Positions 1 to 64,000 of a stretch of DNA of 64,000 bases are shown in pieces (within the stretch, counting starts at the first letter, position 1; each line of letters begins with the position of its first letter). Origin of the DNA: Chelativorans multitrophicus (GTDB lineage Bacteria > Pseudomonadota > Alphaproteobacteria > Rhizobiales > Rhizobiaceae); assembly GCF_011317445.1 (NCBI RefSeq), contig NZ_JAAAPL010000001.1, positions 682,001-746,000 on the forward strand. The letters are read 5' to 3'. The notes under the pieces are model-generated. The model saw nothing but the letters and a program-made list of their open reading frames with translations. It did not search any database and had not been told where the DNA came from. The position numbers and the translations under genes are program-made.

Positions 1-694
1 TCGCAAGCGTTGTGAGCGGCGCGACCTCCCGCACACTGTCTGCCTTGCGCGCGATGTCAGCCATGTTGAGCGTGCCGAACGCGCCATAGAGCAGCGCCGT
101 TGCGGTCAGGAAGAATGTGGTGCCGATCAGGTTCAAAATGGCATATTTCGTGGCGCCGTCCAGCTGCCGGTGTTCCGATCCGAGGATCAGCAGCCCGAAG
201 GACGAGATCAGGAAAACCTCAAACCACACATAAAGGTTGAAAAGATCGCCGGTAAGGAAAGAGCCGCCGACACCCGCCATCATGAGCATCAGGAAGGGAT
301 AGAAGCCGTAGCGCCGCCCGATCGTGCCGATATCGGCGGTGGAGTAGAACGCGCAGACGAGCGCGACCAGGCTGGCCACCAGTGCCAGTGAGGCGCCCAG
401 CACATCGGCAGTGAAAGAGATGCCGAAGGGCGGCAACCAGCGCCCCATCGTCATCACCACGGGACCTTGGTCCATGATGCGCAAAAGCAGAAGCAGGTTG
501 CAGGCGAGCGTGGCGATGAGCCCGATGATGGCCACGCTGGCCTGAATCCGCGTCTCGTGGCGGAACATCAAAAGCACCGCGCCGAAGACGATCGGGATCG
601 CCACAGGCGCCACCACCAGCCAGTCGGCCGACGGCGTGGCTGCCAGGACCATGGCGCCCGAAAGGTCGACGGCTTCGGTTCCGGGAACGGCCAT
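1..694 (-). CDS. mnhD: Mrp-type Na+/H+ antiporter subunit D (partial)
   Basis: A proton-conducting NuoN/NuoL-like membrane subunit of the multisubunit monovalent cation/proton antiporter in the inner membrane. Only the first 231 residues are visible because the gene runs off the left edge. The start is the ATG at 694, four bases after the mnhC stop. The visible protein is strongly hydrophobic with several membrane segments, and contains a loop reading GDLFNLYVWFEVFLISS, the conserved Glu-bearing helix (VWFE) of the antiporter-like NADH dehydrogenase subunits. It is the last visible member of an mnhA-B-C-D operon; subunits E, F and G would be expected beyond the edge. Confidence 0.9.
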   Translation of the reverse strand, partial: MAVPGTEAVDLSGAMVLAATPSADWLVVAPVAIPIVFGAVLLMFRHETRIQASVAIIGLIATLACNLLLLLRIMDQGPVVMTMGRWLPPFGISFTADVLGASLALVASLVALVCAFYSTADIGTIGRRYGFYPFLMLMMAGVGGSFLTGDLFNLYVWFEVFLISSFGLLILGSEHRQLDGATKYAILNLIGTTFFLTATALLYGAFGTLNMADIARKADSVREVAPLTTLA

Positions 695-698
695 GCGA

Positions 699-1076
699 TC
701 AGTACCCCAGCGGTGGAAGCTCTTCGCCCTTCGGCTCGGCCACCCGCATACCGTCGGTGTCGTCGGTGCCGAGTTCCTGGTAAGTGCGGAAGGCCAGCAC
801 GAGCAGAAAAGCGAAGAATGAGAAGGAAATGACGATCGCCGTCAGGATCAGCGCCTGCGGCAGCGGATTGGCCGTTATCCCGTCCGGCACGGAGAGATCG
901 AGCGGAATGATGGGCGGAATCTCCCGTACAACCCGCCCGGAGGTGAAGATGGTAAGGTTCACCGCGTTTCCGAAGATAGACACACCCAGGAGGATGCGGA
1001 TGATGTGCTTGGAAAGCATCAGGTAGATCGAAACGCTGAAGAAAATCGCCACCGTAAGCGCCAGGATCGGTTCCAT
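699..1076 (-). CDS. mnhC: Mrp-type Na+/H+ antiporter subunit C
   Basis: A small NuoK-like membrane subunit (125 residues, the usual MrpC length) of the Mrp cation/proton antiporter. It has three hydrophobic helices; the second contains the conserved IRILLGVSIFGNAVNL stretch and the third ALILTAIVISFSFFAFLL. Its ATG overlaps the TGA of mnhB by one base (TGATG), and its stop lies four bases before mnhD, so the four visible subunits are translated as one tightly packed operon. The C-terminus is hydrophilic with a run of acidic residues. Confidence 0.92.
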   Translation of the reverse strand: MEPILALTVAIFFSVSIYLMLSKHIIRILLGVSIFGNAVNLTIFTSGRVVREIPPIIPLDLSVPDGITANPLPQALILTAIVISFSFFAFLLVLAFRTYQELGTDDTDGMRVAEPKGEELPPLGY

Positions 1077-1492
1077 CAGGCGTGCTCCCTTTCCTCCAGC
1101 GCCAGCGCGATCGAGGTGATCGACCCGACGACGACGAGATAGACGCCAATGTCAAAGGCGATGACGGTCGAAATATCCACGGGCACGCCCACATTGATCT
1201 CGGTCCAGATGCCCGTCAGGAACGGCACCCCCTCGAAAAGCGAGAGGAGGCCCGAACAGGCCGAGACGAGAAGACCGAAGCCGGAGATCGCCGTCGGATG
1301 GAAATAAAGGGCGCGGCGCACCGGCGAAACGCCGCAGGCAATACCATAAATTGCGAAGGCGGAAGCCGCGATCAGCCCGCCGATGAAGCCGCCGCCCGGC
1401 TCATTGTGGCCGCGCAGGAGAACAAAGATGGAGAAGAGCACCATCAGGCTCGCCAGGTAAGGCGCGGTGGTTCGGAAGATCAGCGTGCGCAT
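1076..1492 (-). CDS. mnhB: Mrp-type Na+/H+ antiporter subunit B (MnhB domain)
   Basis: A 138-residue membrane subunit of the Mrp antiporter with four predicted helices and the MnhB-family signature [20 protein letters not shown] near residues 26-45. It lies seven bases downstream of mnhA. In many alphaproteobacteria subunits A and B are fused (PhaAB); here they are separate, the seven-gene (group 1) arrangement. The start is the ATG at 1492. Confidence 0.92.
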
Positions 1493-1499
1493 CTGAAGC

Positions 1500-3845
1500 C
1501 TAAGCCTCCTTCACTGGCTTATCGGCTGGCCGGCCGGCGCGAATGCGGACAAGCGCCAGGATTGCCAGGCCCGCGATCATCACTACAGCGATTTCGCCCA
1601 GCGTATCGAGCCCGCGGAAATCCACGATGATGACGTTCACGATGTTGCGTCCGTGCGCGATCACACGCGAATTGGCGGCGAAGAATTCGCTGAGCACCGG
1701 GTCGAAGGGCACCTGCGTGATGCGCAGGAGAAGAAGGCCGAGCGCCGCGCCGCAGAGGCTTGCGACGGAGAAATCGAGCGTCTTCTGCCCGAGCGGCCGG
1801 TGATCCGCGGGGGAAAGCCTGAGCCGCGTCATCACCAGCGCAAGGATGACCACCGACAATGTCTCGACCATGAACTGGGTGAAGGAGAGGTCCGGCGCGC
1901 CGAGCAGCATGAAGAGCAATGCCACGGCGAATCCCTGAATGCCGAGCGAGACAATCGCCGTCAGCCGGTCCCTCGCGTAAACCACCGCGGCAAGGCCGAT
2001 GATCGCGATGACGAGGATCGTCGCCTCATAGAAATGCATCGCGACAAAAGCCGGCATCTCCGGCAGTTCTCCAAAGCCGATCATCGGCACCAGAAGCGCC
2101 GCCGCCAGGAAGATGAATGTGACGGTCATGTAGATGTCGAGGCGGCCGTTCTGCACGATGGCCGTGATCGCCGCCGAGATGCGGACCGCTCCACGCACGA
2201 ACTGATCGAAGCCCCGATCCGGCCCCCAGCCGATCGCGGCCAGAAGCGAGGCCATCGCTGCGCGGCCCCTGTCGATCGCCAGATAAAGAATGATGCCAAG
2301 CCCGATCGTTGCGAGGGACAGGAGCAGCGGCAGCCCTACATGCGGGATCACCGAGATCGAGACGGAGACGCTCTCGCCCGCCACCGCGCTCGCCATTGGA
2401 GTTGAGATGAAGCGGTGGCTGATCTCCGAAAAGATCGCCGTCAACAAACCGCAGAGCGCGAGCACCACCGGCCCGAGCCACAGCAGCACCGGCCCCTCGT
2501 GGGCGGTTTTCGGCGTGGCAATGAAGCGTCCCGTAAAGGGTTTCAGCGCAACGGCGAAGCCGATGGCGAACATCAGCGCGTTTCCGAGAAGCGCCACCAG
2601 CGTGACAAGTGTACTCCAGTTGCTGCCAAAGCCCAGGCCGGCATAGATTTCCTCCTTCGCCAGAAAGCCGAAGAACGGCGGCAGGCCGCCCATGGACAGG
2701 GCAGCCAGCACGGCGGCGGCGAAGGTGATGGGCATGGCCCGGCCGATGCCGCCAAGCTTCGTGATGTCGCGCGTCCCCGTCTCGTGGTCGACGGAGCCGG
2801 CCACCATGAAGAGCGCGCCCTTGAACATGGAATGCGCGACGAGGTAGAGCACCGCAGCCTCAATGGCGATTTCCGAGCCGAAGCCCGTCAGCATCACGAG
2901 CAGGCCGAGCGAGGCCACGGTCGTGTAGGCGAGCATGAGCTTTAAATCTGTCTGCCGCAGCGCAAGCAGCGTGCCGACGATCAGGGTCGTGCCGCCGAAG
3001 ATGGGCAGGATCGTTTCCCAAAGGACCGTATCGCCCATTACGGGATTGAGCCGCATGAGGAGGTAGACGCCTGCCTTCACCATGGTCGCGGAATGCAGGT
3101 AGGCGGAGACAGGAGTCGGCGCTTCCATCGCGTTGGGAAGCCAGAAATGCAGCGGGAACTGCGCCGACTTGGTGAAGGCACCACCAAGGACAAGAAGCAG
3201 CGCCGTCAGATAGAGCGGCGCCTGCCGGAGTGCATCCCCCGACTGGAGCAGCGCCGACAGCGAATTCGCGCCGGTTGCCAGCGTGATAACCAGAAGACCG
3301 GCAAGCAGCGCCAGCCCGCCCGCGCCAGTTACGATCAGTGCCTGCAGTGCGGCGCGCCGCGCCGCCTCACGCCGGTGATCGAAGCCGATCAGCAGGAAAG
3401 AGGCGATCGAGGTGAGTTCCCAAAATACGAAGAGCATCAGGAAGGAGTCGGCCACGACCAGGCCTTGCATCGCTCCCATGAACATGAGGATGAAGGAGAA
3501 GAAGCGGCCCAGATGCGGGTGGTCCTTCAGGTAACCGCCCGAATAGAGCACGATCAGCGTGCCGATGCCGGAGATCAGGAGCGCGAAAGTGAGCGACAGA
3601 CCGTCGAGATACCAGGAGAAATCTACGCTCAGGCTTTCGATCCACCTATAGCCGCCGCTGACCGCTTGACCACCGGCAATAATGCCGAGAAAACCAGCGA
3701 AGTGATAAAAGAGGAATGCGGGGACGAGTGCCAGTATCCAGGCGGCGTTGTGGCCGAAAGCACGGACCAGGGGGGGAGCGGCAGCAGCTCCCAAAAACGG
3801 CAGGATGAGAGCAAGGAAAGTCAACCATTGCCCGTCTGCTGCCAT
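1500..3845 (-). CDS. mnhA: Mrp-type Na+/H+ antiporter subunit A
   Basis: The large membrane subunit (781 residues) of the Mrp Na+(K+)/H+ antiporter, which exports cations at the expense of the proton gradient and supports pH and salt tolerance. Residues about 70-500 form the NuoL-like channel, with the conserved glutamate in [15 protein letters not shown] (Glu143), Lys226 in [14 protein letters not shown], and the His251/Lys257 pair in [16 protein letters not shown]. The C-terminal third carries the NuoJ-like DUF4040 part ([20 protein letters not shown]) and ends in a hydrophilic tail. It is the first gene of the visible operon and diverges from msrB across about 200 bases. Confidence 0.94.
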
Positions 3846-4049
3846 CGGTCCCCCTTAGCTTTGATCCTACCCCGAAAGCGCGTCGCCGCGCTCCCCAAAC
3901 GTGGTCGTGACATAGACGTTCATGTCCGTGCGGGCAAGGCAGGCGTGACAATCGGCCCTGATATTCACGGAGTTGTCAGCCGCCGCGGCTACCGGGCTGA
4001 CAAACGAGCACGTAAGCTCCTACATAACGGCAAACAGAACGGAGATATA

Positions 4050-4460
4050 ATGATGACTGGCGAGACCCGCCCAAAGATCCAGAAATCCGACGAGGAGTGG
4101 CGCAAGGACCTGACGCCCGAGCAATATCACGTCACGCGCGAGCACGGCACCGAGCGTGCCTTCACCGGCCCCTATTGGGACAACAAGCGCGAAGGCGTCT
4201 ATCGCTGCGTGGCCTGCGGCCGCCCGCTTTTCTCCTCCGAGACCAAATACGATTCCGGCACGGGATGGCCAAGCTTCTATGCTCCGATGGACGATGACGC
4301 CGTTAGCCTGCACAAGGACCAGTCCTATTCCATGACGCGCACGGAGGTACGCTGCGCGGAGTGCGACTCCCATCTTGGCCACGTATTCGACGACGGCCCG
4401 GCGCCCACCGGCCTGCGCTATTGCATGAACGGCAATGCTTTGAACTTCGAGGAGAAGTGA
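4050..4460 (+). CDS. msrB: Peptide-methionine (R)-S-oxide reductase
   Basis: Reduces the R-epimer of methionine sulfoxide in oxidised proteins. The 136-residue protein has the complete SelR domain: two zinc CxxC pairs (Cys53/Cys56 in CVACG and Cys102/Cys105 in [12 protein letters not shown]), the substrate motif SGTGWPSFY, and the catalytic cysteine in RYCMNG (Cys125). The frame stays open about 950 bases upstream, but that part is the shadow of mnhA; the start is placed at the ATG at 4050 (a second ATG follows at once at 4053), preceded by a GGAG ribosome site. Confidence 0.95.
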
Positions 4461-4476
4461 GCGCAGCCCACTCGCA

Positions 4477-4637
4477 TCCCCCTCTGGCCCGCCGGCCATC
4501 TCCCCCGCAAGGGGGAAATCACGCCGGTGGCTTGCTCCGGCACCTGTCTTGCAGCGCTGACGATTAGGGGAAGCCGTTGCGGCAGCCGATCTCCCCTTAT
4601 GGGAGAGATAGCCGGCAGGCCAGAGAGGGGCGCGAAA
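4477..4637. repeat. Long imperfect intergenic palindrome, copy A
   Basis: About 160 bases between msrB and the oligopeptidase. The left arm contains CCCTCTGGCCCGCCGGCCAT followed by CTCCCCCGCAAGGGGG; the right arm is its inverse, ending GCCGGCAGGCCAGAGAGGGG. Each arm also folds on itself. Four further full-length relatives lie near 9.7, 28.1, 32.1 and 35.5 kb, all in gaps just downstream of genes. It resembles intergenic mosaic elements described in rhizobia (RIME-like), but the family assignment is my inference. This copy is more diverged than C and E. Confidence 0.8.
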
Positions 4638-4732
4638 GGAAGTTATCGTCCGCAGCTAGCCATGATCCCTCACTAGCCCTAAAACCGCGCCAGCCAAGGC
4701 CGCTTTATTTCAGCACCTCAGGAGTTTTCTCC

Positions 4733-6835
4733 ATGTCCCCCCGCTCCCCGTTCCCTGCCCTGCCCGCGCCGAAAGCCGACAAGCGGCCTGTCACCGACAC
4801 CCGGCACGGCTTCACCCGTACTGACGAGTACGGCTGGCTGAGGGCCGGGAACTGGCAGGAGGTGCTCAGGAATCCGGCGGCGCTCGCGGACGATATCCGT
4901 GCGCATCTGGAGGCCGAGAACGCCTATCACGAAGCCATGATGGAAGACACGAAGGAGCTGCAGAAGCTCCTTTTTGCCGAGATGAAGGGGCGCATCAAGG
5001 AAGACGAAAGCTCCGTCCCGATGAAGGATGGGCCCTTCGCTTACGGCAGCGCCTATCGCAAAGGCGGTGAGCACCCGCGCTTCTTCCGCACGCCGCGGGA
5101 AGGCGGCGCGGAGGATGTGCTGCTCGACGGCGACCGGGAGGCGGAAGGCAAGAGCTATTTCCATATCGGCGGCGTCGGGCATTCCCCCGACCACCGCTAT
5201 ATGTTGTGGAGCATCGACGACAAGGGCTCGGAGTTCTTCACGCTGCGCGTGCGCGATCTTGAGACCAAGCGCGACTTGGCCGACCACGTGGAGGGCACTA
5301 ATGGCTCGGGCACGTTCACGGCCGACGCCCGCGGCTTCTATTACACGCGGCTCGACGACAACCACCGGCCATCAAAGGTTTTCTATCATGCGATAGGCGC
5401 GGATTCCGCCCAAGACCGGCTGGTCTATGAGGAGGCCGACCCCGGCTTTTTCATGAATGTGTTCGGCAGCCGGCTCGATGACTTCATCTTCATCTCAATC
5501 CACGACCATGAGACAAGCGAGTATCGCATCCTTCCCGCCAATGAACCTCATGCCGAGCCGCGCATCGTGGCGCCGCGCGAGCCTGGGATCCGCTACGATA
5601 TCGAGCCCGCGGGCGAAGAGTTCTTCATCCTGACCAACCGCGACGGCGCGAAGGACTTCAAGATCATGACAGCGCCGGCGGCGGACCCCTCGCCCGCCAA
5701 CTGGCGCGAGCTGGTGCCGCACGAGCCTGGCCGGCTCATAATGTCCTTCCTCGCCTTCAAGGACTACCTCGTGCGTCTTGAGCGCAAGGATGGGCTGCCG
5801 CGCATCGTCGTTCGCGAGCGCGCCAGCGGCGAAGAGCATGTGATCGCCTTCGCGGAGGAGGCCTACGCGCTCGCCCTTTACGGTGCCTACGAGTACGACA
5901 CGGATGTCTTCCGCTTCTCCTATTCTTCGATGACCACGCCCGCGCAGGAGTTCGATTACGACATGCGCACGCGCGAGCGCGTCCTCCTGAAGACGCAGGA
6001 GGTGCCTTCAGGCCATAACCCGGAAGACTATGTGACGCGCCGATTGATGGCGACAGCACCCGACGGCGAGCAGGTGCCGATCTCGCTCGTCCACCGCCGC
6101 GATCTGCCGCTCGACGGTTCGGCGCCCTGCCTTCTTTACGGCTATGGCGCCTATGGCATCACCATCAGCGCCTCCTTCCGCACAAATCCGCTATCGCTGG
6201 TCGACCGTGGCTTCGTCTATGCCATCGCCCATATCCGCGGCGGCAAGGACAAAGGTTTTGCCTGGTATGAGGACGGCAAGCGGGAGAAGAAGGTGCATAC
6301 CTTCACCGACTTCATCGCCTGTGCCCGGCACCTCGTGGCGCAGGGCTATACGAGCCACGACCGGCTCGTCGCCGAAGGCGGCTCGGCGGGTGGCATGCTG
6401 ATCGGCGCAGTCGCAAATATGGCGCCGAAGGATTTCCGCGGCCTGGTGGCGGCGGTCCCGTTTGTCGACGTGCTCAACACGATGCTGGACGAAACGCTGC
6501 CGCTCACCCCGCCCGAATGGCCGGAATGGGGAAACCCCGTTGCGAGCAAGCAGGATTACGAAACCATCGCGTCCTATTCCCCTTACGATAATGTACGCGC
6601 GCAGCCCTATCCGGCCATCCTGGCGCTTGCCGGGCTGACGGACCCGCGCGTGACCTATTGGGAGCCGGCGAAATGGGTGGCGCGCCTGCGCGATTACAAC
6701 ACGAGCGAAAATCCCATCCTGCTCAAGGTCAATATGGAGGCCGGACATGCCGGAGCCTCCGGCCGCTTCTCACGCCTGGAAGAGACGGCGCTTAGCTATG
6801 CGTTCATGATGAAGGCGGTGGGGATGGAGGAATAA
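4733..6835 (+). CDS. ptrB: Oligopeptidase B (S9A serine peptidase)
   Basis: A cytoplasmic trypsin-like peptidase of the prolyl oligopeptidase family that cuts short peptides after Arg or Lys. The 700-residue protein has an N-terminal beta-propeller part (about 70-420) and a C-terminal alpha/beta-hydrolase domain. The catalytic triad is visible: Ser551 in GGSAGGML, Asp637 in LAGLTDPRV and His672 in EAGHAGASGR. The open frame extends further upstream, but the ATG at 4733 is chosen because AGGAG precedes it, the upstream part lies in repeat copy A, and the protein then starts as family members do. It appears to be monocistronic. Confidence 0.93.
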   Translation: MSPRSPFPALPAPKADKRPVTDTRHGFTRTDEYGWLRAGNWQEVLRNPAALADDIRAHLEAENAYHEAMMEDTKELQKLLFAEMKGRIKEDESSVPMKDGPFAYGSAYRKGGEHPRFFRTPREGGAEDVLLDGDREAEGKSYFHIGGVGHSPDHRYMLWSIDDKGSEFFTLRVRDLETKRDLADHVEGTNGSGTFTADARGFYYTRLDDNHRPSKVFYHAIGADSAQDRLVYEEADPGFFMNVFGSRLDDFIFISIHDHETSEYRILPANEPHAEPRIVAPREPGIRYDIEPAGEEFFILTNRDGAKDFKIMTAPAADPSPANWRELVPHEPGRLIMSFLAFKDYLVRLERKDGLPRIVVRERASGEEHVIAFAEEAYALALYGAYEYDTDVFRFSYSSMTTPAQEFDYDMRTRERVLLKTQEVPSGHNPEDYVTRRLMATAPDGEQVPISLVHRRDLPLDGSAPCLLYGYGAYGITISASFRTNPLSLVDRGFVYAIAHIRGGKDKGFAWYEDGKREKKVHTFTDFIACARHLVAQGYTSHDRLVAEGGSAGGMLIGAVANMAPKDFRGLVAAVPFVDVLNTMLDETLPLTPPEWPEWGNPVASKQDYETIASYSPYDNVRAQPYPAILALAGLTDPRVTYWEPAKWVARLRDYNTSENPILLKVNMEAGHAGASGRFSRLEETALSYAFMMKAVGMEE

Positions 6836-6907
6836 GGGAGTAAGGCAGTAGGGCAGTAACGCAGCCGGATTATCTTTCGCCTATTGGAACGCCGCAGCGT
6901 TGCAATG

Positions 6908-7045
6908 TTCAGGCATGGATCCTCGGGTCAAGCCCGAGGATGACGAGCGCAAAAGAACGTTTTCACCAGTCGCCGGGGCTGGAGATTTGCAGAAGCCTCC
7001 CCACCTCGTCATCCTCGGGCTTGACCCGAGGATCCATGCCTGAAC
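6908..7045. repeat. Inverted pair of a short dispersed repeat
   Basis: Two copies of a roughly 38-base element in opposite orientation, at 6908-6946 and 7005-7045. The shared core reads AGGCATGGATCCTCGGGTCA followed by AGCCCGAGGATGACGA, and contains its own hairpin (CCTCGGGtcaaGCCCGAGG). Together they could form a long stem. A degraded third copy lies at 39507-39548. They occupy the gap between the oligopeptidase and sodB; no gene is seen in that gap. Confidence 0.8.
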
Positions 7046-7120
7046 GCCTCCATTGGCAAGACCACCAAAAGCAAGGGCAAGAGACATTCATCCTACTGCC
7101 CTACTCCCCTAAAAAGAAAA

Positions 7121-7146
7121 CCCGGCTGAAAGCCGGGCTCTTTTTC
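7121..7146 (-). terminator. Rho-independent terminator after sodB (bidirectional-looking)
   Basis: A GC stem CCCGGCT/AGCCGGG with a GAA loop lies 17 bases beyond the sodB stop. Read on the minus strand it is followed by TTTTCTTTTT, the classic U-tract; on the plus strand it is followed by CTCTTTTT, so it may also stop transcripts coming from the oligopeptidase side. Confidence 0.8.
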
Positions 7147-7162
7147 ATAGACTTTCAGCCGT

Positions 7163-7765
7163 TCAGCCGCGCGCCTTTTCGTAAAGCTCCAGGACGTAGT
7201 CCCAGTTGACGAGATTATCGACGAAGGCTTCCAGATATTTCTGCCGGGCGTTGCGGTAATCGATGTAATAGGAGTGCTCCCAGACATCGACACCGAGAAT
7301 CGGCGCGCCGCCATGGACCAGCGGGTTCTCGCCATTCGGCGTCTTCATGATTTCGAGCTTGCCGTTCTTGACCGCAATCCATGCCCAGCCAGAGCCGAAC
7401 TGCGTCATGCCGGCCTGCACGAAATCGTTGCGGAACTTGTCATAGCCGCCGAGATCGCTGTCGATCGCCGTCTGCAGCGCGCCGGGCAGGCTCTTGCCGC
7501 CGCCACCCTTCTTCATCCATTTCCAGAAATGAACGTGGTTGAAATGCTGGCCGGCATTGTTGAAGAGCGGCTGATTCTTGCCATAGGACTGCTTGACGAT
7601 TTCCTCCACCGAGAGGTTGTCGAGCCCGGCTTCGGCCGCAAGCTTGTTGCCTGTGTCCACATAGGCCTTGTGATGCTTGTCGTGATGGAATTCCAGCGTT
7701 TCCTTCGACATGTAAGGCTGCAAAGCTTCATAGTCGTAGGGCAGGTCCGGCAGTTCAAAGGCCAT
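7163..7765 (-). CDS. sodB: Superoxide dismutase, Fe-type
   Basis: Converts superoxide to oxygen and hydrogen peroxide in the cytoplasm. The 200-residue protein is a full Fe/Mn-SOD. The four metal ligands can be placed: His27 in EFHHDKHH, His77 in QHFNHVHFW, and Asp160 and His164 in DVWEHSYY. The second-shell glutamine comes from the NNAGQ motif (Gln73), as in iron enzymes; E. coli MnSOD has glycine there. I therefore favour iron, though cambialistic use is possible. The gene is monocistronic with its own terminator downstream. Confidence 0.95.
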   Translation of the reverse strand: MAFELPDLPYDYEALQPYMSKETLEFHHDKHHKAYVDTGNKLAAEAGLDNLSVEEIVKQSYGKNQPLFNNAGQHFNHVHFWKWMKKGGGGKSLPGALQTAIDSDLGGYDKFRNDFVQAGMTQFGSGWAWIAVKNGKLEIMKTPNGENPLVHGGAPILGVDVWEHSYYIDYRNARQKYLEAFVDNLVNWDYVLELYEKARG

Positions 7766-8065
7766 ATTCGTCTCCCTCAGAAAGGTGGTTGAAAATCCAC
7801 AAACCGCAGATGGGGCGGGCAGCCCGTTTTGGCAACCGTTCCCTGATGATCTCTTAACAGGCGGCGCAATCAGCGTCGAACAAGCTTAGCCCCATTTAGA
7901 CCATCGCAATTGGCTTGGCTACCTTGTCCGGCGCCGCTTGACGATCCCTCCCGGCGAGCCAATTCCTCTTTATGTGCAACGCTCCGGAAAGCTTCAGCCT
8001 TTGGAAAGCTTTTCCCGGAATTCTCCGTGGTGCCCGCGCGATGACGTCTGGGTCAGGATAGCAGA

Positions 8066-8728
8066 ATGCGATTTTCAGCCTTTGTCTTTGATGCTTACGG
8101 CACGGTTTTCGACGTGCATTCGGCCGTCCGCCGCCATGCGGGCGATATAGGGCCGGCAGGCCAGACGCTTTCGGAAATCTGGCGTGCCAAGCAGCTCGAA
8201 TATTCGTGGATCGGCACGCTCATGGATGACTATGCCGATTTTTGGGTGCTGACGGAGCGCGCGCTCGATTTCGCCTTCAAGAAGGTGCCCTCCGCTGATC
8301 CGGCGCTGAAGCAGAAGCTTCTGGAGGCCTATTGGCGCCTCGACTGTTACCCGGAGGTTCCCGCCGTGCTGTCGGCCCTGAAATCGAGCGGCGCGAGAAT
8401 TTCCATCCTGTCGAACGGCTCGCCGGAAATGCTCGAAGCGGCGCTGCGTTCCTCCGCGCTCGATACGGTCGTGGATGATGTCTTTTCCGCTGACATGGTG
8501 GGCAAGTTCAAGACGCATCCGGCCGTCTACGAACTCGTTACCACCGCGCTCAGGGTCTATCCGGACGCGGTCTCCTTCCAGTCCGCTAACCGGTGGGATG
8601 TGGCAGGCGCCGGCAGCTTCGGTTTCCGCACGGTCTGGATCAACCGCAGCGATCAGCCGGACGAATACCACGAATATCCGCCGCAACTCATCCTTCCGTC
8701 ATTGAAGGGTCTGCTGACCGACCGATGA
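8066..8728 (+). CDS. Haloacid dehalogenase, type II (HAD superfamily)
   Basis: A 220-residue HAD hydrolase resembling L-2-haloacid dehalogenases, which replace a halogen at C2 with hydroxyl. The nucleophile is Asp9 in FVFDAYGTVFD, motif II is SNGS (Ser116), the motif III lysine lies in GKFKTHP, and motif IV reads SANRWDVAGA, close to the SSNxWDVAGA of true dehalogenases. The nearest variation is that Arg replaces the usual Gly/Ala after Asn. Whether it acts on haloacids or another phosphate or halide substrate is not settled by sequence. It starts at the ATG at 8066 and stands alone. Confidence 0.88.
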   Translation: MRFSAFVFDAYGTVFDVHSAVRRHAGDIGPAGQTLSEIWRAKQLEYSWIGTLMDDYADFWVLTERALDFAFKKVPSADPALKQKLLEAYWRLDCYPEVPAVLSALKSSGARISILSNGSPEMLEAALRSSALDTVVDDVFSADMVGKFKTHPAVYELVTTALRVYPDAVSFQSANRWDVAGAGSFGFRTVWINRSDQPDEYHEYPPQLILPSLKGLLTDR

Positions 8729-8923
8729 CCGATTCGTGACCCGACGTGCGTTGCACAATTGCAATAGGCGGCGAACAATATGGCCAGGATTAAGTTTCCA
8801 GCTTGCTTCCGACGCAACAAGGTTGGATTTGCACCGCAATGAATTACCCGGTTATCCGAGTATTAGCCGACGCATATATCTCTGCCTCCTCCCGCATTGA
8901 TTGTTCTTGTCCTCCCGAGACCT

Positions 8924-9673
8924 ATGGCCATGTCCTCAACAGTTGAACCTTCCCGCACCATGTCCCGCCGCGCGTTCCTGACAGCCAGCTTGGTGGGTGC
9001 TGCATCCCTTTCAGGCTGTGTGAACGTGCCTTCCACCGCTCCGATCGTGTCCTTCCAGCCCGCACTTCCTCCGGTCGAGCCGCGCTCCAATTCGGAGATG
9101 TACGCCGCGATGGTCGACGGCGGCTACGAAATTCCGGCCGTACCGGTCTCCAGGATGGACCCGCGTTATCTGCGGCAGGAAGTTGTTGATCCAACGGGCG
9201 AAGCTCCCGGATCTATCGTGATCGATACCTCCCAGCATTTCCTATACTTGGTCCGGGGCGGCGGCCGCGCGATGCGTTACGGCGTTGGGCTCGGCCGTGA
9301 AGGCTTCGCCTGGGCGGGCCGCGCGCAGATCGACCGCAAGGCGATGTGGCCGAAATGGCATCCGCCGGCAGAGATGATCGAGCGCCAGCCGGAGTTGGAG
9401 AAGTACAAGACCGAATACGATAAGGCGACCAACGAGTGGCGGGGCGGCATGGAGCCCGGCATCATGAATCCGCTCGGCGCACGCGCGATGTATCTGTATC
9501 AGGATGGTAAGGACACGCTCTACCGCATCCACGGCTCTCCCGAGTGGTGGTCGATCGGCAAATCGGTGTCCTCCGGCTGCGTGCGCATGATCAATCAGGA
9601 CGTGATCGATCTCTACGACCGCGTTCCGGAGGGCACGCCTGTGCTGGTGACGAGCGGTCTTCGCACGGTCTAG
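8924..9673 (+). CDS. L,D-transpeptidase (YkuD domain) with Tat/lipoprotein-like signal
   Basis: Envelope enzyme that makes 3-3 peptidoglycan cross-links or anchors proteins to peptidoglycan. The N-terminus contains SRRAFLTASLVGAASLSGC: a twin-arginine-like start followed by a hydrophobic core and a lipobox (LSGC), so export by Tat and lipidation are both plausible. The YkuD domain occupies the C-terminal half; the active site is visible as His203 (IHGSPEWW) and Cys219 (SVSSGCVRM). The start is uncertain: ATG at 8924 is used, while ATG at 8960 (MSRRAF) is equally plausible and gives a more compact signal. No clear ribosome site precedes either. Confidence 0.88.
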   Translation: MAMSSTVEPSRTMSRRAFLTASLVGAASLSGCVNVPSTAPIVSFQPALPPVEPRSNSEMYAAMVDGGYEIPAVPVSRMDPRYLRQEVVDPTGEAPGSIVIDTSQHFLYLVRGGGRAMRYGVGLGREGFAWAGRAQIDRKAMWPKWHPPAEMIERQPELEKYKTEYDKATNEWRGGMEPGIMNPLGARAMYLYQDGKDTLYRIHGSPEWWSIGKSVSSGCVRMINQDVIDLYDRVPEGTPVLVTSGLRTV

Positions 9674-9679
9674 GCGACG

Positions 9680-9836
9680 GCCCCATTGGCCTGCCGGCCA
9701 TCTCCCCCACAAGGGGAAGATTGAGCCGGCCGTGCGGCACCTGTTCTGCAACATTGATGATTGGCGAAAGCAGGTAAGAAAGTCGATCTCCCCCCTTGAG
9801 GGGGAGATGGCCGCAGGCCAGAGGGGGGCGCGAAGG
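9680..9836. repeat. Long imperfect intergenic palindrome, copy B
   Basis: A member of the same palindrome family as copy A, filling the convergent gap between the L,D-transpeptidase and the HerA-like gene. The left arm has GGCCTGCCGGCCATCTCCCC and the right arm GGGGGAGATGGCCGCAGGCC, followed by AGAGGGGGGCGCGAAGG. It may end transcripts from both sides. Confidence 0.8.
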
Positions 9837-9865
9837 GGCGCCCGGTCAACCCGCCAACGTTTAGC

Positions 9866-11410
9866 TCACCTTCTCCGCGTCAGGCTGCCCAGCACCCCGC
9901 GAATGAGCTCGCGGCCAAGCGTGGTGCCCACGGAGCGCACGACGGACTTGATCGCCGCTTCCGTGACCGTCTGGCGGCGGGAGGAGCTGCCATTGGAGCT
10001 TCTGCGGCTCGGACTGGATCTTTGGCTGCGCCCCCCGAAATCCGGAAGCGTCCAGCCGCCACCGGTCTGCTGCGCCTCTTCCGGCTGGGCCTCAGCCGCC
10101 TTCGCCTGTGCCCGCTTCTGCAAAATCTCAAAGGCGGATTCCCGGTCGACCGGTTTGTCGTATTGGCCCGCGACGGGGCTGCCCTGAACCAGCGACTGGC
10201 GCTCGGCATCCGTGATCGGTCCCAAGCGCGAGGAAGGCGGACGGACCAGGGTTCGCTGCACCATGGACGGGATGCCCTTCGCCTCGAGAGTGGAGACCAG
10301 CGCCTCGCCCACGCCGAGCTGGGTTATCGTTGCGAAAGAATCGAAGTCGGGGTTGGGGCGGAAAGTATCCGCGGCCGTCTTCACGGCCTTCTGCTCGCGC
10401 GGCGTATAGGCGCGCAGCGCGTGCTGGACGCGGTTGCCAAGCTGCGCGAGCACCGTTTCCGGCACGTCGATCGGGTTCTGCGTGACGAAATAGACGCCCA
10501 CGCCCTTCGACCGAATAAGGCGCACCACCTGCTCCACCCGGTCGATCAGCGCCTTGGGCGCATCGTCAAAGAGAAGATGGGCCTCGTCGAAGAAGAAGAC
10601 GAGCTTCGGCTTTTCCGGGTCGCCAACTTCCGGCAATTCCTCGAACAGTTCCGAGAGAAGCCACAGCAGGAAGGTGGAGTAGAGGCGCGGATTCATCATC
10701 AGCTTGTCCGCGGCAAGCACGCTGACCATGCCGCGCCCGTCGCGCGTGGTGCGCATCAGGTCGGCAAGTTGAAGCGCCGGCTCGCCGAAGAAATGCTCGC
10801 CGCCCTGCTGCTCCAGGATAAGCAGCGAACGCTGGATCGCGCCGACGGACTGCTTGTTGACATTGCCATATTGCGCCGAGATCTCGTCCGCCCGCTCGGC
10901 GACATTCGACAAGAGCGCCTGGAGATCCTTCAGGTCGAGAAGGAGCAGTCCTTCCTGGTCCGCGATGCGGAATGCGATGTTCAGCACTCCCTCCTGTGCC
11001 TCCGTCAGATTCATGAGGCGCGAGAGAAGCAGCGGCCCCATCTCCGAAATGGTGGCGCGGATCGGATGTCCCTTCTCCCCGAAGATGTCCCAGAAGATGA
11101 CGGGGCAGGCTTCGAAGGTGTAGGGATCGAGCTTGACCTCCGCGGCCCGCTTCAGAAGAAAATCCTTCTCCTCGCCGGGCATTGCGATACCGGAGAGATC
11201 GCCCTTCACATCGGCGCAGAAGACGGGGACGCCCGCATCGGAAAAGCCCTGCGCCAGCACCTGCAGCGTCACCGTCTTGCCGGTGCCGGTCGCCCCGGTG
11301 ACGAGGCCATGCCGATTCGCATACCCCAAAAGCAGTTGTTCGGCCCGCTGGTAGCTGTCGTCCTTATGCCGGCTCGCGCCAATGAAGATGCTGCTGTCCT
11401 GGTCTGCCAT
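9866..11410 (-). CDS. HerA-like helicase/ATPase (DUF853)
   Basis: A 514-residue P-loop ATPase of the DUF853/HerA-like group, related to FtsK/HerA translocases; its cellular role is unproven. Walker A is GATGTGKT at residues 39-46 and Walker B is [12 protein letters not shown] near 280. A conserved [14 protein letters not shown] sensor follows, then [17 protein letters not shown], typical of the family. The last 80 residues are low-complexity, rich in Ser and Arg, ending in three arginines, and may bind nucleic acid. It starts at the ATG at 11410 and stands alone. Confidence 0.9.
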
Positions 11411-11696
11411 TCCACTCCCTCGCTTTCAGTCCGCCCGCTCGGATACGGTAAAACCGCCAGGTTAATATCTCACACGCACTCCTGCCTGTCATCGCGGTCT
11501 CGCCCCTGCACGGGGCTGAAATCCTGCCAAGTCGAATGGATCGGATTGCTCCTCCGGCCTGCTGAGCGTGTCGAGGCGGCCGAAAGGAGGAGAAGTTACA
11601 GGCTGCTCTTCAAGCCAAGGTTGATGCAGAGGTGCATTGCAGCAAGCCGCGGCTCATCCTAAACTCATCGGGTCATATGACGCGAACGGAGGCACG

Positions 11697-13136
11697 ATGG
11701 ATCGGTCGATCCTGAAGAATGCGGACTTCCCGGCGGTCGACCGCCGGCAGTGGCTGGAACTCGTCGCCAAGTCTTTGGGCAAGGATACGGATTTCTCGTC
11801 GCTGATCCGCCATACGGACGATGAATTGCCGATCGAGCCGCTCTATGAGCGCGCCAGCGGCGCTTCCGCGCTCACCCGCGTCGATCCCGTTTCCTCGTGG
11901 AAGCTGATCCAGCGCATGGACGATCCGGACCCGGCACGGGCCAACGCGCAGGCAAGGGAGGATCTGGAAAAGGGCGCGACGGGGCTTTCCATCATCTTCG
12001 CCGGTGCTCCTAACGCCTTCCGCTATGGTCTGCCGGCCACGGCCGAGGCGCTGGAGACAGCCCTTGCCGGATTGCCGCTCGAAGACGTGCATCTGAGGAT
12101 CGACGTCCATCCGCAAAGCCGCGCATCCGTCGACTGGCTGGCTGCGGTGCTCAAGAAGCACAAGGCCGATCCGGCGCGGCTCAGCCTCTCCTTCGGCATC
12201 GATCCCGCCTCGCTTTTTGCGGGAACGGGCCGGCTGCGCATGTCTATCGAGGCGCTGGAAGCTTCCATGCCGCAGTCGCTCGCGGGTTATTTCGTCCTCT
12301 CGCTCTCCGGGGTCCTGCTCGAGGCCGATGGCCGCGTTTTCCACAATGCCGGCGCCACGGAAGCGCAGGAACTCGGCATCATGCTCGCCTCGGCCGTCTC
12401 GCATCTGAGAATGTTCGAGGAGGCCCGCCAGCCGCTCGTCTATGCCGCGCCGCATATCGGATTCGCGCTTAGCGTCGATCAGGACCAGTTCCTCTCCACG
12501 GCCAAGATCAGGGCGTTGCGCAAGCTCTGGACGCGGATGCTGGAGGCCTGCGCAATCGACCCCGCGCCAGTGACGATCCATGCGGAAACCTCGTACCGCA
12601 TGATGACAGCGCGCGATCCCGAGACCAATATCCTGCGCACCACCATCGCCGGCTTTGCCGCGGCAACGGGCGGCGCCGACTCGATTTCCGTGCTGCCGCA
12701 CACCATCACCCACGGACTGCCCGACGGCTTTGCGCGCCGGCTCGCGCGCAACACACAGCTCATCCTGGCGGGCGAAAGCCGGTTGGACTTCGTGGCCGAT
12801 CCCGCGGCCGGCTCCGGCGCCATCGAGGCGCTGACAGACGGGCTTTGCGAAAAGGCATGGGAGGAGTTCCGCCAGATCGAGAAGGAAGGCGGCGTACTGC
12901 GCAGCCTCGCCGCCGGTCACATCCAGCGGCGCGTAGCCTCCGCTCACGCCAAGCGCCTCGCCGAATTCCGCCAGGGCGCCCGCAATATCGTCGGCACCAC
13001 ACTTTATAAGGCCGCGCAGGAGCGCCCCTTCGCAACGCTTCCTGCCGCGCGACAGCCGATCCCGACGGACGGGGCGGTGACCTGCATTCCGCTTGCCGCC
13101 TCCCGCATCGACGAAGGGCTTGGAGAGCCCACATGA
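11697..13136 (+). CDS. mutA: Methylmalonyl-CoA mutase, small (beta) subunit
   Basis: Non-catalytic partner of the adenosylcobalamin-dependent mutase that interconverts methylmalonyl-CoA and succinyl-CoA in propionate and odd-chain/branched amino-acid breakdown. The 479-residue protein is a mutase barrel (about 40-450) and lacks the C-terminal cobalamin-binding half found in longer MutA proteins; no DxHxxG motif is present. The start is the ATG at 11697 with CGGAGG ahead of it. Its stop overlaps the start of mutB by four bases (ATGA), so the two subunits are translationally coupled. Confidence 0.9.
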
Positions 13137-15277
13137 TCCCCGACTTTTCCGCCATGGCCTGGTCACCGCCGGCCAAGACGGAAGAGAAATGGCCGGCGGA
13201 CCGGTGGCAAACGCCCGAGGGCATCGCCATCCGCCACGCCTATGGCAAGGCGGACATCAACAAGCTGCGCTGGCTGGACACCTTTCCGGGGCTGGCGCCG
13301 TTCATCCGCGGCCCCTACCCCACCATGTATGTCCAGCGCCCCTGGACAATCCGCCAATATGCGGGCTTCTCCACGGCGGAGGAATCCAATGCCTTCTACC
13401 GGCGCAACCTCGCCGCCGGCCAAAAGGGCCTTTCCATCGCCTTCGACCTGGCCACCCATCGCGGCTATGACAGCGACCATCCGCGCGTTGCCGGCGATGT
13501 CGGCATGGCGGGCGTCGCCATCGATTCCATTCTCGACATGCGCCAGCTCTTTGACGGGATCCCGCTTGACGAGATAACCGTGTCGATGACGATGAACGGC
13601 GCGGTGCTGCCGATCCTGGCGCTCTATATCGTGGCAGCCGAGGAACAGGGCGTGGCGCAGAAGGACCTCGCCGGGACCATCCAGAACGACATCCTCAAGG
13701 AGTTCATGGTCCGCAACACCTATATCTACCCGCCCAGGCCGTCGATGCGGATCATTTCGGACATCTTCGCCTATACGGCGGAGCACATGCCGAAATTCAA
13801 CTCCATCTCCATTTCCGGCTATCACATGCAAGAAGCGGGAGCGACGGCGGATCTGGAGCTGGCCTATACGATCGCCGACGGCATCGAATATGCGCGCGCG
13901 GGCCTTTCTGCCGGGCTCGATATCGACCAGTTCGCGCCCAGGCTTTCCTTCTTCTGGGCCACCGGCATGAATTTCTTCATGGAAGTGGCCAAGATGCGGG
14001 CTGCGCGCCTCCTCTGGGCCGCTCTCATCAAGAAGAATTTCTCCCCGAAAGACCCGCGCTCGCTTGCGCTCAGAACCCATTGCCAGACCTCGGGATGGTC
14101 GCTTGCCGCGCAGGACCCGTACAACAACATCGTGCGCACCATGGTCGAGGCAATGGCGGCGGCGCAGGGGCATACGCAGTCGCTTCACACCAATTCCTTT
14201 GACGAGGCCCTGGCGCTGCCGACGGACCACTCCGCCCGCGTTGCCCGCAACACCCAGCTCGTGCTGCAGGTGGAATCCGGCACCACGCGCATCATCGACC
14301 CCTGGGGCGGTTCGTTCTTCGTGGAGCGGCTTACCCATGATCTCGCTGCCCGCGCCCTCTCCCATATCGAGGAGGTGGAAAGCCTCGGAGGCATGGCCGC
14401 GGCGATCGAGAAAGGCGTGCCCAAGCTGCGCGTGGAGGAAGCAGCGGCGCGCACGCAGGCCCGCATCGATTCCGGCGAACAGCCGGTCATCGGCGTAAAC
14501 CAGTTCCGCCCGGAAGAGGACATCCAGGTGGATGTGCTCAAAATCGACAATTCGCAAGTGCGGGCGCGCCAGCTTTCCAAGCTGCAACAGCTCAAGGGCA
14601 CGCGCGACGTGGCGAAGGTGGAGAACGCGCTGGACGAGCTGACGAAAGCGGCCAAAACAGACGGAAACCTGCTCGAATTCGCCATCCGCGCCGCCCGCGC
14701 GCAGGCGACCGTCGGCGAGATTTCGCTGGCGCTGGAGAAGGTTTTTGGACGCCACGTCGCGGATATCCGCACGATCTCGGGCGTTTACCGCAAAGAGATC
14801 GGCGAGAACGATGCCGTGAAAGAGGCTGAGAGGAAGGTGGCCGCCTTCCGCCAGAAGACCGGTGGATCGCCGCGCATCCTCATCGCCAAGATCGGCCAGG
14901 ACGGGCACGACCGCGGGCAGAAAGTGATCGCGACCGCGTTCGCGGACCTGGGTTTCGACGTGACGGTGGGGGCGATGTTCCAAACGCCGGCGGAGGTCGC
15001 CAGGCTTGCGGCCGAAAAGGACGTGCACATCGTCGGGGTCTCCTCGCTCGCCGCCGGGCATCTCACCCTCATCCCCGAACTGAGCCAGGCGCTCGAAAAG
15101 CTTGGCCGCCAGGATATCCTGATCGTTGCCGGCGGCGTTATTCCCCCCGGCGATTTCGAGGCGGTCCGAAAGGCGGGCGCGGCTGATATCTTTCCGCCCG
15201 GCACGGTGATCGCCGAGGCGGCTGTCCGGCTCCTCGACCGGCTGCTTGAACGGATCGGAAACCTTTCGGCCGCATAA
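13133..15277 (+). CDS. mutB: Methylmalonyl-CoA mutase, large (catalytic) subunit
   Basis: The catalytic subunit (714 residues). The N-terminal two thirds is the CoA-binding barrel with the motifs [20 protein letters not shown] and [16 protein letters not shown] typical of the enzyme; the C-terminal domain (about 575-714) binds cobalamin, with His592 in [10 protein letters not shown] as the lower axial ligand and VSSLAAGH and [10 protein letters not shown] further on. It overlaps mutA by four bases. No B12 riboswitch is recognisable upstream of mutA. Confidence 0.96.
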
Positions 15278-15312
15278 GCTTTTGCCGGCACTTTCCCTGG
15301 GATTCCAATGCC

Positions 15313-16305
15313 ATGATCCAAGTCTACACACTCGATGGCGATCGCCTCACCGGCGCTGAGGTAAAGGTCGGTGATCGGCTTCCCGCAAACGCCCTGTGGA
15401 TCGACCTGCTCAATCCTTCAGTCGAGGAAGACAAGGCCGTCGAGGACTGGATCGGCGCGTCCGTGCCCACCGACAAGGATATGGTCGAAATCGAGGAATC
15501 CAGCCGCTTCTATATGGAAGAAGGCGTTCAGTACCTCACAACCCCGGTGCTTCACGCCACCGGCAGAGAGCACCGCACTGTCTCGCCAATCTCATTTGTG
15601 CTCGCGGGCAAGCGTTTGGTCACGGTCCGCTACAGCGAACCCAAAGCCTTTACCCTTTTCGTCAACCGGACCACCAAGCCCGGCAATGGGCTGATTGGGG
15701 CCGATTGCACCGGAATGTCGGTCCTTCTGGGCCTGATCGAGGCCATTACGGACCGGCTCGCCGACATTTTGGAAGGAGCGACCGAGGAGATCGAGGCGGC
15801 TTCCGATTCGATCCTGCACCGGCATGTGAAAGAGCGCCCGATGAGCACGCTGGAATTCCGGCACACGCTCACGCAGATCGGCGGCCTGGGCGCCTTCCTT
15901 TCCAAGGTTCGCGAAAGCCTTTCCGGGATCAGCCGCCTCCTCGCTTACGTGCGGGCGAATACGGAAGACGGTCCTCCTCGCAATGAAATGCGCAACCGGC
16001 TCGAATCGCTGGAGCGCGACGCGCGGTCGCTGGAAAACTACGTCGACTTCCTGTCGAACAAGGTGACTTTCCTGCTCGATACCATCGTCGGCCTGATCTC
16101 CGTCGAGCAGAACGCCATCATCAAGATTTTCTCGGTCGCCGCGGTGGGCCTGATGCCGCCGACGCTCATCGCCTCCGTCTACGGCATGAACTTCCGCTTC
16201 ATGCCGGAGCTCGACCTGCCCTGGGGCTATCCCATGGCGCTTGCGGCAATGGTTCTCTCGGCTGTCGTGCCCCTCATCTATTTCTGGAAAAAGGGATGGT
16301 TCTAA
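15313..16305 (+). CDS. corA: CorA family magnesium/divalent-cation transporter
   Basis: A pentameric inner-membrane channel for Mg2+ (and Co2+/Ni2+). The 330-residue protein has a long soluble N-terminal funnel, two C-terminal membrane helices and the selectivity motif YGMNF at residues 290-294 between them, ending with the usual short basic tail (FWKKGWF). It starts at the ATG at 15313, 36 bases after mutB, and might be cotranscribed with it. Confidence 0.95.
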   Translation: MIQVYTLDGDRLTGAEVKVGDRLPANALWIDLLNPSVEEDKAVEDWIGASVPTDKDMVEIEESSRFYMEEGVQYLTTPVLHATGREHRTVSPISFVLAGKRLVTVRYSEPKAFTLFVNRTTKPGNGLIGADCTGMSVLLGLIEAITDRLADILEGATEEIEAASDSILHRHVKERPMSTLEFRHTLTQIGGLGAFLSKVRESLSGISRLLAYVRANTEDGPPRNEMRNRLESLERDARSLENYVDFLSNKVTFLLDTIVGLISVEQNAIIKIFSVAAVGLMPPTLIASVYGMNFRFMPELDLPWGYPMALAAMVLSAVVPLIYFWKKGWF

Positions 16306-16356
16306 GCCGCGGTCGTGGATACCGTTGATCAATGGTTCCAACCGGGAGGGCAGGAC

Positions 16357-16764
16357 ATGAAGATCGACGGGCAATGCCATTGCGGCCATGTGAGTTATGA
16401 AGCGGAGATCGATCCGGAAAAGGTCTCCGTCTGTCACTGCACGGATTGCCAGAAGCTCACCGGTTCGCCCTACCGCGTATCGGTCGCAGCCAGGCCGGAG
16501 AACATCCGCATGACCGGCAATCCACCCAAGGTCTATCTGAAGGTAGCAGAGAGCGGCCGGACACGCCGCCAGTATTTTTGCCCGGAATGCGGCTCGCCGG
16601 TATTCGTTTGCGGCGAAGATCCCGAAACCACCCCTTGGGGCATTCGCTGGGGAAGCATCAATCAGCGCGGGGAACTCGTGCCAAAGCGGCAGATCTGGTG
16701 CCGCTCCGCGCAGCCTTGGGCGGCCAGAGCCTTCGAGGACCTGCCGAGCGCCGAAAGGGATTGA
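16357..16764 (+). CDS. GFA (glutathione-dependent formaldehyde-activating-like) zinc protein
   Basis: A 135-residue member of the GFA/CENP-V zinc fold. The paired cysteines are visible: Cys7/Cys9 in QCHCGHVSYE, Cys26/28/31 in VCHCTDCQ, and the pair in FCPECGSPV. The family is named for a proposed glutathione/formaldehyde reaction, but most members have no demonstrated activity, so no substrate is claimed. The start is ATG 16357, preceded by GGGAGGGCAGG; an upstream in-frame ATG at 16315 is less likely. Confidence 0.85.
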   Translation: MKIDGQCHCGHVSYEAEIDPEKVSVCHCTDCQKLTGSPYRVSVAARPENIRMTGNPPKVYLKVAESGRTRRQYFCPECGSPVFVCGEDPETTPWGIRWGSINQRGELVPKRQIWCRSAQPWAARAFEDLPSAERD

Positions 16765-16802
16765 GCGGTCGCTTTTTCCAGCTCTTGTCTTCGCTCGTTC
16801 CG

Positions 16803-16826
16803 ATGTTATATCATGCGTTATAACAT
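16803..16826. promoter_or_regulatory. Operator palindrome of the AbrB/Doc toxin-antitoxin module
   Basis: A perfect 8-base inverted repeat, ATGTTATA and TATAACAT, separated by 8 bases, ends 12 bases before the antitoxin ATG and lies in a locally AT-rich patch. Autoregulation by the antitoxin through such a dyad is the norm for these modules; that this is the site is inference. Confidence 0.65.
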
Positions 16827-16838
16827 AGGACGAGAGCC

Positions 16839-17060
16839 ATGAACGTCACCATCCGCAAGATCGGCAATTCGGAAGGGGTCATCCTGCCCAAGGAACTGCT
16901 CGACCGGCATAATCTCAAGACCGGAGACGCGTTGGCCATTGTAGAAGAGGGCAGTGATCTCGTGCTGAAGCCCGTCGACGATGCCTTCGAGCGGCAGTTA
17001 AAGGCCGCGCACGAGATCATGGACCAGTACAAGGTTGCGCTGCAGAAGCTTGCGGAATGA
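16839..17060 (+). CDS. AbrB/MazE-type antitoxin
   Basis: A 73-residue swapped-hairpin AbrB-fold DNA-binding protein, the usual antitoxin partner of a Doc toxin. The signature is IRKIGNSEGVILPKELLD at the N-terminus, followed by LKTGDALAIVEEG. The C-terminal tail (KPVDDAFERQL onward) is a charged helix that would wrap and inhibit the toxin. Its stop overlaps the toxin start by four bases (ATGA). A dyad upstream is a likely autoregulatory operator. Confidence 0.9.
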   Translation: MNVTIRKIGNSEGVILPKELLDRHNLKTGDALAIVEEGSDLVLKPVDDAFERQLKAAHEIMDQYKVALQKLAE

Positions 17061-17449
17061 GCTGGGAGTTCCTGTCCCGGCTCGTCATCGAGGCGATGCA
17101 TGAGGAGCAGTTGCGCCGTCACGGCGGGGCGCGCGGCATCCGTGATGCGAATGCGCTGGAATCCGCGCTTGCGCGGCCGGAAAATAAACTGGCCTATGGC
17201 GATCCGGAGGTGTTTGATTTGGCCGCCGCTTACGCTTTCGGTCTTGCCCGCAACCATGCGTTCGTTGACGGCAACAAACGCACGGCAATCGTCGCGGCGG
17301 CGACGTTCCTCCTGCTGAACGGCTACCGCATGACCGCCGATGATGGCGCCGTCTATGCCTTCACCATGGCGCTTGCCGCCGGCGAAATCAATGAAGAGGG
17401 CGCCGCCGCCTTCTTCCGCGATTTCACGGTGAAGCTTGAGGGTGAATGA
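17057..17449 (+). CDS. doc: Doc-family (Fic fold) death-on-curing toxin
   Basis: A 130-residue Fic-fold protein. Doc proteins phosphorylate elongation factor EF-Tu and halt translation. The active-site loop reads NHAFVDGNKRTA: His67, then Asn73-Lys74-Arg75, matching the Doc consensus HxFx(D/E)(A/G)NKR. Its length and position after an AbrB-type antitoxin match type II toxin-antitoxin modules. All catalytic residues are present, so it is probably intact. Confidence 0.9.
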   Translation: MSWEFLSRLVIEAMHEEQLRRHGGARGIRDANALESALARPENKLAYGDPEVFDLAAAYAFGLARNHAFVDGNKRTAIVAAATFLLLNGYRMTADDGAVYAFTMALAAGEINEEGAAAFFRDFTVKLEGE

Positions 17450-17481
17450 CAGGCAGCCCGGACGGCATCGGGCCTATGCCC

Positions 17482-18489
17482 CTATCCGGCCAGTAGCTCG
17501 GTCGGCCGCAGCCCGCCCACTTCGATCCCGCGCCAGTTTTTGAGGACGGGACGCGCCATGACCGCCAGTTGGGCACGCAGCGGATCGCCGGCGGGCAGAA
17601 GCCGCGCCAGCGTCTCCACTATCATCACTTCCGCCGCGCGGCCCGCGCCGTCATCGCATTTGAGCGCGATGCCGAGGCCTAGCTCGGGAATGGCGGCGCA
17701 GAAGACGCCCTCCGCGCCCGTCTTGGTAAAAATGCGGCCCTTGCCCGCCTCCATCATGGCCGTATCCGCCCGGCCGGTGCCCGCCACATAGAATGGCTCG
17801 GCCATGCAGGAGGAGAAAATGCGCCTTGCTGCCTCGGCGCGTCCGCGCGGCAGGCCGGCGCCCGTCGCCATGCGCGCGAAGCCCAGCGCCAGGCTCCTCA
17901 GCGGTACTGCGTAGGTCGGGATCGAGCAACCGTCCGTGCCGCAGGCGTCCATGCCCTGCACAGCGCCAGTTACGCCTTCCAGCGCCTCGCGCACCATCTC
18001 CTGCAGCCGGTGGCCATGGGCAACATAGCCGCGGCGGTCGATACCCTCATGGCAACAGGTGCAGAGAAAGCCCGCATGCTTGCCCGAGCAGTTGTTGTGA
18101 AGCGGCGTAGGCGAAGCGCCGGAGCGGGCCAGCCCGATCGTCGCCTCCTGCCCGAGCGGCCAGTGGGCGCCGCATTCATAGGCGCTCTCGTCCAGTCCCG
18201 CCCTGGCGAGCATCTTCGCCGCCAGTTCCACATGGGCGGGCTCACCGGAATGGGAGGCGCAGGCAAGCGCGATCTCACGGTCGCCGAAGCCATACTTATC
18301 CGCCGCGCCGCTCTCGACCAGCGGCAGGGCCTGGATTGCCTTGACGGCCGACCGCGAGAAAACGGGCAGCGTGACTTCGCCAATTTCAAGAACCGTGCTG
18401 CCGTCGTCATCGACAACGGCGACGGCCCCGCGATGGCGGCTTTCCACGACCCCGCCCCGCAACACCTCAACCAGAACCGGATTATCCAT
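17482..18489 (-). CDS. L-asparaginase, Rhizobium etli (ReAV) type
   Basis: Hydrolyses L-asparagine to aspartate and ammonia. The 335-residue protein belongs to the thermolabile, zinc-containing rhizobial class (asparaginase II domain), unrelated to the E. coli enzymes. The two serine-lysine elements are visible as SRSAVK (Ser47, Lys50), and the zinc/lysine site as Cys134 and Lys137 in HNNCSGKHAGF and Cys188 in CGTDGCSIP. These spacings match the Cys135/Lys138/Cys189 site I recall for the R. etli enzyme. The start is the ATG at 18489. It is convergent with the toxin gene. Confidence 0.9.
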   Translation of the reverse strand: MDNPVLVEVLRGGVVESRHRGAVAVVDDDGSTVLEIGEVTLPVFSRSAVKAIQALPLVESGAADKYGFGDREIALACASHSGEPAHVELAAKMLARAGLDESAYECGAHWPLGQEATIGLARSGASPTPLHNNCSGKHAGFLCTCCHEGIDRRGYVAHGHRLQEMVREALEGVTGAVQGMDACGTDGCSIPTYAVPLRSLALGFARMATGAGLPRGRAEAARRIFSSCMAEPFYVAGTGRADTAMMEAGKGRIFTKTGAEGVFCAAIPELGLGIALKCDDGAGRAAEVMIVETLARLLPAGDPLRAQLAVMARPVLKNWRGIEVGGLRPTELLAG

Positions 18490-18578
18490 TTTCGCGCCAG
18501 ATCATAAACCGAGTGCGGGAGCCCTTAGGACGACCTCGGGTTGAATATCAAGTGCTTCCTGTGAATTGCGCGCAGGGA

Positions 18579-19319
18579 TCAATCGACGCGCAACAGCCCT
18601 GCGGCGGAAAAGCCGCCATCGATAACCAGCGTATGGCCGGTAATTGCGCCAGCTTCGGGCGAGAGGAGATAGGCTATGGCGGCCGTCATCTCCCGCGCGC
18701 TTACGGCACGGCCAAGCGGCGTGCGCTCCAGCCAAGGGCGCTGGCGCTCGGCGTCCTGAATAAAGGGCGAAGCCGTATCCATCGGGCCGACCGCCACGCA
18801 ATTTACCCGCACGCCGCGGCTGCCCAGTTCAAGGGCCATGACCTCCGTCATCATCTTCACACCCGCCTGGGATGCGCCATAGGCGGTGCAGCCGCTATTG
18901 GCGCGCACTCCGCTCACGGATATCAGATTGACGACGGAAAGCCTGTGTCCCATCCGTTCAAGCGCGGCTTCGGCGGCAATGAAGGAGCCGATCAGGTTCA
19001 CCTCCAGCGCCTCGCGGAAAAGCTCCGCGCTCACTTCTTCGAAAAGCGCTTCGCGCTTGGCGCTCGCGGTGTTGACCAGTGCGGATATCGGCCCCAGCGC
19101 GTCCACCACCTCATCAAGGGCCGCGGCCACCTCATCTTCGTCCGTGACATCCACTGCAAGGAAGATCGCGTCAGCTCCCCCCAGGAAATCCTCCGCCTCG
19201 CCGAGTGCAGCCTGGTCGGTGTCGATAACGGCCACCTTCCAGCCGTCATCCATAAGCCGTTCGGCGATTGCCAGTCCGCTGCCGGACGCACCGCCCGTGA
19301 CGACCGCAACGGGGGTCAT
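18579..19319 (-). CDS. SDR-family oxidoreductase with altered active site
   Basis: A 246-residue short-chain dehydrogenase/reductase with a complete Rossmann nucleotide site (VVTGGASGSG, residues 6-15; Asp33 suggests NAD). The active-site asparagine (Asn108), serine (near 134) and tyrosine (Tyr147) are in place, but the lysine of YxxxK is glutamine: the motif reads YGASQ (Gln151). The usual NNAG is LVNTAS. The enzyme may therefore be inactive or act differently; its substrate is unknown. The start is the ATG at 19319, which overlaps the stop of a 14-codon ORF with a strong ribosome site (see separate entry). Confidence 0.82.
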   Translation of the reverse strand: MTPVAVVTGGASGSGLAIAERLMDDGWKVAVIDTDQAALGEAEDFLGGADAIFLAVDVTDEDEVAAALDEVVDALGPISALVNTASAKREALFEEVSAELFREALEVNLIGSFIAAEAALERMGHRLSVVNLISVSGVRANSGCTAYGASQAGVKMMTEVMALELGSRGVRVNCVAVGPMDTASPFIQDAERQRPWLERTPLGRAVSAREMTAAIAYLLSPEAGAITGHTLVIDGGFSAAGLLRVD

Positions 19320-19360
19320 CTTGCGACCGCCCCGTCCAATTGGAGTTCGTCTGTTCCCAT
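19316..19360 (-). CDS. Possible 14-residue leader ORF or frameshifted SDR N-terminus
   Basis: A very strong ribosome site (AAGGAGGAGAGG) precedes an ATG at 19360 that opens a 14-codon frame, MGTDELQLDGAVAR, ending in a TGA that overlaps the SDR ATG by four bases. The SDR start at 19319 itself has no good ribosome site. Either this is a short leader peptide coupling translation into the SDR, or it is the original SDR N-terminus (LDGAVA resembles the LDGKVA that opens many SDRs), separated from the body by a frameshift. Confidence 0.45.
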   Translation of the reverse strand: MGTDELQLDGAVAR

Positions 19361-19610
19361 TCCTCTCCTCCTTCCTCTGGACGATAACACATCGAGCGAG
19401 GGTGGTCGCCTGGGATGCGAGGACGCGCCGGCCGTAACAAGGGTGGAATGGCTGAAGGCCGCCGACCATATTCTGGAAAAGCCGCTCCTGCCTCCTTATC
19501 TGCAGCTATGGACCAATCCGCGCTGACTGATGCTGGATTAAGTCGAAGCTGAATAACCTTTCGGCTTGCGGAGCGTACGCTCGGCAGTTATAAGCCCGCC
19601 GTCTGGTTCA

Positions 19611-19687
19611 CGGAGTGTAGCGCAGCTTGGTAGCGCACCTCGTTCGGGACGAGGGGGTCGCAGGTTCAAATCCTGCCACTCCGACCA
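19611..19687 (+). tRNA. tRNA-Pro (anticodon CGG)
   Basis: A 77-base cloverleaf including encoded CCA. The acceptor stem CGGAGTG pairs with CACTCCG; the D arm has GCGC/GCGC; the anticodon arm is CCTCG-TTCGGGA-CGAGG, giving anticodon CGG; the T arm is GCAGG-TTCAAAT-CCTGC. It reads the proline codon CCG. The sequence downstream of it changes to AT-richer DNA with poorly conserved genes, a usual sign of an integration site, but no repeated copy of the tRNA 3' end was found. Confidence 0.96.
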
Positions 19688-19875
19688 GCCAGCGCACAGA
19701 AACGCGCGCAGATACCATCCCGATCAATGATTGAATGCTGCCGCTCCCTGCTCTCGGGATGTGGCATATTGAACTCGCTTAGGCGCGCGAACCGCGCCGC
19801 TGTGCTATTTCGCCGTTCCCAGGGATCGGCGGCTTCAAAGAGGAAACCGCTGGCCTTCCGGCCAGCGGCGCGCAT

Positions 19876-20472
19876 TCATCCAATCCACGACACGCATACA
19901 ACCGGGACGTCGAATCTCCTGAACTGCTCGACGCACTGGACAAAATGCGATCCAGTAGTGGCCACGTCATCAACAATAAGGCCAATTTTCCCGGCAGGCC
20001 TTTCGCCTTCCAATCGCGCTTTGAAACGAAGGCTCTTTTGCGGATGGCTGGAACCTGCGCCTCCCTCTGAAACCGTTTCCAAAACGGGACAAAAGTTGAT
20101 GTTCATGTAGTTCGCCACAGAACGCGCTATGAGATGAGAGAAATTCTTCTTCTTGCGCGGCGTACCTGAAGGAACAGGACAAACGAAGTTATAGGGGCGT
20201 CCATTCGTAATGGCGCACGCGCACTCCGCAATCTCCTCCGCAATAGACCTCAATGCTGCTTCCGACGGATTGGCTTTTAGATTTCGAACCGACGCAATCT
20301 GAAGTGGTTTGAGTTGCTTTCTCCAGCTTCGCACGGAGAAATAGCTGACGCTATCCCGAATACGGCGCCGGTTTGTTTGAATCAGACTCGATTTAAGAAA
20401 TGAAAAGTTCGGGTCCTGCTGCTGACTGTCGTAGATACTATATTGATCATACTGACTTAGATGCTTGCTCAC
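19876..20472 (-). CDS. Orphan ComF-like phosphoribosyltransferase
   Basis: A type I phosphoribosyltransferase fold: the PRPP loop reads LIVDDVATTGSH, and an upstream VCPVPSGTPRKKKNFSH matches the pyrophosphate-side segment of ComFC-like proteins. It lacks the N-terminal zinc-finger of ComFC. The substrate is unknown. The start is placed at a GTG (20472) with GGGGG six bases before it, giving 198 residues; a TTG at 20508 would add 12 residues but has no ribosome site. It lies in AT-richer DNA than its neighbours, just downstream of tRNA-Pro, and may be horizontally acquired. Confidence 0.72.
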   Translation of the reverse strand: MSKHLSQYDQYSIYDSQQQDPNFSFLKSSLIQTNRRRIRDSVSYFSVRSWRKQLKPLQIASVRNLKANPSEAALRSIAEEIAECACAITNGRPYNFVCPVPSGTPRKKKNFSHLIARSVANYMNINFCPVLETVSEGGAGSSHPQKSLRFKARLEGERPAGKIGLIVDDVATTGSHFVQCVEQFRRFDVPVVCVSWIG

Positions 20473-20677
20473 GTATACCCCCGCTCTTCCAATAACTCTC
20501 CAGCCCAATGCCTAGGCAGACATTGGCTGCGCGTTTTGCGTTAAGGTTAAGGGCCCCAAGCCCGTGTAACACTACCCCGTTTTTTTTTGTCCCGAAAAGG
20601 GACGGCTCATTGAAATTTAGCTTATAGTTAACCCTTACGAGGAAGACTTCGCGCGCTAACAAGTAGAGGGGGTTTTT

Positions 20678-20881
20678 ATGTTCCTAAGTGCAAAGCGGAA
20701 GGCGGCCGATCTTCGCCGTAAGCATATAGCTCACGGAGAAACAGATGAGTTGCTCTGTGCAGTCTCGATCGGTCTGGAGGCGTTGGCGGAAGCTCTCCAC
20801 AGAAACAGCCGCAAAATGCAAATACAGTACGATGAAATTGTTCAAGCGCTTAAGAAATTGCAAGCCGAAAGCAGCCAGTAG
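20678..20881 (+). CDS. Small hypothetical protein
   Basis: A 67-residue charged, mostly helical protein with no family I recognise. It starts at the ATG at 20678 after a GAGGGGG ribosome site, which is the main reason to believe it. The C-terminal half (EALAEALHRNSRKMQIQYDE) has a heptad-like pattern compatible with a short coiled coil. It sits in the AT-richer patch between the phosphoribosyltransferase and the DUF982-like gene. Confidence 0.45.
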   Translation: MFLSAKRKAADLRRKHIAHGETDELLCAVSIGLEALAEALHRNSRKMQIQYDEIVQALKKLQAESSQ

Positions 20882-20893
20882 TAGCTGAGTGAC

Positions 20894-21298
20894 CTACCTG
20901 GGGAATGATTCCCCAGATGAAATGGGAGAATGAATCTCCCCCCTATTCTTCTTCCCATTTCCAAGTGTACTCATGGTTTTTAAGCTGCATTCGAGGTCGG
21001 CAGACGACCTGTAACCCGTCAACGAATCCGCAGGGATCCAGCGGCGGCCAGGTGCGGCCTTCGCCAGCAACGCTTCCGCCACCCGGGAGGCGGCCTTGAA
21101 GGCGCGGTAGGCTGCTACCGGGCTGCGCAGGCCGTCAAGGCAGTCGCGGCACGCACGAACAGCGCTCCGGTATTCGCGGCAAGTGGTGATGGGCCACGGC
21201 CCTAGAAGGCATTCGAGAGCCTCAAACACCGTCGAAACCTTGCGAATATTGTGCTCAAGCCTCAATTCCACCGGCGTCGGGAAAGCTTTGTCGTTCAT
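20894..21298 (-). CDS. DUF982-like protein
   Basis: A 134-residue protein whose first 75 residues resemble DUF982, a small family expanded in rhizobia: PVELRLEHNIRKVSTVFEAL, then LLGPWP and a helical stretch ending SRVAEALLAKA. Function is unknown. The C-terminal 55 residues are an unusual extension without recognisable features, and the codons near the stop coincide with two stem-loops. The ATG at 21298 is preferred to an upstream TTG. Confidence in the family is moderate because it rests on pattern recognition. Confidence 0.6.
   Translation of the reverse strand: MNDKAFPTPVELRLEHNIRKVSTVFEALECLLGPWPITTCREYRSAVRACRDCLDGLRSPVAAYRAFKAASRVAEALLAKAAPGRRWIPADSLTGYRSSADLECSLKTMSTLGNGKKNRGEIHSPISSGESFPR
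20898..20940 (-). terminator. Tandem stem-loops at the 3' end of the DUF982-like gene
   Basis: Two hairpins lie side by side: CTGGGGA/TCCCCAG with a 5-base loop at 20898-20916 and GGGAGA/TCTCCC at 20924-20940. Both fall inside the last codons of the minus-strand gene and just after the stop of the plus-strand small ORF. No long T-tract follows either, so their role as terminators is tentative. Confidence 0.4.
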
Positions 21299-21495
21299 GA
21301 CGTGAATGGCCGTTCTGTTCTTTTCTGAATGGCTGAAATTCAACCCCGGTCGAAAACTCGTCGATCGCGAGAAGGTTCCTTCAAAGAAGAAGCATCGGCG
21401 AACGAATCGGCGGGCGAACGATAGGTTTCAGGAACAAGCTGAAGGCGGCCGTGGTTCTGTTTGCTTCTTGAACATCGCGTCGTAGGAGCCCCACC

Positions 21496-22053
21496 ATGCG
21501 CAAGCGCTCACTTCTTTCCCTGGCCGTCGCCCTCGCCGTCACACCGGGAATGGCCTTGGCACAAACAGGCGGTCCGCAGTCCCCTGGGCCGGATCAAACG
21601 CCGCGCTCGGGTTCACCCGAAGATCAGGATTTCGGGGGCGATCGCGACTCCATGCGGAACATGATGCGCGAGATGATGGAAGAGATGATGCGCGGCGCGC
21701 CGTCAGCGCAAGAGGAGCGCGATATGCCGCCCGATGGAACCATGAGGCGCGCTCAGCCTCCCCAAAATATGCACCAGCAGAGAGAGAGCGGGCCGCGGCG
21801 GTTTGGTCGGGAGCGCCACATGGGGATGGGCATGGGGATGGGCATGGGCTCCAGGGGGTTCCACAGCGCACGGATGAGAATGATGTTCGCGATAGTCGAC
21901 GCCGATGGAGACGGCGCCCTGAGCATCGAGGAGGTCAACGACTTCCACAGCCGCATCTTCAATGCGGTGGACCAGGATGGCGATGGAAGCGTGACGATGG
22001 AGGAAATCGAAGATTTCTTCCACGCCGGTTTCGAGGATGGCGAAAGAGATTAG
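21496..22053 (+). CDS. Secreted EF-hand, methionine-rich protein
   Basis: A 185-residue exported protein with a signal peptide ([20 protein letters not shown], cleaved near ALAQ) and two EF-hand calcium loops near the C-terminus, [12 protein letters not shown] and [12 protein letters not shown]. The middle part is rich in methionine, with [12 protein letters not shown] and a run of Met-Gly repeats from a 12-base tandem DNA repeat (21820-21849). Methionine-rich exported proteins often bind copper; calcium and perhaps copper binding in the periplasm is inferred. Its stop overlaps the stop of the convergent dgoA by four bases. Confidence 0.85.
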
Positions 22054-22682
22054 CCCGCGAAAGCCGCCTCGTAGGCCGCCACCACGGCTCGCGCTTTCTT
22101 CGCCACATCTTCCGGCAGCGAGCCGGGCTTATAAAGGCTGGAACCCAGGCCAAAGGTGCGCACGCCCACCGCCTTATAGGCGGCGAAATCAGATTCCGAG
22201 ACGCCGCCCACCGCGCCGACCCTAATATCGGGCGGCAGGACGGCCTGAATGGCCTTGATGCCGCCCGGCCCGAGCACCGAGGCGGGGAAAAATTTCAGCG
22301 CCGAAGCGCCTGCGCGGGCTGCGGCCAATGCCTCTGTGGGGGTAAAGACGCCAGGCATGGTGACCATGCCATGGCTGGAAGCGCGCTCGATGACGGAAGG
22401 CTCCACATTGGGGCTCACGAGCAGATTGCCGCCCGCATCCCGGAGCCGGTCGGCATCCTCGAGCGTGAGTACCGTGCCAGCGCCGATCAGCACATTCCCA
22501 GGTGCGAGCCGCCGGGCAATTTCGATGGAGCGGAACGGCTCTGGCGAATTCAACGGCACCTCGATCGCCTCGAAGCCTGCCTCAATCAGCGCTCCGACAA
22601 TGCCTTCCGCCTCCTTCGGTTTCAGCCCGCGCAGAATGGCGATGAGATCTCGCTCGAGGTTTGGCCAAGCTATCCTGTTCAT
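22050..22682 (-). CDS. dgoA: 2-dehydro-3-deoxy-6-phosphogalactonate aldolase
   Basis: Cleaves 2-keto-3-deoxy-6-phosphogalactonate to pyruvate and glyceraldehyde 3-phosphate, the last step of oxidative galactose breakdown. The 210-residue protein is a full KHG/KDPG aldolase barrel; the Schiff-base lysine is Lys130 in SALKFFPAS and the catalytic glutamate is Glu41 in AIEVPLNS, the serine-containing form typical of the galactonate enzyme. It overlaps dgoK by four bases and closes the minus-strand sugar cluster. Confidence 0.93.
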
Positions 22683-23596
22683 GCGGCTTTCCTTTCCGGC
22701 CAGATTGCGAGCGCCGCGCCATGAAGCCCCCGGCGCACCAGCTCCAGTCCATCCAGCATACGGTATTTCAAGCGGGCGATCGCAAATGCCGTCTCATAAG
22801 CTTTCGCCTGCGCGCCGCCCGCAATCAACGTCACTTCCGCCGGGGCCTTCAAATCCCGGCGCGCAGCGGCGATTTCCGCCCCGATCAGAAGGCCCGAAAG
22901 CCGCGCCTTGGCGTCCGGCGCAGCATCGCCCTCAAGAAGGGCGGCTGCGCGGATGGAAAAGAGTTTTCCCGTAAGCCCAGCGCCACCCAGCATCTCACCG
23001 ATCGCATGGCCAAAGGCAGGAGAGGCGCTGTCGCCCTCCCCTGCCGTTACCATGTCGTGCAGGATGGAATGCTGGCTTAAAAGCGCGAAGAGCTCGCCCG
23101 TCATATAGGTGGTGAAGCGCACAAGCGTCCCCTCCTCCACCAGCGCCCATTTGGAGTGGGTACCGGGCAGGCAATAGAGGCCGGACCGCCGCGTTTGCGC
23201 CCAGGCGCCGGCTAGCTGGGTCTCCTCGCCGCGCATCACATCCTCGCGGCCCTTCCCACGCTGGCAGACGCCGGGCAGGATGCGCACGTCGCGGGCGGTC
23301 CCATCGATCTTCACGGCATCCTGATAGAGCCCTTCAAGGCTGGCCGGCGCTTGGCGATAGGCCGCCTCGCGCCATCCGCCGCGCGCACCCGCCATGCCGG
23401 CAATGATTACCGGCAGGTCCGCGGGCGCGCCAGCCTCGGCCAGATGCGCCTCAACAACGCTCTCGAAGCGGTCGGGCTGGCAGGCGCGCATGCCCTCTCC
23501 GCTCGACCGCTCGGCCAGCACACCGCCTTCGGCGTCCAGCAGCCAGAGGCGGAAATTGGTCGTTCCCCAATCAACGGCAGCGCATAAGGGCTCCAT
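22679..23596 (-). CDS. dgoK: 2-dehydro-3-deoxygalactonokinase
   Basis: Phosphorylates 2-keto-3-deoxygalactonate at C6 for the DgoA aldolase. The 305-residue protein has the ASKHA-fold phosphate-1 loop VDWGTTNFRLWL at its start, the IIAGMAGARGGW segment, and LPGTHSKWALV, all characteristic of DgoK. It starts at the ATG at 23596, 13 bases after the aldehyde dehydrogenase gene, and overlaps dgoA. Confidence 0.93.
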   Translation of the reverse strand: MEPLCAAVDWGTTNFRLWLLDAEGGVLAERSSGEGMRACQPDRFESVVEAHLAEAGAPADLPVIIAGMAGARGGWREAAYRQAPASLEGLYQDAVKIDGTARDVRILPGVCQRGKGREDVMRGEETQLAGAWAQTRRSGLYCLPGTHSKWALVEEGTLVRFTTYMTGELFALLSQHSILHDMVTAGEGDSASPAFGHAIGEMLGGAGLTGKLFSIRAAALLEGDAAPDAKARLSGLLIGAEIAAARRDLKAPAEVTLIAGGAQAKAYETAFAIARLKYRMLDGLELVRRGLHGAALAIWPERKAA

Positions 23597-23608
23597 GGCG
23601 GCGTGCCT

Positions 23609-25135
23609 TCACAACTCCTTCAGATCTGCCGGAAGCAGGCTTTCCGGCATGTCCTGATAGGCGACCGGCCGCAGGAAGCGGCGGATCGCCAGCGTGCCCA
23701 CGGAGGTGGTGGAGACGTTGGTGCTCGCCGGGTATGGCCCGCCATGCATCATCGCGTCGCTTACCTCGACGCCTGTGGGAAAGCCGTTGGCGATGACGCG
23801 GCCCGCCTTGCGGCTCAGGATCGGCATCAGTGCCGCTGCAAGCGCGGTATCCGCCTCGTCCATGTGAAGAGTACAGGTAAGCTGGCCTTCGACCCGGCGG
23901 GCGATCTCAAGCATCTCCTTCTCGCTCCTCGCCCGCACGACAATGCCGAAGGGGCCGAACACCTCCTCATGCAAGGCCGGGTTGGAAAGCCACTCCTCGC
24001 CGGTGGTCTCCAGAAGGTCAGGCCCGGCATTGCGGCCCTCCCCCTTGGAGGCAAGGCGCGAGCGCACGCAGTTCAGGCCGATGACCTTGTCGCGCCCGCT
24101 GCGATAGGCATTCGCGATGCCTGCGGTCAGCATGGGCTGTTCGGTGATCTGCTCCAGCGCGGTCTGCGCCGCGCCAAGAAAGCTCTCGACATCGCTGCCA
24201 TCAAGCGCGATCGCCACGCCGGGATTGGTGCAGAACTGGCCGACGCCCATGGTGAGCGAGGCCGCCCAGCCCTGGGCAATTTTTTCGGCGCGCGCGGCAA
24301 GAGCCGCCGGCAGCAGGAACTGCGGGTTGACCGAGCCAAGCTCGCCATAAAACGGAATCGGATCGGGCCGCGCTTGCGCCAGGTTGAAGAGTGCGCGGCC
24401 GCCACGAAGGGAGCCGGTAAAGCCGATGGCCCGTATCAGCGGGTGCTTTACAAGCGCTTCGCCCGCCTCGTTCGTATTGCTTTGGACGAGGGAGAAGACG
24501 CCGGGATGCTGGCCGGTCTTCCTGATCGCGGCTTCGATGGCTTCCGCGACCAGCTCGCCCGTCCCCGGATGGGCTGGGTGGCCCTTGACGACCACCGGGC
24601 AGCCGGCGGCAAGCGCCGATGCCGTATCCCCGCCTGCGGTGGAGAAGGCGAGCGGAAAATTCGACGCACCGAACACGCCGACCGGGCCTATCGGAAGCTG
24701 CATCAGCTTCAGGTCCGGCTTGGGCAGCGGCTGGCGCTCGGGATTGGCGGGATCATGCCGGCGGTCGAGATACTCGCCATTCTCAATATGGCCCGCAAAG
24801 AGGCGAAGCTGGCCGGTGGTGCGGCCGCGCTCTCCATTGATGCGGGCCTCCGGCAGCCCGGTCTCCTGCGAGGCAATCTCGGTGATCGCCTCGCCGCGCG
24901 CCTCGATCTCGTCCGCAATGGCGTCCAGGAAGGCGGCGCGCTTCCCGCGGCTCGTGGCGCCATAGGTCCAGAACGCCTCTTCCGCGGCCTTGGCCGCGCG
25001 GTCCACTTCCGCCGCCGTTCCGGCAGCGAAGCTGTGGGACGGACCCGTCGCGGGATCGGAGGCGAAGGTTTCTTCACTTCCCACCCACTCACCGGCAATC
25101 AGGTGTTTTCCGCGCGGTTTGAAATTTCGGGACAT
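23609..25135 (-). CDS. Alpha-ketoglutarate semialdehyde (2,5-dioxovalerate)-type aldehyde dehydrogenase
   Basis: An aldehyde dehydrogenase (508 residues) of the group that oxidises 2,5-dioxopentanoate to 2-oxoglutarate at the end of the non-phosphorylated pentose and sugar-acid routes. The catalytic cysteine is Cys302 in GQFCTNPGV; FGASNFPLAFSTAGGDTASA is the typical NADP-site segment of this group. Its presence among galactose genes suggests that the cluster also handles L-arabinose or another pentose, because the galactose route proper needs no such enzyme. Specificity is inferred from context and family. Confidence 0.82.
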   Translation of the reverse strand: MSRNFKPRGKHLIAGEWVGSEETFASDPATGPSHSFAAGTAAEVDRAAKAAEEAFWTYGATSRGKRAAFLDAIADEIEARGEAITEIASQETGLPEARINGERGRTTGQLRLFAGHIENGEYLDRRHDPANPERQPLPKPDLKLMQLPIGPVGVFGASNFPLAFSTAGGDTASALAAGCPVVVKGHPAHPGTGELVAEAIEAAIRKTGQHPGVFSLVQSNTNEAGEALVKHPLIRAIGFTGSLRGGRALFNLAQARPDPIPFYGELGSVNPQFLLPAALAARAEKIAQGWAASLTMGVGQFCTNPGVAIALDGSDVESFLGAAQTALEQITEQPMLTAGIANAYRSGRDKVIGLNCVRSRLASKGEGRNAGPDLLETTGEEWLSNPALHEEVFGPFGIVVRARSEKEMLEIARRVEGQLTCTLHMDEADTALAAALMPILSRKAGRVIANGFPTGVEVSDAMMHGGPYPASTNVSTTSVGTLAIRRFLRPVAYQDMPESLLPADLKEL

Positions 25136-25174
25136 GGCACACTCCGAGAACGCTACTGATGGATGCGAACTTTC

Positions 25175-26113
25175 TTAATCGTTGAAAGCTTCCACCTCGA
25201 CCTTTCGACCGAGCAGAAATGCGTCAGCCACGAGCTTCAGCGGGGCCAGGTCGACATCGCCCGCGCCCATTTTCAGAAGCTCCGCAAAACGATGATAGAT
25301 GCTGTCATATTCGGCCTCCAGCCCGCCCGGATGATCGTCGCCATCCACCGACATCCTGCTGCCGCCATCGGCCAGGACCAACAGGCCCTGATCGGTCTCG
25401 ACGCGAATCTCCCAGGTCTGCGGTCCCTCCTGCCGCCAGTCGAAATCGGCGGCGACATCGAAGCCCGCGAGGCTGCGCATCCCAAGCTTCGCCGCAATCG
25501 GCGTCTGGCAGTTCTCCGGCACTTCAAGCGTCGCGCGGGTCACAAAGACCGGCGGCACGATGGCGGTGAGGATCGAGAGCGCGTTGATGCCCGGATCGAA
25601 GACGCCGAAGCCGCCCGCCTCCCAGATCCAGGCCTGGCCCGGATGCCAGCGCCGCACATCCTCCTTCCAGACGATCTCGACGTGGCGGATCGTCTTGCCC
25701 GCGAGCCACTGCTGCGCCGGACTCACGCATGGCGCGAAGCGCGAATGCCAGGTGGCGAAGAGCGTGACGTTCTTCTCGCGCGCAAGCTCGATCAGGGCCT
25801 CGACCTCGCCGACAGTCATGCCGGGCGGCTTTTCGAGCAGCACATGACGGCCGGCATTCAGCGCCGCCACCGCCATCTCGTAGCGGGGCTCGGGCGGCAC
25901 GCAAAGGGCAATCGCCGGAATGTCCGGCCGCTCGCCCAGCATGGTTTCGAGATTTGAATAATTGTCTATGCCGTCGACTTGGCCATGCCGGCTGACCGCC
26001 GCGGCCAGCTCGAACTCGGTCGAGCGTTCGATAGAAGGCAAATGCTGGTCGCGCGCGATCTTGCCGATGCCCACGACTGCGATTTTCGTGCCAGCCTCAT
26101 TTACCATGTGCAT
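25175..26113 (-). CDS. D-galactose/L-arabinose 1-dehydrogenase (Gfo/Idh/MocA family)
   Basis: Oxidises the sugar at C1 to the lactone with NAD(P). The 312-residue protein has a Rossmann fold (VVGIGKIARDQHLP) and the Gfo/Idh/MocA motif EKPPGMTVGEVEAL, with Lys in LEKPP as a catalytic residue. GIGKIARDQHLPS and RWHPGQAWIWEAGGFGVFDP fit the bacterial galactose 1-dehydrogenase / L-arabinose 1-dehydrogenase group, which accepts both sugars. A GTG or ATG start a few residues later is possible. No lactonase gene was recognised in the window. Confidence 0.85.
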   Translation of the reverse strand: MHMVNEAGTKIAVVGIGKIARDQHLPSIERSTEFELAAAVSRHGQVDGIDNYSNLETMLGERPDIPAIALCVPPEPRYEMAVAALNAGRHVLLEKPPGMTVGEVEALIELAREKNVTLFATWHSRFAPCVSPAQQWLAGKTIRHVEIVWKEDVRRWHPGQAWIWEAGGFGVFDPGINALSILTAIVPPVFVTRATLEVPENCQTPIAAKLGMRSLAGFDVAADFDWRQEGPQTWEIRVETDQGLLVLADGGSRMSVDGDDHPGGLEAEYDSIYHRFAELLKMGAGDVDLAPLKLVADAFLLGRKVEVEAFND

Positions 26114-26141
26114 CCCTTCAGCACTGCGCGCCGTAGATCAT

Positions 26142-26170
26142 CCCCTCTCTGCCCTGCCGGACAGAGGGGG
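26142..26170. repeat. Short hairpin related to the palindrome family
   Basis: CCCCTCT and AGAGGGG arms enclose CTGCCCTGCCGGAC, which looks like a solo terminal part of the long palindromes. It lies in the 73-base gap between the dehydratase and dehydrogenase genes of the sugar cluster and might modulate mRNA stability there. Confidence 0.5.
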
Positions 26171-26186
26171 TCGTTCACATTCTAAG

Positions 26187-27932
26187 TCAATGCGAATCCC
26201 TGGCTACCGGGCTGCCGCGGCAGCCCTTGAGGAAGTCGAAATCGGCGCCCGTGTCCGCGCCCTGCACATGGTCGTGAAAGAGCTGAGCGTAGCCGCCTTC
26301 CGGCCGCGCGACATTCGGCTTCCATTCGGCCAGCCGGCGCGCCAGCTCCGCGTCTGAAATATCGAGGTGAATGCGCCGGCTGGACACATCGAGCTCGATC
26401 ATATCGCCGTTTCTCACCACGGCGAGCGGGCCGCCCGCGGCAGCCTCCGGCGAGGTGTGGAGCACCACGGTGCCATAGGCCGTGCCGGACATGCGGGCAT
26501 CGGAAATGCGCACCATGTCTGTGATGCCCTTTCTGAGTACCTTCGGCGGCAGGCCCATATTGCCCACCTCCGCCATACCGGGATAGCCACGAGGCCCGCA
26601 GTTCTTCAGCACGAGGACGCAGGTCTCGTCGACTTCGAGCCTTTCGTCGTTGATCTTGGCCTTGTAGTCGTCGATGTCCTCGAAGACGACCGCGCGGCCG
26701 CGATGATGCATCAGATGCGGCGAGGCGGCGGACGGCTTCAGCACCGCGCCCTTGGGCGCGAGATTGCCGCGCAGCACCGCAATGCCGCCCTGCGGGGTGA
26801 GCGCCCTTTCCACCGGGCGAATGACATCGTCGTTCCAGTTCTTGACGTCCTTAACCTCGTCCCATATCGGGCCGCCGGAGACGGTGAGCGCTTCTTTGTG
26901 GAGCCTACCGCCCTCGCCCAGCAGTTTGATCACCACGGGCAGGCCGCCGGCGTAGAAGAACTCCTCCATCAGGTATTTGCCCGAAGGCATCAGGTTGACG
27001 ATGGTGGGGATGTCGCGGCCGAGCCGATCCCAGTCGTCCAGCGTCAGGTCAACGCCCACGCGCCCGGCGATCGCCAGCAGGTGGATCACCGCATTGGTGG
27101 AACCGCCGATGGCGCCATTGACGCGGATGGCGTTCTCGAAAGCTTGACGCGTAAGGATGTCCGATGGTTTCAGTTCGTCCTTCACCATCTGGACGATGCG
27201 CCGGCCCGACAGATGCGCCACCACGCGGCGGCGGCTGTCCGCGGCCGGGATGGCCGCGTTGCCCGAAAGCGCCATGCCCAGCGCCTCGGACATGGAAGCC
27301 ATGGTGGAGGCCGTACCCATTGTGTTGCAGGAACCGGGCGAACGGCTCATAGCCTGCTCGGCGTCGAGGAAATCCTCCTGGCTCATTGTGCCTGCCTTGA
27401 TCGCCTCGGACATCTGCCAGAGCGCAGTGCCGGAACCCACGCGCTCGCCGCGGAACCAGCCGTTGAGCATCGGCCCGCCGGAGACCAGGATGGCCGGAAT
27501 GTCGACACTGGCCGCGCCCATCAGCAGCGCCGGCGTGGTCTTGTCGCAGCCCGCAAGCAGAACGACGCCATCGAGCGGATTGGCGCGCAGCGCCTCCTCC
27601 ACATCCATGGCGGCGAGGTTGCGGTACATCATGGCCGTGGGGCGCAGCGCGCTTTCGCTTGGCGAGAAGACCGGGAATTCCAGCGGCAGGCCGCCCGCCT
27701 CGTAGATGCCGTGCTTCACCCGCTCGGCAAGATCGCGCAAATGCGCATTGCAGGGAGTGAGCTGCGACCAGGTATTGCAGATGCCGATCACCGGCCGCCC
27801 GTCGAAGAGATCGGCCGGCAAACCCTGATTCTTCATCCAGGAACGGTGATAGATGTGGTCGCGGGACGTGCCGCCGAACCATTCCTGCGACCGAAGCTTT
27901 CGCGGCCAGGGTTTTGGGGTGAAGGTGGTCAT
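26187..27932 (-). CDS. Sugar-acid dehydratase (L-arabinonate/galactonate type, IlvD/Edd family)
   Basis: Dehydrates a sugar acid to the 2-keto-3-deoxy acid using a [2Fe-2S] cluster and Mg2+. The 581-residue protein has the three expected cluster cysteines: Cys61 in QLTPCNAHL, Cys129 in LAGCDKTTPAL and Cys202 in SPGSCNTMG. Their spacing is the same as I recall for the Rhizobium leguminosarum L-arabinonate dehydratase, and Lys131 is the likely metal-bridging residue. The start is ATG 27932 after GGAAAGGACC. Since the pathway genes beside it are dgoK and dgoA, it probably also dehydrates D-galactonate. Confidence 0.88.
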   Translation of the reverse strand: MTTFTPKPWPRKLRSQEWFGGTSRDHIYHRSWMKNQGLPADLFDGRPVIGICNTWSQLTPCNAHLRDLAERVKHGIYEAGGLPLEFPVFSPSESALRPTAMMYRNLAAMDVEEALRANPLDGVVLLAGCDKTTPALLMGAASVDIPAILVSGGPMLNGWFRGERVGSGTALWQMSEAIKAGTMSQEDFLDAEQAMSRSPGSCNTMGTASTMASMSEALGMALSGNAAIPAADSRRRVVAHLSGRRIVQMVKDELKPSDILTRQAFENAIRVNGAIGGSTNAVIHLLAIAGRVGVDLTLDDWDRLGRDIPTIVNLMPSGKYLMEEFFYAGGLPVVIKLLGEGGRLHKEALTVSGGPIWDEVKDVKNWNDDVIRPVERALTPQGGIAVLRGNLAPKGAVLKPSAASPHLMHHRGRAVVFEDIDDYKAKINDERLEVDETCVLVLKNCGPRGYPGMAEVGNMGLPPKVLRKGITDMVRISDARMSGTAYGTVVLHTSPEAAAGGPLAVVRNGDMIELDVSSRRIHLDISDAELARRLAEWKPNVARPEGGYAQLFHDHVQGADTGADFDFLKGCRGSPVARDSH

Positions 27933-28011
27933 GCGTGAGGTCCTTTCCGGGTTCGCCGCCCGGAGTGTGGGTTTGATGTTTCGAAAATGGGAAAGAAAGC
28001 GCCCCTGCACA

Positions 28012-28172
28012 CCCCCCTCTGGCCTGCCGGCCATCTCCCCCACAAGGGGGGAGATTGTCTGTCATGGGTGCTTTTCCCAATCGTCAGCGTCGCACAAAAA
28101 AGGTCGGCCTTACGGCTGGCGTGATCTCCCCCCTTGTGGGGGAGATGGCCGGCAGGCCAGAGGGGGGCGCGA
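28012..28172. repeat. Long imperfect intergenic palindrome, copy C
   Basis: A well preserved copy. The left arm starts CCCCCTCTGGCCTGCCGGCC, then ATCTCCCCCACAAGGGGGGA; the right arm reads GATGGCCGGCAGGCCAGAGG. It separates gguC from the dehydratase within a same-strand gene series, so it may partly uncouple the transporter genes from the pathway genes. Confidence 0.88.
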
Positions 28173-28210
28173 ATGAGCGTAATCATCGGTCTATTTCCGG
28201 CCATCCCACT

Positions 28211-29182
28211 CTAAAGCACCGCCACCTTTGTCTCGCGCTTGCCCTCCCGCTTGTGCGGGTTCCTGAGCGGCAGGCCGAAATCGGGTGCGGAGATCTCGAA
28301 GATGTCCCCTTCCCCGCAGGAGATGCCGTCCGCGAAGGAGAGCGTCGCCGTGCCGAACATGTGGACGTGCAGGTCGCCCGGCTGGCAGAAGAGCGTGTAT
28401 TTGAAGTGATGGTGCTCCAGATTGGCGATGGTGTGGGACATGTTCTCCTCGCCGGAGAGGAATTCCTTCTCCCAGATCACCTTTCCGTCGCGCCAGACGC
28501 GGGAGGTGCCGCGAATATCGGCAGGCAGGTCGCCCACCAGAAGCTCGGGGCCGAAGGAAGCGGGCCTCAGCTTCGAATGCGCCAGATAGAGATAATTGAT
28601 GCGCTCGGTCACATGGTCGGAGAACTCGTTGGCAAGCGCGAAGCCGACGCGGGAGGGCCGGCAATCCCTACCGATAAGGTAGAAGCCGGCGATCTCCGGC
28701 TCCTCGCCGCCGTCGAGCGCACAGTCGGGCGAGACGAGCGGATCGCCGGACGCCACAGCCGCAACCCCCGTACCCTTGTAAAACCATTCAGGCTGCACGC
28801 CCTCCGTGCCCGGCGCAGGCTTCCCGCCTTCCAGGCCCAGGCGGAACATCTTCATCGAGTCGGTCATGCCGGCCGTATCGGCAGCGGCGTGCATGGCATC
28901 GCGCGCGGTAGCCGAGCCGAGATGGGTGAGGCCCGTGCCGGTCAAGAACATATGGGCGGGGTCGGGATGGCGCACCGGCACGTCCAGCGCGCCCTCGGCC
29001 GCCAATTTCTCCAGATCGACCGCCTCGCCCAGCCCATGCCGATCGATGGTGGCGGAAAGGGACACGCCCGCCTCGATCGCTTCGAGAGCCAGCGCATAGG
29101 TGCTCTGCGCGCCGTTTACGAGCCGCGCGTCGGCGCCCCGGCGGCAGATCACGCCGCCCTTTTTCAGTTGCGAAAGATGCAT
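28211..29182 (-). CDS. gguC: GguC / AraD1-type fumarylacetoacetate-hydrolase-family protein
   Basis: The third gene of the chvE-linked ggu operon known from Agrobacterium. The 323-residue protein is not a transporter part: it has the C-terminal FAH-fold domain, with the metal region PEWFYKGTG and [15 protein letters not shown], a FAH-like acidic cluster. The family includes 2-keto-3-deoxy sugar-acid dehydratases and hydrolases, so a role in sugar-acid breakdown is plausible (see findings), though not proven for GguC. It lies 13 bases after gguB. Confidence 0.85.
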
Positions 29183-29195
29183 CTCGATTTCTCGC

Positions 29196-30420
29196 TCAAG
29201 CCGCCTTGTTCTTGTTGTAGACGTCGAAAATCACCGCAGCGAGCAGCACGAGGCCCTTGATGACCTGCTGGTAATCGATGCCGATGCCGAGGATCGACAT
29301 GCCGTTGTTCATCACCCCCATGATGAAGGCGCCGACCACGGCTCCGGTGATCTTGCCGACGCCGCCCGACATCGACGCCCCGCCGATGAAGACGGCGGCG
29401 ATCACATCGAGCTCGAAGCCCACGCCCGCCTTCGGCGTCGCCGTATTGAGGCGCGCGGCGAAGATGAGGCCCGCAAGGGCCGCCAGCATGCCCATATTGG
29501 CGAAGGTGAGGAAGGTCAGCCGCTCCGTCCGGATGCCGGAAAGCTTCGCCGCCTTCTCGTTTCCTCCCAGCGCATAGATGCGGCGGCCAACCGTGGTCGA
29601 GTTGGTGAGGAAGGTGTAGATCACCGTCAGCACCGCCATTGTGATGAGAACGTTCGGAAAGCCGCGATAGGTGGAGAGCAGATAGGAAAGGAATACGATG
29701 GCGGCCGCGATCAGCCCGTTCTTGGCGAGGAAGAAGGCGAAAGGCTCATCTTCCATGCCGTATTTGGTATGGCGCTGGCGGTTGCGCATGGCCATGAAGA
29801 CAAGCGCCGCCGCCGTTATCGCGCCGAGCAGGATCGCCGTCACATTGGGCCGGCCGACGCCGAAGAGATCCGGGATGAATCCGGTCGAGAGCAACTGGAA
29901 GGAGCGCGGGAACGGCCCGACCGATTGGCCAGCAAGCACCCACAAAGTGAGGCCGCGGAAAACCAGCATTCCCGCCAGCGTCACGATGAAGGAGGGTATG
30001 CGCCAATAGGCGATCCAGTAGCCCTGGGCCGCTCCGATAACAAAGCCGAGCAGCAGGCAGGCCGGAATGACCCCGAGCGGCGAGATATCGTACTGCACCA
30101 GCATCACTGCCGCGACGGCTCCCACGAAGCCCGCCACCGACCCCACCGAAAGATCGATATGGCCAGCCACGATGACGAGCAGCATGCCGAGCGCCATGAT
30201 GACGATGTAGCTGTTCTGAAGGACCAGATTGGTGAGGTTGACCGGCCGCATCAGCGTGCCGTCCGTCATCACCTGGAAGAAGCCCATGATGACCACGAGC
30301 GCGATCAGCATGCCGTATTCGCGCACATGGGTCTGCAGGTGGCTGCCGATCGAGGACATCGCCGCTTCGGCCTTGGCCTCGCCGAGACCCTCTGCCGTTT
30401 TTCTTTGATGGGCGGACAGC

Positions 30421-30428
<8 letters not shown>
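29196..30428 (-). CDS. gguB: Sugar ABC transporter permease GguB
   Basis: The inner-membrane channel of a CUT2-type monosaccharide importer (410 residues, about ten hydrophobic helices; branched-chain/ribose-type permease domain). The recognisable segment is [20 protein letters not shown] with GLTLWVLAG later. It overlaps gguA by eight bases, and together with ChvE and GguA forms the ChvE-GguAB system for galactose, glucose, arabinose, xylose and related sugars. Confidence 0.93.
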
Positions 30429-31968
<1,540 letters not shown>

Positions 31969-31969
31969 T

Positions 31970-32196
31970 GCCCCCTCTCTTGCAAATTCCAAGGACTTAG
32001 CTTCGCTAAGCCCAGGAATTTGCTTTCTCCCCCGCCAAGGGGGAGATGACGCCGGCGTGACCGCTTCCGCCAATCGCCAACCCTGGCGAATACATCGGCA
32101 AGCCTGCAGGGGCGCCTATCTCCCCCTCGGCGGGGGAGAAAGCGATTTCAACACATTAGCGCAGCTAAGTGTTAGAAATCGCAAGAGAGGGGGTCG
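31970..32196. repeat. Long palindrome, copy D (extended variant) between chvE and gguA
   Basis: The outer arms are CCCCCTCTCTTGCAAATTCC and GAAATCGCAAGAGAGGGGG, with inner palindromic pieces such as CTTAGCTTCGCTAAG, TTAGCGCAGCTAA and CTCCCCCGCCAAGGGGGAG. It is about 65 bases longer than the other copies and more divergent in the outer arms. Lying directly after the binding-protein gene, its RNA would fold into a large hairpin able to stabilise chvE mRNA or reduce read-through. Confidence 0.75.
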
Positions 32197-32219
32197 CTGT
32201 TGCAAACCATTTACGGAAT

Positions 32220-32235
32220 CCGGCTCTTTAAGCCG
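32220..32235 (-). terminator. Small hairpin downstream of chvE
   Basis: CGGCT and AGCCG arms with a 5-base loop lie 17-32 bases beyond the chvE stop on the minus strand. There is no T-tract, so it is more likely a 3' mRNA-stabilising or attenuating hairpin than a strong terminator. Confidence 0.35.
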
Positions 32236-32251
32236 AGTTCGCTCGTTCCCA

Positions 32252-33319
32252 CTATTGGATCTGGTCCTTGGTGTAGTAACCGCTGCCGATCAGCACCTCT
32301 TCCCAGTTGGACTTATCGACCAGCACGGGCTTCAGCAGATAGGACGGCACGACCTTGACGCCATTGTCGTAGGTTTTCGTGTCGTTGATCTCCGGCTCGC
32401 CGCCCTGGAGCAACGCATCGACCATGCCGACGGTCACGCGGGCAAGCTCGCGCGTGTCCTTGAAGATGGTCGAATACTGCTCATCGGCGAGGATCGACTT
32501 GACCGAGGGAACCTCGGCATCCTGGCCCGTGACGATCGGCATCTTCAGGTCGCCGGACCCGTAGCCCACGCCCTTGAGCGAGGAGAGAATGCCGATGGAG
32601 AGGCCGTCATAGGGCGAAAGCACGCCGTTGACTTCCTTGTCCGTGTAATAGGCGGAAAGCAGGTTATCCATGCGCGACTGGGCCACCGCGCCGTCCCAGC
32701 GCAGGGTGCCGACCTTGTCCATGCCCATCTGGCCGGACGGGACGGTGATTTCGCCGGAATCGATCAGCGGCTGCAGGACCGACATGGCGCCATCATAGAA
32801 GAAATAGGCGTTGTTATCGTCGGGCGAGCCGCCGAAAAGCTCGATGTTCCAGGGCTTCTGGTCGGGGAAGCGTTCCTTCAGACCGTCCACCAGCGAGGTC
32901 GCCTGCTGCACGCCGACCTGGAAATTGTCGAAGGTGGCGTAGTAGTCGACATGCTCGCTGTCACGGATCAGGCGATCATAGGCGATTACCTTGATGTCCG
33001 CCGCGTTGGCATTCTCCAGTGCGTTCGAGAGCGTCGTGCCGTCGATCGCCGCGATCACCAGGACATTGACGCCCTTGGTTATCATGTTCTCGATCTGCGC
33101 GAGCTGGTTCGGGATGTCGTCCTCGGCATACTGAAGATCGGTCTCATAGCCCGCGGCCTTGAACTGCTCGACCATCGAATTTCCATCGGAGATCCAGCGG
33201 GCCGAAGATTTCGTCGGCATGGCGATGCCGATCAGCCCCTTCTCCTGTGCCTGGACCACTCCGGTGAGCAGAGTGGCCCCCAGCGCAAGCGAAGCGAATA
33301 TGGATGCAATCTTTTTCAT
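32252..33319 (-). CDS. chvE: Periplasmic multiple-sugar-binding protein ChvE
   Basis: The exported binding protein (355 residues) of the GguAB importer. The signal peptide [20 protein letters not shown] is followed by cleavage near VQAQ, and mature protein starts [19 protein letters not shown], as in ChvE/MmsB. Family members bind galactose, arabinose, glucose and xylose; in Agrobacterium ChvE also signals to VirA. No virA is seen here, so a role beyond uptake and chemotaxis is not indicated. It diverges from gbpR. Confidence 0.95.
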
Positions 33320-33431
33320 TTCTTCCTCCCAATGCCAGGGCGCGGCCCCATGGCGATATCAGGCGCTCCCCCTGGTGGCGTTCAAGAACAAGCCGGATCA
33401 CCTGATCCGTTGGCGAAACTATTGGAGATGG

Positions 33432-33485
33432 ATTATACCAATCAAATGCATTTTTTGTTCTTTTGCATTACAAAACTGGTATGAT
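33432..33485. promoter_or_regulatory. Nested dyad between chvE and gbpR (candidate GbpR operator)
   Basis: Two nearly concentric inverted repeats lie in an AT-rich patch: the outer ATTATACCA (33432-33440) with TGGTATGAT (33477-33485) matches at 8 of 9 positions, and the inner AATGCA (33445-33450) with TGCATT (33464-33469) is perfect. GbpR is known in Agrobacterium to control chvE in response to sugars, so this is the natural place for its site; the assignment is inference. Confidence 0.6.
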
Positions 33486-33504
33486 GCTCCGTATGAAGGA
33501 CGTC

Positions 33505-34431
33505 ATGTCACGGCTCAAGCTCAGCCATTTCCGCCTTATCGCCGCCGTTGCGGAGCACGGCCAGCTCAGCCCGGCGGCGGCATCGCTCTCCATGACGCAA
33601 CCGGCAGCCTCGCGCATGTTGAGGGAGATCGAAAGGCTTATCGGCGTCCCTCTTTTCGAGCGGCACGCCAAGGGCATGAGCCTGACGGAGGTCGGCGGGC
33701 TGCTGGCGCGACATGCCGAAACGCTGCTCACCGAAATCCGAGAAACCGTCATTGAGGTTGAGGAATTCAAGCTCGGCAAGGGCGGGCGGGTGCGCGTCGG
33801 CGCCGTTACGGGAGCGGCGGTGGGCTATGTGATGCCCGCGATTCAGAAACTGAAGGCCACTTCGCCCAATGCAGACGTGCATATCGACGTGGCACCGAGC
33901 GACACCCTGATCCCCGAACTCGTCTCAGGCCATCTCGATTTCGTGCTCGGCCGCGTGCCACCGCCTTTTGATCCGCGTAGTTTTGTCGTTTCCCGCGGAA
34001 GAAACGAGATCGTCGACCTGGTGGTGAGGCGAAATCATCCGCTTGCGGGGGCCAATGCCATCTCGATCGGCGAGCTCAGCGACTACGAGTGGGTGTTGCA
34101 GTCAAGCGGCGCACCTTTGCGCGTGGTCGTGGAGCAGGCGTTTCTGGCCGCCGGAGGCACATTGCCCCGCAACATCATCAACACGACCTCGCTCCTGGCG
34201 ATGATTGCGCTGCTCGTCACCTCGGACGCAATCGCGCCGCTGTCGCGGGAAGTCTCGGATCTCCTCGGGGGAAACAGCGGGGGGCTGGGGCTTGCTGTTC
34301 TGCCCATCCGCGAGGCGCTGGTCGTCGCTCCTTACCACCTGCTTTCGCTCAAGAGCCGGCCTCTATCGCCGCTGGCCTCAAGACTGAAAGAGCTTATCCT
34401 GCTGGAACTTGGGGGTTATGATCGGCCTTGA
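33505..34431 (+). CDS. gbpR: LysR-family regulator GbpR
   Basis: A 308-residue LysR-type regulator, divergent from chvE, matching the galactose-binding-protein regulator arrangement of Agrobacterium. The winged helix-turn-helix is HGQLSPAAASLSMTQPAASR, about residues 18-37, followed by a linker helix and a ligand domain (GKGGRVRVGAVTG onward). The start is placed at the ATG at 33505 with AAGGA four bases upstream; earlier ATGs at 33481 and 33493 overlap the nested dyad and have no ribosome site. Confidence 0.88.
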   Translation: MSRLKLSHFRLIAAVAEHGQLSPAAASLSMTQPAASRMLREIERLIGVPLFERHAKGMSLTEVGGLLARHAETLLTEIRETVIEVEEFKLGKGGRVRVGAVTGAAVGYVMPAIQKLKATSPNADVHIDVAPSDTLIPELVSGHLDFVLGRVPPPFDPRSFVVSRGRNEIVDLVVRRNHPLAGANAISIGELSDYEWVLQSSGAPLRVVVEQAFLAAGGTLPRNIINTTSLLAMIALLVTSDAIAPLSREVSDLLGGNSGGLGLAVLPIREALVVAPYHLLSLKSRPLSPLASRLKELILLELGGYDRP

Positions 34432-34529
34432 TGCCCTGGGCACATCAAATTCTTTCCGCCGTGTGTCTACCCGCATACGCTGACAGCCGGCGCCGTTCCT
34501 GATTCGCGCAGATTTGGAAGGAAGCGAGA

Positions 34530-35450
34530 ATGATCCTGTGCTGCGGAGAAGCATTGATCGACATGCTGCCACGCGAAACGGCCGATGGCGAAGCCGCTTT
34601 CGTGCCACATGTGGGCGGCTCGGTCTTCAACACCGCGATCGCCCTCGGGCGGCTTGAAGTTCCCGTCTCCTTCTTTTCCGGCCTCTCGGAGGATCTTTTC
34701 GGAGTGCGCCTTCAAGACACGCTGCGCGCCAGTGGCGTCGACCTCAGCCATGCCATCATTTCAACCCGCCCGACAACGCTTGCCTTCGTGTCTCTCAACG
34801 AGGGCCAGGCGAGCTACCATTTCTATGACGAAAACACCGCCGGGCGAATGCTGTTCGAAGCCGACCTGCCGGACCTGGATGAGAGCGTGGAGGCCATGCT
34901 TTTCGGCGGCATCAGCCTTGCACCCGAACCTTGCGGCGGCACCTTCGAGGCGCTGATGACGCGTGAGAGCCCCACGCGCGTCACCATGCTCGACCCAAAT
35001 ATCCGCCAGGCCTTCATCCGCGATCCGCTCGCGCATAAGGCACGCATGCGGCGCATGATGGCGATCGCGGACATTATCAAGATTTCGGAAGAGGACCTTG
35101 CCTGGTTCGGAGGCCCCGCTTCGGCCGGAGAGGCAGCACAGGTGCTTCTCGCCGCCGGAACAAGGCTCGTGGTCGTCACCAGCGGCGGCAAGGGCGCGTC
35201 CGCCTATTGGCGGGGCGGCAGCTTCGTCATCAGTGCCGTGAACGTGAAGGTCGCGGACACGGTCGGCGCGGGCGATTCCTTCAACGCCGGCATATTGGCG
35301 GCGCTCAGGAAAGCGGGCTATCTCAAGAAATCACGCCTCGCCTCGCTGACGACCGAGGTCGTCCGGGATGCCCTCTCCTTCGCCACGCGCGTTGCGGCCG
35401 TTACGGTCTCGCGCGCGGGTGCCAATCCGCCCTGGGCGGATGAGGTGTAA
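34530..35450 (+). CDS. PfkB-family sugar kinase (fructokinase-like)
   Basis: A ribokinase-fold kinase of 306 residues. The N-terminal signature is GGSVFNTAIALGRL and the C-terminal PfkB signature is DTVGAGDSFNAGI, which contains the catalytic aspartate. Overall it resembles bacterial fructokinases, but 2-keto-3-deoxygluconate kinases share the fold, and its place beside gbpR and chvE leaves the substrate open. It is followed by palindrome copy E. Confidence 0.88.
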   Translation: MILCCGEALIDMLPRETADGEAAFVPHVGGSVFNTAIALGRLEVPVSFFSGLSEDLFGVRLQDTLRASGVDLSHAIISTRPTTLAFVSLNEGQASYHFYDENTAGRMLFEADLPDLDESVEAMLFGGISLAPEPCGGTFEALMTRESPTRVTMLDPNIRQAFIRDPLAHKARMRRMMAIADIIKISEEDLAWFGGPASAGEAAQVLLAAGTRLVVVTSGGKGASAYWRGGSFVISAVNVKVADTVGAGDSFNAGILAALRKAGYLKKSRLASLTTEVVRDALSFATRVAAVTVSRAGANPPWADEV

Positions 35451-35461
35451 TTGCGCCCTTT

Positions 35462-35626
35462 CGCGCCCCCCTCTGGCCTGCCGGCCATCTCCCCCACAAG
35501 GGGGGAGATTGCGCTTGCAGCTTGCTCCGTCACCTATTCAGCAAGACCGGTGATCAGCGAAAACCGTCATGAATGCTGATCTCCCCCCTTGTGGGGGAGA
35601 TGGCCGGCAGGGCAGAGGGGGGCGTG
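35462..35626. repeat. Long imperfect intergenic palindrome, copy E
   Basis: A well preserved copy with left arm CCCCCTCTGGCCTGCCGGCC plus ATCTCCCCCACAAGGGGGGA and right arm CTCCCCCCTTGTGGGGGAGA plus TGGCCGGCAGGGCAGAGG. It lies between the convergent ends of the sugar kinase and cysQ genes. It is the rightmost copy in the window. Confidence 0.88.
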
Positions 35627-35648
35627 ACGGAGCACCGGTGCAACCGGT

Positions 35649-36473
35649 CTAATCTTGAGCCGCCCGCCCCTCGGCTATGAAGAACGGGTTGGCGAAAGCC
35701 TCCAGTCCCTCACCTTCCTTCGGCCCATAGGTAAGCGGTTTGCCTTGAAGCGTAAGCGTGCTGCCACCCGCGGCGCGCAGCACCGCGTCACCGGCTGCCG
35801 TATCCCACTGCATGGTGCGGCCGTAACGCGGATAAAGATCCGCCTGGCCGCAGGCAATCATGCAGAATTTCAGCGACGAGCCGACGGAGACGGTTTCCGC
35901 GCCGGGATAGCGGGCGATGAAGGCTTCCGTTTCCGGCGTGGAATGGGAGCGGCTGGCCACGATCGCTGGAGGATTGCGCCGCGGGCGGGTATTGATCCCG
36001 CGGCGGCTTGTGATTGCGCCGTTGTGGCATTCGGCTTCGAAGGCCGCGCCGGGCCTGCCGGAATAGAGAAGCCCGCGCGCCGGCGCATAGACCACGCCGA
36101 CCACCGGAGCACCATCCTTCACATAGGCTATGTTGACCGTGAAATCCGGCCTGCGCCCAATGAATTCGCGGGTGCCGTCGAGCGGGTCGACCAGAAAAAA
36201 TCCTTCGTCGCCGCAGGCCGGCAGCACGCCGCCCGAGGCCTCCTCTTCAGAGACGCACGGCGTCCCCGCCACGGTGGCACGCAGCCCGGCGAGAATGACG
36301 CGCTCGGCGGCACGATCGGCTTCCGTCACGGGGGAGGCATCGGATTTGTGCTCGATCTGCACGCCGGCTTCATAATGCGCCATGACCTGACGGCCGGCCG
36401 CAAGCGCCAGCTCCTCGAAGAGCGCCAGAAGGGCTGTCTCGCCAGCCATCGACGGAAGGGCGGAGGTCAGCAA
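35649..36473 (-). CDS. cysQ: 3'(2'),5'-bisphosphate nucleotidase CysQ
   Basis: Removes the 3' phosphate from PAP/PAPS and so controls the sulfate-assimilation pool. The 274-residue protein is an inositol-monophosphatase-fold enzyme with the metal motif [20 protein letters not shown], the Glu-Glu pair in [10 protein letters not shown], and the second metal aspartate in [17 protein letters not shown]. Its start overlaps the end of cysNC by seven bases, which fits cotranscription with the PAPS-producing enzymes. Confidence 0.93.
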
Positions 36474-38389
36474 TATCCGCGCTCCCGCAGCCAGGTTTCC
36501 AATTCGTCCGCCATATCTTCGGGTGCCCTGCCCACGGTGTGCAGGTGAAGATCCGGGTTCTCGGGAGCCTCATAGGGCGAATCTATGCCGGTGAAGTTTT
36601 TCAGTTCACCTTTGAGCGCCCGAGCATAGAGCCCCTTCGGGTCGCGCTTGGCGCATTCCTCGAAGGGCGTATCGACGAACACTTCTATGAACTCGCCCTC
36701 GCCCATCAGGTCGCGGGCCATGCGCCGCTCGGCGCGGAAAGGCGAGATGAAGGAGACGAGAACGATGAGCCCCGCATCCGCCATCAAACGGGCCACCTCC
36801 GCCACGCGGCGAATGTTTTCCACCCGGTCCTCCTCGGTGAAGCCCAGGTCGCGATTGAGCCCGTGGCGAACATTGTCGCCGTCGAGGATATAGGTGTGGC
36901 GGCCAGCCGCGTGCAGCTTCTTCTCCAGAAGATTGGCGACCGTCGACTTGCCGGACCCCGAAAGGCCGGTGAACCAGAGCACCGCCGGCTTCTGGTGCTT
37001 CAAGGTCGCGCGAGATTCCTTCGTCACGTCCAGCGCCTGCCAATGGATGTTGGCGGCCCGCCGCAGCGGGTGCAGGATCATTCCCGCGCCGACGGTGGCG
37101 TTGGTCACGCGGTCGATGAGGATGAAGGAACCGGTCGAGCGGTTCTTCCCGAAAGGATCGAAGGCGATCGGCGACTGGAGCGACAGATTGCACACGCCAA
37201 CCGCATTCAGTTCAAGGCACTTCGCGGCCTCATGGGCGAAATTGTTGATGTTCACCCGGTGCTTGAGCTGGCTGACGGTGGCGCTCACCTCGTCCGTCTC
37301 GGTGCGCAGAATATACATTCGGCCGGGCAGAAGCGGATGTTCATCGAACCAGACGATGTTGGCGGTGAACTGATCGGCCACATCCGGCCGCGCCTCCGGC
37401 GCCACCAGAATCTCGCCGCGCGAGACCTCCACCTCGTCCTCCAGGACCACCGTGATGGCCTGGCCTTCAAAAGCGCTCGGCAAGTCGCCGTCATAGGTGA
37501 CGATCCGCTTCACCCGCGTGCGCCGGCCGGATTTGGCGACCACCACCTCGTCGCCCACAGCCACGGAACCTGAGGCGATCGTGCCGGCAAAGCCGCGGAA
37601 ATCCAGATTGGGGCGGTTCACATATTGAACGGGGAACCGGAACGGCTGGGCTACGCTCTCGCCCGCGACGTCCACCGTCTCCAGGTGCTCGATCAATGAC
37701 GGGCCGGCGTACCAAGGGGTACGCTCGGAGATACGGGTCACGTTGTCCCCGTGCCTGGCCGACATCGGGATCGCCACGATCGAGGAGAAGCCAAGGTCCT
37801 TCGCAAAGGCATCGTAATCGGCGGTGATCTTCGCGAAGACCTGCTCGTCGAAGTCGACGAGGTCGATCTTGTTCACCGCAACAACGATGTACCGGATGCC
37901 GAGCAGCGAGGCAATGATGGAGTGACGGCGGGTCTGCTGCAGTACGCCCTGTCGCGCATCTACCAGCACGACGGCGAGATCGGCGGTCGAAGCGCCCGTC
38001 GCCATGTTGCGCGTATATTGCTCGTGCCCCGGCGTGTCGGCGACAATGAATTTGCGCTTGGGCGTTGCGAAGAACCGGTAGGCGACATCAATGGTGATGC
38101 CCTGCTGGCGCTCGGCCTCCAGCCCGTCGACCAGAAGCGCGAAGTCGATCTCGCCGCCATTCGTGCCGTGCTTCTTCGAATCCTGCTCGAGCGCGGCAAG
38201 CTGATCCTCGAAAATGAGCTTCGTGTCGTAAAGCAAGCGGCCGATGAGCGTCGACTTACCATCATCGACGGAGCCGCAGGTGAGGAAGCGCAGCAAGGTC
38301 TTTCTCTCCTGCGAGGAGAGATAAGCGCGAATATCGGCGGTTTCCGTCTCGGCGTCTGCGACCGCGGCCGCGGCGTTGGAGCTCAGCAT
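36467..38389 (-). CDS. cysNC: Bifunctional sulfate adenylyltransferase subunit 1 / APS kinase
   Basis: A CysN-CysC fusion (640 residues) that helps make APS with CysD and then phosphorylates it to PAPS. The N-terminal GTPase part has [31 protein letters not shown] and NKIDLV; the C-terminal APS kinase starts about residue 455 with [17 protein letters not shown] and contains [16 protein letters not shown]. The fusion is the form also found as NodQ in nodulating rhizobia, but no nod genes are present here. Its ATG overlaps the cysD stop by one base. Confidence 0.95.
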
Positions 38390-39294
38390 CAGAAATACCC
38401 CTCGCGCTTCTTCTTTTCCATCGAGCCTGCCTCATCGCGGTCGATGAGACGGCCCTGACGCTCCGAGGTGCGAGCCGTCAGCATTTCAGAGACAATATCC
38501 TCCAGCGTCGCGGCGCAGGAATCGATGGCCCCCGTCAGTGGATAGCAGCCCAGCGTGCGGAAGCGCACCATGCGCTCCTCGACGGTCTCGCCGGGAAGAA
38601 GCTTCATACGGTCATCATCGACCATGATCGTCATGCCCCCACGATTCACGACCGGCCGCTTCTTCGCGAAGTATAGCGGCACAATCGGAATCCCCTCCTG
38701 CAGAATGTATTGCCAAATATCGAGCTCGGTCCAGTTGGAGAGCGGGAAGACGCGGATCGATTCACCCTGCGCGACGCGGGTATTGTAGATTTTCCACATC
38801 TCCGGCCGCTGGTTCTTCGGGTCCCAGGTGTGGCTGGCAGTCCGGAAGGAAAAGACGCGCTCCTTGGCGCGGCTCTTCTCCTCGTCGCGGCGCGCGCCGC
38901 CGAACGCCGCATCGAATCCATATTTGTCCAGCGCCTGGCGCAGCGCCACGGTCTTCATAATATGCGTGTGCACGTTGGAGCCGTGGTCGAACGGGTTGAT
39001 GCCGTCGCGCACGCCCTCCTCGTTGATATGCACCAGAAGATCGAAACCCAGTTCGGCCGCCATGCGGTCGCGAAATTCAATCATCTCCCTGAATTTCCAC
39101 GTCGTGTCGACATGGAGGAAGGGAAAGGGAGGCTTGGCCGGGTAAAAGGCTTTCATCGCCAGATGCAGCAGAACGGACGAATCCTTACCGATGGAGTAAA
39201 GCATCACCGGCTTGGAAAAATTCGCCGCCACCCCTCGCATGATGTGGATTGATTCAGCTTCAAGGCGCTGAAGATGCGTCAGGTTTGCCGTCAT
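38389..39294 (-). CDS. cysD: Sulfate adenylyltransferase subunit 2 CysD
   Basis: The catalytic ATP sulfurylase subunit (301 residues), forming APS from sulfate and ATP. The PP-loop motif is [18 protein letters not shown] near residue 32; other family blocks are [20 protein letters not shown] and [10 protein letters not shown]. It is the first gene of the cysD-cysNC-cysQ operon. The upstream region holds a degraded dispersed repeat and no recognised regulator site. Confidence 0.95.
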
Positions 39295-39506
39295 CTGAGC
39301 AATGACCTTCTTGTGTGTTGTCCAGCGCTCGCCATAAAACGCCGTTTCAGTGGCAATAGCACTGCAGCAACAGGCCCCTCAAGGTGGCCAAAACTAAAGG
39401 CACCGCAGGATCAATCCTGTGTTTTGCGCCATTTGCGAAGAAAACGGAAAGTTGTTCCGGTGCAATGGCCAGGGCCTTTGTTTCGACCTTTTGCCGCTGG
39501 ACCGTA

Positions 39507-39548
39507 CAGGCATGGCTCGTCGGGTCAAGCCCGAGGGTTCATGCCTGA
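39507..39548. repeat. Degraded copy of the short dispersed repeat
   Basis: A third copy of the element seen twice at 6.9-7.0 kb, reading CAGGCATGGCTCGTCGGGTC, AAGCCCGAGGG and TTCATGCCTGA, with several changes. It occupies the roughly 325-base gap (39295-39621) between cysD and the DegT-type gene, in which I see no gene. Confidence 0.7.
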
Positions 39549-39621
39549 ACACAAGCGCGTCACCGCCGGCCATGAGGCTGGCTGGGTATTCTCTTTGATA
39601 ACGAGGGAGAGAAGCCGCCCC

Positions 39622-40737
39622 TTACTTCACCGCGCTACGAATCGTGGCGACGACCCGGTCCTGGTCTGCCTCGGATAGATAGGGGTGCATCGGCAGGCAG
39701 AGGATACGTTCCGGCAGGGTTTCCGAAACCTCCAGACCTTTCGGCGCGCGTGGATAGGCGGCGTAGGCCTCCTGCAGGTGCAGCGGCTTTTCATAATAGA
39801 CGACGGAAGGGATGCCCTCTTCCTTGAGCGCCGCCCTCACCTTGTCGCGCGCAGGCGTTTCGATCGCATATTGCGCCCAGGCGGAACGGTTGCCCGATGG
39901 GATCGCGGGAACCTTCACCACGTCCCCCAAGGCCTCGCTGTAGCGCGCGGCCACCTTCTGGCGAAGCTCCATTTCCTCCGACAGGATGGCGAGCTTCTCG
40001 ATCAGGATCGCCGCCTGCATGGTGTCGAGCCGCGAATTGACGCCGATTCGCACATTGTCATATTGGCTCTGCCCCTTGCCATGGAACGCGACGGAGCGGA
40101 GGATTTCGGCAAGGTCCCCGTCATTGGTGAACATGGCGCCGCCGTCGCCGTAACAGCCGAGCGGCTTGGCCGGGTAGAAGCTGGTGCCTGCCACATCGCC
40201 GAAGGCGCCGCACATGGTATTGCCCTGCGAGCCGCCGGTGGCCTGGGCGGCATCCTCGATCACGAACAGCCCCTCGCGCGCGGCAATCCGTGAGATGGCG
40301 GAATAGTCGGCGGCGAGGCCGAAAAGGTCGACCGGTATGATTGCCTTGGGCGCAAGCTCTCCCTTTTCCCGGACAGCAGCGATCGCCGCTTGCAGGCTGT
40401 CGATATCAATATTGTAGGTTTCCGGGTCGATATCGACGAAGACCGGCGAAGCGCCCGCGAGCGCCACAACCTCGGCGGTGGCCGCAAAGGTAAAGCTCGG
40501 CACGAAGACGGCATCCCCCGGCCCGATGCCCTTGGCCATGAGCGGGATCAAAAGCGCGTCGGTGCCATTTGCGCAGGCAATGGCATATTTGACACCCAGA
40601 TAGGCCGCGATCTTCTCCTCGAACTCGGCGACCTCGGGGCCAAGGATATAGCGCCCCTCGGCCAGCACCTTTGCCAGCCGTTTCTCAAGCTTTTCCTGAA
40701 TTCGATCGCGCTGCTTACCGAGGTCGATGAACTGCAT
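39622..40737 (-). CDS. DegT/DnrJ/EryC1/StrS-family aminotransferase
   Basis: A PLP-dependent sugar aminotransferase (371 residues) that adds an amino group to a keto-sugar nucleotide, usually for surface polysaccharide. The motifs are AIACANGTDALLIPL, VPSFTFAATAEVV, VIEDAAQATGG (the PLP-binding aspartate) and FYPAKPLGCYGDGG with the Schiff-base lysine. The start is the ATG at 40737 (MQFIDLGKQ), where family members begin; the frame extends 22 codons further upstream. The particular sugar is not predictable. Confidence 0.9.
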   Translation of the reverse strand: MQFIDLGKQRDRIQEKLEKRLAKVLAEGRYILGPEVAEFEEKIAAYLGVKYAIACANGTDALLIPLMAKGIGPGDAVFVPSFTFAATAEVVALAGASPVFVDIDPETYNIDIDSLQAAIAAVREKGELAPKAIIPVDLFGLAADYSAISRIAAREGLFVIEDAAQATGGSQGNTMCGAFGDVAGTSFYPAKPLGCYGDGGAMFTNDGDLAEILRSVAFHGKGQSQYDNVRIGVNSRLDTMQAAILIEKLAILSEEMELRQKVAARYSEALGDVVKVPAIPSGNRSAWAQYAIETPARDKVRAALKEEGIPSVVYYEKPLHLQEAYAAYPRAPKGLEVSETLPERILCLPMHPYLSEADQDRVVATIRSAVK

Positions 40738-40952
40738 GCCAGATGCCTTGTCCGTGGTGATAGGATGAGGGTGAATAGGCGTGCGCCGGGAGTTTCGCAA
40801 CAAAAAGGAACGTTCACTCTGTCGCAGGCATTGTTACACGCGGTGACCCGCTGCGAACAGCTTGGCGTTTGCGTTGCCCAAAGTTCGCCTCTAACAAATA
40901 GTCATCTTCGTACTCAGCAAATCAGTTCGTGCCAGTCAGGAGACAGAATTAT

Positions 40953-42308
40953 ATGAGTGCTCCCTTCAAGGCCTATGATGTCCGCGGCCGAATCCCGGAG
41001 GAGATCAACAGCCCCTTCGCCTATCGCTTCGCCCAGGCGACGAAGGAGGCACTTGGGCCAAAATCTGTCGTGATCGGTCATGACATGCGGCTCGACAGTC
41101 CTGCTCTTGCCGGCGCGCTCACGCAGGGACTGCTCGACAGCGGCGTTGACGTGCTGCCCGTCGGCCAATGCGGCACGGAGGAAGTTTACTTCCATACCGC
41201 CCGTTCCGGCGCCGATGCGGGACTTATGGTCACCGCGAGCCATAACCCGCCCGACTATAACGGCATCAAGATGGTGCTGAAGGGCGCTGCGGCCGCCACG
41301 CCCGACAACGCCTTCAACGCCATCGAAGAGCTGATGCGCTCAGACAAAGTGTTCCCGACTGCATCGAGCTACAAGGAGCGAGGAACGCTTCATCCGCTCT
41401 GCGACCGCAATACCTATATCGAGCGCCTGCTCGAGGAGGTTGCGGGGCAAAATTTGAGACCCCTGAAGATCGTCTGCCACGCGGGCAATGGCTGCGCCGG
41501 GCCAATCATCGACCTCCTCGAAAAGCATCTGCCCTTCACCTTCATAAAGATCGATCACGATCCAGATCCGTGGCTTCCCAACGGCGTGCCCAATCCTCTT
41601 CTTCCGGAAAAGCGCGAGAAGGCAAGCAGGGCGGTGGTGGAGCAAGGCGCCGACCTTGCCATCGCCTGGGACGGAGATTTCGACCGCTGCTTTCTCTACG
41701 ATCACAAGGGGCGGTTCGTGGAGGGATACTACCTCGTCGGCATGATTGCCCAGCGGATGCTGAAGAAGGCTCCGGGCGGCACGATCCTTTACGATCCACG
41801 CCTCACCTGGAACACGATCGACGTCGTGGAAAGAGCCGGCGGTGTGGCGAAGCCCTGCCGCACGGGCCACGCCTATTTCAAGCGCATGATGCGCGAGGAG
41901 AATGCCATTTACGGCGGCGAGATGAGCGCACACCATTATTTCCGCGATTTCGCCTATTGCGATTCGGGCATGCTCACCTGGCTCGACGTCGTTTGTGAGC
42001 TGTCAGAAACCGGCGCAACCCTGGCCGAGACCTTGGAGGAACGCATCGCCGCCTTCCCCTGCTCCGGCGAGATCAATTTCACCGTTGCCGATTCCAAGGC
42101 GGTGCAGGAGCGCGTGGCAGAGCACTACCAGCGCTTCAACCCGGAACTGGAGACGATAGACGGGCTCGGGATGGCCTTCGACAATTGGCGTTTCAATCTG
42201 CGCGCCTCCAACACCGAGCCGCTGCTGCGTCTCAATGTGGAAACCCGCGCCGACCAGCAGCTCCTGGAGCAGAAAGTGCAGGAATTGCGCGGGTTGATCG
42301 AAGCCTAG
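40953..42308 (+). CDS. Phosphomannomutase/phosphoglucomutase
   Basis: An alpha-D-phosphohexomutase (451 residues) that interconverts hexose 1- and 6-phosphates for sugar-nucleotide synthesis. The phosphoserine is Ser96 in TASHNPPDYNG, the metal loop is DGDFDRC (Asp240, 242, 244), and the sugar-binding loop GGEMSAHHYF and phosphate loop RASNTEPLLRL follow. The start is ATG 40953 after CAGGAGACAG. It diverges from the aminotransferase gene, which suggests a shared cell-surface polysaccharide role. Confidence 0.93.
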   Translation: MSAPFKAYDVRGRIPEEINSPFAYRFAQATKEALGPKSVVIGHDMRLDSPALAGALTQGLLDSGVDVLPVGQCGTEEVYFHTARSGADAGLMVTASHNPPDYNGIKMVLKGAAAATPDNAFNAIEELMRSDKVFPTASSYKERGTLHPLCDRNTYIERLLEEVAGQNLRPLKIVCHAGNGCAGPIIDLLEKHLPFTFIKIDHDPDPWLPNGVPNPLLPEKREKASRAVVEQGADLAIAWDGDFDRCFLYDHKGRFVEGYYLVGMIAQRMLKKAPGGTILYDPRLTWNTIDVVERAGGVAKPCRTGHAYFKRMMREENAIYGGEMSAHHYFRDFAYCDSGMLTWLDVVCELSETGATLAETLEERIAAFPCSGEINFTVADSKAVQERVAEHYQRFNPELETIDGLGMAFDNWRFNLRASNTEPLLRLNVETRADQQLLEQKVQELRGLIEA

Positions 42309-42458
42309 CGCATCGGAAGCCGTCGCAGAGACGGCTCCGCCGAATAGGAGCTCTGCCGTCAATCAGAAAACCGGTCGCAAGATTTGGCTGGGGCGGCAGG
42401 ATTCACAGCCATTACGCCGCCCCCAAGCCTGGCGAGGGCAATTCTGCGCCCAAACTTG

Positions 42459-43202
42459 CTACATTCCCGCAAGAATACGCGAATTGGCAAAACTTTCGGC
42501 CCGCAAGATGTGATCGATGACGATCGAACGCATGCGGTGAACATTGGCCCGGGACGCAGCCTCGGCCGCATCGGGCTGGTTATCCCGCAGGGCTTCGATA
42601 AGGGGGCGGAAATCGCGGCGGAAATCGATAGGGGCCTGTGAGTAGTGTCGGCGGGCCGCCACCACGCGGTCGAGCCGCTCGGTGATCTGCTGCGTGAGGG
42701 AGATTGCGTAGGAATTGTTCGAGGCGAGCCGGATGGTGCGCAGGATCTCTCCGCTCGCGAGCAGCACGCGGTGCTCGTCCTCTTCGCTCCGGGCCGGCTG
42801 CGGCCCGCAAGCTATCTCGGCGAGCGAGATCAATCGGTCATAGACATCGCCGATCCGGCCGCAGCTCATGCGGGAGAGCTGGGGCGAGATGATCTCGGAG
42901 AGATCGTAGAGCTCGATGACGTCCTTAATCGTGATGCCGTCGATCCGGTAGCCCTTGTTGGGCGCGGACGTCACCCATTGGCCGGCAACCAGCCGCTCCA
43001 TGGCGGCGCGGATAGCCGATAAGCCCAGTCCGGTATGCGCCATGAGCTGCTGGGTGGACAGCAGCTCCCCGGGCGGCAGGACGCAATCGATGATATCCGC
43101 TTTGATCAGGAAAAAAGCCTTATCGGCCAGCGTCTTGGCCGAAGCGGCCAATGACCGCGCATTTAGGGCGGTCGGAACGCTGTAGCTACGATGTTCATCC
43201 AT
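42459..43202 (-). CDS. GntR-family regulator (FCD type)
   Basis: A 247-residue regulator with an N-terminal winged helix (STQQLMAHTGLGLSAIRAAM, about 45-65) and an all-helical FCD ligand domain typical of FadR-like proteins controlling catabolic genes. It diverges from the M24-fold gene and the ABC importer and likely controls them. The start is ATG 43202 with AGAGGA upstream; the frame is open 35 codons further. Confidence 0.85.
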   Translation of the reverse strand: MDEHRSYSVPTALNARSLAASAKTLADKAFFLIKADIIDCVLPPGELLSTQQLMAHTGLGLSAIRAAMERLVAGQWVTSAPNKGYRIDGITIKDVIELYDLSEIISPQLSRMSCGRIGDVYDRLISLAEIACGPQPARSEEDEHRVLLASGEILRTIRLASNNSYAISLTQQITERLDRVVAARRHYSQAPIDFRRDFRPLIEALRDNQPDAAEAASRANVHRMRSIVIDHILRAESFANSRILAGM

Positions 43203-43285
43203 TGAGCAAGGGAATCCTCTAGGTGGCGACTGGGAGCAATTACCAAAGCCGAGCGTGGGAGGGAAGTTGCAGCACATTGAAAGTG

Positions 43286-43340
43286 TGTTATCGGACGTCA
43301 ATAACATTTTATTATTGTCATATTTAGCGTCAATGATATT
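43286..43340. promoter_or_regulatory. AT-rich repeats between the GntR regulator and the M24 gene
   Basis: Two direct repeats, CGTCAATAACATT (43296-43308) and CGTCAATGATATT (43328-43340), are spaced by 32 bases (three helical turns); the first overlaps an inverted repeat TGTTAT/ATAACA. They lie just upstream of the divergent M24-fold gene and are a candidate operator for the neighbouring GntR protein. Confidence 0.5.
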
Positions 43341-43373
43341 CTATTTGAAACTGCCCGTAAGAGGAGAGCCATA

Positions 43374-44621
43374 GTGACGACGTTGTCCAGCCCCAACACA
43401 GCAACAGAGCAAGAGCGCCAGTATCGCTGGAGCCGCACCCGCCAGTTCATGGACGACCACGGGCTAGACGCACTTCTGATCTTCGGGTCGGACCGCAGCG
43501 ACCGCTACGATGCCGGGCAGTACCTGACCTATGACCGCCGTTATCAGCACCTCGTCTTCCCGCGCGAGGGGGAGCCTGTGATGATCGCCTTCGCCGCGCA
43601 GGTGGCCACCCAGAACATGGTGGCCCGTGAACGCGGCCAGAGCAGCTGGATCACCGATATCCGCACGGGCGCGGTGCCCCATCTGGGACCCGAAATCCTC
43701 AAGGAGAAGGGGCTCGACAAGGGACGGATCGGGGTAATCGGCGCAGGCTGGGGCGGCCCGTTCTTCCGCTATGGCTGGGTGCCCAAGGACGCCTGGGAGG
43801 CAGTCCAGGCCGGATTGCCCGATGCAACGATCGTGCCCGTGACCCAGGAATACGGACTGGTGATGGCGCAAAAGAGCAAGTCCGACCGCGCGCATCTGCG
43901 CCGCGCCGCCGAAGCTGGGGAAGCGGCCATTCGCGCCATGATGGAGGTGGCCCGGCCCGGCGTGACGGAAGCGGAGATCTATGCGGCCGGCTACGCCGCC
44001 CAGCTCAAGCTCGGCATGCGCGTCACCTGGATGATGCTCCAGACCGGGCTGGAAAACCCCTCCTGGGGCGAGCCCACCTGGCTCATTCGGGGCCACAAGC
44101 CCCGCGTTCTGGAAGCGGACGACATGGTGGGCGCGGAAATCCTCCCCAACTTTGCCGAGCTCAACACCCACGTGAACACAAGCTTTACCCTGGGCAAGGT
44201 TCCCGACGAGACGCGGCGGTGCCACGAGATCGCACGCGAGAGCTTCGAGATCGGGATGGGCATGCTGCGGCCCGGCGCGAGCTTCCGGGAGGTCTTCGAG
44301 GCGATGGAAGAGCCCACGCGCCGCAACGGCGCCTGGCACCTGACGCCGCAGATCGCGGCGCTCAACCCGCTGCTTGGCGGCGGGCCGTCCGCCGACGGAA
44401 TCCGCGATCAGCTCCCCGACATGGCCGCGCAATATCCGCTGGTCGACGGCGGGGAGCGCATGCCCTTCGATTATGAAATCAAGGAAGGAATGACATTCTC
44501 ACTCCAGCCCGATTGCCGGTTCGGCCGCTACTGGTCGCTGATCGGCGGCGTGGTCGCAGTGACGGAAAACGGCGTGGAGGGCTACAACACCCTGTCCACC
44601 AGCATGAACCATATCGACTAA
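43374..44621 (+). CDS. M24 (aminopeptidase P/creatinase fold) protein lacking canonical metal ligands
   Basis: A 415-residue protein with a creatinase-type N-terminal domain (residues 20-160) and a pita-bread C-terminal domain (about 185-410). The five-ligand metal set of true M24 peptidases is not evident: the DFG...D pair region reads GAEILPNFAELNTHVNTSF, no HGIG is seen, and the ITIEPG-like segment is FSLQPDC. It may be a hydrolase or lyase of the creatinase/DddP kind, not a peptidase. It starts at a GTG (43374) with AGAGGAGAG upstream, and heads an apparent operon with an ABC importer. Confidence 0.8.
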   Translation: MTTLSSPNTATEQERQYRWSRTRQFMDDHGLDALLIFGSDRSDRYDAGQYLTYDRRYQHLVFPREGEPVMIAFAAQVATQNMVARERGQSSWITDIRTGAVPHLGPEILKEKGLDKGRIGVIGAGWGGPFFRYGWVPKDAWEAVQAGLPDATIVPVTQEYGLVMAQKSKSDRAHLRRAAEAGEAAIRAMMEVARPGVTEAEIYAAGYAAQLKLGMRVTWMMLQTGLENPSWGEPTWLIRGHKPRVLEADDMVGAEILPNFAELNTHVNTSFTLGKVPDETRRCHEIARESFEIGMGMLRPGASFREVFEAMEEPTRRNGAWHLTPQIAALNPLLGGGPSADGIRDQLPDMAAQYPLVDGGERMPFDYEIKEGMTFSLQPDCRFGRYWSLIGGVVAVTENGVEGYNTLSTSMNHID

Positions 44622-44754
44622 ATGGCCGGACGCTAGCCCCGACCCCACACGCTCTGCGTCAAGCTCATGGGGCGATTGGGGAACTGCCCCGCATATCCCG
44701 ACACGGCGCCTGCAAGCGTCCGGGGGGACGCAACATGATCAAAGGAGGAAAATC

Positions 44755-45810
44755 ATGAATGTCGATCGTTTCAGACTGTCACTGGCAGGCGCGGGCATAG
44801 CGGTAATGACCGCGATGGCCGCCGCACCTGCCCTGGCTCAAAGCGACTTGCCCGCGGGGGTCAGCGCCCTGCTCGATGACGCGGCGGCCGAAGGCACCGT
44901 TTCGCTTTTCGTCAGCTCGGACGCGCGCACGGCTGAGGACGAAGCCCGTCTCGAGGAGGCGATCGCGAACGACCTGGGCATTGATATCGACATCCGTCTG
45001 GTCGGCGGCGCCCCCGATCCGGTCTACGTTCAGCAGTTGGTGCAGCAGCACAATGCCGGGGTCGGCGTTCCCGTTGATCTGATCGTCACCGTCCCCACCC
45101 TGCTCGGCGTCCTTAACGAAGCCGGAGCGATCGCGGCCACCGACTGGGCGGCGCTCGACGCCAATCCCGAGGAAGTCGCCGAACAGGTGCATGGCCTGTT
45201 CGTAGCCGAGTTCGCCCGTCCGATCTTCTACAACACCAATCTGCTGAAACCGGACGAGGTGCCCACCAGCATCGAAGAGCTTCTCAGCGAAAAATGGGCG
45301 GGCCGGATCGTGACCGCCGCCCTGCCCGACGTCTTTTCGCCCTGGGCGATCGGGCTGGGCGAGGACAAGACTCTGGAAATGGTCGAAACTTTGCTCGTCG
45401 ACCTGCGCGCGGGCATCGCCCCCGCGCCCGCGGCCATCCGCACGCTGGTCGAAAGCGGCGAATACCCTATCGGCTTCGGCATCCGCATCTCCGGCGACCA
45501 GATCGCCAACAATTCCCCGGTCGCCTATGCCCCCATCAAGGCGCCGCTGGTGCCGCGCTTCGCCGGGGTTCTCGAACAATCGAGCAACAAGAACGCGGCC
45601 GCCCTCGTCGCATGGTGGCTCTCCCAGACCGAGAACGGCCAAACTCTTTCAGCCGAAGTGCTCGAATGGCCGCGCCACACGACGCCGGGAACCGATCTCT
45701 ACGAGCTGTCGAAACTCACCGACGGCGTCTATTCGGCCCCCGCTGAATGGTGGATGACCAAAGGCGTGGAAGCGGGCAATGCCGTAGCCAGGCTCTTGCA
45801 GGATATCTAG
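44755..45810 (+). CDS. ABC transporter substrate-binding protein (iron(III)/family 1 type)
   Basis: An exported binding protein (351 residues) with a signal peptide (FRLSLAGAGIAVMTAMAAAP, cleaved near ALAQ) and a start with a perfect AGGAGG. Its fold class and the permease beside it are those of the FbpA/AfuA-type and 2-aminoethylphosphonate or polyamine-like systems. YNTNLLKPDEVPTSIEELL is a typical family segment. The tyrosine pair that FbpA uses for iron is not evident, so iron is not assumed as substrate. Confidence 0.85.
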   Translation: MNVDRFRLSLAGAGIAVMTAMAAAPALAQSDLPAGVSALLDDAAAEGTVSLFVSSDARTAEDEARLEEAIANDLGIDIDIRLVGGAPDPVYVQQLVQQHNAGVGVPVDLIVTVPTLLGVLNEAGAIAATDWAALDANPEEVAEQVHGLFVAEFARPIFYNTNLLKPDEVPTSIEELLSEKWAGRIVTAALPDVFSPWAIGLGEDKTLEMVETLLVDLRAGIAPAPAAIRTLVESGEYPIGFGIRISGDQIANNSPVAYAPIKAPLVPRFAGVLEQSSNKNAAALVAWWLSQTENGQTLSAEVLEWPRHTTPGTDLYELSKLTDGVYSAPAEWWMTKGVEAGNAVARLLQDI

Positions 45811-45815
45811 TCGCT

Positions 45816-45850
45816 GGGCGGCAAGCGGGGACCGTCCTCGCCTGCCGCCC
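45816..45850 (+). other. Long hairpin between binding-protein and permease genes
   Basis: GGGCGGCA pairs with TGCCGCCC, and the inner GCGGGGA pairs with TCCTCGC (one wobble), leaving a three-base loop. It lies six bases after the binding-protein stop. Hairpins in this position usually protect the upstream mRNA so that the binding protein is made in excess over the membrane parts. Confidence 0.6.
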
Positions 45851-45873
45851 GAAAATGAGGATGGTTTAGGCCC

Positions 45874-47589
45874 ATGTCGCATTCGGTAGGTCTGGCAACC
45901 GCGATATCGGGACGCCGCCAAGATCCACTCGGCAAGCTCGTCGTCGTCCTGGCGGTGACTGCCGTGGTCCTGCTTTTGCTGCCCATCGCGGGACTGATCA
46001 TGAGCAGCCTTGTCTCCGACGAGACCAAGGCGTTCGGACTGGAAAACTACCAGTCCATCATCAACTCGCGCAAATTCACCACCATCATCACCAACACCGC
46101 GATCCTCGCGGTGGGCAGCCTTGCCGTGATGTTCCTGATCGCGATTCCTCTGGCCTGGCTCTATGCCCGCACGGATTTCCGCTGGCGCGGGGCCATCCTG
46201 ATCGCCGCCACGAGCCAGATCGCCATTCCGGGATTTCTCGTGGCCCTGGGCTACATCTTCCTGCTAAATCCCTCGAACGGCCTTATCAACCTGTGGTGGC
46301 GCGAGGCCGGAGGACAGGGATCGCTCGTCACCGTCTATTCGATGCCATGGATCATCCTGCTCCAGGGCCTCACCATGGTCGGTCCCGCCTTCTATTTCCT
46401 CGCTCCGGCATTTTCCAACGTGGACGGCTCCATCGAGGAAGCGGCAAGCGCCCATGGCGTGAGCAAGTTCGAAGCGCTGTTCAAGATCCTTCTGCCCATG
46501 ACGGCGCCGGCCCTGATCAGTACGGCGCTGTTCTTCCTCGTCATCTCGGTGGAGACCTTCGACTATGCCGGTATGCTGGGCATGCCCGCCCGCATCGACG
46601 TGGTGGCCACGTGGATCTATCAATATACTCAATCCTCCATGACCCTGCCCCAATACGGGCGCGCCTCGGCCATCGGCACCATGACGGCGGCGGTGCTGTT
46701 GGCGCTCATCCTCGTCCAGATCCTGGTGTTCAAGCGCAGCGCCGATGCCGGGACGATCGGCGGGCGTGCGCGGGTCGCTTCGGTGCGGCTTGGCAAGGGC
46801 GCGCAACTGGCCGCGATGACCGGCTTTTCGATCTACGGCTTTCTGGGCATCGTCCTGCCCTTCCTGATGCTGGTCTGGACGGCGCTGCTGCCCGTGCCGC
46901 AACCCCCGAGCCTCAAGGCCGTGTCGCAGCTTTCGCCGGCCGGGTTCGGGCCGCAATTCTGGACCGAACTGGCCAATGTGGGGGGAACAACGCTGTTCAT
47001 CACGGTCTTCGTGCCCACCTGTGTGCTGCTGTTCACGATCGCCATGTCCTGGGTGTCCAAGCGCATGCCGGCGCTGGGCAGGACGATCGATCTCGTTACC
47101 GTGGTCAGCCTCGCCGTTCCCTCGATCGTCATCGCCGTCGTCTTCAATATCGGCGGGCTGGCCGTGCACCGCTACGTGCCGATCTTCGGCACAGTCTGGC
47201 TGCTGGCCATCGCCATAGGCTCACGCTATGTGGCAACGGCTCACCGCATCACCGACAACGCCTTCCGCCAGCTAAACCCAGAAATGGCCGAATATGCCCG
47301 GACGGCGGGCGTGACCTCGGGCCGGACGCTGTTCTCCATCGCCGTCCCTGCCGCGCGCACCGGGCTGATCTTCGCCTGGTTCTGGGTCGCCCTGCTGACG
47401 CTGCGGGAACTGCCCATCACGCTCATAATGAGCAATTACGACCTGCAAACGCTGGCCTCGCGCATCTTCCTCTACAACAGCTCGGGCCAAACCCAGCAAT
47501 CGGCCGCCCTATCGGTGGCGCTGTTCGCCGTCGTGACGGTGTTTCTCGCCGGCCTTCTCTACCTCACTCGGCGCCCCCGCGCCCGCTAA
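45874..47589 (+). CDS. ABC transporter permease, fused two-domain (FbpB type)
   Basis: A 571-residue inner-membrane protein made of two repeated permease domains, about twelve helices. Each half has the EAA-loop that contacts the ATPase: EEAASAHGVSKFEALFKILL near residue 190 and EYARTAGVTSGRTLFSIAVP near 475. This fused layout is typical of ferric-iron and related importers. Confidence 0.9.
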   Translation: MSHSVGLATAISGRRQDPLGKLVVVLAVTAVVLLLLPIAGLIMSSLVSDETKAFGLENYQSIINSRKFTTIITNTAILAVGSLAVMFLIAIPLAWLYARTDFRWRGAILIAATSQIAIPGFLVALGYIFLLNPSNGLINLWWREAGGQGSLVTVYSMPWIILLQGLTMVGPAFYFLAPAFSNVDGSIEEAASAHGVSKFEALFKILLPMTAPALISTALFFLVISVETFDYAGMLGMPARIDVVATWIYQYTQSSMTLPQYGRASAIGTMTAAVLLALILVQILVFKRSADAGTIGGRARVASVRLGKGAQLAAMTGFSIYGFLGIVLPFLMLVWTALLPVPQPPSLKAVSQLSPAGFGPQFWTELANVGGTTLFITVFVPTCVLLFTIAMSWVSKRMPALGRTIDLVTVVSLAVPSIVIAVVFNIGGLAVHRYVPIFGTVWLLAIAIGSRYVATAHRITDNAFRQLNPEMAEYARTAGVTSGRTLFSIAVPAARTGLIFAWFWVALLTLRELPITLIMSNYDLQTLASRIFLYNSSGQTQQSAALSVALFAVVTVFLAGLLYLTRRPRAR

Positions 47590-47608
47590 AGAACGGTTCC
47601 GTGTATCC

Positions 47609-48682
47609 ATGACAGCTATTGCGCTAGCGAAAATCGAGAAAAGATTCGGCGGCCAGAACGGCATCCTCGTGCTCGATGGGCTCGACCTTACGATCGCGGA
47701 AGGCGAGTCCTATGTGCTGCTCGGCCAGTCCGGCTGCGGCAAGACGACGACGCTGCGCATGATTGCGGGGCTGGAGGAGCCCACCGGCGGCGAAATGACT
47801 CTGAATGGCAGCCCGGTCTATTCTCGCGCGAACCGGATATGGGTCGCTCCCGAGCGGCGTCCCATCGGCATGGTGTTCCAGTCCTACGCCCTCTGGCCCA
47901 CCATGACGGTCATGCAGAACGTCCGGTTCACCCTCGAACGCGGGCGCACACGGCTTTCACGCGCAGAGGCCATGGCGCGCACCCGGGAGGTGCTCGACAT
48001 GATGCAGATCGGCCATCTGGCCGATCGTCGCATAACCCAGCTTTCGGGCGGACAGCAACAGCGCGTGGCCCTGGCGCGCGCCGTGGCCCAGCAGCCCCGG
48101 ATTCTGCTGATGGACGAACCGCTCTCCAATCTTGATCCGCAGTTGCGTTCCGACGTGCGCGGCGAAATCCGCAAGGTCTGCAAGAGCCTGGGAACCACAG
48201 CGGTGATCGTCACCCATGACCGCGACGACGCGCTGGGGCTGGCCGATCGCGTGGGGGTGATGGACAGGGGCAAAATCCTGCAGCAGGCCGCCCCCTCGGA
48301 GGTAATGAACGATCCCAGCTCGCTGTTCATCGCTCGTCTGTTCGGGGAAATGAACGCCCTCGATGGGCATGTCGCGTCCTTCGCGGACGGGAATGCGGTG
48401 GTCGCGGTGGGGAGCCGGCCATTCCCGGTAAAGCGGCACGCATGGATGGAACTGGGCCAGAAGGTGGTGCTCGGCGCACGCCCATCGAGCCAGTTCCTCG
48501 CGCAGGATGGCATCGCCGGCATCATCGTGGAAAGCCATCTCGAAGGTCAGATGCACCGCAACAAGGTCGATATCGGAGAGGGCGTGATGACCATATATCA
48601 CGAGGGAGCCGCCCTGCCGGTCGGCGAGCGCGTGCATGTGGCCACGCGGCCGGAGGCTTGGATGGCATTTCCGGCCCGTTGA
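47609..48682 (+). CDS. ABC transporter ATP-binding protein (FbpC/PotA type)
   Basis: The 357-residue ATPase of the importer: Walker A GQSGCGKTT, Q-loop, signature LSGGQQQRVALARA and Walker B ILLMDEPLSNLD, then the switch histidine (VTHDRDDALGLAD). A C-terminal TOBE-type domain (about 280-350) follows. It lies 19 bases downstream of the permease and ends the operon. Confidence 0.92.
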   Translation: MTAIALAKIEKRFGGQNGILVLDGLDLTIAEGESYVLLGQSGCGKTTTLRMIAGLEEPTGGEMTLNGSPVYSRANRIWVAPERRPIGMVFQSYALWPTMTVMQNVRFTLERGRTRLSRAEAMARTREVLDMMQIGHLADRRITQLSGGQQQRVALARAVAQQPRILLMDEPLSNLDPQLRSDVRGEIRKVCKSLGTTAVIVTHDRDDALGLADRVGVMDRGKILQQAAPSEVMNDPSSLFIARLFGEMNALDGHVASFADGNAVVAVGSRPFPVKRHAWMELGQKVVLGARPSSQFLAQDGIAGIIVESHLEGQMHRNKVDIGEGVMTIYHEGAALPVGERVHVATRPEAWMAFPAR

Positions 48683-48709
48683 TTGGAGGTCGGACGCTAT
48701 CCTCACCGC

Positions 48710-48759
48710 ATTGAAGGCAAAATTGCCGTAGGGCGGTTAAATCGCCGCTCGCCTTCAAT
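48710..48759. terminator. Stem-loop between convergent operons
   Basis: The arms ATTGAAGGC and GCCTTCAAT enclose a second small palindrome (GGCG...CGCC). It sits 27 bases after the ABC ATPase stop and about 110 bases beyond the aldehyde dehydrogenase stop on the other strand. There is no T-tract on either side, so efficiency is uncertain. Confidence 0.45.
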
Positions 48760-48871
48760 TGGGCTCGGTCAGGTCGAAGCCGGACATATCTGCGTCGGTT
48801 TCGGCGAAGATGCGCACCGATCGAGAGGGGGATTGCCATCACCCATGATCACGCGATGGCGATCGCGGGCA

Positions 48872-50371
48872 TCAGGCGCCTGCTTCGGGCCAGCGGGCCC
48901 AGGGATGGGGCTTGCCGGTCAAGTCCACATAGACGGATTTCTGGGCCATATAGGCGCGGATGCCCTCCCTGCCCTTCTCGCGGTCCATTCCGGAATCCTT
49001 TTCGCCCCCGAAGGGCGTGGAGATGGAGAACTGCTTGTAGGTGTTTATCCAGACCGTGCCGGTGGTGATGGCGCGGGCGGTGCGCCATGCCTTGGGAAAA
49101 TCGCGGGTCCAGATCCCGCATGCCAAGCCATAGTCGTTGGCGTTGGATTGGGCGATGACGTCGGCTTCGTCGTCGAAGGGTAGGACGCAGAGAACGGGGC
49201 CGAACACCTCTTCGCGGCAGATCGGATCGTCGTTTTCAAGCCCGGCGAGGATGGTGGGCAGGTAATAGGCGCCCCTGTCGTAATCCGCGCCCGTGGGAAT
49301 CGCGGCGCCACACAAGACCTCCGCGCCCGCTTCGACGGCGGCTGCGACCTGGGCGGCAACAGCGTCGCGATGATCGAAATGGACCAATGGCGCGACCTGG
49401 GTGCGCTCATCGAAGGGATCGCCCACGACGAGCTTCTTCGTGGCCGCGACGAGGCGGTCCACGAAGCTTTCATATATGGACCGCTCGACGAAGAGGCGCG
49501 AGCCAGCGATGCAGCTCTGCCCGCTGGAGGAGAAGACGCCGAACAGGATGCCAGCGATGGCGAGGTCGATATCGGCGTCGGCAAAGACGATCGTGGGAGA
49601 CTTGCCGCCCAATTCCAGCGAGATGGGCATCAGTTTTTCGGCGGCCTGGCGGGCCAGCATACGGCCCGTCGCGGTGCCGCCGGTGAAGCTCACGCGCGAG
49701 ATGGCCGGATGCTCAACCAGAAGATTGCCGATCTCCCGCCCTGCGCCAGGCAGGACGGAAAACAGGCCTTGGGGCAAGCCGGCCGCCTCGACGATGCGGG
49801 CGAGCTCGAGCGAAACCAGAGGAGACCATGAAGCGGGCTTGAGCAGCACCGCGTTGCCTGCGGCCAGCGCGGGGGCGACCTTCTGGGCGTCCGAAGCGAT
49901 GGGAGAATTCCAGGGCGTGATGGCGGAGACCAGCCCAAGGGGCTCGTGCACCGACATGGACAGATAATCGCCGCGCGGCGCGGTGAGCGTATCGTCGAGG
50001 CTTTCCAGCGCGCCGGCAAAATAACGGAACGTGCCGGCGGCGGATGCGACCAGCGCGGTGGTCTCGCGCAGCGTCTTTCCGGTGTCGCGGGTCTGGATAA
50101 AGGCGATGCGGGCGGCGTTGGTTTCGATGCCATCGGCGATGCGATGGAGAAAGCGCGCCCGCTCATGGGGCTTGAGATTGCGCCAGGCCGGATCGGACTG
50201 GGCCTTCAGCGCCCGCTCGATGGCGCGTTCGCCATCGGCGCGGCTGGCACCCTTGATGACGCGGTTGACCGATCCGTCGCCCGAAAAGATCGAGACGATC
50301 TCCGCGCCTGAGCCTTCTTCCCAGCGCCCGCCGATATAGAGCTTCGAAGAGGGCAGTTCGAAACGGTTCAT
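48872..50371 (-). CDS. Aldehyde dehydrogenase (NAD(P)-dependent)
   Basis: A class I/II-type aldehyde dehydrogenase (499 residues) with all active-site blocks: ITPWNSPIASDAQKVAPALA, SLELGGKSP (Glu), GQSCIAGSR (catalytic Cys) and EEVFGPVL. It resembles hydroxymuconic-semialdehyde and betaine-aldehyde dehydrogenases. It is the last gene of the minus-strand catabolic operon and overlaps the upstream gene by four bases (ATGA). In a meta-cleavage pathway it could oxidise the ring-fission semialdehyde; that role is inferred. Confidence 0.88.
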   Translation of the reverse strand: MNRFELPSSKLYIGGRWEEGSGAEIVSIFSGDGSVNRVIKGASRADGERAIERALKAQSDPAWRNLKPHERARFLHRIADGIETNAARIAFIQTRDTGKTLRETTALVASAAGTFRYFAGALESLDDTLTAPRGDYLSMSVHEPLGLVSAITPWNSPIASDAQKVAPALAAGNAVLLKPASWSPLVSLELARIVEAAGLPQGLFSVLPGAGREIGNLLVEHPAISRVSFTGGTATGRMLARQAAEKLMPISLELGGKSPTIVFADADIDLAIAGILFGVFSSSGQSCIAGSRLFVERSIYESFVDRLVAATKKLVVGDPFDERTQVAPLVHFDHRDAVAAQVAAAVEAGAEVLCGAAIPTGADYDRGAYYLPTILAGLENDDPICREEVFGPVLCVLPFDDEADVIAQSNANDYGLACGIWTRDFPKAWRTARAITTGTVWINTYKQFSISTPFGGEKDSGMDREKGREGIRAYMAQKSVYVDLTGKPHPWARWPEAGA

Positions 50372-51180
50372 ATGGCCTGCTCCCGGCATCGGTTGAAGAC
50401 TTCCCGCGCGATCGAATAAACGGTGGTCACCGAGGTTTTCGGATTATCCGGAGACGGCCTGCCCTCGATCTTCATCGTGAAGTCGGCGGCGGCCGAGCGC
50501 ACGCTGTATTCGTGCACATTGCCCTTGGCGGCGGGGTCTGCGATGAGCCTTACATCGGTCTTTTCGAACCCTAGGCCGGCCAGCGCGAGCGTTGCCGCAA
50601 CATTGGCATTCTTGGGGTATTGCGTTGCCGCCTCGCGCGCATTGCCTGAAAAGAAGACGGTTTCGGTTGCAAGCGTATCCAGATCATAAAGTGCCGCGGC
50701 CGGCGTGTCCTTCCACGCGTGCGGAGGCTTGCGGCCTGTATAGGTGACGGCCTCGATCCCGGACACTTTAAGGGCCGAGAGAATATCGATGCCGCCGATG
50801 GCGCCGGCGGGCAGGATGAAGCGGGAGGACCCGGCGCGCGCCGCCTGGATCACCGCCTCGTGCAGGCTCCGGTCGGCCAGCGAACCGATGGAAACGATAA
50901 TCGTTTCAATTCCTGCCTGGAGCACGGCCGTGGCGTGCTGGCGGACACCTTCATGGCCGGCACACTCGACAACCAGGTCAGGCGCGGCTTCGACCAGCGC
51001 TTGGGTCTCGCAGACGACGGTCCCCGGCCCTGCGAAGTCGCTGGCCAGCCGCACGCGGCTTTCATCCGCGAACCCGCGTGGGCAAACGACGGTCACCTGC
51101 GAGAGCGGAACGCTTTCGCGCGATAGTATCCCCATCAGCGTGCGAGCGATATTGCCGTAGCCGATCAGTCCCAGATGCAC
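50368..51180 (-). CDS. L-aspartate-dehydrogenase-like oxidoreductase (NadX family)
   Basis: A 270-residue protein with an N-terminal Rossmann site (GLIGYGNIARTL) and the aspartate-dehydrogenase family blocks VVECAGHEGVRQHATAVL, LPAGAIGGIDIL and NANVAATLALAGLGF. True members convert aspartate to iminoaspartate for NAD synthesis, but no nadA or nadC is near; in this operon it more likely reduces or oxidises an amino or imino intermediate of the pathway. It lies five bases after the ThDP enzyme gene. Confidence 0.85.
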   Translation of the reverse strand: MHLGLIGYGNIARTLMGILSRESVPLSQVTVVCPRGFADESRVRLASDFAGPGTVVCETQALVEAAPDLVVECAGHEGVRQHATAVLQAGIETIIVSIGSLADRSLHEAVIQAARAGSSRFILPAGAIGGIDILSALKVSGIEAVTYTGRKPPHAWKDTPAAALYDLDTLATETVFFSGNAREAATQYPKNANVAATLALAGLGFEKTDVRLIADPAAKGNVHEYSVRSAAADFTMKIEGRPSPDNPKTSVTTVYSIAREVFNRCREQAI

Positions 51181-51185
51181 GGCAG

Positions 51186-52859
51186 TCAGACCTTATTGCC
51201 CGCGGCGCCGGCCGGGGGGCCGGAAAAGCTCTCGGCGAAGGGGCCGATCGCCAACATGTCGATTTCGATGAGCTGCGGACCGTCTGCCGCCAGCGCCGCG
51301 TCGAGCGCGTCGGCGAAATCGGCGACCGCCGTAACCTTGCGGTGCGGCAAGCCGATGGAGGCGCAATGGGCGGCGAAGTTAGGCGTGCGAAGCGCGGAAT
51401 AGTGGTGCCGGCTATTATACTGGGCGTCCTGAATGTTGCGGATCACGCCATAGGCCTGGTCGTTCATGAGCACGTAGACGAGCGGTGCTCGCTCCTCGAC
51501 CGCTGTGATCATTTCTGCGATGCCGAGCTGGGCGCCCCCATCGCCCAGCAGCGTGATCGCCTTGGCCGACGGCGATGCGATGGCGGCGCCGATGCCCATG
51601 GCGATGCCCTGCCCGATGCCGCCGCCCAACGCATGGACGCCGTGGCGGGGCTCGGCGAACTTGACGTAGCGGTTGCCGAAGGTGGAGTTGGAGATAGTCA
51701 CATCGCGCACCCACGGGTGACGGCCCGGCGCCACGCGTTCGAGCAGCGCGTCGGCGAGGCTGCCATAAGGACCCATGGCGGCGCGCATCGTCCCCTCCCC
51801 CTGCGCGCGGGTACGGGCGACGTCGAAGACAAGATTGGGATCGACGGAAAGCTTTTGCGGCAGGCGATCGAGCAAGCGCTGGAGGGTATCGGCGGCATCG
51901 CCATGGACGAACAAATCCACCGGATAGTTGCGTCCGCCCTGCGAGGCGTCGGCGTCGATCTGGATGGTGGGCCGAGGCAGGCGCATGGTGTTGTTGAGCG
52001 TCTCGTTGCCCCGCAGCTTGGAGCCCACGACGATCATCAGGTCGATGGTCTTGTAGAGGGCTTGGGATTCGGGCGCCATGTTGAAGGCGCCCAGATTGGC
52101 GGGATTGTCCTCCGAAACCGTGGCGCGGCCATTGGTGGAGGTGACGAGGGCGAAGCCGCGCTCGACCAGTTCGCTCGCTTGCTTGCGGGCGCCGCGCGCG
52201 CCGCCCCCGAGCCAGAGCATGGGCCGCCGCGCCCCTGCAACGAGCCGGGCGATCTCCTCGATCGCGGCGTCGTTGGCGCGGGGGCTCTGCGGTTGCGGCG
52301 CAAAGACGCGCGTCGTGGGCAGCGCAGCCATGCGCTGGACGTCAACCGGAATTTCAAGGCTGACCGGCCCAGTGGGCGCGCTGATGGCCGCGGTGACGGC
52401 AGCGGTCAGCGTGCCGATGGCACTCTTTGCATCCCAGAGACGGTAATAGGCCTTGGAGATGCCCTTGAGCATGTCGGGCTGGCGCGGAACGTCGTGGATC
52501 GGCGCGCGGTCGCGGTCCATGAACTGGGTGTCGACGGTCGAGGTGATGTGCAGCAGAGACGTGCCCGCGGTCAGCGCCTCGACCTGGGCGCCCGCGGCAT
52601 TGCCCGCCGCCGTACCCGTCGAGGTCATCACGACGCCCAGCTTGCCCGATACGCGTGCATAGGCATCGGCCATGTTCATGGCGCCCGCCTCGCCGCGCGC
52701 CGGAATGAACCGGACCCGCCCCTGGCGGGCGATCGCGTCGAGGATCGGCATGTTGTGGATGGAGATGACGCCAAAAATCACCTCGACGCCGATATCGGCA
52801 AGATAGGCTGCAATGAAATCGCCGACGGTCTCGTGGCGTGTGATGGATTCGAGTTTCAT
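51186..52859 (-). CDS. Thiamine-diphosphate-dependent enzyme (acetolactate synthase-like)
   Basis: A 557-residue three-domain ThDP enzyme of the acetolactate synthase/benzoylformate decarboxylase superfamily. The catalytic glutamate is Glu57 in ARGEAGAMNMADAY and the ThDP-metal site is LLGDGGAQLGIAEM followed by NDQAYGVIRN. It could decarboxylate a 2-oxo acid or ligate two carbonyl units; sequence does not decide. The start is ATG 52859 with GGAAG upstream. It follows the SDR gene by 23 bases in the operon. Confidence 0.85.
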   Translation of the reverse strand: MKLESITRHETVGDFIAAYLADIGVEVIFGVISIHNMPILDAIARQGRVRFIPARGEAGAMNMADAYARVSGKLGVVMTSTGTAAGNAAGAQVEALTAGTSLLHITSTVDTQFMDRDRAPIHDVPRQPDMLKGISKAYYRLWDAKSAIGTLTAAVTAAISAPTGPVSLEIPVDVQRMAALPTTRVFAPQPQSPRANDAAIEEIARLVAGARRPMLWLGGGARGARKQASELVERGFALVTSTNGRATVSEDNPANLGAFNMAPESQALYKTIDLMIVVGSKLRGNETLNNTMRLPRPTIQIDADASQGGRNYPVDLFVHGDAADTLQRLLDRLPQKLSVDPNLVFDVARTRAQGEGTMRAAMGPYGSLADALLERVAPGRHPWVRDVTISNSTFGNRYVKFAEPRHGVHALGGGIGQGIAMGIGAAIASPSAKAITLLGDGGAQLGIAEMITAVEERAPLVYVLMNDQAYGVIRNIQDAQYNSRHHYSALRTPNFAAHCASIGLPHRKVTAVADFADALDAALAADGPQLIEIDMLAIGPFAESFSGPPAGAAGNKV

Positions 52860-52882
52860 ATCGGCTTCCAATGAACTGGATG

Positions 52883-53671
52883 TCAGATGTGCCGGGCGAG
52901 GCCGCCCGATACATCGAGTTGCGCGCCCGTGATGTAGCTGGCGGCGTGAGAGCCCAAGAACGCGATGGCGGCGGCGGCTTCGCTCGGATCACCCAGACGC
53001 CCGAGCGGAATGCCCTTGCCGCGGGCCAGATTGCCGTACCATTCCTCCCGGCTCATCGACTGGTCCTCGCGTTCGGCAAAGCGGCGGGCCCATTGGCCGG
53101 AGTCGACAAGGCCGAGCAGCAGGGAATTGACCCGAACGTCGGGCGCCAGCTCAAGACTGAGCGACTTGAGCAGGTTCTGCACGCCGGCCCGGGCCGAGGA
53201 GGTGCAGACCATGTGCGCCTCGGGCTGATAGGCGAGCAGCGAATTGACCGCGACAACGGCGCCCTTTGCCCGCTTGAGCATCGGCAGGAAAGCGCGGATG
53301 GGGTAAATCTGGCTGAAGAGCTTGAGCTCGTATTCGGCGCGCCAGTCGTCGTCACTTGTGTTCTCGAAGGTCGAGATGCGGCCCTGGCCGGCATTGTTGA
53401 CCAGCAGGTCGCAGCGGCCGAAGGCAGCCTCGACTTCGGCGGCGAAGGCGTGGACGGCATCTGAATCAAGCACCGAAAAGGCGCGAGAGAGCAAGCGATC
53501 CGGGCCGTGGTCACGCCCCAGGGCCGAAACCACGTCCTTGAGCCGCGCTTCCCCGCGCGCGCAAAGGGCGACCTTCGCCCCCTGCTCAAGCAGCAATTGA
53601 ACCGTCGCGAGACCGATGCCGGACGAGCCTCCGGTGACAACCGCGACCCGTCCCTCATAAGGCGGTTTCAT
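52883..53671 (-). CDS. SDR-family protein with degenerate catalytic tetrad
   Basis: A 262-residue Rossmann-fold SDR (VVTGGSSGIG, NNAGQG) with an intact nucleotide site, but the active site is changed: the YxxxK positions read TSSAR (Thr157 for Tyr, Arg161 for Lys), and the tetrad asparagine appears as Lys117; only the serine (Ser144) remains. It is thus unlikely to be a standard dehydrogenase. It overlaps the dioxygenase gene by four bases, so it is kept in step with the pathway. It ends in SGGLARHI. Confidence 0.85.
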   Translation of the reverse strand: MKPPYEGRVAVVTGGSSGIGLATVQLLLEQGAKVALCARGEARLKDVVSALGRDHGPDRLLSRAFSVLDSDAVHAFAAEVEAAFGRCDLLVNNAGQGRISTFENTSDDDWRAEYELKLFSQIYPIRAFLPMLKRAKGAVVAVNSLLAYQPEAHMVCTSSARAGVQNLLKSLSLELAPDVRVNSLLLGLVDSGQWARRFAEREDQSMSREEWYGNLARGKGIPLGRLGDPSEAAAAIAFLGSHAASYITGAQLDVSGGLARHI

Positions 53672-54588
53672 CGGTTGCTTCCTCTCAGCTCGGGGAAGCC
53701 GGGATCGGGACGGCCCTGCATGACGGCGCGCTGCGCGCTGGTCGGCGGCCCAGCCGTCATCCACTGGTCCATCTTTTCGGGGTCGTCGCGCGGCCAGACC
53801 TGCGCTTCATGTGTCTCCTCGTCGATCTGCTGGATTTCGGAGGTGAACTCGATGACGAAGCCCGAGGGCGAAACATAATAGGCGAAGGGATTGTCCCCCG
53901 GACCGTGACGGCCCGGCCCCCAGGTGGGGTGAATGCCTTTCTCCTTCATGCGGCCGATCGAGCGCATGAACTCGTTGATCGAGGGCAACTCGAACGCGAC
54001 GTGGTTGACCGAAGGGTAATGGCTGCGCACCAGCGCGATGGAATGGTGGTCGGTGGCGCAGCGCAGGAACACCATCTGGTCGGCCGAATAATCGGAGACC
54101 CGGAATCCGAGCACGTCCACATACCATTTCTCGACCCCGTCCATGTCGGCGCTGTTGAGCACCACATGGCTCACCTTTCGCGGGCGGGCCCATTCTTCCC
54201 GTGCCTCGACCGATTTCGCCTCGGTGCGGAAACGCAGGCGGCGCAAATCGGGATCGAGCATTTCGAAACCGTAGCCGCCCACGAAATCGTCGAACGCCGC
54301 GGGCTCGCCGAGCACCGTCGCGCCTCTAGCCACCACTTGCCTATAGAGCGCATCCATGGCAGCCCGGTCGGGCATCGAGAAATGCACGTATTCGATGCCG
54401 TAGACCGGGTCGTCCTTGAGGCCGTAGATGAAGGACTCGGTGCCGGTGCCGCGCAGATAGACGATACCGTCCTCCTCGTGGGCGACGGTCAACCCCCAAT
54501 TATTCTCGTAAAAGCCCCTGGTGGCGGTTATGCCCGGCGCGCGCATAACGATGCCGCGCAGGGCACCAACGCGGATGGGTTCACTCAT
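53668..54588 (-). CDS. Extradiol-type (type I, VOC fold) ring-cleavage dioxygenase
   Basis: A 306-residue two-module VOC protein with the full ferrous site of type I extradiol dioxygenases in the second module: His141 (KVSHVVLN), His196 (SVNHVAFE) and Glu247 (FVIEFTS). The catalytic histidine (His181 or His182 in ATDHHSIAL) and tyrosine (Tyr237/238 in FAYYVSPSG) are also present. It should cleave a catechol-like or dihydroxypyridine-like ring next to the diol. It overlaps the SDR and hydrolase genes by four bases each. Confidence 0.88.
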   Translation of the reverse strand: MSEPIRVGALRGIVMRAPGITATRGFYENNWGLTVAHEEDGIVYLRGTGTESFIYGLKDDPVYGIEYVHFSMPDRAAMDALYRQVVARGATVLGEPAAFDDFVGGYGFEMLDPDLRRLRFRTEAKSVEAREEWARPRKVSHVVLNSADMDGVEKWYVDVLGFRVSDYSADQMVFLRCATDHHSIALVRSHYPSVNHVAFELPSINEFMRSIGRMKEKGIHPTWGPGRHGPGDNPFAYYVSPSGFVIEFTSEIQQIDEETHEAQVWPRDDPEKMDQWMTAGPPTSAQRAVMQGRPDPGFPELRGSNR

Positions 54589-55433
54589 CGGACGTCTCCC
54601 AATTGTATCGTGCCTGCCAAAGGCAGAGCACTCCTCATCGTCGAAACGATGGTGGCAGCCAAGGCGGCGGGGGCCTGGCGGTGAATGGCGTGGCCGGCAT
54701 GGGGCACGAGAGCGTAGTCCCCGCGGACAGCTTCATCGAGCGCGTCAAAGGCGGCGCGGGACTGGTCCGGCGGCGTCACCACGTCCCCTGTGCCGACGAT
54801 GACCGAAGTACGGCTGCGGACCCGTCTGCAATCGGCGGCGAGATCGCCCGAGGCGAGCATTCGCACGGCCTGGCCATAACCGGGCATGGTGACCTTGGCC
54901 ATGTCCTGACGCACGGCGGCGACGAGGTCCGGATTGCGCTCCGGCGCATGGATCAGGCGCGGAGCCCTGGCCGCGGCGAACGCTTCGGCCCCATCGCGTT
55001 CAAGATCGTCGAGGCGCTGCGCGTCCTTTTCGGAAAGCGTGCCGCCGCGCGGGGTGGCGCGGCCCTGGGCGCAGGCGGCGAGCGTCAGACTGGCGACCCG
55101 TTCTGGATGACCGGCGGCGAAGGCCGCGCCCATGAGCGTGCCCAGCGAATGGCCAAGAATATGAACCCGCTTGAGCTCCAGGGCCTCGCAAAGCGAGAGC
55201 AGCGCCATGGCATAATCGGCGGCCAGCGGCCAATCGGCCGCAAGCGGCGCGCTTTCGCCGTAACCGGGAGCGTTCCAGCAGATGACGCGCAAGTCGGCGG
55301 GCAGATAGCCGATCAGACCGTCGAAGGTCGAGGCCGTGGACCCGATGCCGTGCAGGCACACGAGGACGTCGCCGCCGCCGGCGCGCTCCCGCCATTCTAT
55401 GCCGTTGGTGAGGGTCTGGCGCATAATCATCAT
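54585..55433 (-). CDS. Alpha/beta-hydrolase (meta-cleavage-product hydrolase-like)
   Basis: An alpha/beta-hydrolase of about 282 residues with oxyanion HGIG, nucleophile elbow LGHSLGTLMG, aspartate in GTGDVVTPPD and histidine in PHAGHAIHRQAP. The size and its pairing with an extradiol dioxygenase suggest hydrolysis of a ring-fission product or an amide or ester of it; N-formylmaleamate deformylases also share this fold. Start uncertain: ATG 55433 or 55424, with no clear ribosome site. Confidence 0.85.
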   Translation of the reverse strand: MMIMRQTLTNGIEWRERAGGGDVLVCLHGIGSTASTFDGLIGYLPADLRVICWNAPGYGESAPLAADWPLAADYAMALLSLCEALELKRVHILGHSLGTLMGAAFAAGHPERVASLTLAACAQGRATPRGGTLSEKDAQRLDDLERDGAEAFAAARAPRLIHAPERNPDLVAAVRQDMAKVTMPGYGQAVRMLASGDLAADCRRVRSRTSVIVGTGDVVTPPDQSRAAFDALDEAVRGDYALVPHAGHAIHRQAPAALAATIVSTMRSALPLAGTIQLGDVR

Positions 55434-55492
55434 GAAAAACAAGAGCCGTGTTCAAAGCGAGAGGGGCCTGCGGCCCCTCCCCCCGGCGGGTG

Positions 55493-56062
55493 TCAGCCCG
55501 CGGCCTTATTTCCAGCGGGGCGCGGGATCTTGGAAACCGGGTGGTCCTCCGGATAGGTCGGGGTGACCGGCTTGGGGTTGCCGATCATCACGCACATAAG
55601 GGCCTCTTCGATGCCCTCGTTGCGCAGCCCACGGTAAAGCCCTGGTGGGACCGAGATGAGATCGCGCTCGGTCAGGACGGTTTCGACAAGCTCGCCCTTG
55701 TGCTCGATGAAGAGACGGATCTTGTGCCCCTTGAGGATGAAGAAGACTTCCTCGGCATCGCGGTGGATGTGGAGCGGACCTTCGCAGCCGGCCGGCAGAA
55801 CCATGGTCGAGAAGGTGAAGTTTTCTGCCGGAACGACATTCTCATCGTCGCTCACGCCGGTGGCCCCGGTGCCGATATAGCGCATCTGCGCACGCCGATA
55901 GATCGGGTCGTAATCGGCCTGGAATTTCAACGCATCCCAATCGAGCGTGCGGGTCTCGTAGCGTGCGACGCGGCTTTCAATCCACTCGGAGAGAGACTTT
56001 CCCTCGGGGATCACCACGTCGTCCGGTTCGATCGATGGGAATTTTTTCGGCACGACAGACAT
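55493..56062 (-). CDS. Cupin-domain protein
   Basis: A 189-residue single-cupin protein, the first gene of the minus-strand catabolic operon. The metal motif is PLHIHRDAEEVFFILKG (two His and Glu), with a second half GLYRGLRNEG that lacks an obvious His. It could be a small dioxygenase, an isomerase or a sensor; sequence alone does not decide. The start is ATG 56062, preceded by GGAG six bases before it. It diverges from the IclR gene. Confidence 0.8.
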   Translation of the reverse strand: MSVVPKKFPSIEPDDVVIPEGKSLSEWIESRVARYETRTLDWDALKFQADYDPIYRRAQMRYIGTGATGVSDDENVVPAENFTFSTMVLPAGCEGPLHIHRDAEEVFFILKGHKIRLFIEHKGELVETVLTERDLISVPPGLYRGLRNEGIEEALMCVMIGNPKPVTPTYPEDHPVSKIPRPAGNKAAG

Positions 56063-56236
56063 CAAGAACTCCTGTGCTGATGGTTCGGAAAGACAATCGG
56101 ATGGGTACGGATGGCGCTCAGAAATGGACGCGACGAGCGAGCACGCGTGCGTACCGGGACGAGCCAGGCCGCTGATTTCGTTCGATCCTTCGCTAGGGTG
56201 ATCGATACCACTTTAGGAAACCGCTCTTTGACGCCA

Positions 56237-56275
56237 ACTGTTCAAATATAAACTCAATGTTTATAATTATGCATA
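56237..56275. promoter_or_regulatory. Conserved element upstream of iclR, copy 1
   Basis: Contains GTTCAAATATAAAC (56240-56253) and GTTTATAATTATGC (56259-56272), separated by five bases. Nearly the same 33 bases occur inverted at 57303-57335. It lies in the divergent gap between the cupin operon and iclR, so one bound protein could act on both. Candidate IclR-type operator. Confidence 0.7.
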
Positions 56276-56344
56276 AGCACCCTCGTGTCAAGGGCCGCAC
56301 ATTGCCCGCACTGGCGCTATGGACTAAGGGAAAGTACGAGACTT

Positions 56345-57175
56345 ATGGCTGGAGTTGCCCGCGTGGACGACGATACGATCGAGATCGATGATGAAACCTC
56401 CCAGGGCCCGTCCTATTCGGTGCCCCCGGTCCACCGCGCCTTCCGGCTTCTCAGGCATATCGCGGCGGGTGGACGCTGCCGCAACGCAGCGGCCACGGCG
56501 CGCGAATTGGGCATCAACAGGACGACGCTGATCCGCCTTCTTCATACGCTGGAAGCGGAAGGAATAATCGAATCGGATGATGATGGCGCGAGCTGGCAGC
56601 TTGGGGTTGGGATGATCTCCCTGGCCGCCGACGCGCTCAAGTCGCGCGATGTGACGAGGGTCGCCCAACCCATCATGGCAAGGCTTGTCAACGAACTGCA
56701 CCTGTCGATCCATCTGGGCGTGCTCGACGGGCGCGACGTGGTCTATCTGCTGCGCGAAACGCCCAATTCGCACCTGATCAGCAATATTCGCGAGGGTTCG
56801 CGCCTGCCCGCCCACGCCACGACGATCGGGCGCATCCTGCTTGCCTATATGCCGGAAAGACAGTTGCTGGATCTCTACAGGGACGCCGACCTGGAAGCCC
56901 ACACTCCCAAAACCTCGACGACCCTGACCCAGCTCATCGCTCAGATTGCCGAGGACCGCAAGCAGGGCATTGCCTGGAGCAAGGGCAATTTCGAGCCGGG
57001 AATCGGCTCCTGCGCAGCGGCCATTTTCGACCATCGATCCCGTCCCATCGCGGGCATCAACGTCACCGGCCCCGAAGAGCAATTCAGCGCCTATAGCAAC
57101 AACGCCCAGCGCATCGAGGGCGCCATCAAGGCGGCCGCGGCCGAGATTTCCAAGGGCCTCGGCTACCGGGGCTGA
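56345..57175 (+). CDS. IclR-family transcriptional regulator
   Basis: A 276-residue regulator with an N-terminal winged helix (RNAAATARELGINRTTLIRL, about 50-70) and a C-terminal IclR effector domain (SLAADALKSRDVTRVAQPI onward; LPAHATTIGRILLAY). IclR proteins commonly govern aromatic-acid catabolism. The start is ATG 56345 (MAGVARVD); the open frame extends 20 codons upstream. Divergent and downstream genes carry the shared element, so it probably regulates both operons. Confidence 0.88.
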   Translation: MAGVARVDDDTIEIDDETSQGPSYSVPPVHRAFRLLRHIAAGGRCRNAAATARELGINRTTLIRLLHTLEAEGIIESDDDGASWQLGVGMISLAADALKSRDVTRVAQPIMARLVNELHLSIHLGVLDGRDVVYLLRETPNSHLISNIREGSRLPAHATTIGRILLAYMPERQLLDLYRDADLEAHTPKTSTTLTQLIAQIAEDRKQGIAWSKGNFEPGIGSCAAAIFDHRSRPIAGINVTGPEEQFSAYSNNAQRIEGAIKAAAAEISKGLGYRG

Positions 57176-57283
57176 GCCATAAAGGCCCCGCGCGCAACCA
57201 ACGCAGCAACAATATCTCCCGACACCCCCGGCGGTGGTGCCGACAGCTCTGGCGTGCGGACAAAAGCAACGCGCAGGGCCAGC

Positions 57284-57311
57284 TTGACACTAACCCATCG
57301 ATGCGTAATTA
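57284..57311 (+). promoter_or_regulatory. Sigma-70-type promoter of the second catabolic operon
   Basis: TTGACA (57284-57289) and TAATTA (57306-57311) are 16 bases apart, ahead of the small-protein start at 57354. The -10 hexamer lies inside the conserved element, so binding there would block or reposition RNA polymerase. Confidence 0.6.
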
Positions 57312-57335
57312 TGAACACTGCGTTTATATTTGAAC
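57303..57335. promoter_or_regulatory. Conserved element upstream of the second operon, copy 2 (inverted)
   Basis: GCGTAATTATGAAC (57303-57316), five bases, then GTTTATATTTGAAC (57322-57335): the reverse complement of copy 1 with few changes and the same half-site spacing. The first 14-base half of copy 1 is identical here. Confidence 0.7.
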
Positions 57336-57353
57336 ACTTCCTGAGGGGAGCCG

Positions 57354-57653
57354 ATGGACGCTTTCAAGGACCGATTATCAATCAAAGCCAAGGACACCAC
57401 GCGGGCGGAACTGGCGCACCGGTCCTTGGGGCGCGAACGCTCGGAAGCCGAGCGGGCGCTGACCTCAGCGATGATAGACATCATCGCCACCGCTCAAGCC
57501 GGTTTCGCCCAGACTGCCGCGGAACTGTTCCGGCGGCGCATTGTGGCGCCGATTTCGCACCGGACCGGCTGGGACGAGGCTTTGCTGGCGCAGGAACTGA
57601 GCACACACGGCGAACTCGATCGGGCATATGCGGAAAATGGCTATGGCGCTTGA
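57354..57653 (+). CDS. Small recombinase-like helix-turn-helix protein (tentative)
   Basis: A 99-residue protein with a good AGGGGAG ribosome site. The segment GFAQTAAELFRRRIVAPISH and GWDEALLAQEL resemble the small recombinase-like HTH proteins that accompany aromatic catabolic clusters in some proteobacteria, by pattern only. Its function is unknown. Its 3' end overlaps the start of the ABC ATPase gene by 17 bases, so the two are translationally coupled. Confidence 0.6.
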   Translation: MDAFKDRLSIKAKDTTRAELAHRSLGRERSEAERALTSAMIDIIATAQAGFAQTAAELFRRRIVAPISHRTGWDEALLAQELSTHGELDRAYAENGYGA

Positions 57654-58419
57654 GTTTCGCGGGGTTGCCAAGCAGTTTGGAAACATAAATTCGGGCACGG
57701 AGGTCCTGACGGCGGTCAAGGACATCAATTTCGCGGTCGGCCGAGGAGAGTTCGTGTCGGTCGTTGGCCCATCAGGATGCGGCAAGAGCACGATCATGAG
57801 CATGACCGCCGGGCTTTATAAGCCCACCGAAGGCGAAGTCCTCGTGAGCGGGGAGACGGTGGTCGGCCCCAACTCGCATGTGGGTTTCATGTTGCAGAAG
57901 GACCTGCTGCTGCCCTGGCGGTCTATTATAAAGAACGTCGAGTTCGGTCTCGAAGCCCGCGGCGTTCCGGCCCGGCAGCGGCGCGAGCGCGCCATGGCGG
58001 AACTCGAGCGCTGCCACCTCAAGGGGTTCGAAAACCACTACCCCTACCAGCTTTCAGGCGGGATGCGCCAGCGCGCGGCGCTGGCCCGCACACTCGCCAT
58101 CGACCCCGACATCATCCTGCTCGACGAGCCGTTTTCGGCGCTCGACGCACAGACCAAGCTTTTGATTCAGAACAGCTTTGCCAAGACTATTCAGGATGCG
58201 GGCATTACGGCGCTGCTGATCACCCACGATCTGTCCGAAGCCGTCATCATGTCCGATCGCGTGCTGGTGCTCTCCGAGCGTCCGGGCACCATCATCCACG
58301 AGCTTGCCGTCGATATTCCCGACAGAGGACAGCCTCTGGCCCGGCGGCAGATGCCGCAGGTCCACGGCTATGCCGCGCAGATCTTCAATCTGCTCAAACT
58401 CAATGAGCGGGCTGCCTGA
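57637..58419 (+). CDS. ABC transporter ATP-binding protein (NitT/TauT type)
   Basis: A 260-residue ATPase of the SsuB/TauB group: Walker A GPSGCGKST, signature LSGGMRQRAALARTLA, Walker B IILLDEPFSALD and switch LITHDLSEAV. It forms an importer with the binding protein and permease that follow. ATG 57637 is used; ATGs at 57628 and 57643 are alternatives. Confidence 0.9.
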   Translation: MAMALEFRGVAKQFGNINSGTEVLTAVKDINFAVGRGEFVSVVGPSGCGKSTIMSMTAGLYKPTEGEVLVSGETVVGPNSHVGFMLQKDLLLPWRSIIKNVEFGLEARGVPARQRRERAMAELERCHLKGFENHYPYQLSGGMRQRAALARTLAIDPDIILLDEPFSALDAQTKLLIQNSFAKTIQDAGITALLITHDLSEAVIMSDRVLVLSERPGTIIHELAVDIPDRGQPLARRQMPQVHGYAAQIFNLLKLNERAA

Positions 58420-58454
58420 GGGGGCAGACGCAAAATCCAGAGGAAGGACCATCA

Positions 58455-59435
58455 ATGAACCGTGTCTCACTCTCGTTGCTGTTTGCCGGTGGTCTGGCGC
58501 TTTCGGCCAGCGCCGCCCATGCGCAGGAGAACCTGACCTATCTGTTCCCTGCTCCCGACTTCCTCCCCGCCTTCGCCCCATTCCAGCTCGCCTATCACAA
58601 AGGCTATTATGAAGAAGAGGGTCTGAACGTCGAATTCCGCGTCGGCCAGGGCGGCGCCGACGTCGCGACGCAGGTCGCCGTGGGCAATGTGGACATGGGC
58701 GGCGGCATGGGTGACACCGCGATGATCGTACGCCCGAACGGGCTCGAAGTGCGCGGGGTCGCGCTGCTGGGCGGCAGAGGGCTGACCCATATCGCCTGGC
58801 GCAACGACAGCGGCATCGAGAGCGTCGCCGATCTGGAAGGTCAGTCCATCGCCGTCACCACCTTCCAGGACACCGCCTATTATAATTTGCTTGCCGTGCT
58901 GGCCGGCGAAGGCATCGACCGTCCCGAAGCCGATATCCAGGCTTTGGGTTCGGGCGGGCTGATCCAGGCCATGATCGCCGGCAGCGTGCAGGCCATGTCG
59001 GGCGTCCCTGAATGGATCGTGAGCATTCAGGACGCAGGCGTCGATCTGACGGTGATGCCGGTCAGCGAACTGTTCCCTGCCCAGCCGCAGGCGATCATCG
59101 CATCCGACCAGTTCATCGCAGAGCATCCCGAAAGGGCGGCTGGTTTCGTGCGTGCGACGCTGCGCGCGATCGACGACATTGTCGCCGACCCGGCCCTGGC
59201 CGCGCAGGAATATGTCGGTTTCATCGATCAGCACGCCGAAAACGTCGATCAGATCGAGCGCATCCTGCGCTTCTATGTGGAAAGCGTTTACGTCGAGATG
59301 GATGGCCTGCCGCGCGGCGCCTTCAATGAAGGGCAGCTGCTGGAAATCCAGGATTTCTATCTGGCTAACGACATCATTACGTCAGCGGTGCCGATCCAAG
59401 ACGTCTATACCAACCAGTTCGTCGTCTCCGAATAG
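58455..59435 (+). CDS. ABC transporter substrate-binding protein (NMT1/SsuA-like)
   Basis: An exported binding protein of 326 residues with a signal peptide (SLSLLFAGGLALSASAAHA then QENL) and the NMT1/THI5 fold typical of NitT/TauT systems (PDFLPAFAPFQLAYHKGYYE, GQGGADVATQVAVGNVDMG). This class carries sulfonates, aromatic acids, hydroxymethylpyrimidine and similar compounds. Given the ring-hydroxylating and ring-cleaving genes around it, an aromatic or N-heterocyclic acid is a likely ligand, by inference. GAGGAAGGA precedes the ATG. Confidence 0.88.
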   Translation: MNRVSLSLLFAGGLALSASAAHAQENLTYLFPAPDFLPAFAPFQLAYHKGYYEEEGLNVEFRVGQGGADVATQVAVGNVDMGGGMGDTAMIVRPNGLEVRGVALLGGRGLTHIAWRNDSGIESVADLEGQSIAVTTFQDTAYYNLLAVLAGEGIDRPEADIQALGSGGLIQAMIAGSVQAMSGVPEWIVSIQDAGVDLTVMPVSELFPAQPQAIIASDQFIAEHPERAAGFVRATLRAIDDIVADPALAAQEYVGFIDQHAENVDQIERILRFYVESVYVEMDGLPRGAFNEGQLLEIQDFYLANDIITSAVPIQDVYTNQFVVSE

Positions 59436-59453
59436 AGACTTGGCTTCGTGGTC

Positions 59454-59480
59454 CGGCCGGCTCGTCCGGCCGCGCTTTTT
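59454..59480 (+). terminator. Terminator-like hairpin between binding-protein and permease genes
   Basis: CGGCCGG pairs with CCGGCCG around a five-base loop, then CGC and TTTTT. It has all features of a rho-independent terminator but sits inside the operon, so it may be an attenuator that keeps the permease and monooxygenase lower than the binding protein. Confidence 0.7.
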
Positions 59481-59525
59481 GTGGTGTATCGCACCTCTTC
59501 TCACACATGCCAATGGTCGTAAGAT

Positions 59526-60338
59526 ATGAGTACCACCACGGTGAACGCCCCCGCATCTCCCTCCCGCCCGGCCGTGCTCCAGCCTCATGTGCTGATCGGT
59601 CTGCTCATTCTGTCGGCCGTGCTGCTGATCTGGGAGTTCTTGCCGCCCGCCCTCGGCGTGCCCCGGTTCATCATCCCCACCATCAGCGATATGGCGGGCG
59701 AACTGGGGCGAATGTACCGGCGCGAAAATCTCATCCCCAATATCTTATCGACGGCACTTTATACGGTTCTGGGCTTTGCCATAGGCTGGATGCTCGGAGC
59801 GATCATTGGCTATCTGCTGGGCCTATCACGCTTTTGGGAGAAGGTGCTCTCTCCCTATATCCTGGCGCTACAGATCGCGCCGAAGGTCGCCTTCGCGCCG
59901 CTGTTCATCATGTGGTTCGGTTACAATGCGACACCCAAGCTGCTGGTGACCGTGCTGATCGTGTTCTTCCCCGTGCTGGTCAATGTGCTCGCGGCGATGA
60001 AGACGGTGGATCGCGACATGGTCAATCTCGCCAGGGCCTACAATCTCAGCCGCTGGCAGATTTTCCTCAAGGTGCAGTTTCCATCCACCCTCCCCAACCT
60101 TCTGGCGGGGCTGCGGATTTCCTCCACGCTCGCGGTGATCGGGGTCACGGTGGGCGAACTGGTGGGCGGCAACACGGGGCTGGGCTTCCTGATCGCCTAT
60201 GGCGGCGGGCAGGCTAATGCGGCGATGGTCTTTAATGCCATCATCCTGCTTACCATCATCGGGATCGCACTCTACAGCGTCCTGGCCTGGGCCGAGGAAC
60301 GGCTGCTGCACTACATCCCCAAATCCCACATTTCCTAA
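59526..60338 (+). CDS. ABC transporter permease (NitT/TauT type)
   Basis: A 270-residue permease with six hydrophobic helices and the EAA-type loop NLARAYNLSRWQIFLKVQFP around residues 165-185. It completes the importer. It starts 90 bases after the binding-protein gene, following the internal terminator-like hairpin. Confidence 0.9.
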   Translation: MSTTTVNAPASPSRPAVLQPHVLIGLLILSAVLLIWEFLPPALGVPRFIIPTISDMAGELGRMYRRENLIPNILSTALYTVLGFAIGWMLGAIIGYLLGLSRFWEKVLSPYILALQIAPKVAFAPLFIMWFGYNATPKLLVTVLIVFFPVLVNVLAAMKTVDRDMVNLARAYNLSRWQIFLKVQFPSTLPNLLAGLRISSTLAVIGVTVGELVGGNTGLGFLIAYGGGQANAAMVFNAIILLTIIGIALYSVLAWAEERLLHYIPKSHIS

Positions 60339-60375
60339 AATCCGGCATGCAGCCGACAGCACACAAGATTAAGAC

Positions 60376-61509
60376 ATGGATCGTTTCGAAATTGCCATTT
60401 GCGGCGGCGGAGTGGGCGGTTTGACCGCGGCGCTGGCGCTGACCAAAATCGGACATAGGGTGACGGTTTTCGAGCGCGCGGAAAAGTTCCTGCGCATCGG
60501 TGCCGACGTCAACCTCACGCCCAACGCCGTGAAGGCGCTGGACGGGCTGGGGATCGGCGAGCGCCTGCGCAAGACCGCCGCGCGCCCCGCCTACCGCATC
60601 AGCCGCACCTGGGACACCGGGGAAGAGACATCGCGCTTGCCCATGAGCGTGGCAGCCGAAGAAAAATATGGCGCACCCCAACTCACGATCCATCGCGGCG
60701 ACCTGCTGCAGGCGATGGAAGAGGCTATTGACCCCGCATGCATCCGGCTCGGCCATCAGGCGGAATCCGTCAATGTGGACGGCGCGCGGCCCGTCGTCAC
60801 CTTTGCGGACGGCAAGGCGGAGAGCTTCGATCTGGTGATCGGTGCCGACGGCATCCATTCGGCGGTGCGCACGAGCCTTTTCGGCGCCGACGCGCCCGAG
60901 TTCACGGGGCTGGTGTCCTACCGCTCGGTGATCGAGAGCAAGGATGTGGACGTGCCCAATCTCGATTGCTTCACCAAATGGTGGGGCCCGACGCCTGACA
61001 TGCAGATCGTCACCTTCCCCTTGCTTCGCGGAGAAGAGCTTTTCGTCTTCGCCACCACCTCGCAGCCCGAATGGACGGCCGAGAGCTGGACGATGCCTGG
61101 GGAGGTGGAAGAGTTGCGCGCCGTTTATGCCGATTTCCACCCCGAGGTCCAGAAGATCCTCGCTGCCTGCACCAGCGTTACCAAGTCGGCCCTCTATGTG
61201 CGCAAGCCGTTTGCGCAGTGGAGCCGTGGCGGAGCAACGATCCTCGGCGATGCCGCCCATCCGATGGTGCCGTTCATGGCGCAGGGAGCCTGCATGGCGA
61301 TCGAGGATGCCATCGTCCTCGCGCGCGTGCTCCAGGGCGCTGCGCTGGCCGAAATTCCGCTGCGCCTCAAGACCTATGAGGAGTTGCGCAAGCCCCGCAC
61401 CAGTCAGGTCCAGGAAGGCTCTCGGGCGAACAACTGGCTCAAGGGCCAGGGCAACGCTGACTGGGTCTATGGTTATGACGCCTGGAGGCTGGCCATACCG
61501 TCCTCTTGA
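60376..61509 (+). CDS. FAD-dependent aromatic monooxygenase, 6-hydroxynicotinate 3-monooxygenase-like
   Basis: A class A flavin hydroxylase (377 residues) with the FAD dinucleotide motif CGGGVGGL, the NAD(P)H motif DLVIGADGIHSAVR (Asp158) and the second FAD motif LGDAAHPM (Asp292). From memory it matches the NicC group in several blocks: ADGIHS, KWW, a HPxVQKIL-like stretch, LWSRG/QWSRG, MAQGACMAIEDA and WVYGYD near the end. These enzymes decarboxylate and hydroxylate a pyridine or benzoate carboxylic acid. It ends the operon; a terminator follows. Confidence 0.85.
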   Translation: MDRFEIAICGGGVGGLTAALALTKIGHRVTVFERAEKFLRIGADVNLTPNAVKALDGLGIGERLRKTAARPAYRISRTWDTGEETSRLPMSVAAEEKYGAPQLTIHRGDLLQAMEEAIDPACIRLGHQAESVNVDGARPVVTFADGKAESFDLVIGADGIHSAVRTSLFGADAPEFTGLVSYRSVIESKDVDVPNLDCFTKWWGPTPDMQIVTFPLLRGEELFVFATTSQPEWTAESWTMPGEVEELRAVYADFHPEVQKILAACTSVTKSALYVRKPFAQWSRGGATILGDAAHPMVPFMAQGACMAIEDAIVLARVLQGAALAEIPLRLKTYEELRKPRTSQVQEGSRANNWLKGQGNADWVYGYDAWRLAIPSS

Positions 61510-61528
61510 TCCAGAGTTGACAAGAAAG

Positions 61529-61554
61529 GCCCGGTCGACAACCGGGCTTTTTTT
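61529..61554 (+). terminator. Rho-independent terminator of the second catabolic operon
   Basis: GCCCGGT/ACCGGGC with a CGACA loop and seven T residues, 19 bases after the monooxygenase stop. Confidence 0.92.
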
Positions 61555-61780
61555 GGCGTCAGATCTGACCGGTAGGCGCGTTCGTGCCACGGAATGACGA
61601 AGGTGCTCACGGCACACCGCGCAAGATGAAAGATCGAGCGGCGCGAGGGCGTAGACGTTCTCCGGGCAGCCTCCTAAGTGGACACGTTCAACCGGGGTGG
61701 ATCAGCATCGGCCTCCGTGGCCAAGGCGCCGACCGTGCCGCCGTCTACCCCCAAATGAGGCAACATCCCGGATAGACGTC
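61555..61780. other. Unassigned intergenic DNA
   Basis: About 225 bases with no gene I can support. A plus-strand frame at 61584-61775 has no ribosome site or family resemblance. The base composition matches the neighbours. It separates the catabolic operon from the next promoter and may be debris from a rearrangement, as the adjacent pseudogene suggests. Confidence 0.4.
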
Positions 61781-61782
61781 AA

Positions 61783-61815
61783 TTGACAGAGCGCATGTAG
61801 ATAACATATTATCTA
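61783..61815 (+). promoter_or_regulatory. Strong promoter with overlapping operator palindrome
   Basis: TTGACA (61783-61788) and TATTAT (61807-61812), 18 bases apart. A perfect palindrome, TAGATAA-CATA-TTATCTA (61798-61815), covers the -10 box, a typical repressor layout (TetR, MarR or GntR-like). No regulator gene is adjacent in this window. Confidence 0.75.
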
Positions 61816-61863
61816 ATTAGTATTTTTTCCAGGATCGCCGGCGTCTTCTATCGGGAGACATCA

Positions 61864-62032
61864 ATGAAAGTGATCATCGCGGGTGGTGGGATCGGCGGCC
61901 TCGCTGCAGCTCTGTTCCTGCATGAGCGAGCCCCGAAGGATTGGCGACGTGATTCCACGCGTGAAGCTCGAGTCTATCGCGGCCCAATATCGCCAGATCA
62001 CCTGGGCCAGCAAAACTGCCGTCAACGCTTAA
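61864..62032 (+). pseudogene. Internally deleted flavin-dependent monooxygenase
   Basis: The first codons give MKVIIAGGGIGGLAAALFLH, the FAD-binding start of a class A flavoprotein. After about 24 codons the sequence jumps, in another frame, to what reads as the C-terminal tail of a flavin monooxygenase: IGDVIPRVKLESIAAQYRQ, then ITWASKTAVNA and a stop at 62030-62032. Some 350 codons of the body are missing. It keeps the promoter/operator upstream and the intact decarboxylase-like gene begins 45 bases later. Confidence 0.7.
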
Positions 62033-62076
62033 GCTGACGGTCACCGCGGTTCAACCAAAGCAAACAAGGGCTTTCA

Positions 62077-63087
62077 ATGGCAAAACTCGAGCTAACCGTC
62101 GCCACCTGGGACTATGACAGAGTGCGTCCGATCATGGATGGTCGTGTCAAAGTGGAAGGCTGCGAAATCAACTTCATCACCGTGCCGCCGGAGGAGTGCT
62201 TTCACAGGGCCTGGTATCATCAGGATTTCGATGTCACCGAGATCGGCCTTTCCGGCTATGTCATCGCCACATCGCGCGGCGACGGCCAGGTGGGGGGGCT
62301 CAGTCCTTATGTGGGCATCCCGGTATTCCTGTCGCGGTCCTTCCGCGCATCCGGCATCTACATCCGCACGGACCGCGGCATTGAGAAACCGGAGGATTTG
62401 AAGGGCAAGAAGATTGGCGTGCCGGAATATCAGATCACGGCCGCTGTCTGGTCGCGCGGTTTTCTATCCGACGAATATGGCGTGCAGGTCGAAGACATCA
62501 GCTGGTACCAGGGCGGCATGAGCGATGCTGGCCGCAAGGACAAGTGGCCGAACAATCTGCCCGAAGGCTTTCCGCTGCACTTCCTCGGCGAGGGGCAAAC
62601 CATCAACCAGATGCTCGAGGACGGAGAACTCGATGCCTTCATCGGTCCACGAACCCCGCGCAGCTATCGCGACGGCGAGACCCCGATCCGGCGCCTCTTC
62701 GAGGATTTCGAAACTGTCGAGAAGAACTACTATCGTAAGACTGGGATTTTTCCGATCATGCATCCGCTCGGATTGCGGCGTGAGATCTACGAAAAGCACC
62801 CCTGGCTCGCTCTCAACCTCTATCTCGCCTTTTCGGAGGCGAAGCGCATCAGCCAGCAGGAAATGCTGGAGACCGCCGCCCTCAAAATTGGCCATCCGTG
62901 GATCGTCAGCTCCACTTTGTCGGCGCAGGAGGTGATGGGCGAGGATATCTTCCCCTACGGTGTCGAGAAGAGCCGGCCCACGCTCGAAGCCGCGATCCGC
63001 TACTCGATGGAGCAGCACATGGCAGTGCGCCCGGTGACGATTGAAGAACTCTTCCCGGCAAACACTCTTATGGATCCGAAGACCTGA
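62077..63087 (+). CDS. 4,5-dihydroxyphthalate decarboxylase-like protein
   Basis: A 336-residue protein of the Pht5-like group, which shares its fold with ABC binding proteins but has no signal peptide and is cytoplasmic. Family blocks include EECFHRAWYHQDFDVTEIGL, GKKIGVPEYQITAAVWSRG, DAFIGPRTPRSY and FPIMHPLGLRREIYEKHPW. Named members decarboxylate dihydroxyphthalate; many relatives in aromatic gene clusters are uncharacterised. It is expressed from the promoter/operator at 61783-61815, once shared with the flavoprotein that is now a pseudogene. Confidence 0.82.
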   Translation: MAKLELTVATWDYDRVRPIMDGRVKVEGCEINFITVPPEECFHRAWYHQDFDVTEIGLSGYVIATSRGDGQVGGLSPYVGIPVFLSRSFRASGIYIRTDRGIEKPEDLKGKKIGVPEYQITAAVWSRGFLSDEYGVQVEDISWYQGGMSDAGRKDKWPNNLPEGFPLHFLGEGQTINQMLEDGELDAFIGPRTPRSYRDGETPIRRLFEDFETVEKNYYRKTGIFPIMHPLGLRREIYEKHPWLALNLYLAFSEAKRISQQEMLETAALKIGHPWIVSSTLSAQEVMGEDIFPYGVEKSRPTLEAAIRYSMEQHMAVRPVTIEELFPANTLMDPKT

Positions 63088-63098
63088 AAGCCCGGAAA

Positions 63099-63124
63099 GG
63101 CCGGTGCGAAGCGCCGGCCCTTTT
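63099..63124 (+). terminator. Rho-independent terminator after the decarboxylase-like gene
   Basis: GGCCGGTGC/GCGCCGGCC with a GAA loop (one T-G wobble), then CTTTT. It lies 12 bases past the stop and faces the end of the convergent siderophore-interacting gene. Confidence 0.85.
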
Positions 63125-63182
63125 CATACCAACTGCGAACTGAACAGCCACCGTCCGCGGCGACGGAGGCGCTCCTCAGCAG

Positions 63183-63941
63183 TCAAACCCCGTAATCGTG
63201 GTCCGGGTGGTTGGTCTCGCCCGCCTGCCAATAGCCGCGCGTGATCAGGCGTTCCTTCGCAATATTTCCTCGCTCCAGCAGGATACTGCGCATTTTTCGC
63301 ATCGCCTTTGCCTCGCAGGCCACCCACCAGAATGCGTCGTCGGCGGCCGTCAGGTCGGCGAGACGCCGGACCAGTGTCCCGCAGGGCTGGCGGTCGTCCC
63401 GAACCAGCCATTCGATCCGGCTGGCGGGCAGTCTGTCGATGTCGCGCGCCTCGTCCTCTCCGCCTACCTCCGCCACTAGCTTGACATTGCAGCGCGTCGA
63501 CAGTGCGCGAACGATCATGGTGGCGGCCGGAAGCGCGGTGTCGTCGCACAGAATGACGATCTCCCGAAGATCGTGCGCGGGCTGGAATCCTCCCCGCGGC
63601 CCGCCGATATAGACCACGTCGCCGCGGCGGGCGCGGCGCACCCAGTCCGCGGCAAGGCCGGCGCCATGCAGCACGAATTCGACCTCAAGCTCATTCTTGG
63701 CGGGGTCGAAGGCAAGTGGTGTGTAGGTCCTCGATGGCGGTCGCGGCGCATCTGAATGCGGCGTCCAATTTCCTTCAGGGAAAAAGATCTTGATATGAGC
63801 ACTGGGTACAGGCTGGCCGAAGCCACGGAGGCCTTCTCCGCTGAAGGTAACCCGCACCATTCTCGGTGATACCTGATCAAGGCCCAGAACCTCGGCCCGG
63901 CGTGGCGGCGGTCTCTTCGGACCAGTGTCGGATGGGTTCAT
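63183..63941 (-). CDS. Siderophore-interacting protein (ferric-siderophore reductase)
   Basis: A cytoplasmic flavin reductase (252 residues from ATG 63941; a GTG at 63953 would add four) of the ViuB/SIP family, which reduces iron in imported ferric siderophores. The FAD-binding motif is PSRTYTPLAF, the NAD(P)H domain begins after GGPRGGF and includes CDDTALPA, and the family's WVACEAKAMRKMR block is near residue 205. No siderophore receptor or importer is adjacent; the neighbours beyond the right edge are unknown. Confidence 0.88.
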   Translation of the reverse strand: MNPSDTGPKRPPPRRAEVLGLDQVSPRMVRVTFSGEGLRGFGQPVPSAHIKIFFPEGNWTPHSDAPRPPSRTYTPLAFDPAKNELEVEFVLHGAGLAADWVRRARRGDVVYIGGPRGGFQPAHDLREIVILCDDTALPAATMIVRALSTRCNVKLVAEVGGEDEARDIDRLPASRIEWLVRDDRQPCGTLVRRLADLTAADDAFWWVACEAKAMRKMRSILLERGNIAKERLITRGYWQAGETNHPDHDYGV

Positions 63942-64000
63942 GTCAAAAGCCACGGGCTGGTGGAGGAACGGAAATCAGGGCGAACTGCCTCAGGAGATCG

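Follow-up and report, generated by a model that had tools for sequence, protein, structure and literature searches.

Tryptophan degradation by bacteria via kynurenate, the "quinoline" pathway, was described biochemically in about 1959-1963. This classical pathway passes through the same run of enzyme types as the locus described here, from diol formation through extradiol cleavage, C=C reduction and 2-oxo-acid decarboxylation to aldehyde oxidation, although it forms its diol with a dioxygenase and a dihydrodiol dehydrogenase whereas the window (the whole 64,000-nt stretch of Chelativorans multitrophicus DNA analysed) instead encodes a flavin hydroxylase. In the accessible parts of that literature, bacteria are said to form 7,8-dihydroxykynurenate and to synthesize glutamate from kynurenate. 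Our literature search, which reached few subscription papers, returned no genes assigned to the pathway.

Other described systems resemble the locus in part. The nic pathway (NicC, NicX, NicD, NicE, NicF) likewise directs a flavin hydroxylase of the same superfamily and an alpha/beta hydrolase at an N-heteroaromatic acid; unlike it, the window has a hydroxylase without the NicC motif His, a VOC dioxygenase in place of NicX, and a regulon without racemase or amidase. In the E. coli hca/mhp phenylpropionate pathway, one extradiol dioxygenase and a hydrolase receive the products of both a Rieske oxygenase with its dehydrogenase and a flavin hydroxylase, as they may here, but the dioxygenase is of another family and the downstream enzymes differ. 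The L-aspartate dehydrogenase gene PA3505 of P. aeruginosa PAO1 presumably lies beside genes for an aldehyde dehydrogenase, a ThDP enzyme, an SDR, an IclR regulator and a hydrolase. The lum riboflavin/lumichrome pathway, as outlined in a commentary (PMC12752717), also applies Rieske, extradiol and ThDP decarboxylase steps to an N-heterocycle; the accessible part of that commentary describes a P450 together with pyrimidine hydrolases, gives the ThDP enzyme as two-part and mentions no aspartate dehydrogenase, and on the strength of this other gene set we rejected the lum pathway as the identity of the locus.

The locus looks like a complete, conserved and apparently uncharacterised route by which bacteria would consume an aromatic acid that contains nitrogen; xanthurenic acid, formed when tryptophan is broken down, is a possible substrate. 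Within the same reach, the literature assigned the cluster no function, as a preliminary description of this DNA had supposed in calling it probably undescribed, and yielded only expression tables of putative Acinetobacter orthologues. For example, in the accessible part of one paper a mucin table lists aspartate dehydrogenase, aldehyde dehydrogenase and acetolactate-synthase-like genes (A1S_0956-0958) as up about 2.2-2.4, from which no substrate follows (PMC5757984), and a promoter-trap insertion in A1S_0947, as given in the portion available, may by its number lie near the Acinetobacter cluster (PMC4328036). A further paper, to judge from its accessible part, concerns kynureninase and a different cluster, and was set aside (PMC9162365).

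Two operons and a shared palindrome

Profile searches located every gene that had been named in the 12.6-kb cluster (48872-61509 of the window), each where it had been placed and in its assigned family (Table 1); the small HTH_62-type gene had been omitted from that inventory. Adjacent genes of the minus-strand operon, from cupin to aldehyde dehydrogenase, overlap or are separated by less than 70 bp.

Table 1. Genes and predicted operators of the cluster, in window positions.
Feature	Position	Strand	Evidence
Aldehyde dehydrogenase	48872..50389	-	PF00171 527 bits; no NCBIfam score shown reaches its cut-off; conserved-core member
Aspartate dehydrogenase	50368..51180	-	NCBIfam NF009827 271.5 bits, cut-off 226
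ThDP enzyme, family NF005470 (PRK07064)	51186..52871	-	795.9 bits, cut-off 495
SDR, family NF005468, TxxxR replacing YxxxK	52883..53671 (ORF listed to 53764)	-	395 bits, cut-off 266; alignments
Type I extradiol (VOC) ring-cleaving dioxygenase	53668..54588	-	H141/H196/E247 invariant; model vs PDB
Alpha/beta hydrolase, GHSLG serine + Asp + His	54585..55424 (ORF listed to 55442)	-	Family profile, alignment
Single-domain cupin, accessory	55493..56065	-	PF07883
Operator 1 (predicted), TATAAAC-TCAAT-GTTTATA	56247..56265		Divergent promoter region
IclR-family regulator, PcaR/PobR-like	56285..57175	+	TIGR02431 155 bits, below cut-off 284.75
Operator 2 (predicted), TATGAAC-ACTGC-GTTTATA	57310..57328		Precedes transporter operon
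HTH_62-type small protein, 99 aa	57354..57653	+	Translation; 50% identity to locus L019 gene, itself matching PF20552
ABC transporter ATPase	57628..58419	+	PF00005
ABC substrate-binding protein, NMT1/SsuA-like	58455..59435	+	PF09084; NCBIfam below cut-offs
ABC permease	59526..60338	+	PF00528
Single-component FAD hydroxylase	60376..61509	+	Profile and structure-sequence matches; orthologue in L019 at 65%

Each of the two promoter regions carries one copy of a 19-bp palindrome, and a search of the 4.82-Mb genome allowing up to 1 mismatch found it at these two sites alone. The palindrome core, searched in related loci as the pattern TRAACN5GTTYA, is present in 50 of 83, with 77 sites, 64 of them near cluster gene starts (1-2 expected). 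The other 13 sites, which we did not count as operators, have no adjoining cluster gene start: 2 lie inside reference genes and 11 outside them, at least one of the latter being intragenic (18107-18121 in locus L080, inside an ORF at 17803-18771 taken as TRAP dctP). Because the palindrome is exclusive to both promoters in the genome and conserved before orthologous operons, the view that the two linked operons form one catabolic regulon, put forward in the preliminary description, is well supported. The cluster would be a self-contained regulon under IclR control, with the IclR protein presumably acting at the operator.

A conserved core with two front ends

The genes for hydrolase, extradiol dioxygenase, SDR, ThDP enzyme, aspartate dehydrogenase and aldehyde dehydrogenase make up a core of six that co-occurs in 71 of the 83 related loci and stands in identical order in 66, so their clustering is not chance. 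Twelve minimal clusters consist of the six core genes, the regulator and the flavin hydroxylase only, with neither Rieske oxygenase nor cupin found in them. Beside the same core, the flavin hydroxylase stands alone in 20 loci, a Rieske oxygenase alone in 31 and both in 30; the Rieske enzyme, thus present in 61/83, comes with an SDR and substitutes for or accompanies the hydroxylase. The statement that no ferredoxin-linked oxygenase is present hence holds for the window and not for the cluster at large.

Carriers span alpha-, beta- and gammaproteobacteria and Streptomyces, Klebsiella and Acinetobacter records included, and many have marine names; a plasmid of shrimp-derived Vibrio nigripulchritudo carries the set with its ThDP and hydroxylase genes in pieces. 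The cupin shares 61-86% identity with five counterparts from alpha-, beta- and gammaproteobacteria. No aspartate dehydrogenase was found in the 20.9 kb of locus L079. RidA-type (imine deaminase) genes occur in 9 of the 83 loci and also in the Caballeronia locus L153.

Catalytic residues of the encoded enzymes

The closest solved structure to the hydroxylase is 6-hydroxynicotinate 3-monooxygenase (289 bits), and the enzyme had been called a NicC-like decarboxylating hydroxylase. We take the catalytic and substrate positions of NicC to be His47, Cys202, His211 and Tyr215. Aligned against one nic-cluster NicC (from Pantoea locus L156, encoded beside NicX), the motif His is replaced by Asn in 51/51 cluster hydroxylase entries, which include at least two genes counted twice (window/L132 and L078/L122). 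The later NicC residues C, H, Y and Y fall on F, Q, F and P in one alignment and on other residues in a second, matched in neither; the window enzyme does have a Cys near the NicC Cys position, but not on it. Cluster hydroxylases are 57-70% identical among themselves and only 38% identical to the nic-cluster NicC, and the NicC-like assignment is not supported. The reported absence of NicX and maleamate amidase was borne out: neither family appears among the 20 proteins scanned at 40.9-64 kb of the window.

The dioxygenase keeps its 2-His-1-Glu metal site (H141/H196/E247) invariant in three alignments of 5, 7 and 10 rows, and its model (mean pLDDT 75, residues 252-306 poor) matches PDB entry 3b59 best, followed by DHBD, AphC, C23O and HPCD (E 1e-20 to 1e-17). 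Metal site and predicted fold thus point to an intact type I extradiol dioxygenase, as first described. The altered SDR proved real as well, with TxxxR at the YxxxK position in 6/6 cluster SDRs of one alignment and 7/7 of another, the window SDR in both (model mean pLDDT 76). Since the aligned copies lack the classical YxxxK, this protein is probably not an ordinary alcohol dehydrogenase. The aspartate dehydrogenase exceeds its NCBIfam equivalog cut-off, and its C-terminal motif NVHEY corresponds to NIHIV/NIHEI of solved aspartate dehydrogenases, where the His presumably marks the catalytic His region; score and motif together argue for this identity. Because of the equivalog match, the earlier suggestion of a nitrogen-containing ring or substrate is plausible. 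The ThDP enzyme likewise passes a curated cut-off. Uptake, ring hydroxylation and extradiol cleavage, in short, agree with the families found.

A candidate route and competing substrates

Onto the computed gene content, catalytic residues, core, two front ends and operator we place, by inference, an order and direction of reactions. The ABC transporter would import the aromatic acid, and the flavin hydroxylase, acting as a xanthurenate 7-hydroxylase, would convert xanthurenate (8-hydroxykynurenate) at C7 to the vicinal diol 7,8-dihydroxykynurenate; relatives with a Rieske oxygenase and second SDR would reach the same compound from kynurenate via the 7,8-dihydrodiol. The VOC enzyme would then cut the C8-C8a bond to give 5-(3-carboxy-3-oxopropenyl)-4,6-dihydroxypicolinate, the SDR would saturate the C=C of the side chain, the ThDP enzyme would release CO2 as a 2-oxo-acid decarboxylase and the aldehyde dehydrogenase would oxidise the resulting aldehyde. 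Finally, the alpha/beta hydrolase may open the pyridone to iminosuccinate and glutarate, with aspartate dehydrogenase converting iminosuccinate to aspartate; the 10 carbons would be accounted for as 4 + 5 + 1, and the products would enter central metabolism. As far as the carboxyethyl picolinate, the proposed route follows classical kynurenate chemistry of the 1960s; entry from xanthurenate and the opening of the ring to iminosuccinate are our own proposals.

We consider the chances about even that the substrate is xanthurenate here and kynurenate in the Rieske form, through 7,8-dihydroxykynurenate. Somewhat short of even is the fuller proposal that the cluster encodes the bacterial kynurenate/xanthurenate pathway whose genes had been missing, with one core, a Rieske entry from kynurenate or a dedicated flavin 7-hydroxylase entry from xanthurenate, a new use of aspartate dehydrogenase and a T/R-site SDR as C=C reductase. 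In the 12 minimal clusters, seven enzymes and the regulator form a compact run, and the seven match the seven proposed steps one to one. Hydroxylase and Rieske enzyme, alone or jointly beside the same core, are expected if one substrate has hydroxylated and unhydroxylated forms. By family, the extradiol dioxygenase, 2-oxo-acid-decarboxylase-type and aldehyde dehydrogenase genes share one regulon, as the route requires. We also counted in favor of xanthurenate/kynurenate the shared operator, the frequency and order of the core, the missing YxxxK of the SDR, the reported bacterial formation of 7,8-dihydroxykynurenate and of glutamate from kynurenate, the RidA-type genes and, with aspartate dehydrogenase, the fact that 4-pyridone-2-carboxylate holds the atoms of iminosuccinate; counted against were the cupin, which has no step in the route, locus L079, and the end products, glutamate in the classical work and aspartate plus glutarate here.

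Marine animals commonly contain pyridine carboxylates and N-methyl forms such as homarine, and the marine names among carriers and the Vibrio plasmid are in keeping with a single-ring substrate of this kind (picolinate, nicotinate, a hydroxy derivative or an N-methyl form), as are the nitrogen suggested by aspartate dehydrogenase and the hydroxylase's nearest solved structure. Both front ends would then lead to a dihydroxypyridine, followed by VOC cleavage and a hydrolase acting as amidase or deformylase; we consider this unlikely, given the unmatched NicC residues and the want of NicX and maleamate amidase in the scanned region, and the ThDP decarboxylase and aspartate dehydrogenase would have no clear role after dihydroxypyridine cleavage. 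Homarine and nicotinate themselves were set aside, as the literature searched yielded no gene cluster and the NicC residues are absent.

It is distinctly improbable that a benzenoid acid (salicylate-, benzoate- or aminobenzoate-like) is converted by both front ends to a catechol for meta cleavage, with the ThDP enzyme and aspartate dehydrogenase serving a side chain or amino group. In model and profile the dioxygenase does come close to catechol 2,3- and homoprotocatechuate dioxygenases, and hca/mhp is a known layout in which a flavin hydroxylase and a Rieske enzyme lead to a single catechol, but the 12 minimal clusters, examined over their own extent, have no intergenic room for a meta-pathway hydratase and aldolase, and aspartate dehydrogenase and ThDP enzyme are left unexplained. 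We give the same low odds to a different two-ring or sulfur-containing aromatic acid (another quinoline, a chromone, an aromatic sulfonate) degraded by the same kinds of enzyme. Sulfonate-type models are the best or second-best matches of the binding protein and the permease, yet at scores far below NCBIfam cut-offs, and no desulfonating enzyme is recognisable. In the accessible part of one study, A. baumannii aldehyde dehydrogenase, aspartate dehydrogenase and cupin genes with nearby locus numbers, presumed orthologues, rise alongside sulfur-acquisition genes upon vitamin B12 addition (PMC12892962), a sulfur-linked rise that xanthurenate/kynurenate does not explain.

If kynurenate and xanthurenate are indeed consumed, the cluster would provide genes for orphan enzyme steps of the 1960s, genomes could be scanned for the capacity to remove two bioactive tryptophan metabolites in gut, soil and sea, and there would be new reactions for an SDR (a T/R-site C=C reductase) and for aspartate dehydrogenase (acting on iminosuccinate from a pyridone ring). 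Even with another substrate, the regulon, operator and minimal gene set are defined, making the question directly testable.

Two neighboring features were discarded as pointers to a substrate. At L021, neither the adjoining CoA-transferase nor the adjoining acyl-CoA dehydrogenase passes the NCBIfam glutarate models, and the molybdenum hydroxylase adjoining a partial Caballeronia NK8 cluster (L112) was not used as a sign of a quinoline precursor, its nearest solved relative being 4-hydroxybenzoyl-CoA reductase (438 bits vs 268 for quinoline 2-oxidoreductase). Also against the kynurenate reading, none of the cluster genes belongs exclusively to kynurenine metabolism, and no match to tryptophan 2,3-dioxygenase (TDO) was obtained in the window's genome. 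In one family, probably Rhodobacteraceae, TDO occurs in 16/18 cluster-bearing genomes vs 70/149 (Fisher test for TDO only, p=0.0003 for 16/18 vs 64/143, assuming that six of the 18 lie within the 149, a seventh, G597, possibly too). The control HgmA is likewise enriched (18/18 vs 98/149), so the TDO enrichment proves nothing and was dropped as evidence for a kynurenate link. In one genome (G568), TDO and kynureninase genes lie 9-11 kb from the cluster, with other genes between.

Divergent operons and a shared operator

We interpret the genes listed below as a defined regulon for an extradiol pathway whose lower route is distinct; no earlier description was found in the literature searched. What is unusual in the cluster is the set of ThDP enzyme, aldehyde dehydrogenase (ALDH) and aspartate dehydrogenase (AspDH) behind an extradiol dioxygenase; the same literature, mostly without subscription papers, neither assigns the cluster a function nor links any genes to kynurenate degradation. 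An IclR-family regulator gene separates seven minus-strand from five plus-strand genes. The small HTH_62-type ('recombinase-like helix-turn-helix') gene, an addition to the preliminary description, precedes the transporter, and in relatives lies within the Rieske operon. The last two genes of the table fall outside the conserved set, and the first of them gave a single match shown among the related loci scanned (L023, 40%; distant). Past the ALDH end (43374-48682), the genes for a creatinase-like M24 peptidase and for a set of ABC transporter components probably form a separate system.

Features of the cluster and its flank (window positions)
Position	Strand	Feature	Basis
48872-56065	-	Seven genes: cupin, alpha/beta hydrolase, VOC extradiol dioxygenase, SDR, ThDP enzyme, AspDH, ALDH	Pfam and NCBIfam
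52883-53671	-	SDR	NF005468, above cut-off
within 48872-56065	-	ThDP enzyme	NF005470, above cut-off
within 48872-56065	-	AspDH	NF009827, above cut-off
55493-56065	-	Cupin	Pfam/NCBIfam
56285-57175		IclR-family regulator	
57354-61509	+	Five genes: the HTH_62-type gene, then families ABC ATPase, NMT1-type binding protein, permease, FAD hydroxylase	Pfam and NCBIfam (families)
57354-57653	+	HTH_62-type gene, 99 residues	50% identical to counterpart in Nitratireductor locus L019
62077-63087		Binding-protein-like gene, directly past the hydroxylase	NMT1 match barely sub-threshold
63183-63953		Siderophore-interacting protein gene	

The 39-nt stretches upstream of the IclR gene and of the transporter operon are 87% complementary, and within each lies a 19-bp palindrome (TATAAAC-N5-GTTTATA on the IclR side, TATGAAC-N5-GTTTATA on the transporter side); shuffled windows gave a mean of 0.05 matches at up to two mismatches. 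The single regulon proposed in the preliminary description is well supported by this element: across all 15 contigs (4.82 Mb) of the genome, TATRAACN5GTTYATA at up to one mismatch occurs at just these two sites (reversed control, 0 matches), and its core recurs near cluster genes of relatives. Specifically, the core TRAACN5GTTYA has 77 sites across 50 of 83 related loci, while three Markov-simulated versions of this sequence (1.53 Mb) yielded 2, 1 and 1; an exact site was not found in the other 33 loci, some of which are short stretches. Sixty-four sites are close to a cluster gene start. The largest groups are found at IclR or the hydroxylase (23) and in front of the HTH_62 gene in the ABC-Rieske operon (22); the hydrolase operon is preceded by a site in 10 cases, a binding-protein gene in 5, the cupin in 3 and an ATPase gene in 1. 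The remaining 13 are excluded from the operator count. Over 79 sites, counting those of the window, the consensus reads TGAACN5GTTCA; the loci have a GC content of 65%. We infer that the IclR protein binds the palindrome.

Distribution across related loci

The 83 loci comprise 79 from one scan of species genomes (best 80 of 92 relatives kept) and four plasmid loci. Since a dioxygenase alignment served as the query, the sample favours loci that have this enzyme. The gene order holds in other genomes, with all six core genes in 71 of the 83 loci and the order hydrolase-VOC-SDR-ThDP-AspDH-ALDH in 66; eleven of the 12 incomplete loci are stretches under 14 kb, and in the twelfth (L079, 20.9 kb) AspDH was not found. 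Called at identity thresholds of 55% (flavin hydroxylase) and 40% (Rieske), the diol-forming front end is hydroxylase only in 20 loci, Rieske only in 31, both in 30 and neither in 2. In 12 hydroxylase-only loci the genes from hydrolase to hydroxylase are consecutive, no gap being longer than 249 bases, and ten of these minimal loci carry relatives of the TRAP-transporter genes annotated in L022, a Vibrio nigripulchritudo plasmid. The cupin is strongly conserved (61-86% identity) across phylogenetically distant clusters, yet was not found in those 12. L022 itself holds the flavin-hydroxylase form (10521-20090), probably decaying in that record, since its ThDP gene is annotated in two pieces and its hydroxylase match is fragmentary.

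The dioxygenase was rare in random samples (at E 1e-40, 13/385 genomes drawn from the class; at E 1e-90, 18/394 from one family, taken as Rhodobacteraceae), and the ThDP family scored above cut-off in 9/299 genomes of the phylum. The patchiness of the dioxygenase in the window's lineage (4/81 relatives; within the genus, 2/16) suggests transfer. Records of Caballeronia, Novosphingobium, Klebsiella and Acinetobacter contain related sets whose dioxygenases are more distant (24-31% identity) yet share the metal ligands. Acinetobacter baumannii (L126) and Klebsiella pneumoniae (L127) each carry a Rieske form of the cluster.

Active-site residues of the enzymes

The extradiol dioxygenase is intact, as had been claimed: H141, H196 and E247 are retained in all three alignments, and a structural model (mean pLDDT 75, pTM 0.77, poor C-terminus) matched 3b59 first and known extradiol dioxygenases next. 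In all six hydrolases aligned, GHSLG, the Asp and the His are conserved. The reported alteration of the SDR was likewise recovered, TxxxR replacing YxxxK in 6/6 and 7/7 sequences of two alignments; in the Rieske operon, the second SDR has YxxxK intact. The TxxxR family spans alpha-, beta- and gammaproteobacteria.

The description of the hydroxylase as NicC-like and decarboxylating was not supported by comparison with our NicC reference, one Pantoea enzyme adjoining NicX (38% identical). The His of the NicC motif GAGIHMGPN is Asn in 51/51 aligned entries, at least two genes being counted twice (window/L132, L078/L122). The later NicC residues C, H, Y and Y face F, Q, F and P in one alignment and other residues or a gap in another, so that neither places C, H, Y, Y opposite them; the window enzyme has a Cys near the NicC position, not on it. 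As these residues, which we take to have catalytic or substrate roles, are unmatched, we do not class the enzyme as NicC, and decarboxylation is unsupported. It is an orthologue of Nitratireductor (65%) and Caballeronia (59%) enzymes.

A candidate substrate and route

In the bacterial kynurenate pathway, kynurenate is converted via its 7,8-dihydrodiol to 7,8-dihydroxykynurenate, which is cut at 8,8a to 5-(3-carboxy-3-oxopropenyl)-4,6-dihydroxypicolinate; double-bond reduction, decarboxylation to the aldehyde and oxidation then give 5-(2-carboxyethyl)-4,6-dihydroxypicolinate. Bacteria reportedly form 7,8-dihydroxykynurenate, judging by the title of one study, and are said in the title of another to synthesise glutamate from kynurenate. 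These steps could be filled by the Rieske oxygenase with the second SDR, the VOC enzyme, the SDR, the ThDP enzyme and the ALDH. We propose that the remaining pyridone would be opened hydrolytically to glutarate and iminosuccinate, the AspDH substrate. Where a Rieske enzyme is lacking, as in the window, this diol would instead come from xanthurenate through the flavin hydroxylase, and minimal clusters would accommodate seven steps with one enzyme apiece. RidA-type genes, found in 9 of the 83 loci and in Caballeronia L153, are consistent with an imine product. We put at about even chances that the substrate is xanthurenate here and kynurenate via the Rieske form.

Several observations weigh against this substrate assignment. 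No cluster gene is specific to the kynurenine pathway, and a search of the window's genome for tryptophan dioxygenase gave no match. That enzyme is enriched among carriers (16/18 vs 70/149), but so is the control HgmA (18/18 vs 98/149); in one genome (G568) a tryptophan dioxygenase-kynureninase pair lies 9-11 kb from the cluster, with other genes intervening. Candidates for the glutarate enzymes expected downstream were checked and none was confirmed. Furthermore, the reported product of kynurenate is glutamate, whereas our route predicts another. Acinetobacter ALDH, AspDH and cupin genes, apparent members of an orthologous cluster, rise with sulfur-acquisition genes in a published expression table (PMC12892962), and apparent orthologues also appear in one for mucin (PMC5757984), with no function assigned in either case.

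A second, partial cluster lies on the Caballeronia sp. NK8 plasmid pNK84 (L112, 8146-16593), with ferredoxin, HTH_62, Rieske, ThDP enzyme and VOC genes. Adjoining it is a three-subunit molybdenum hydroxylase whose closest relative is 4-hydroxybenzoyl-CoA reductase rather than a quinoline enzyme, a further point against the proposed substrate.
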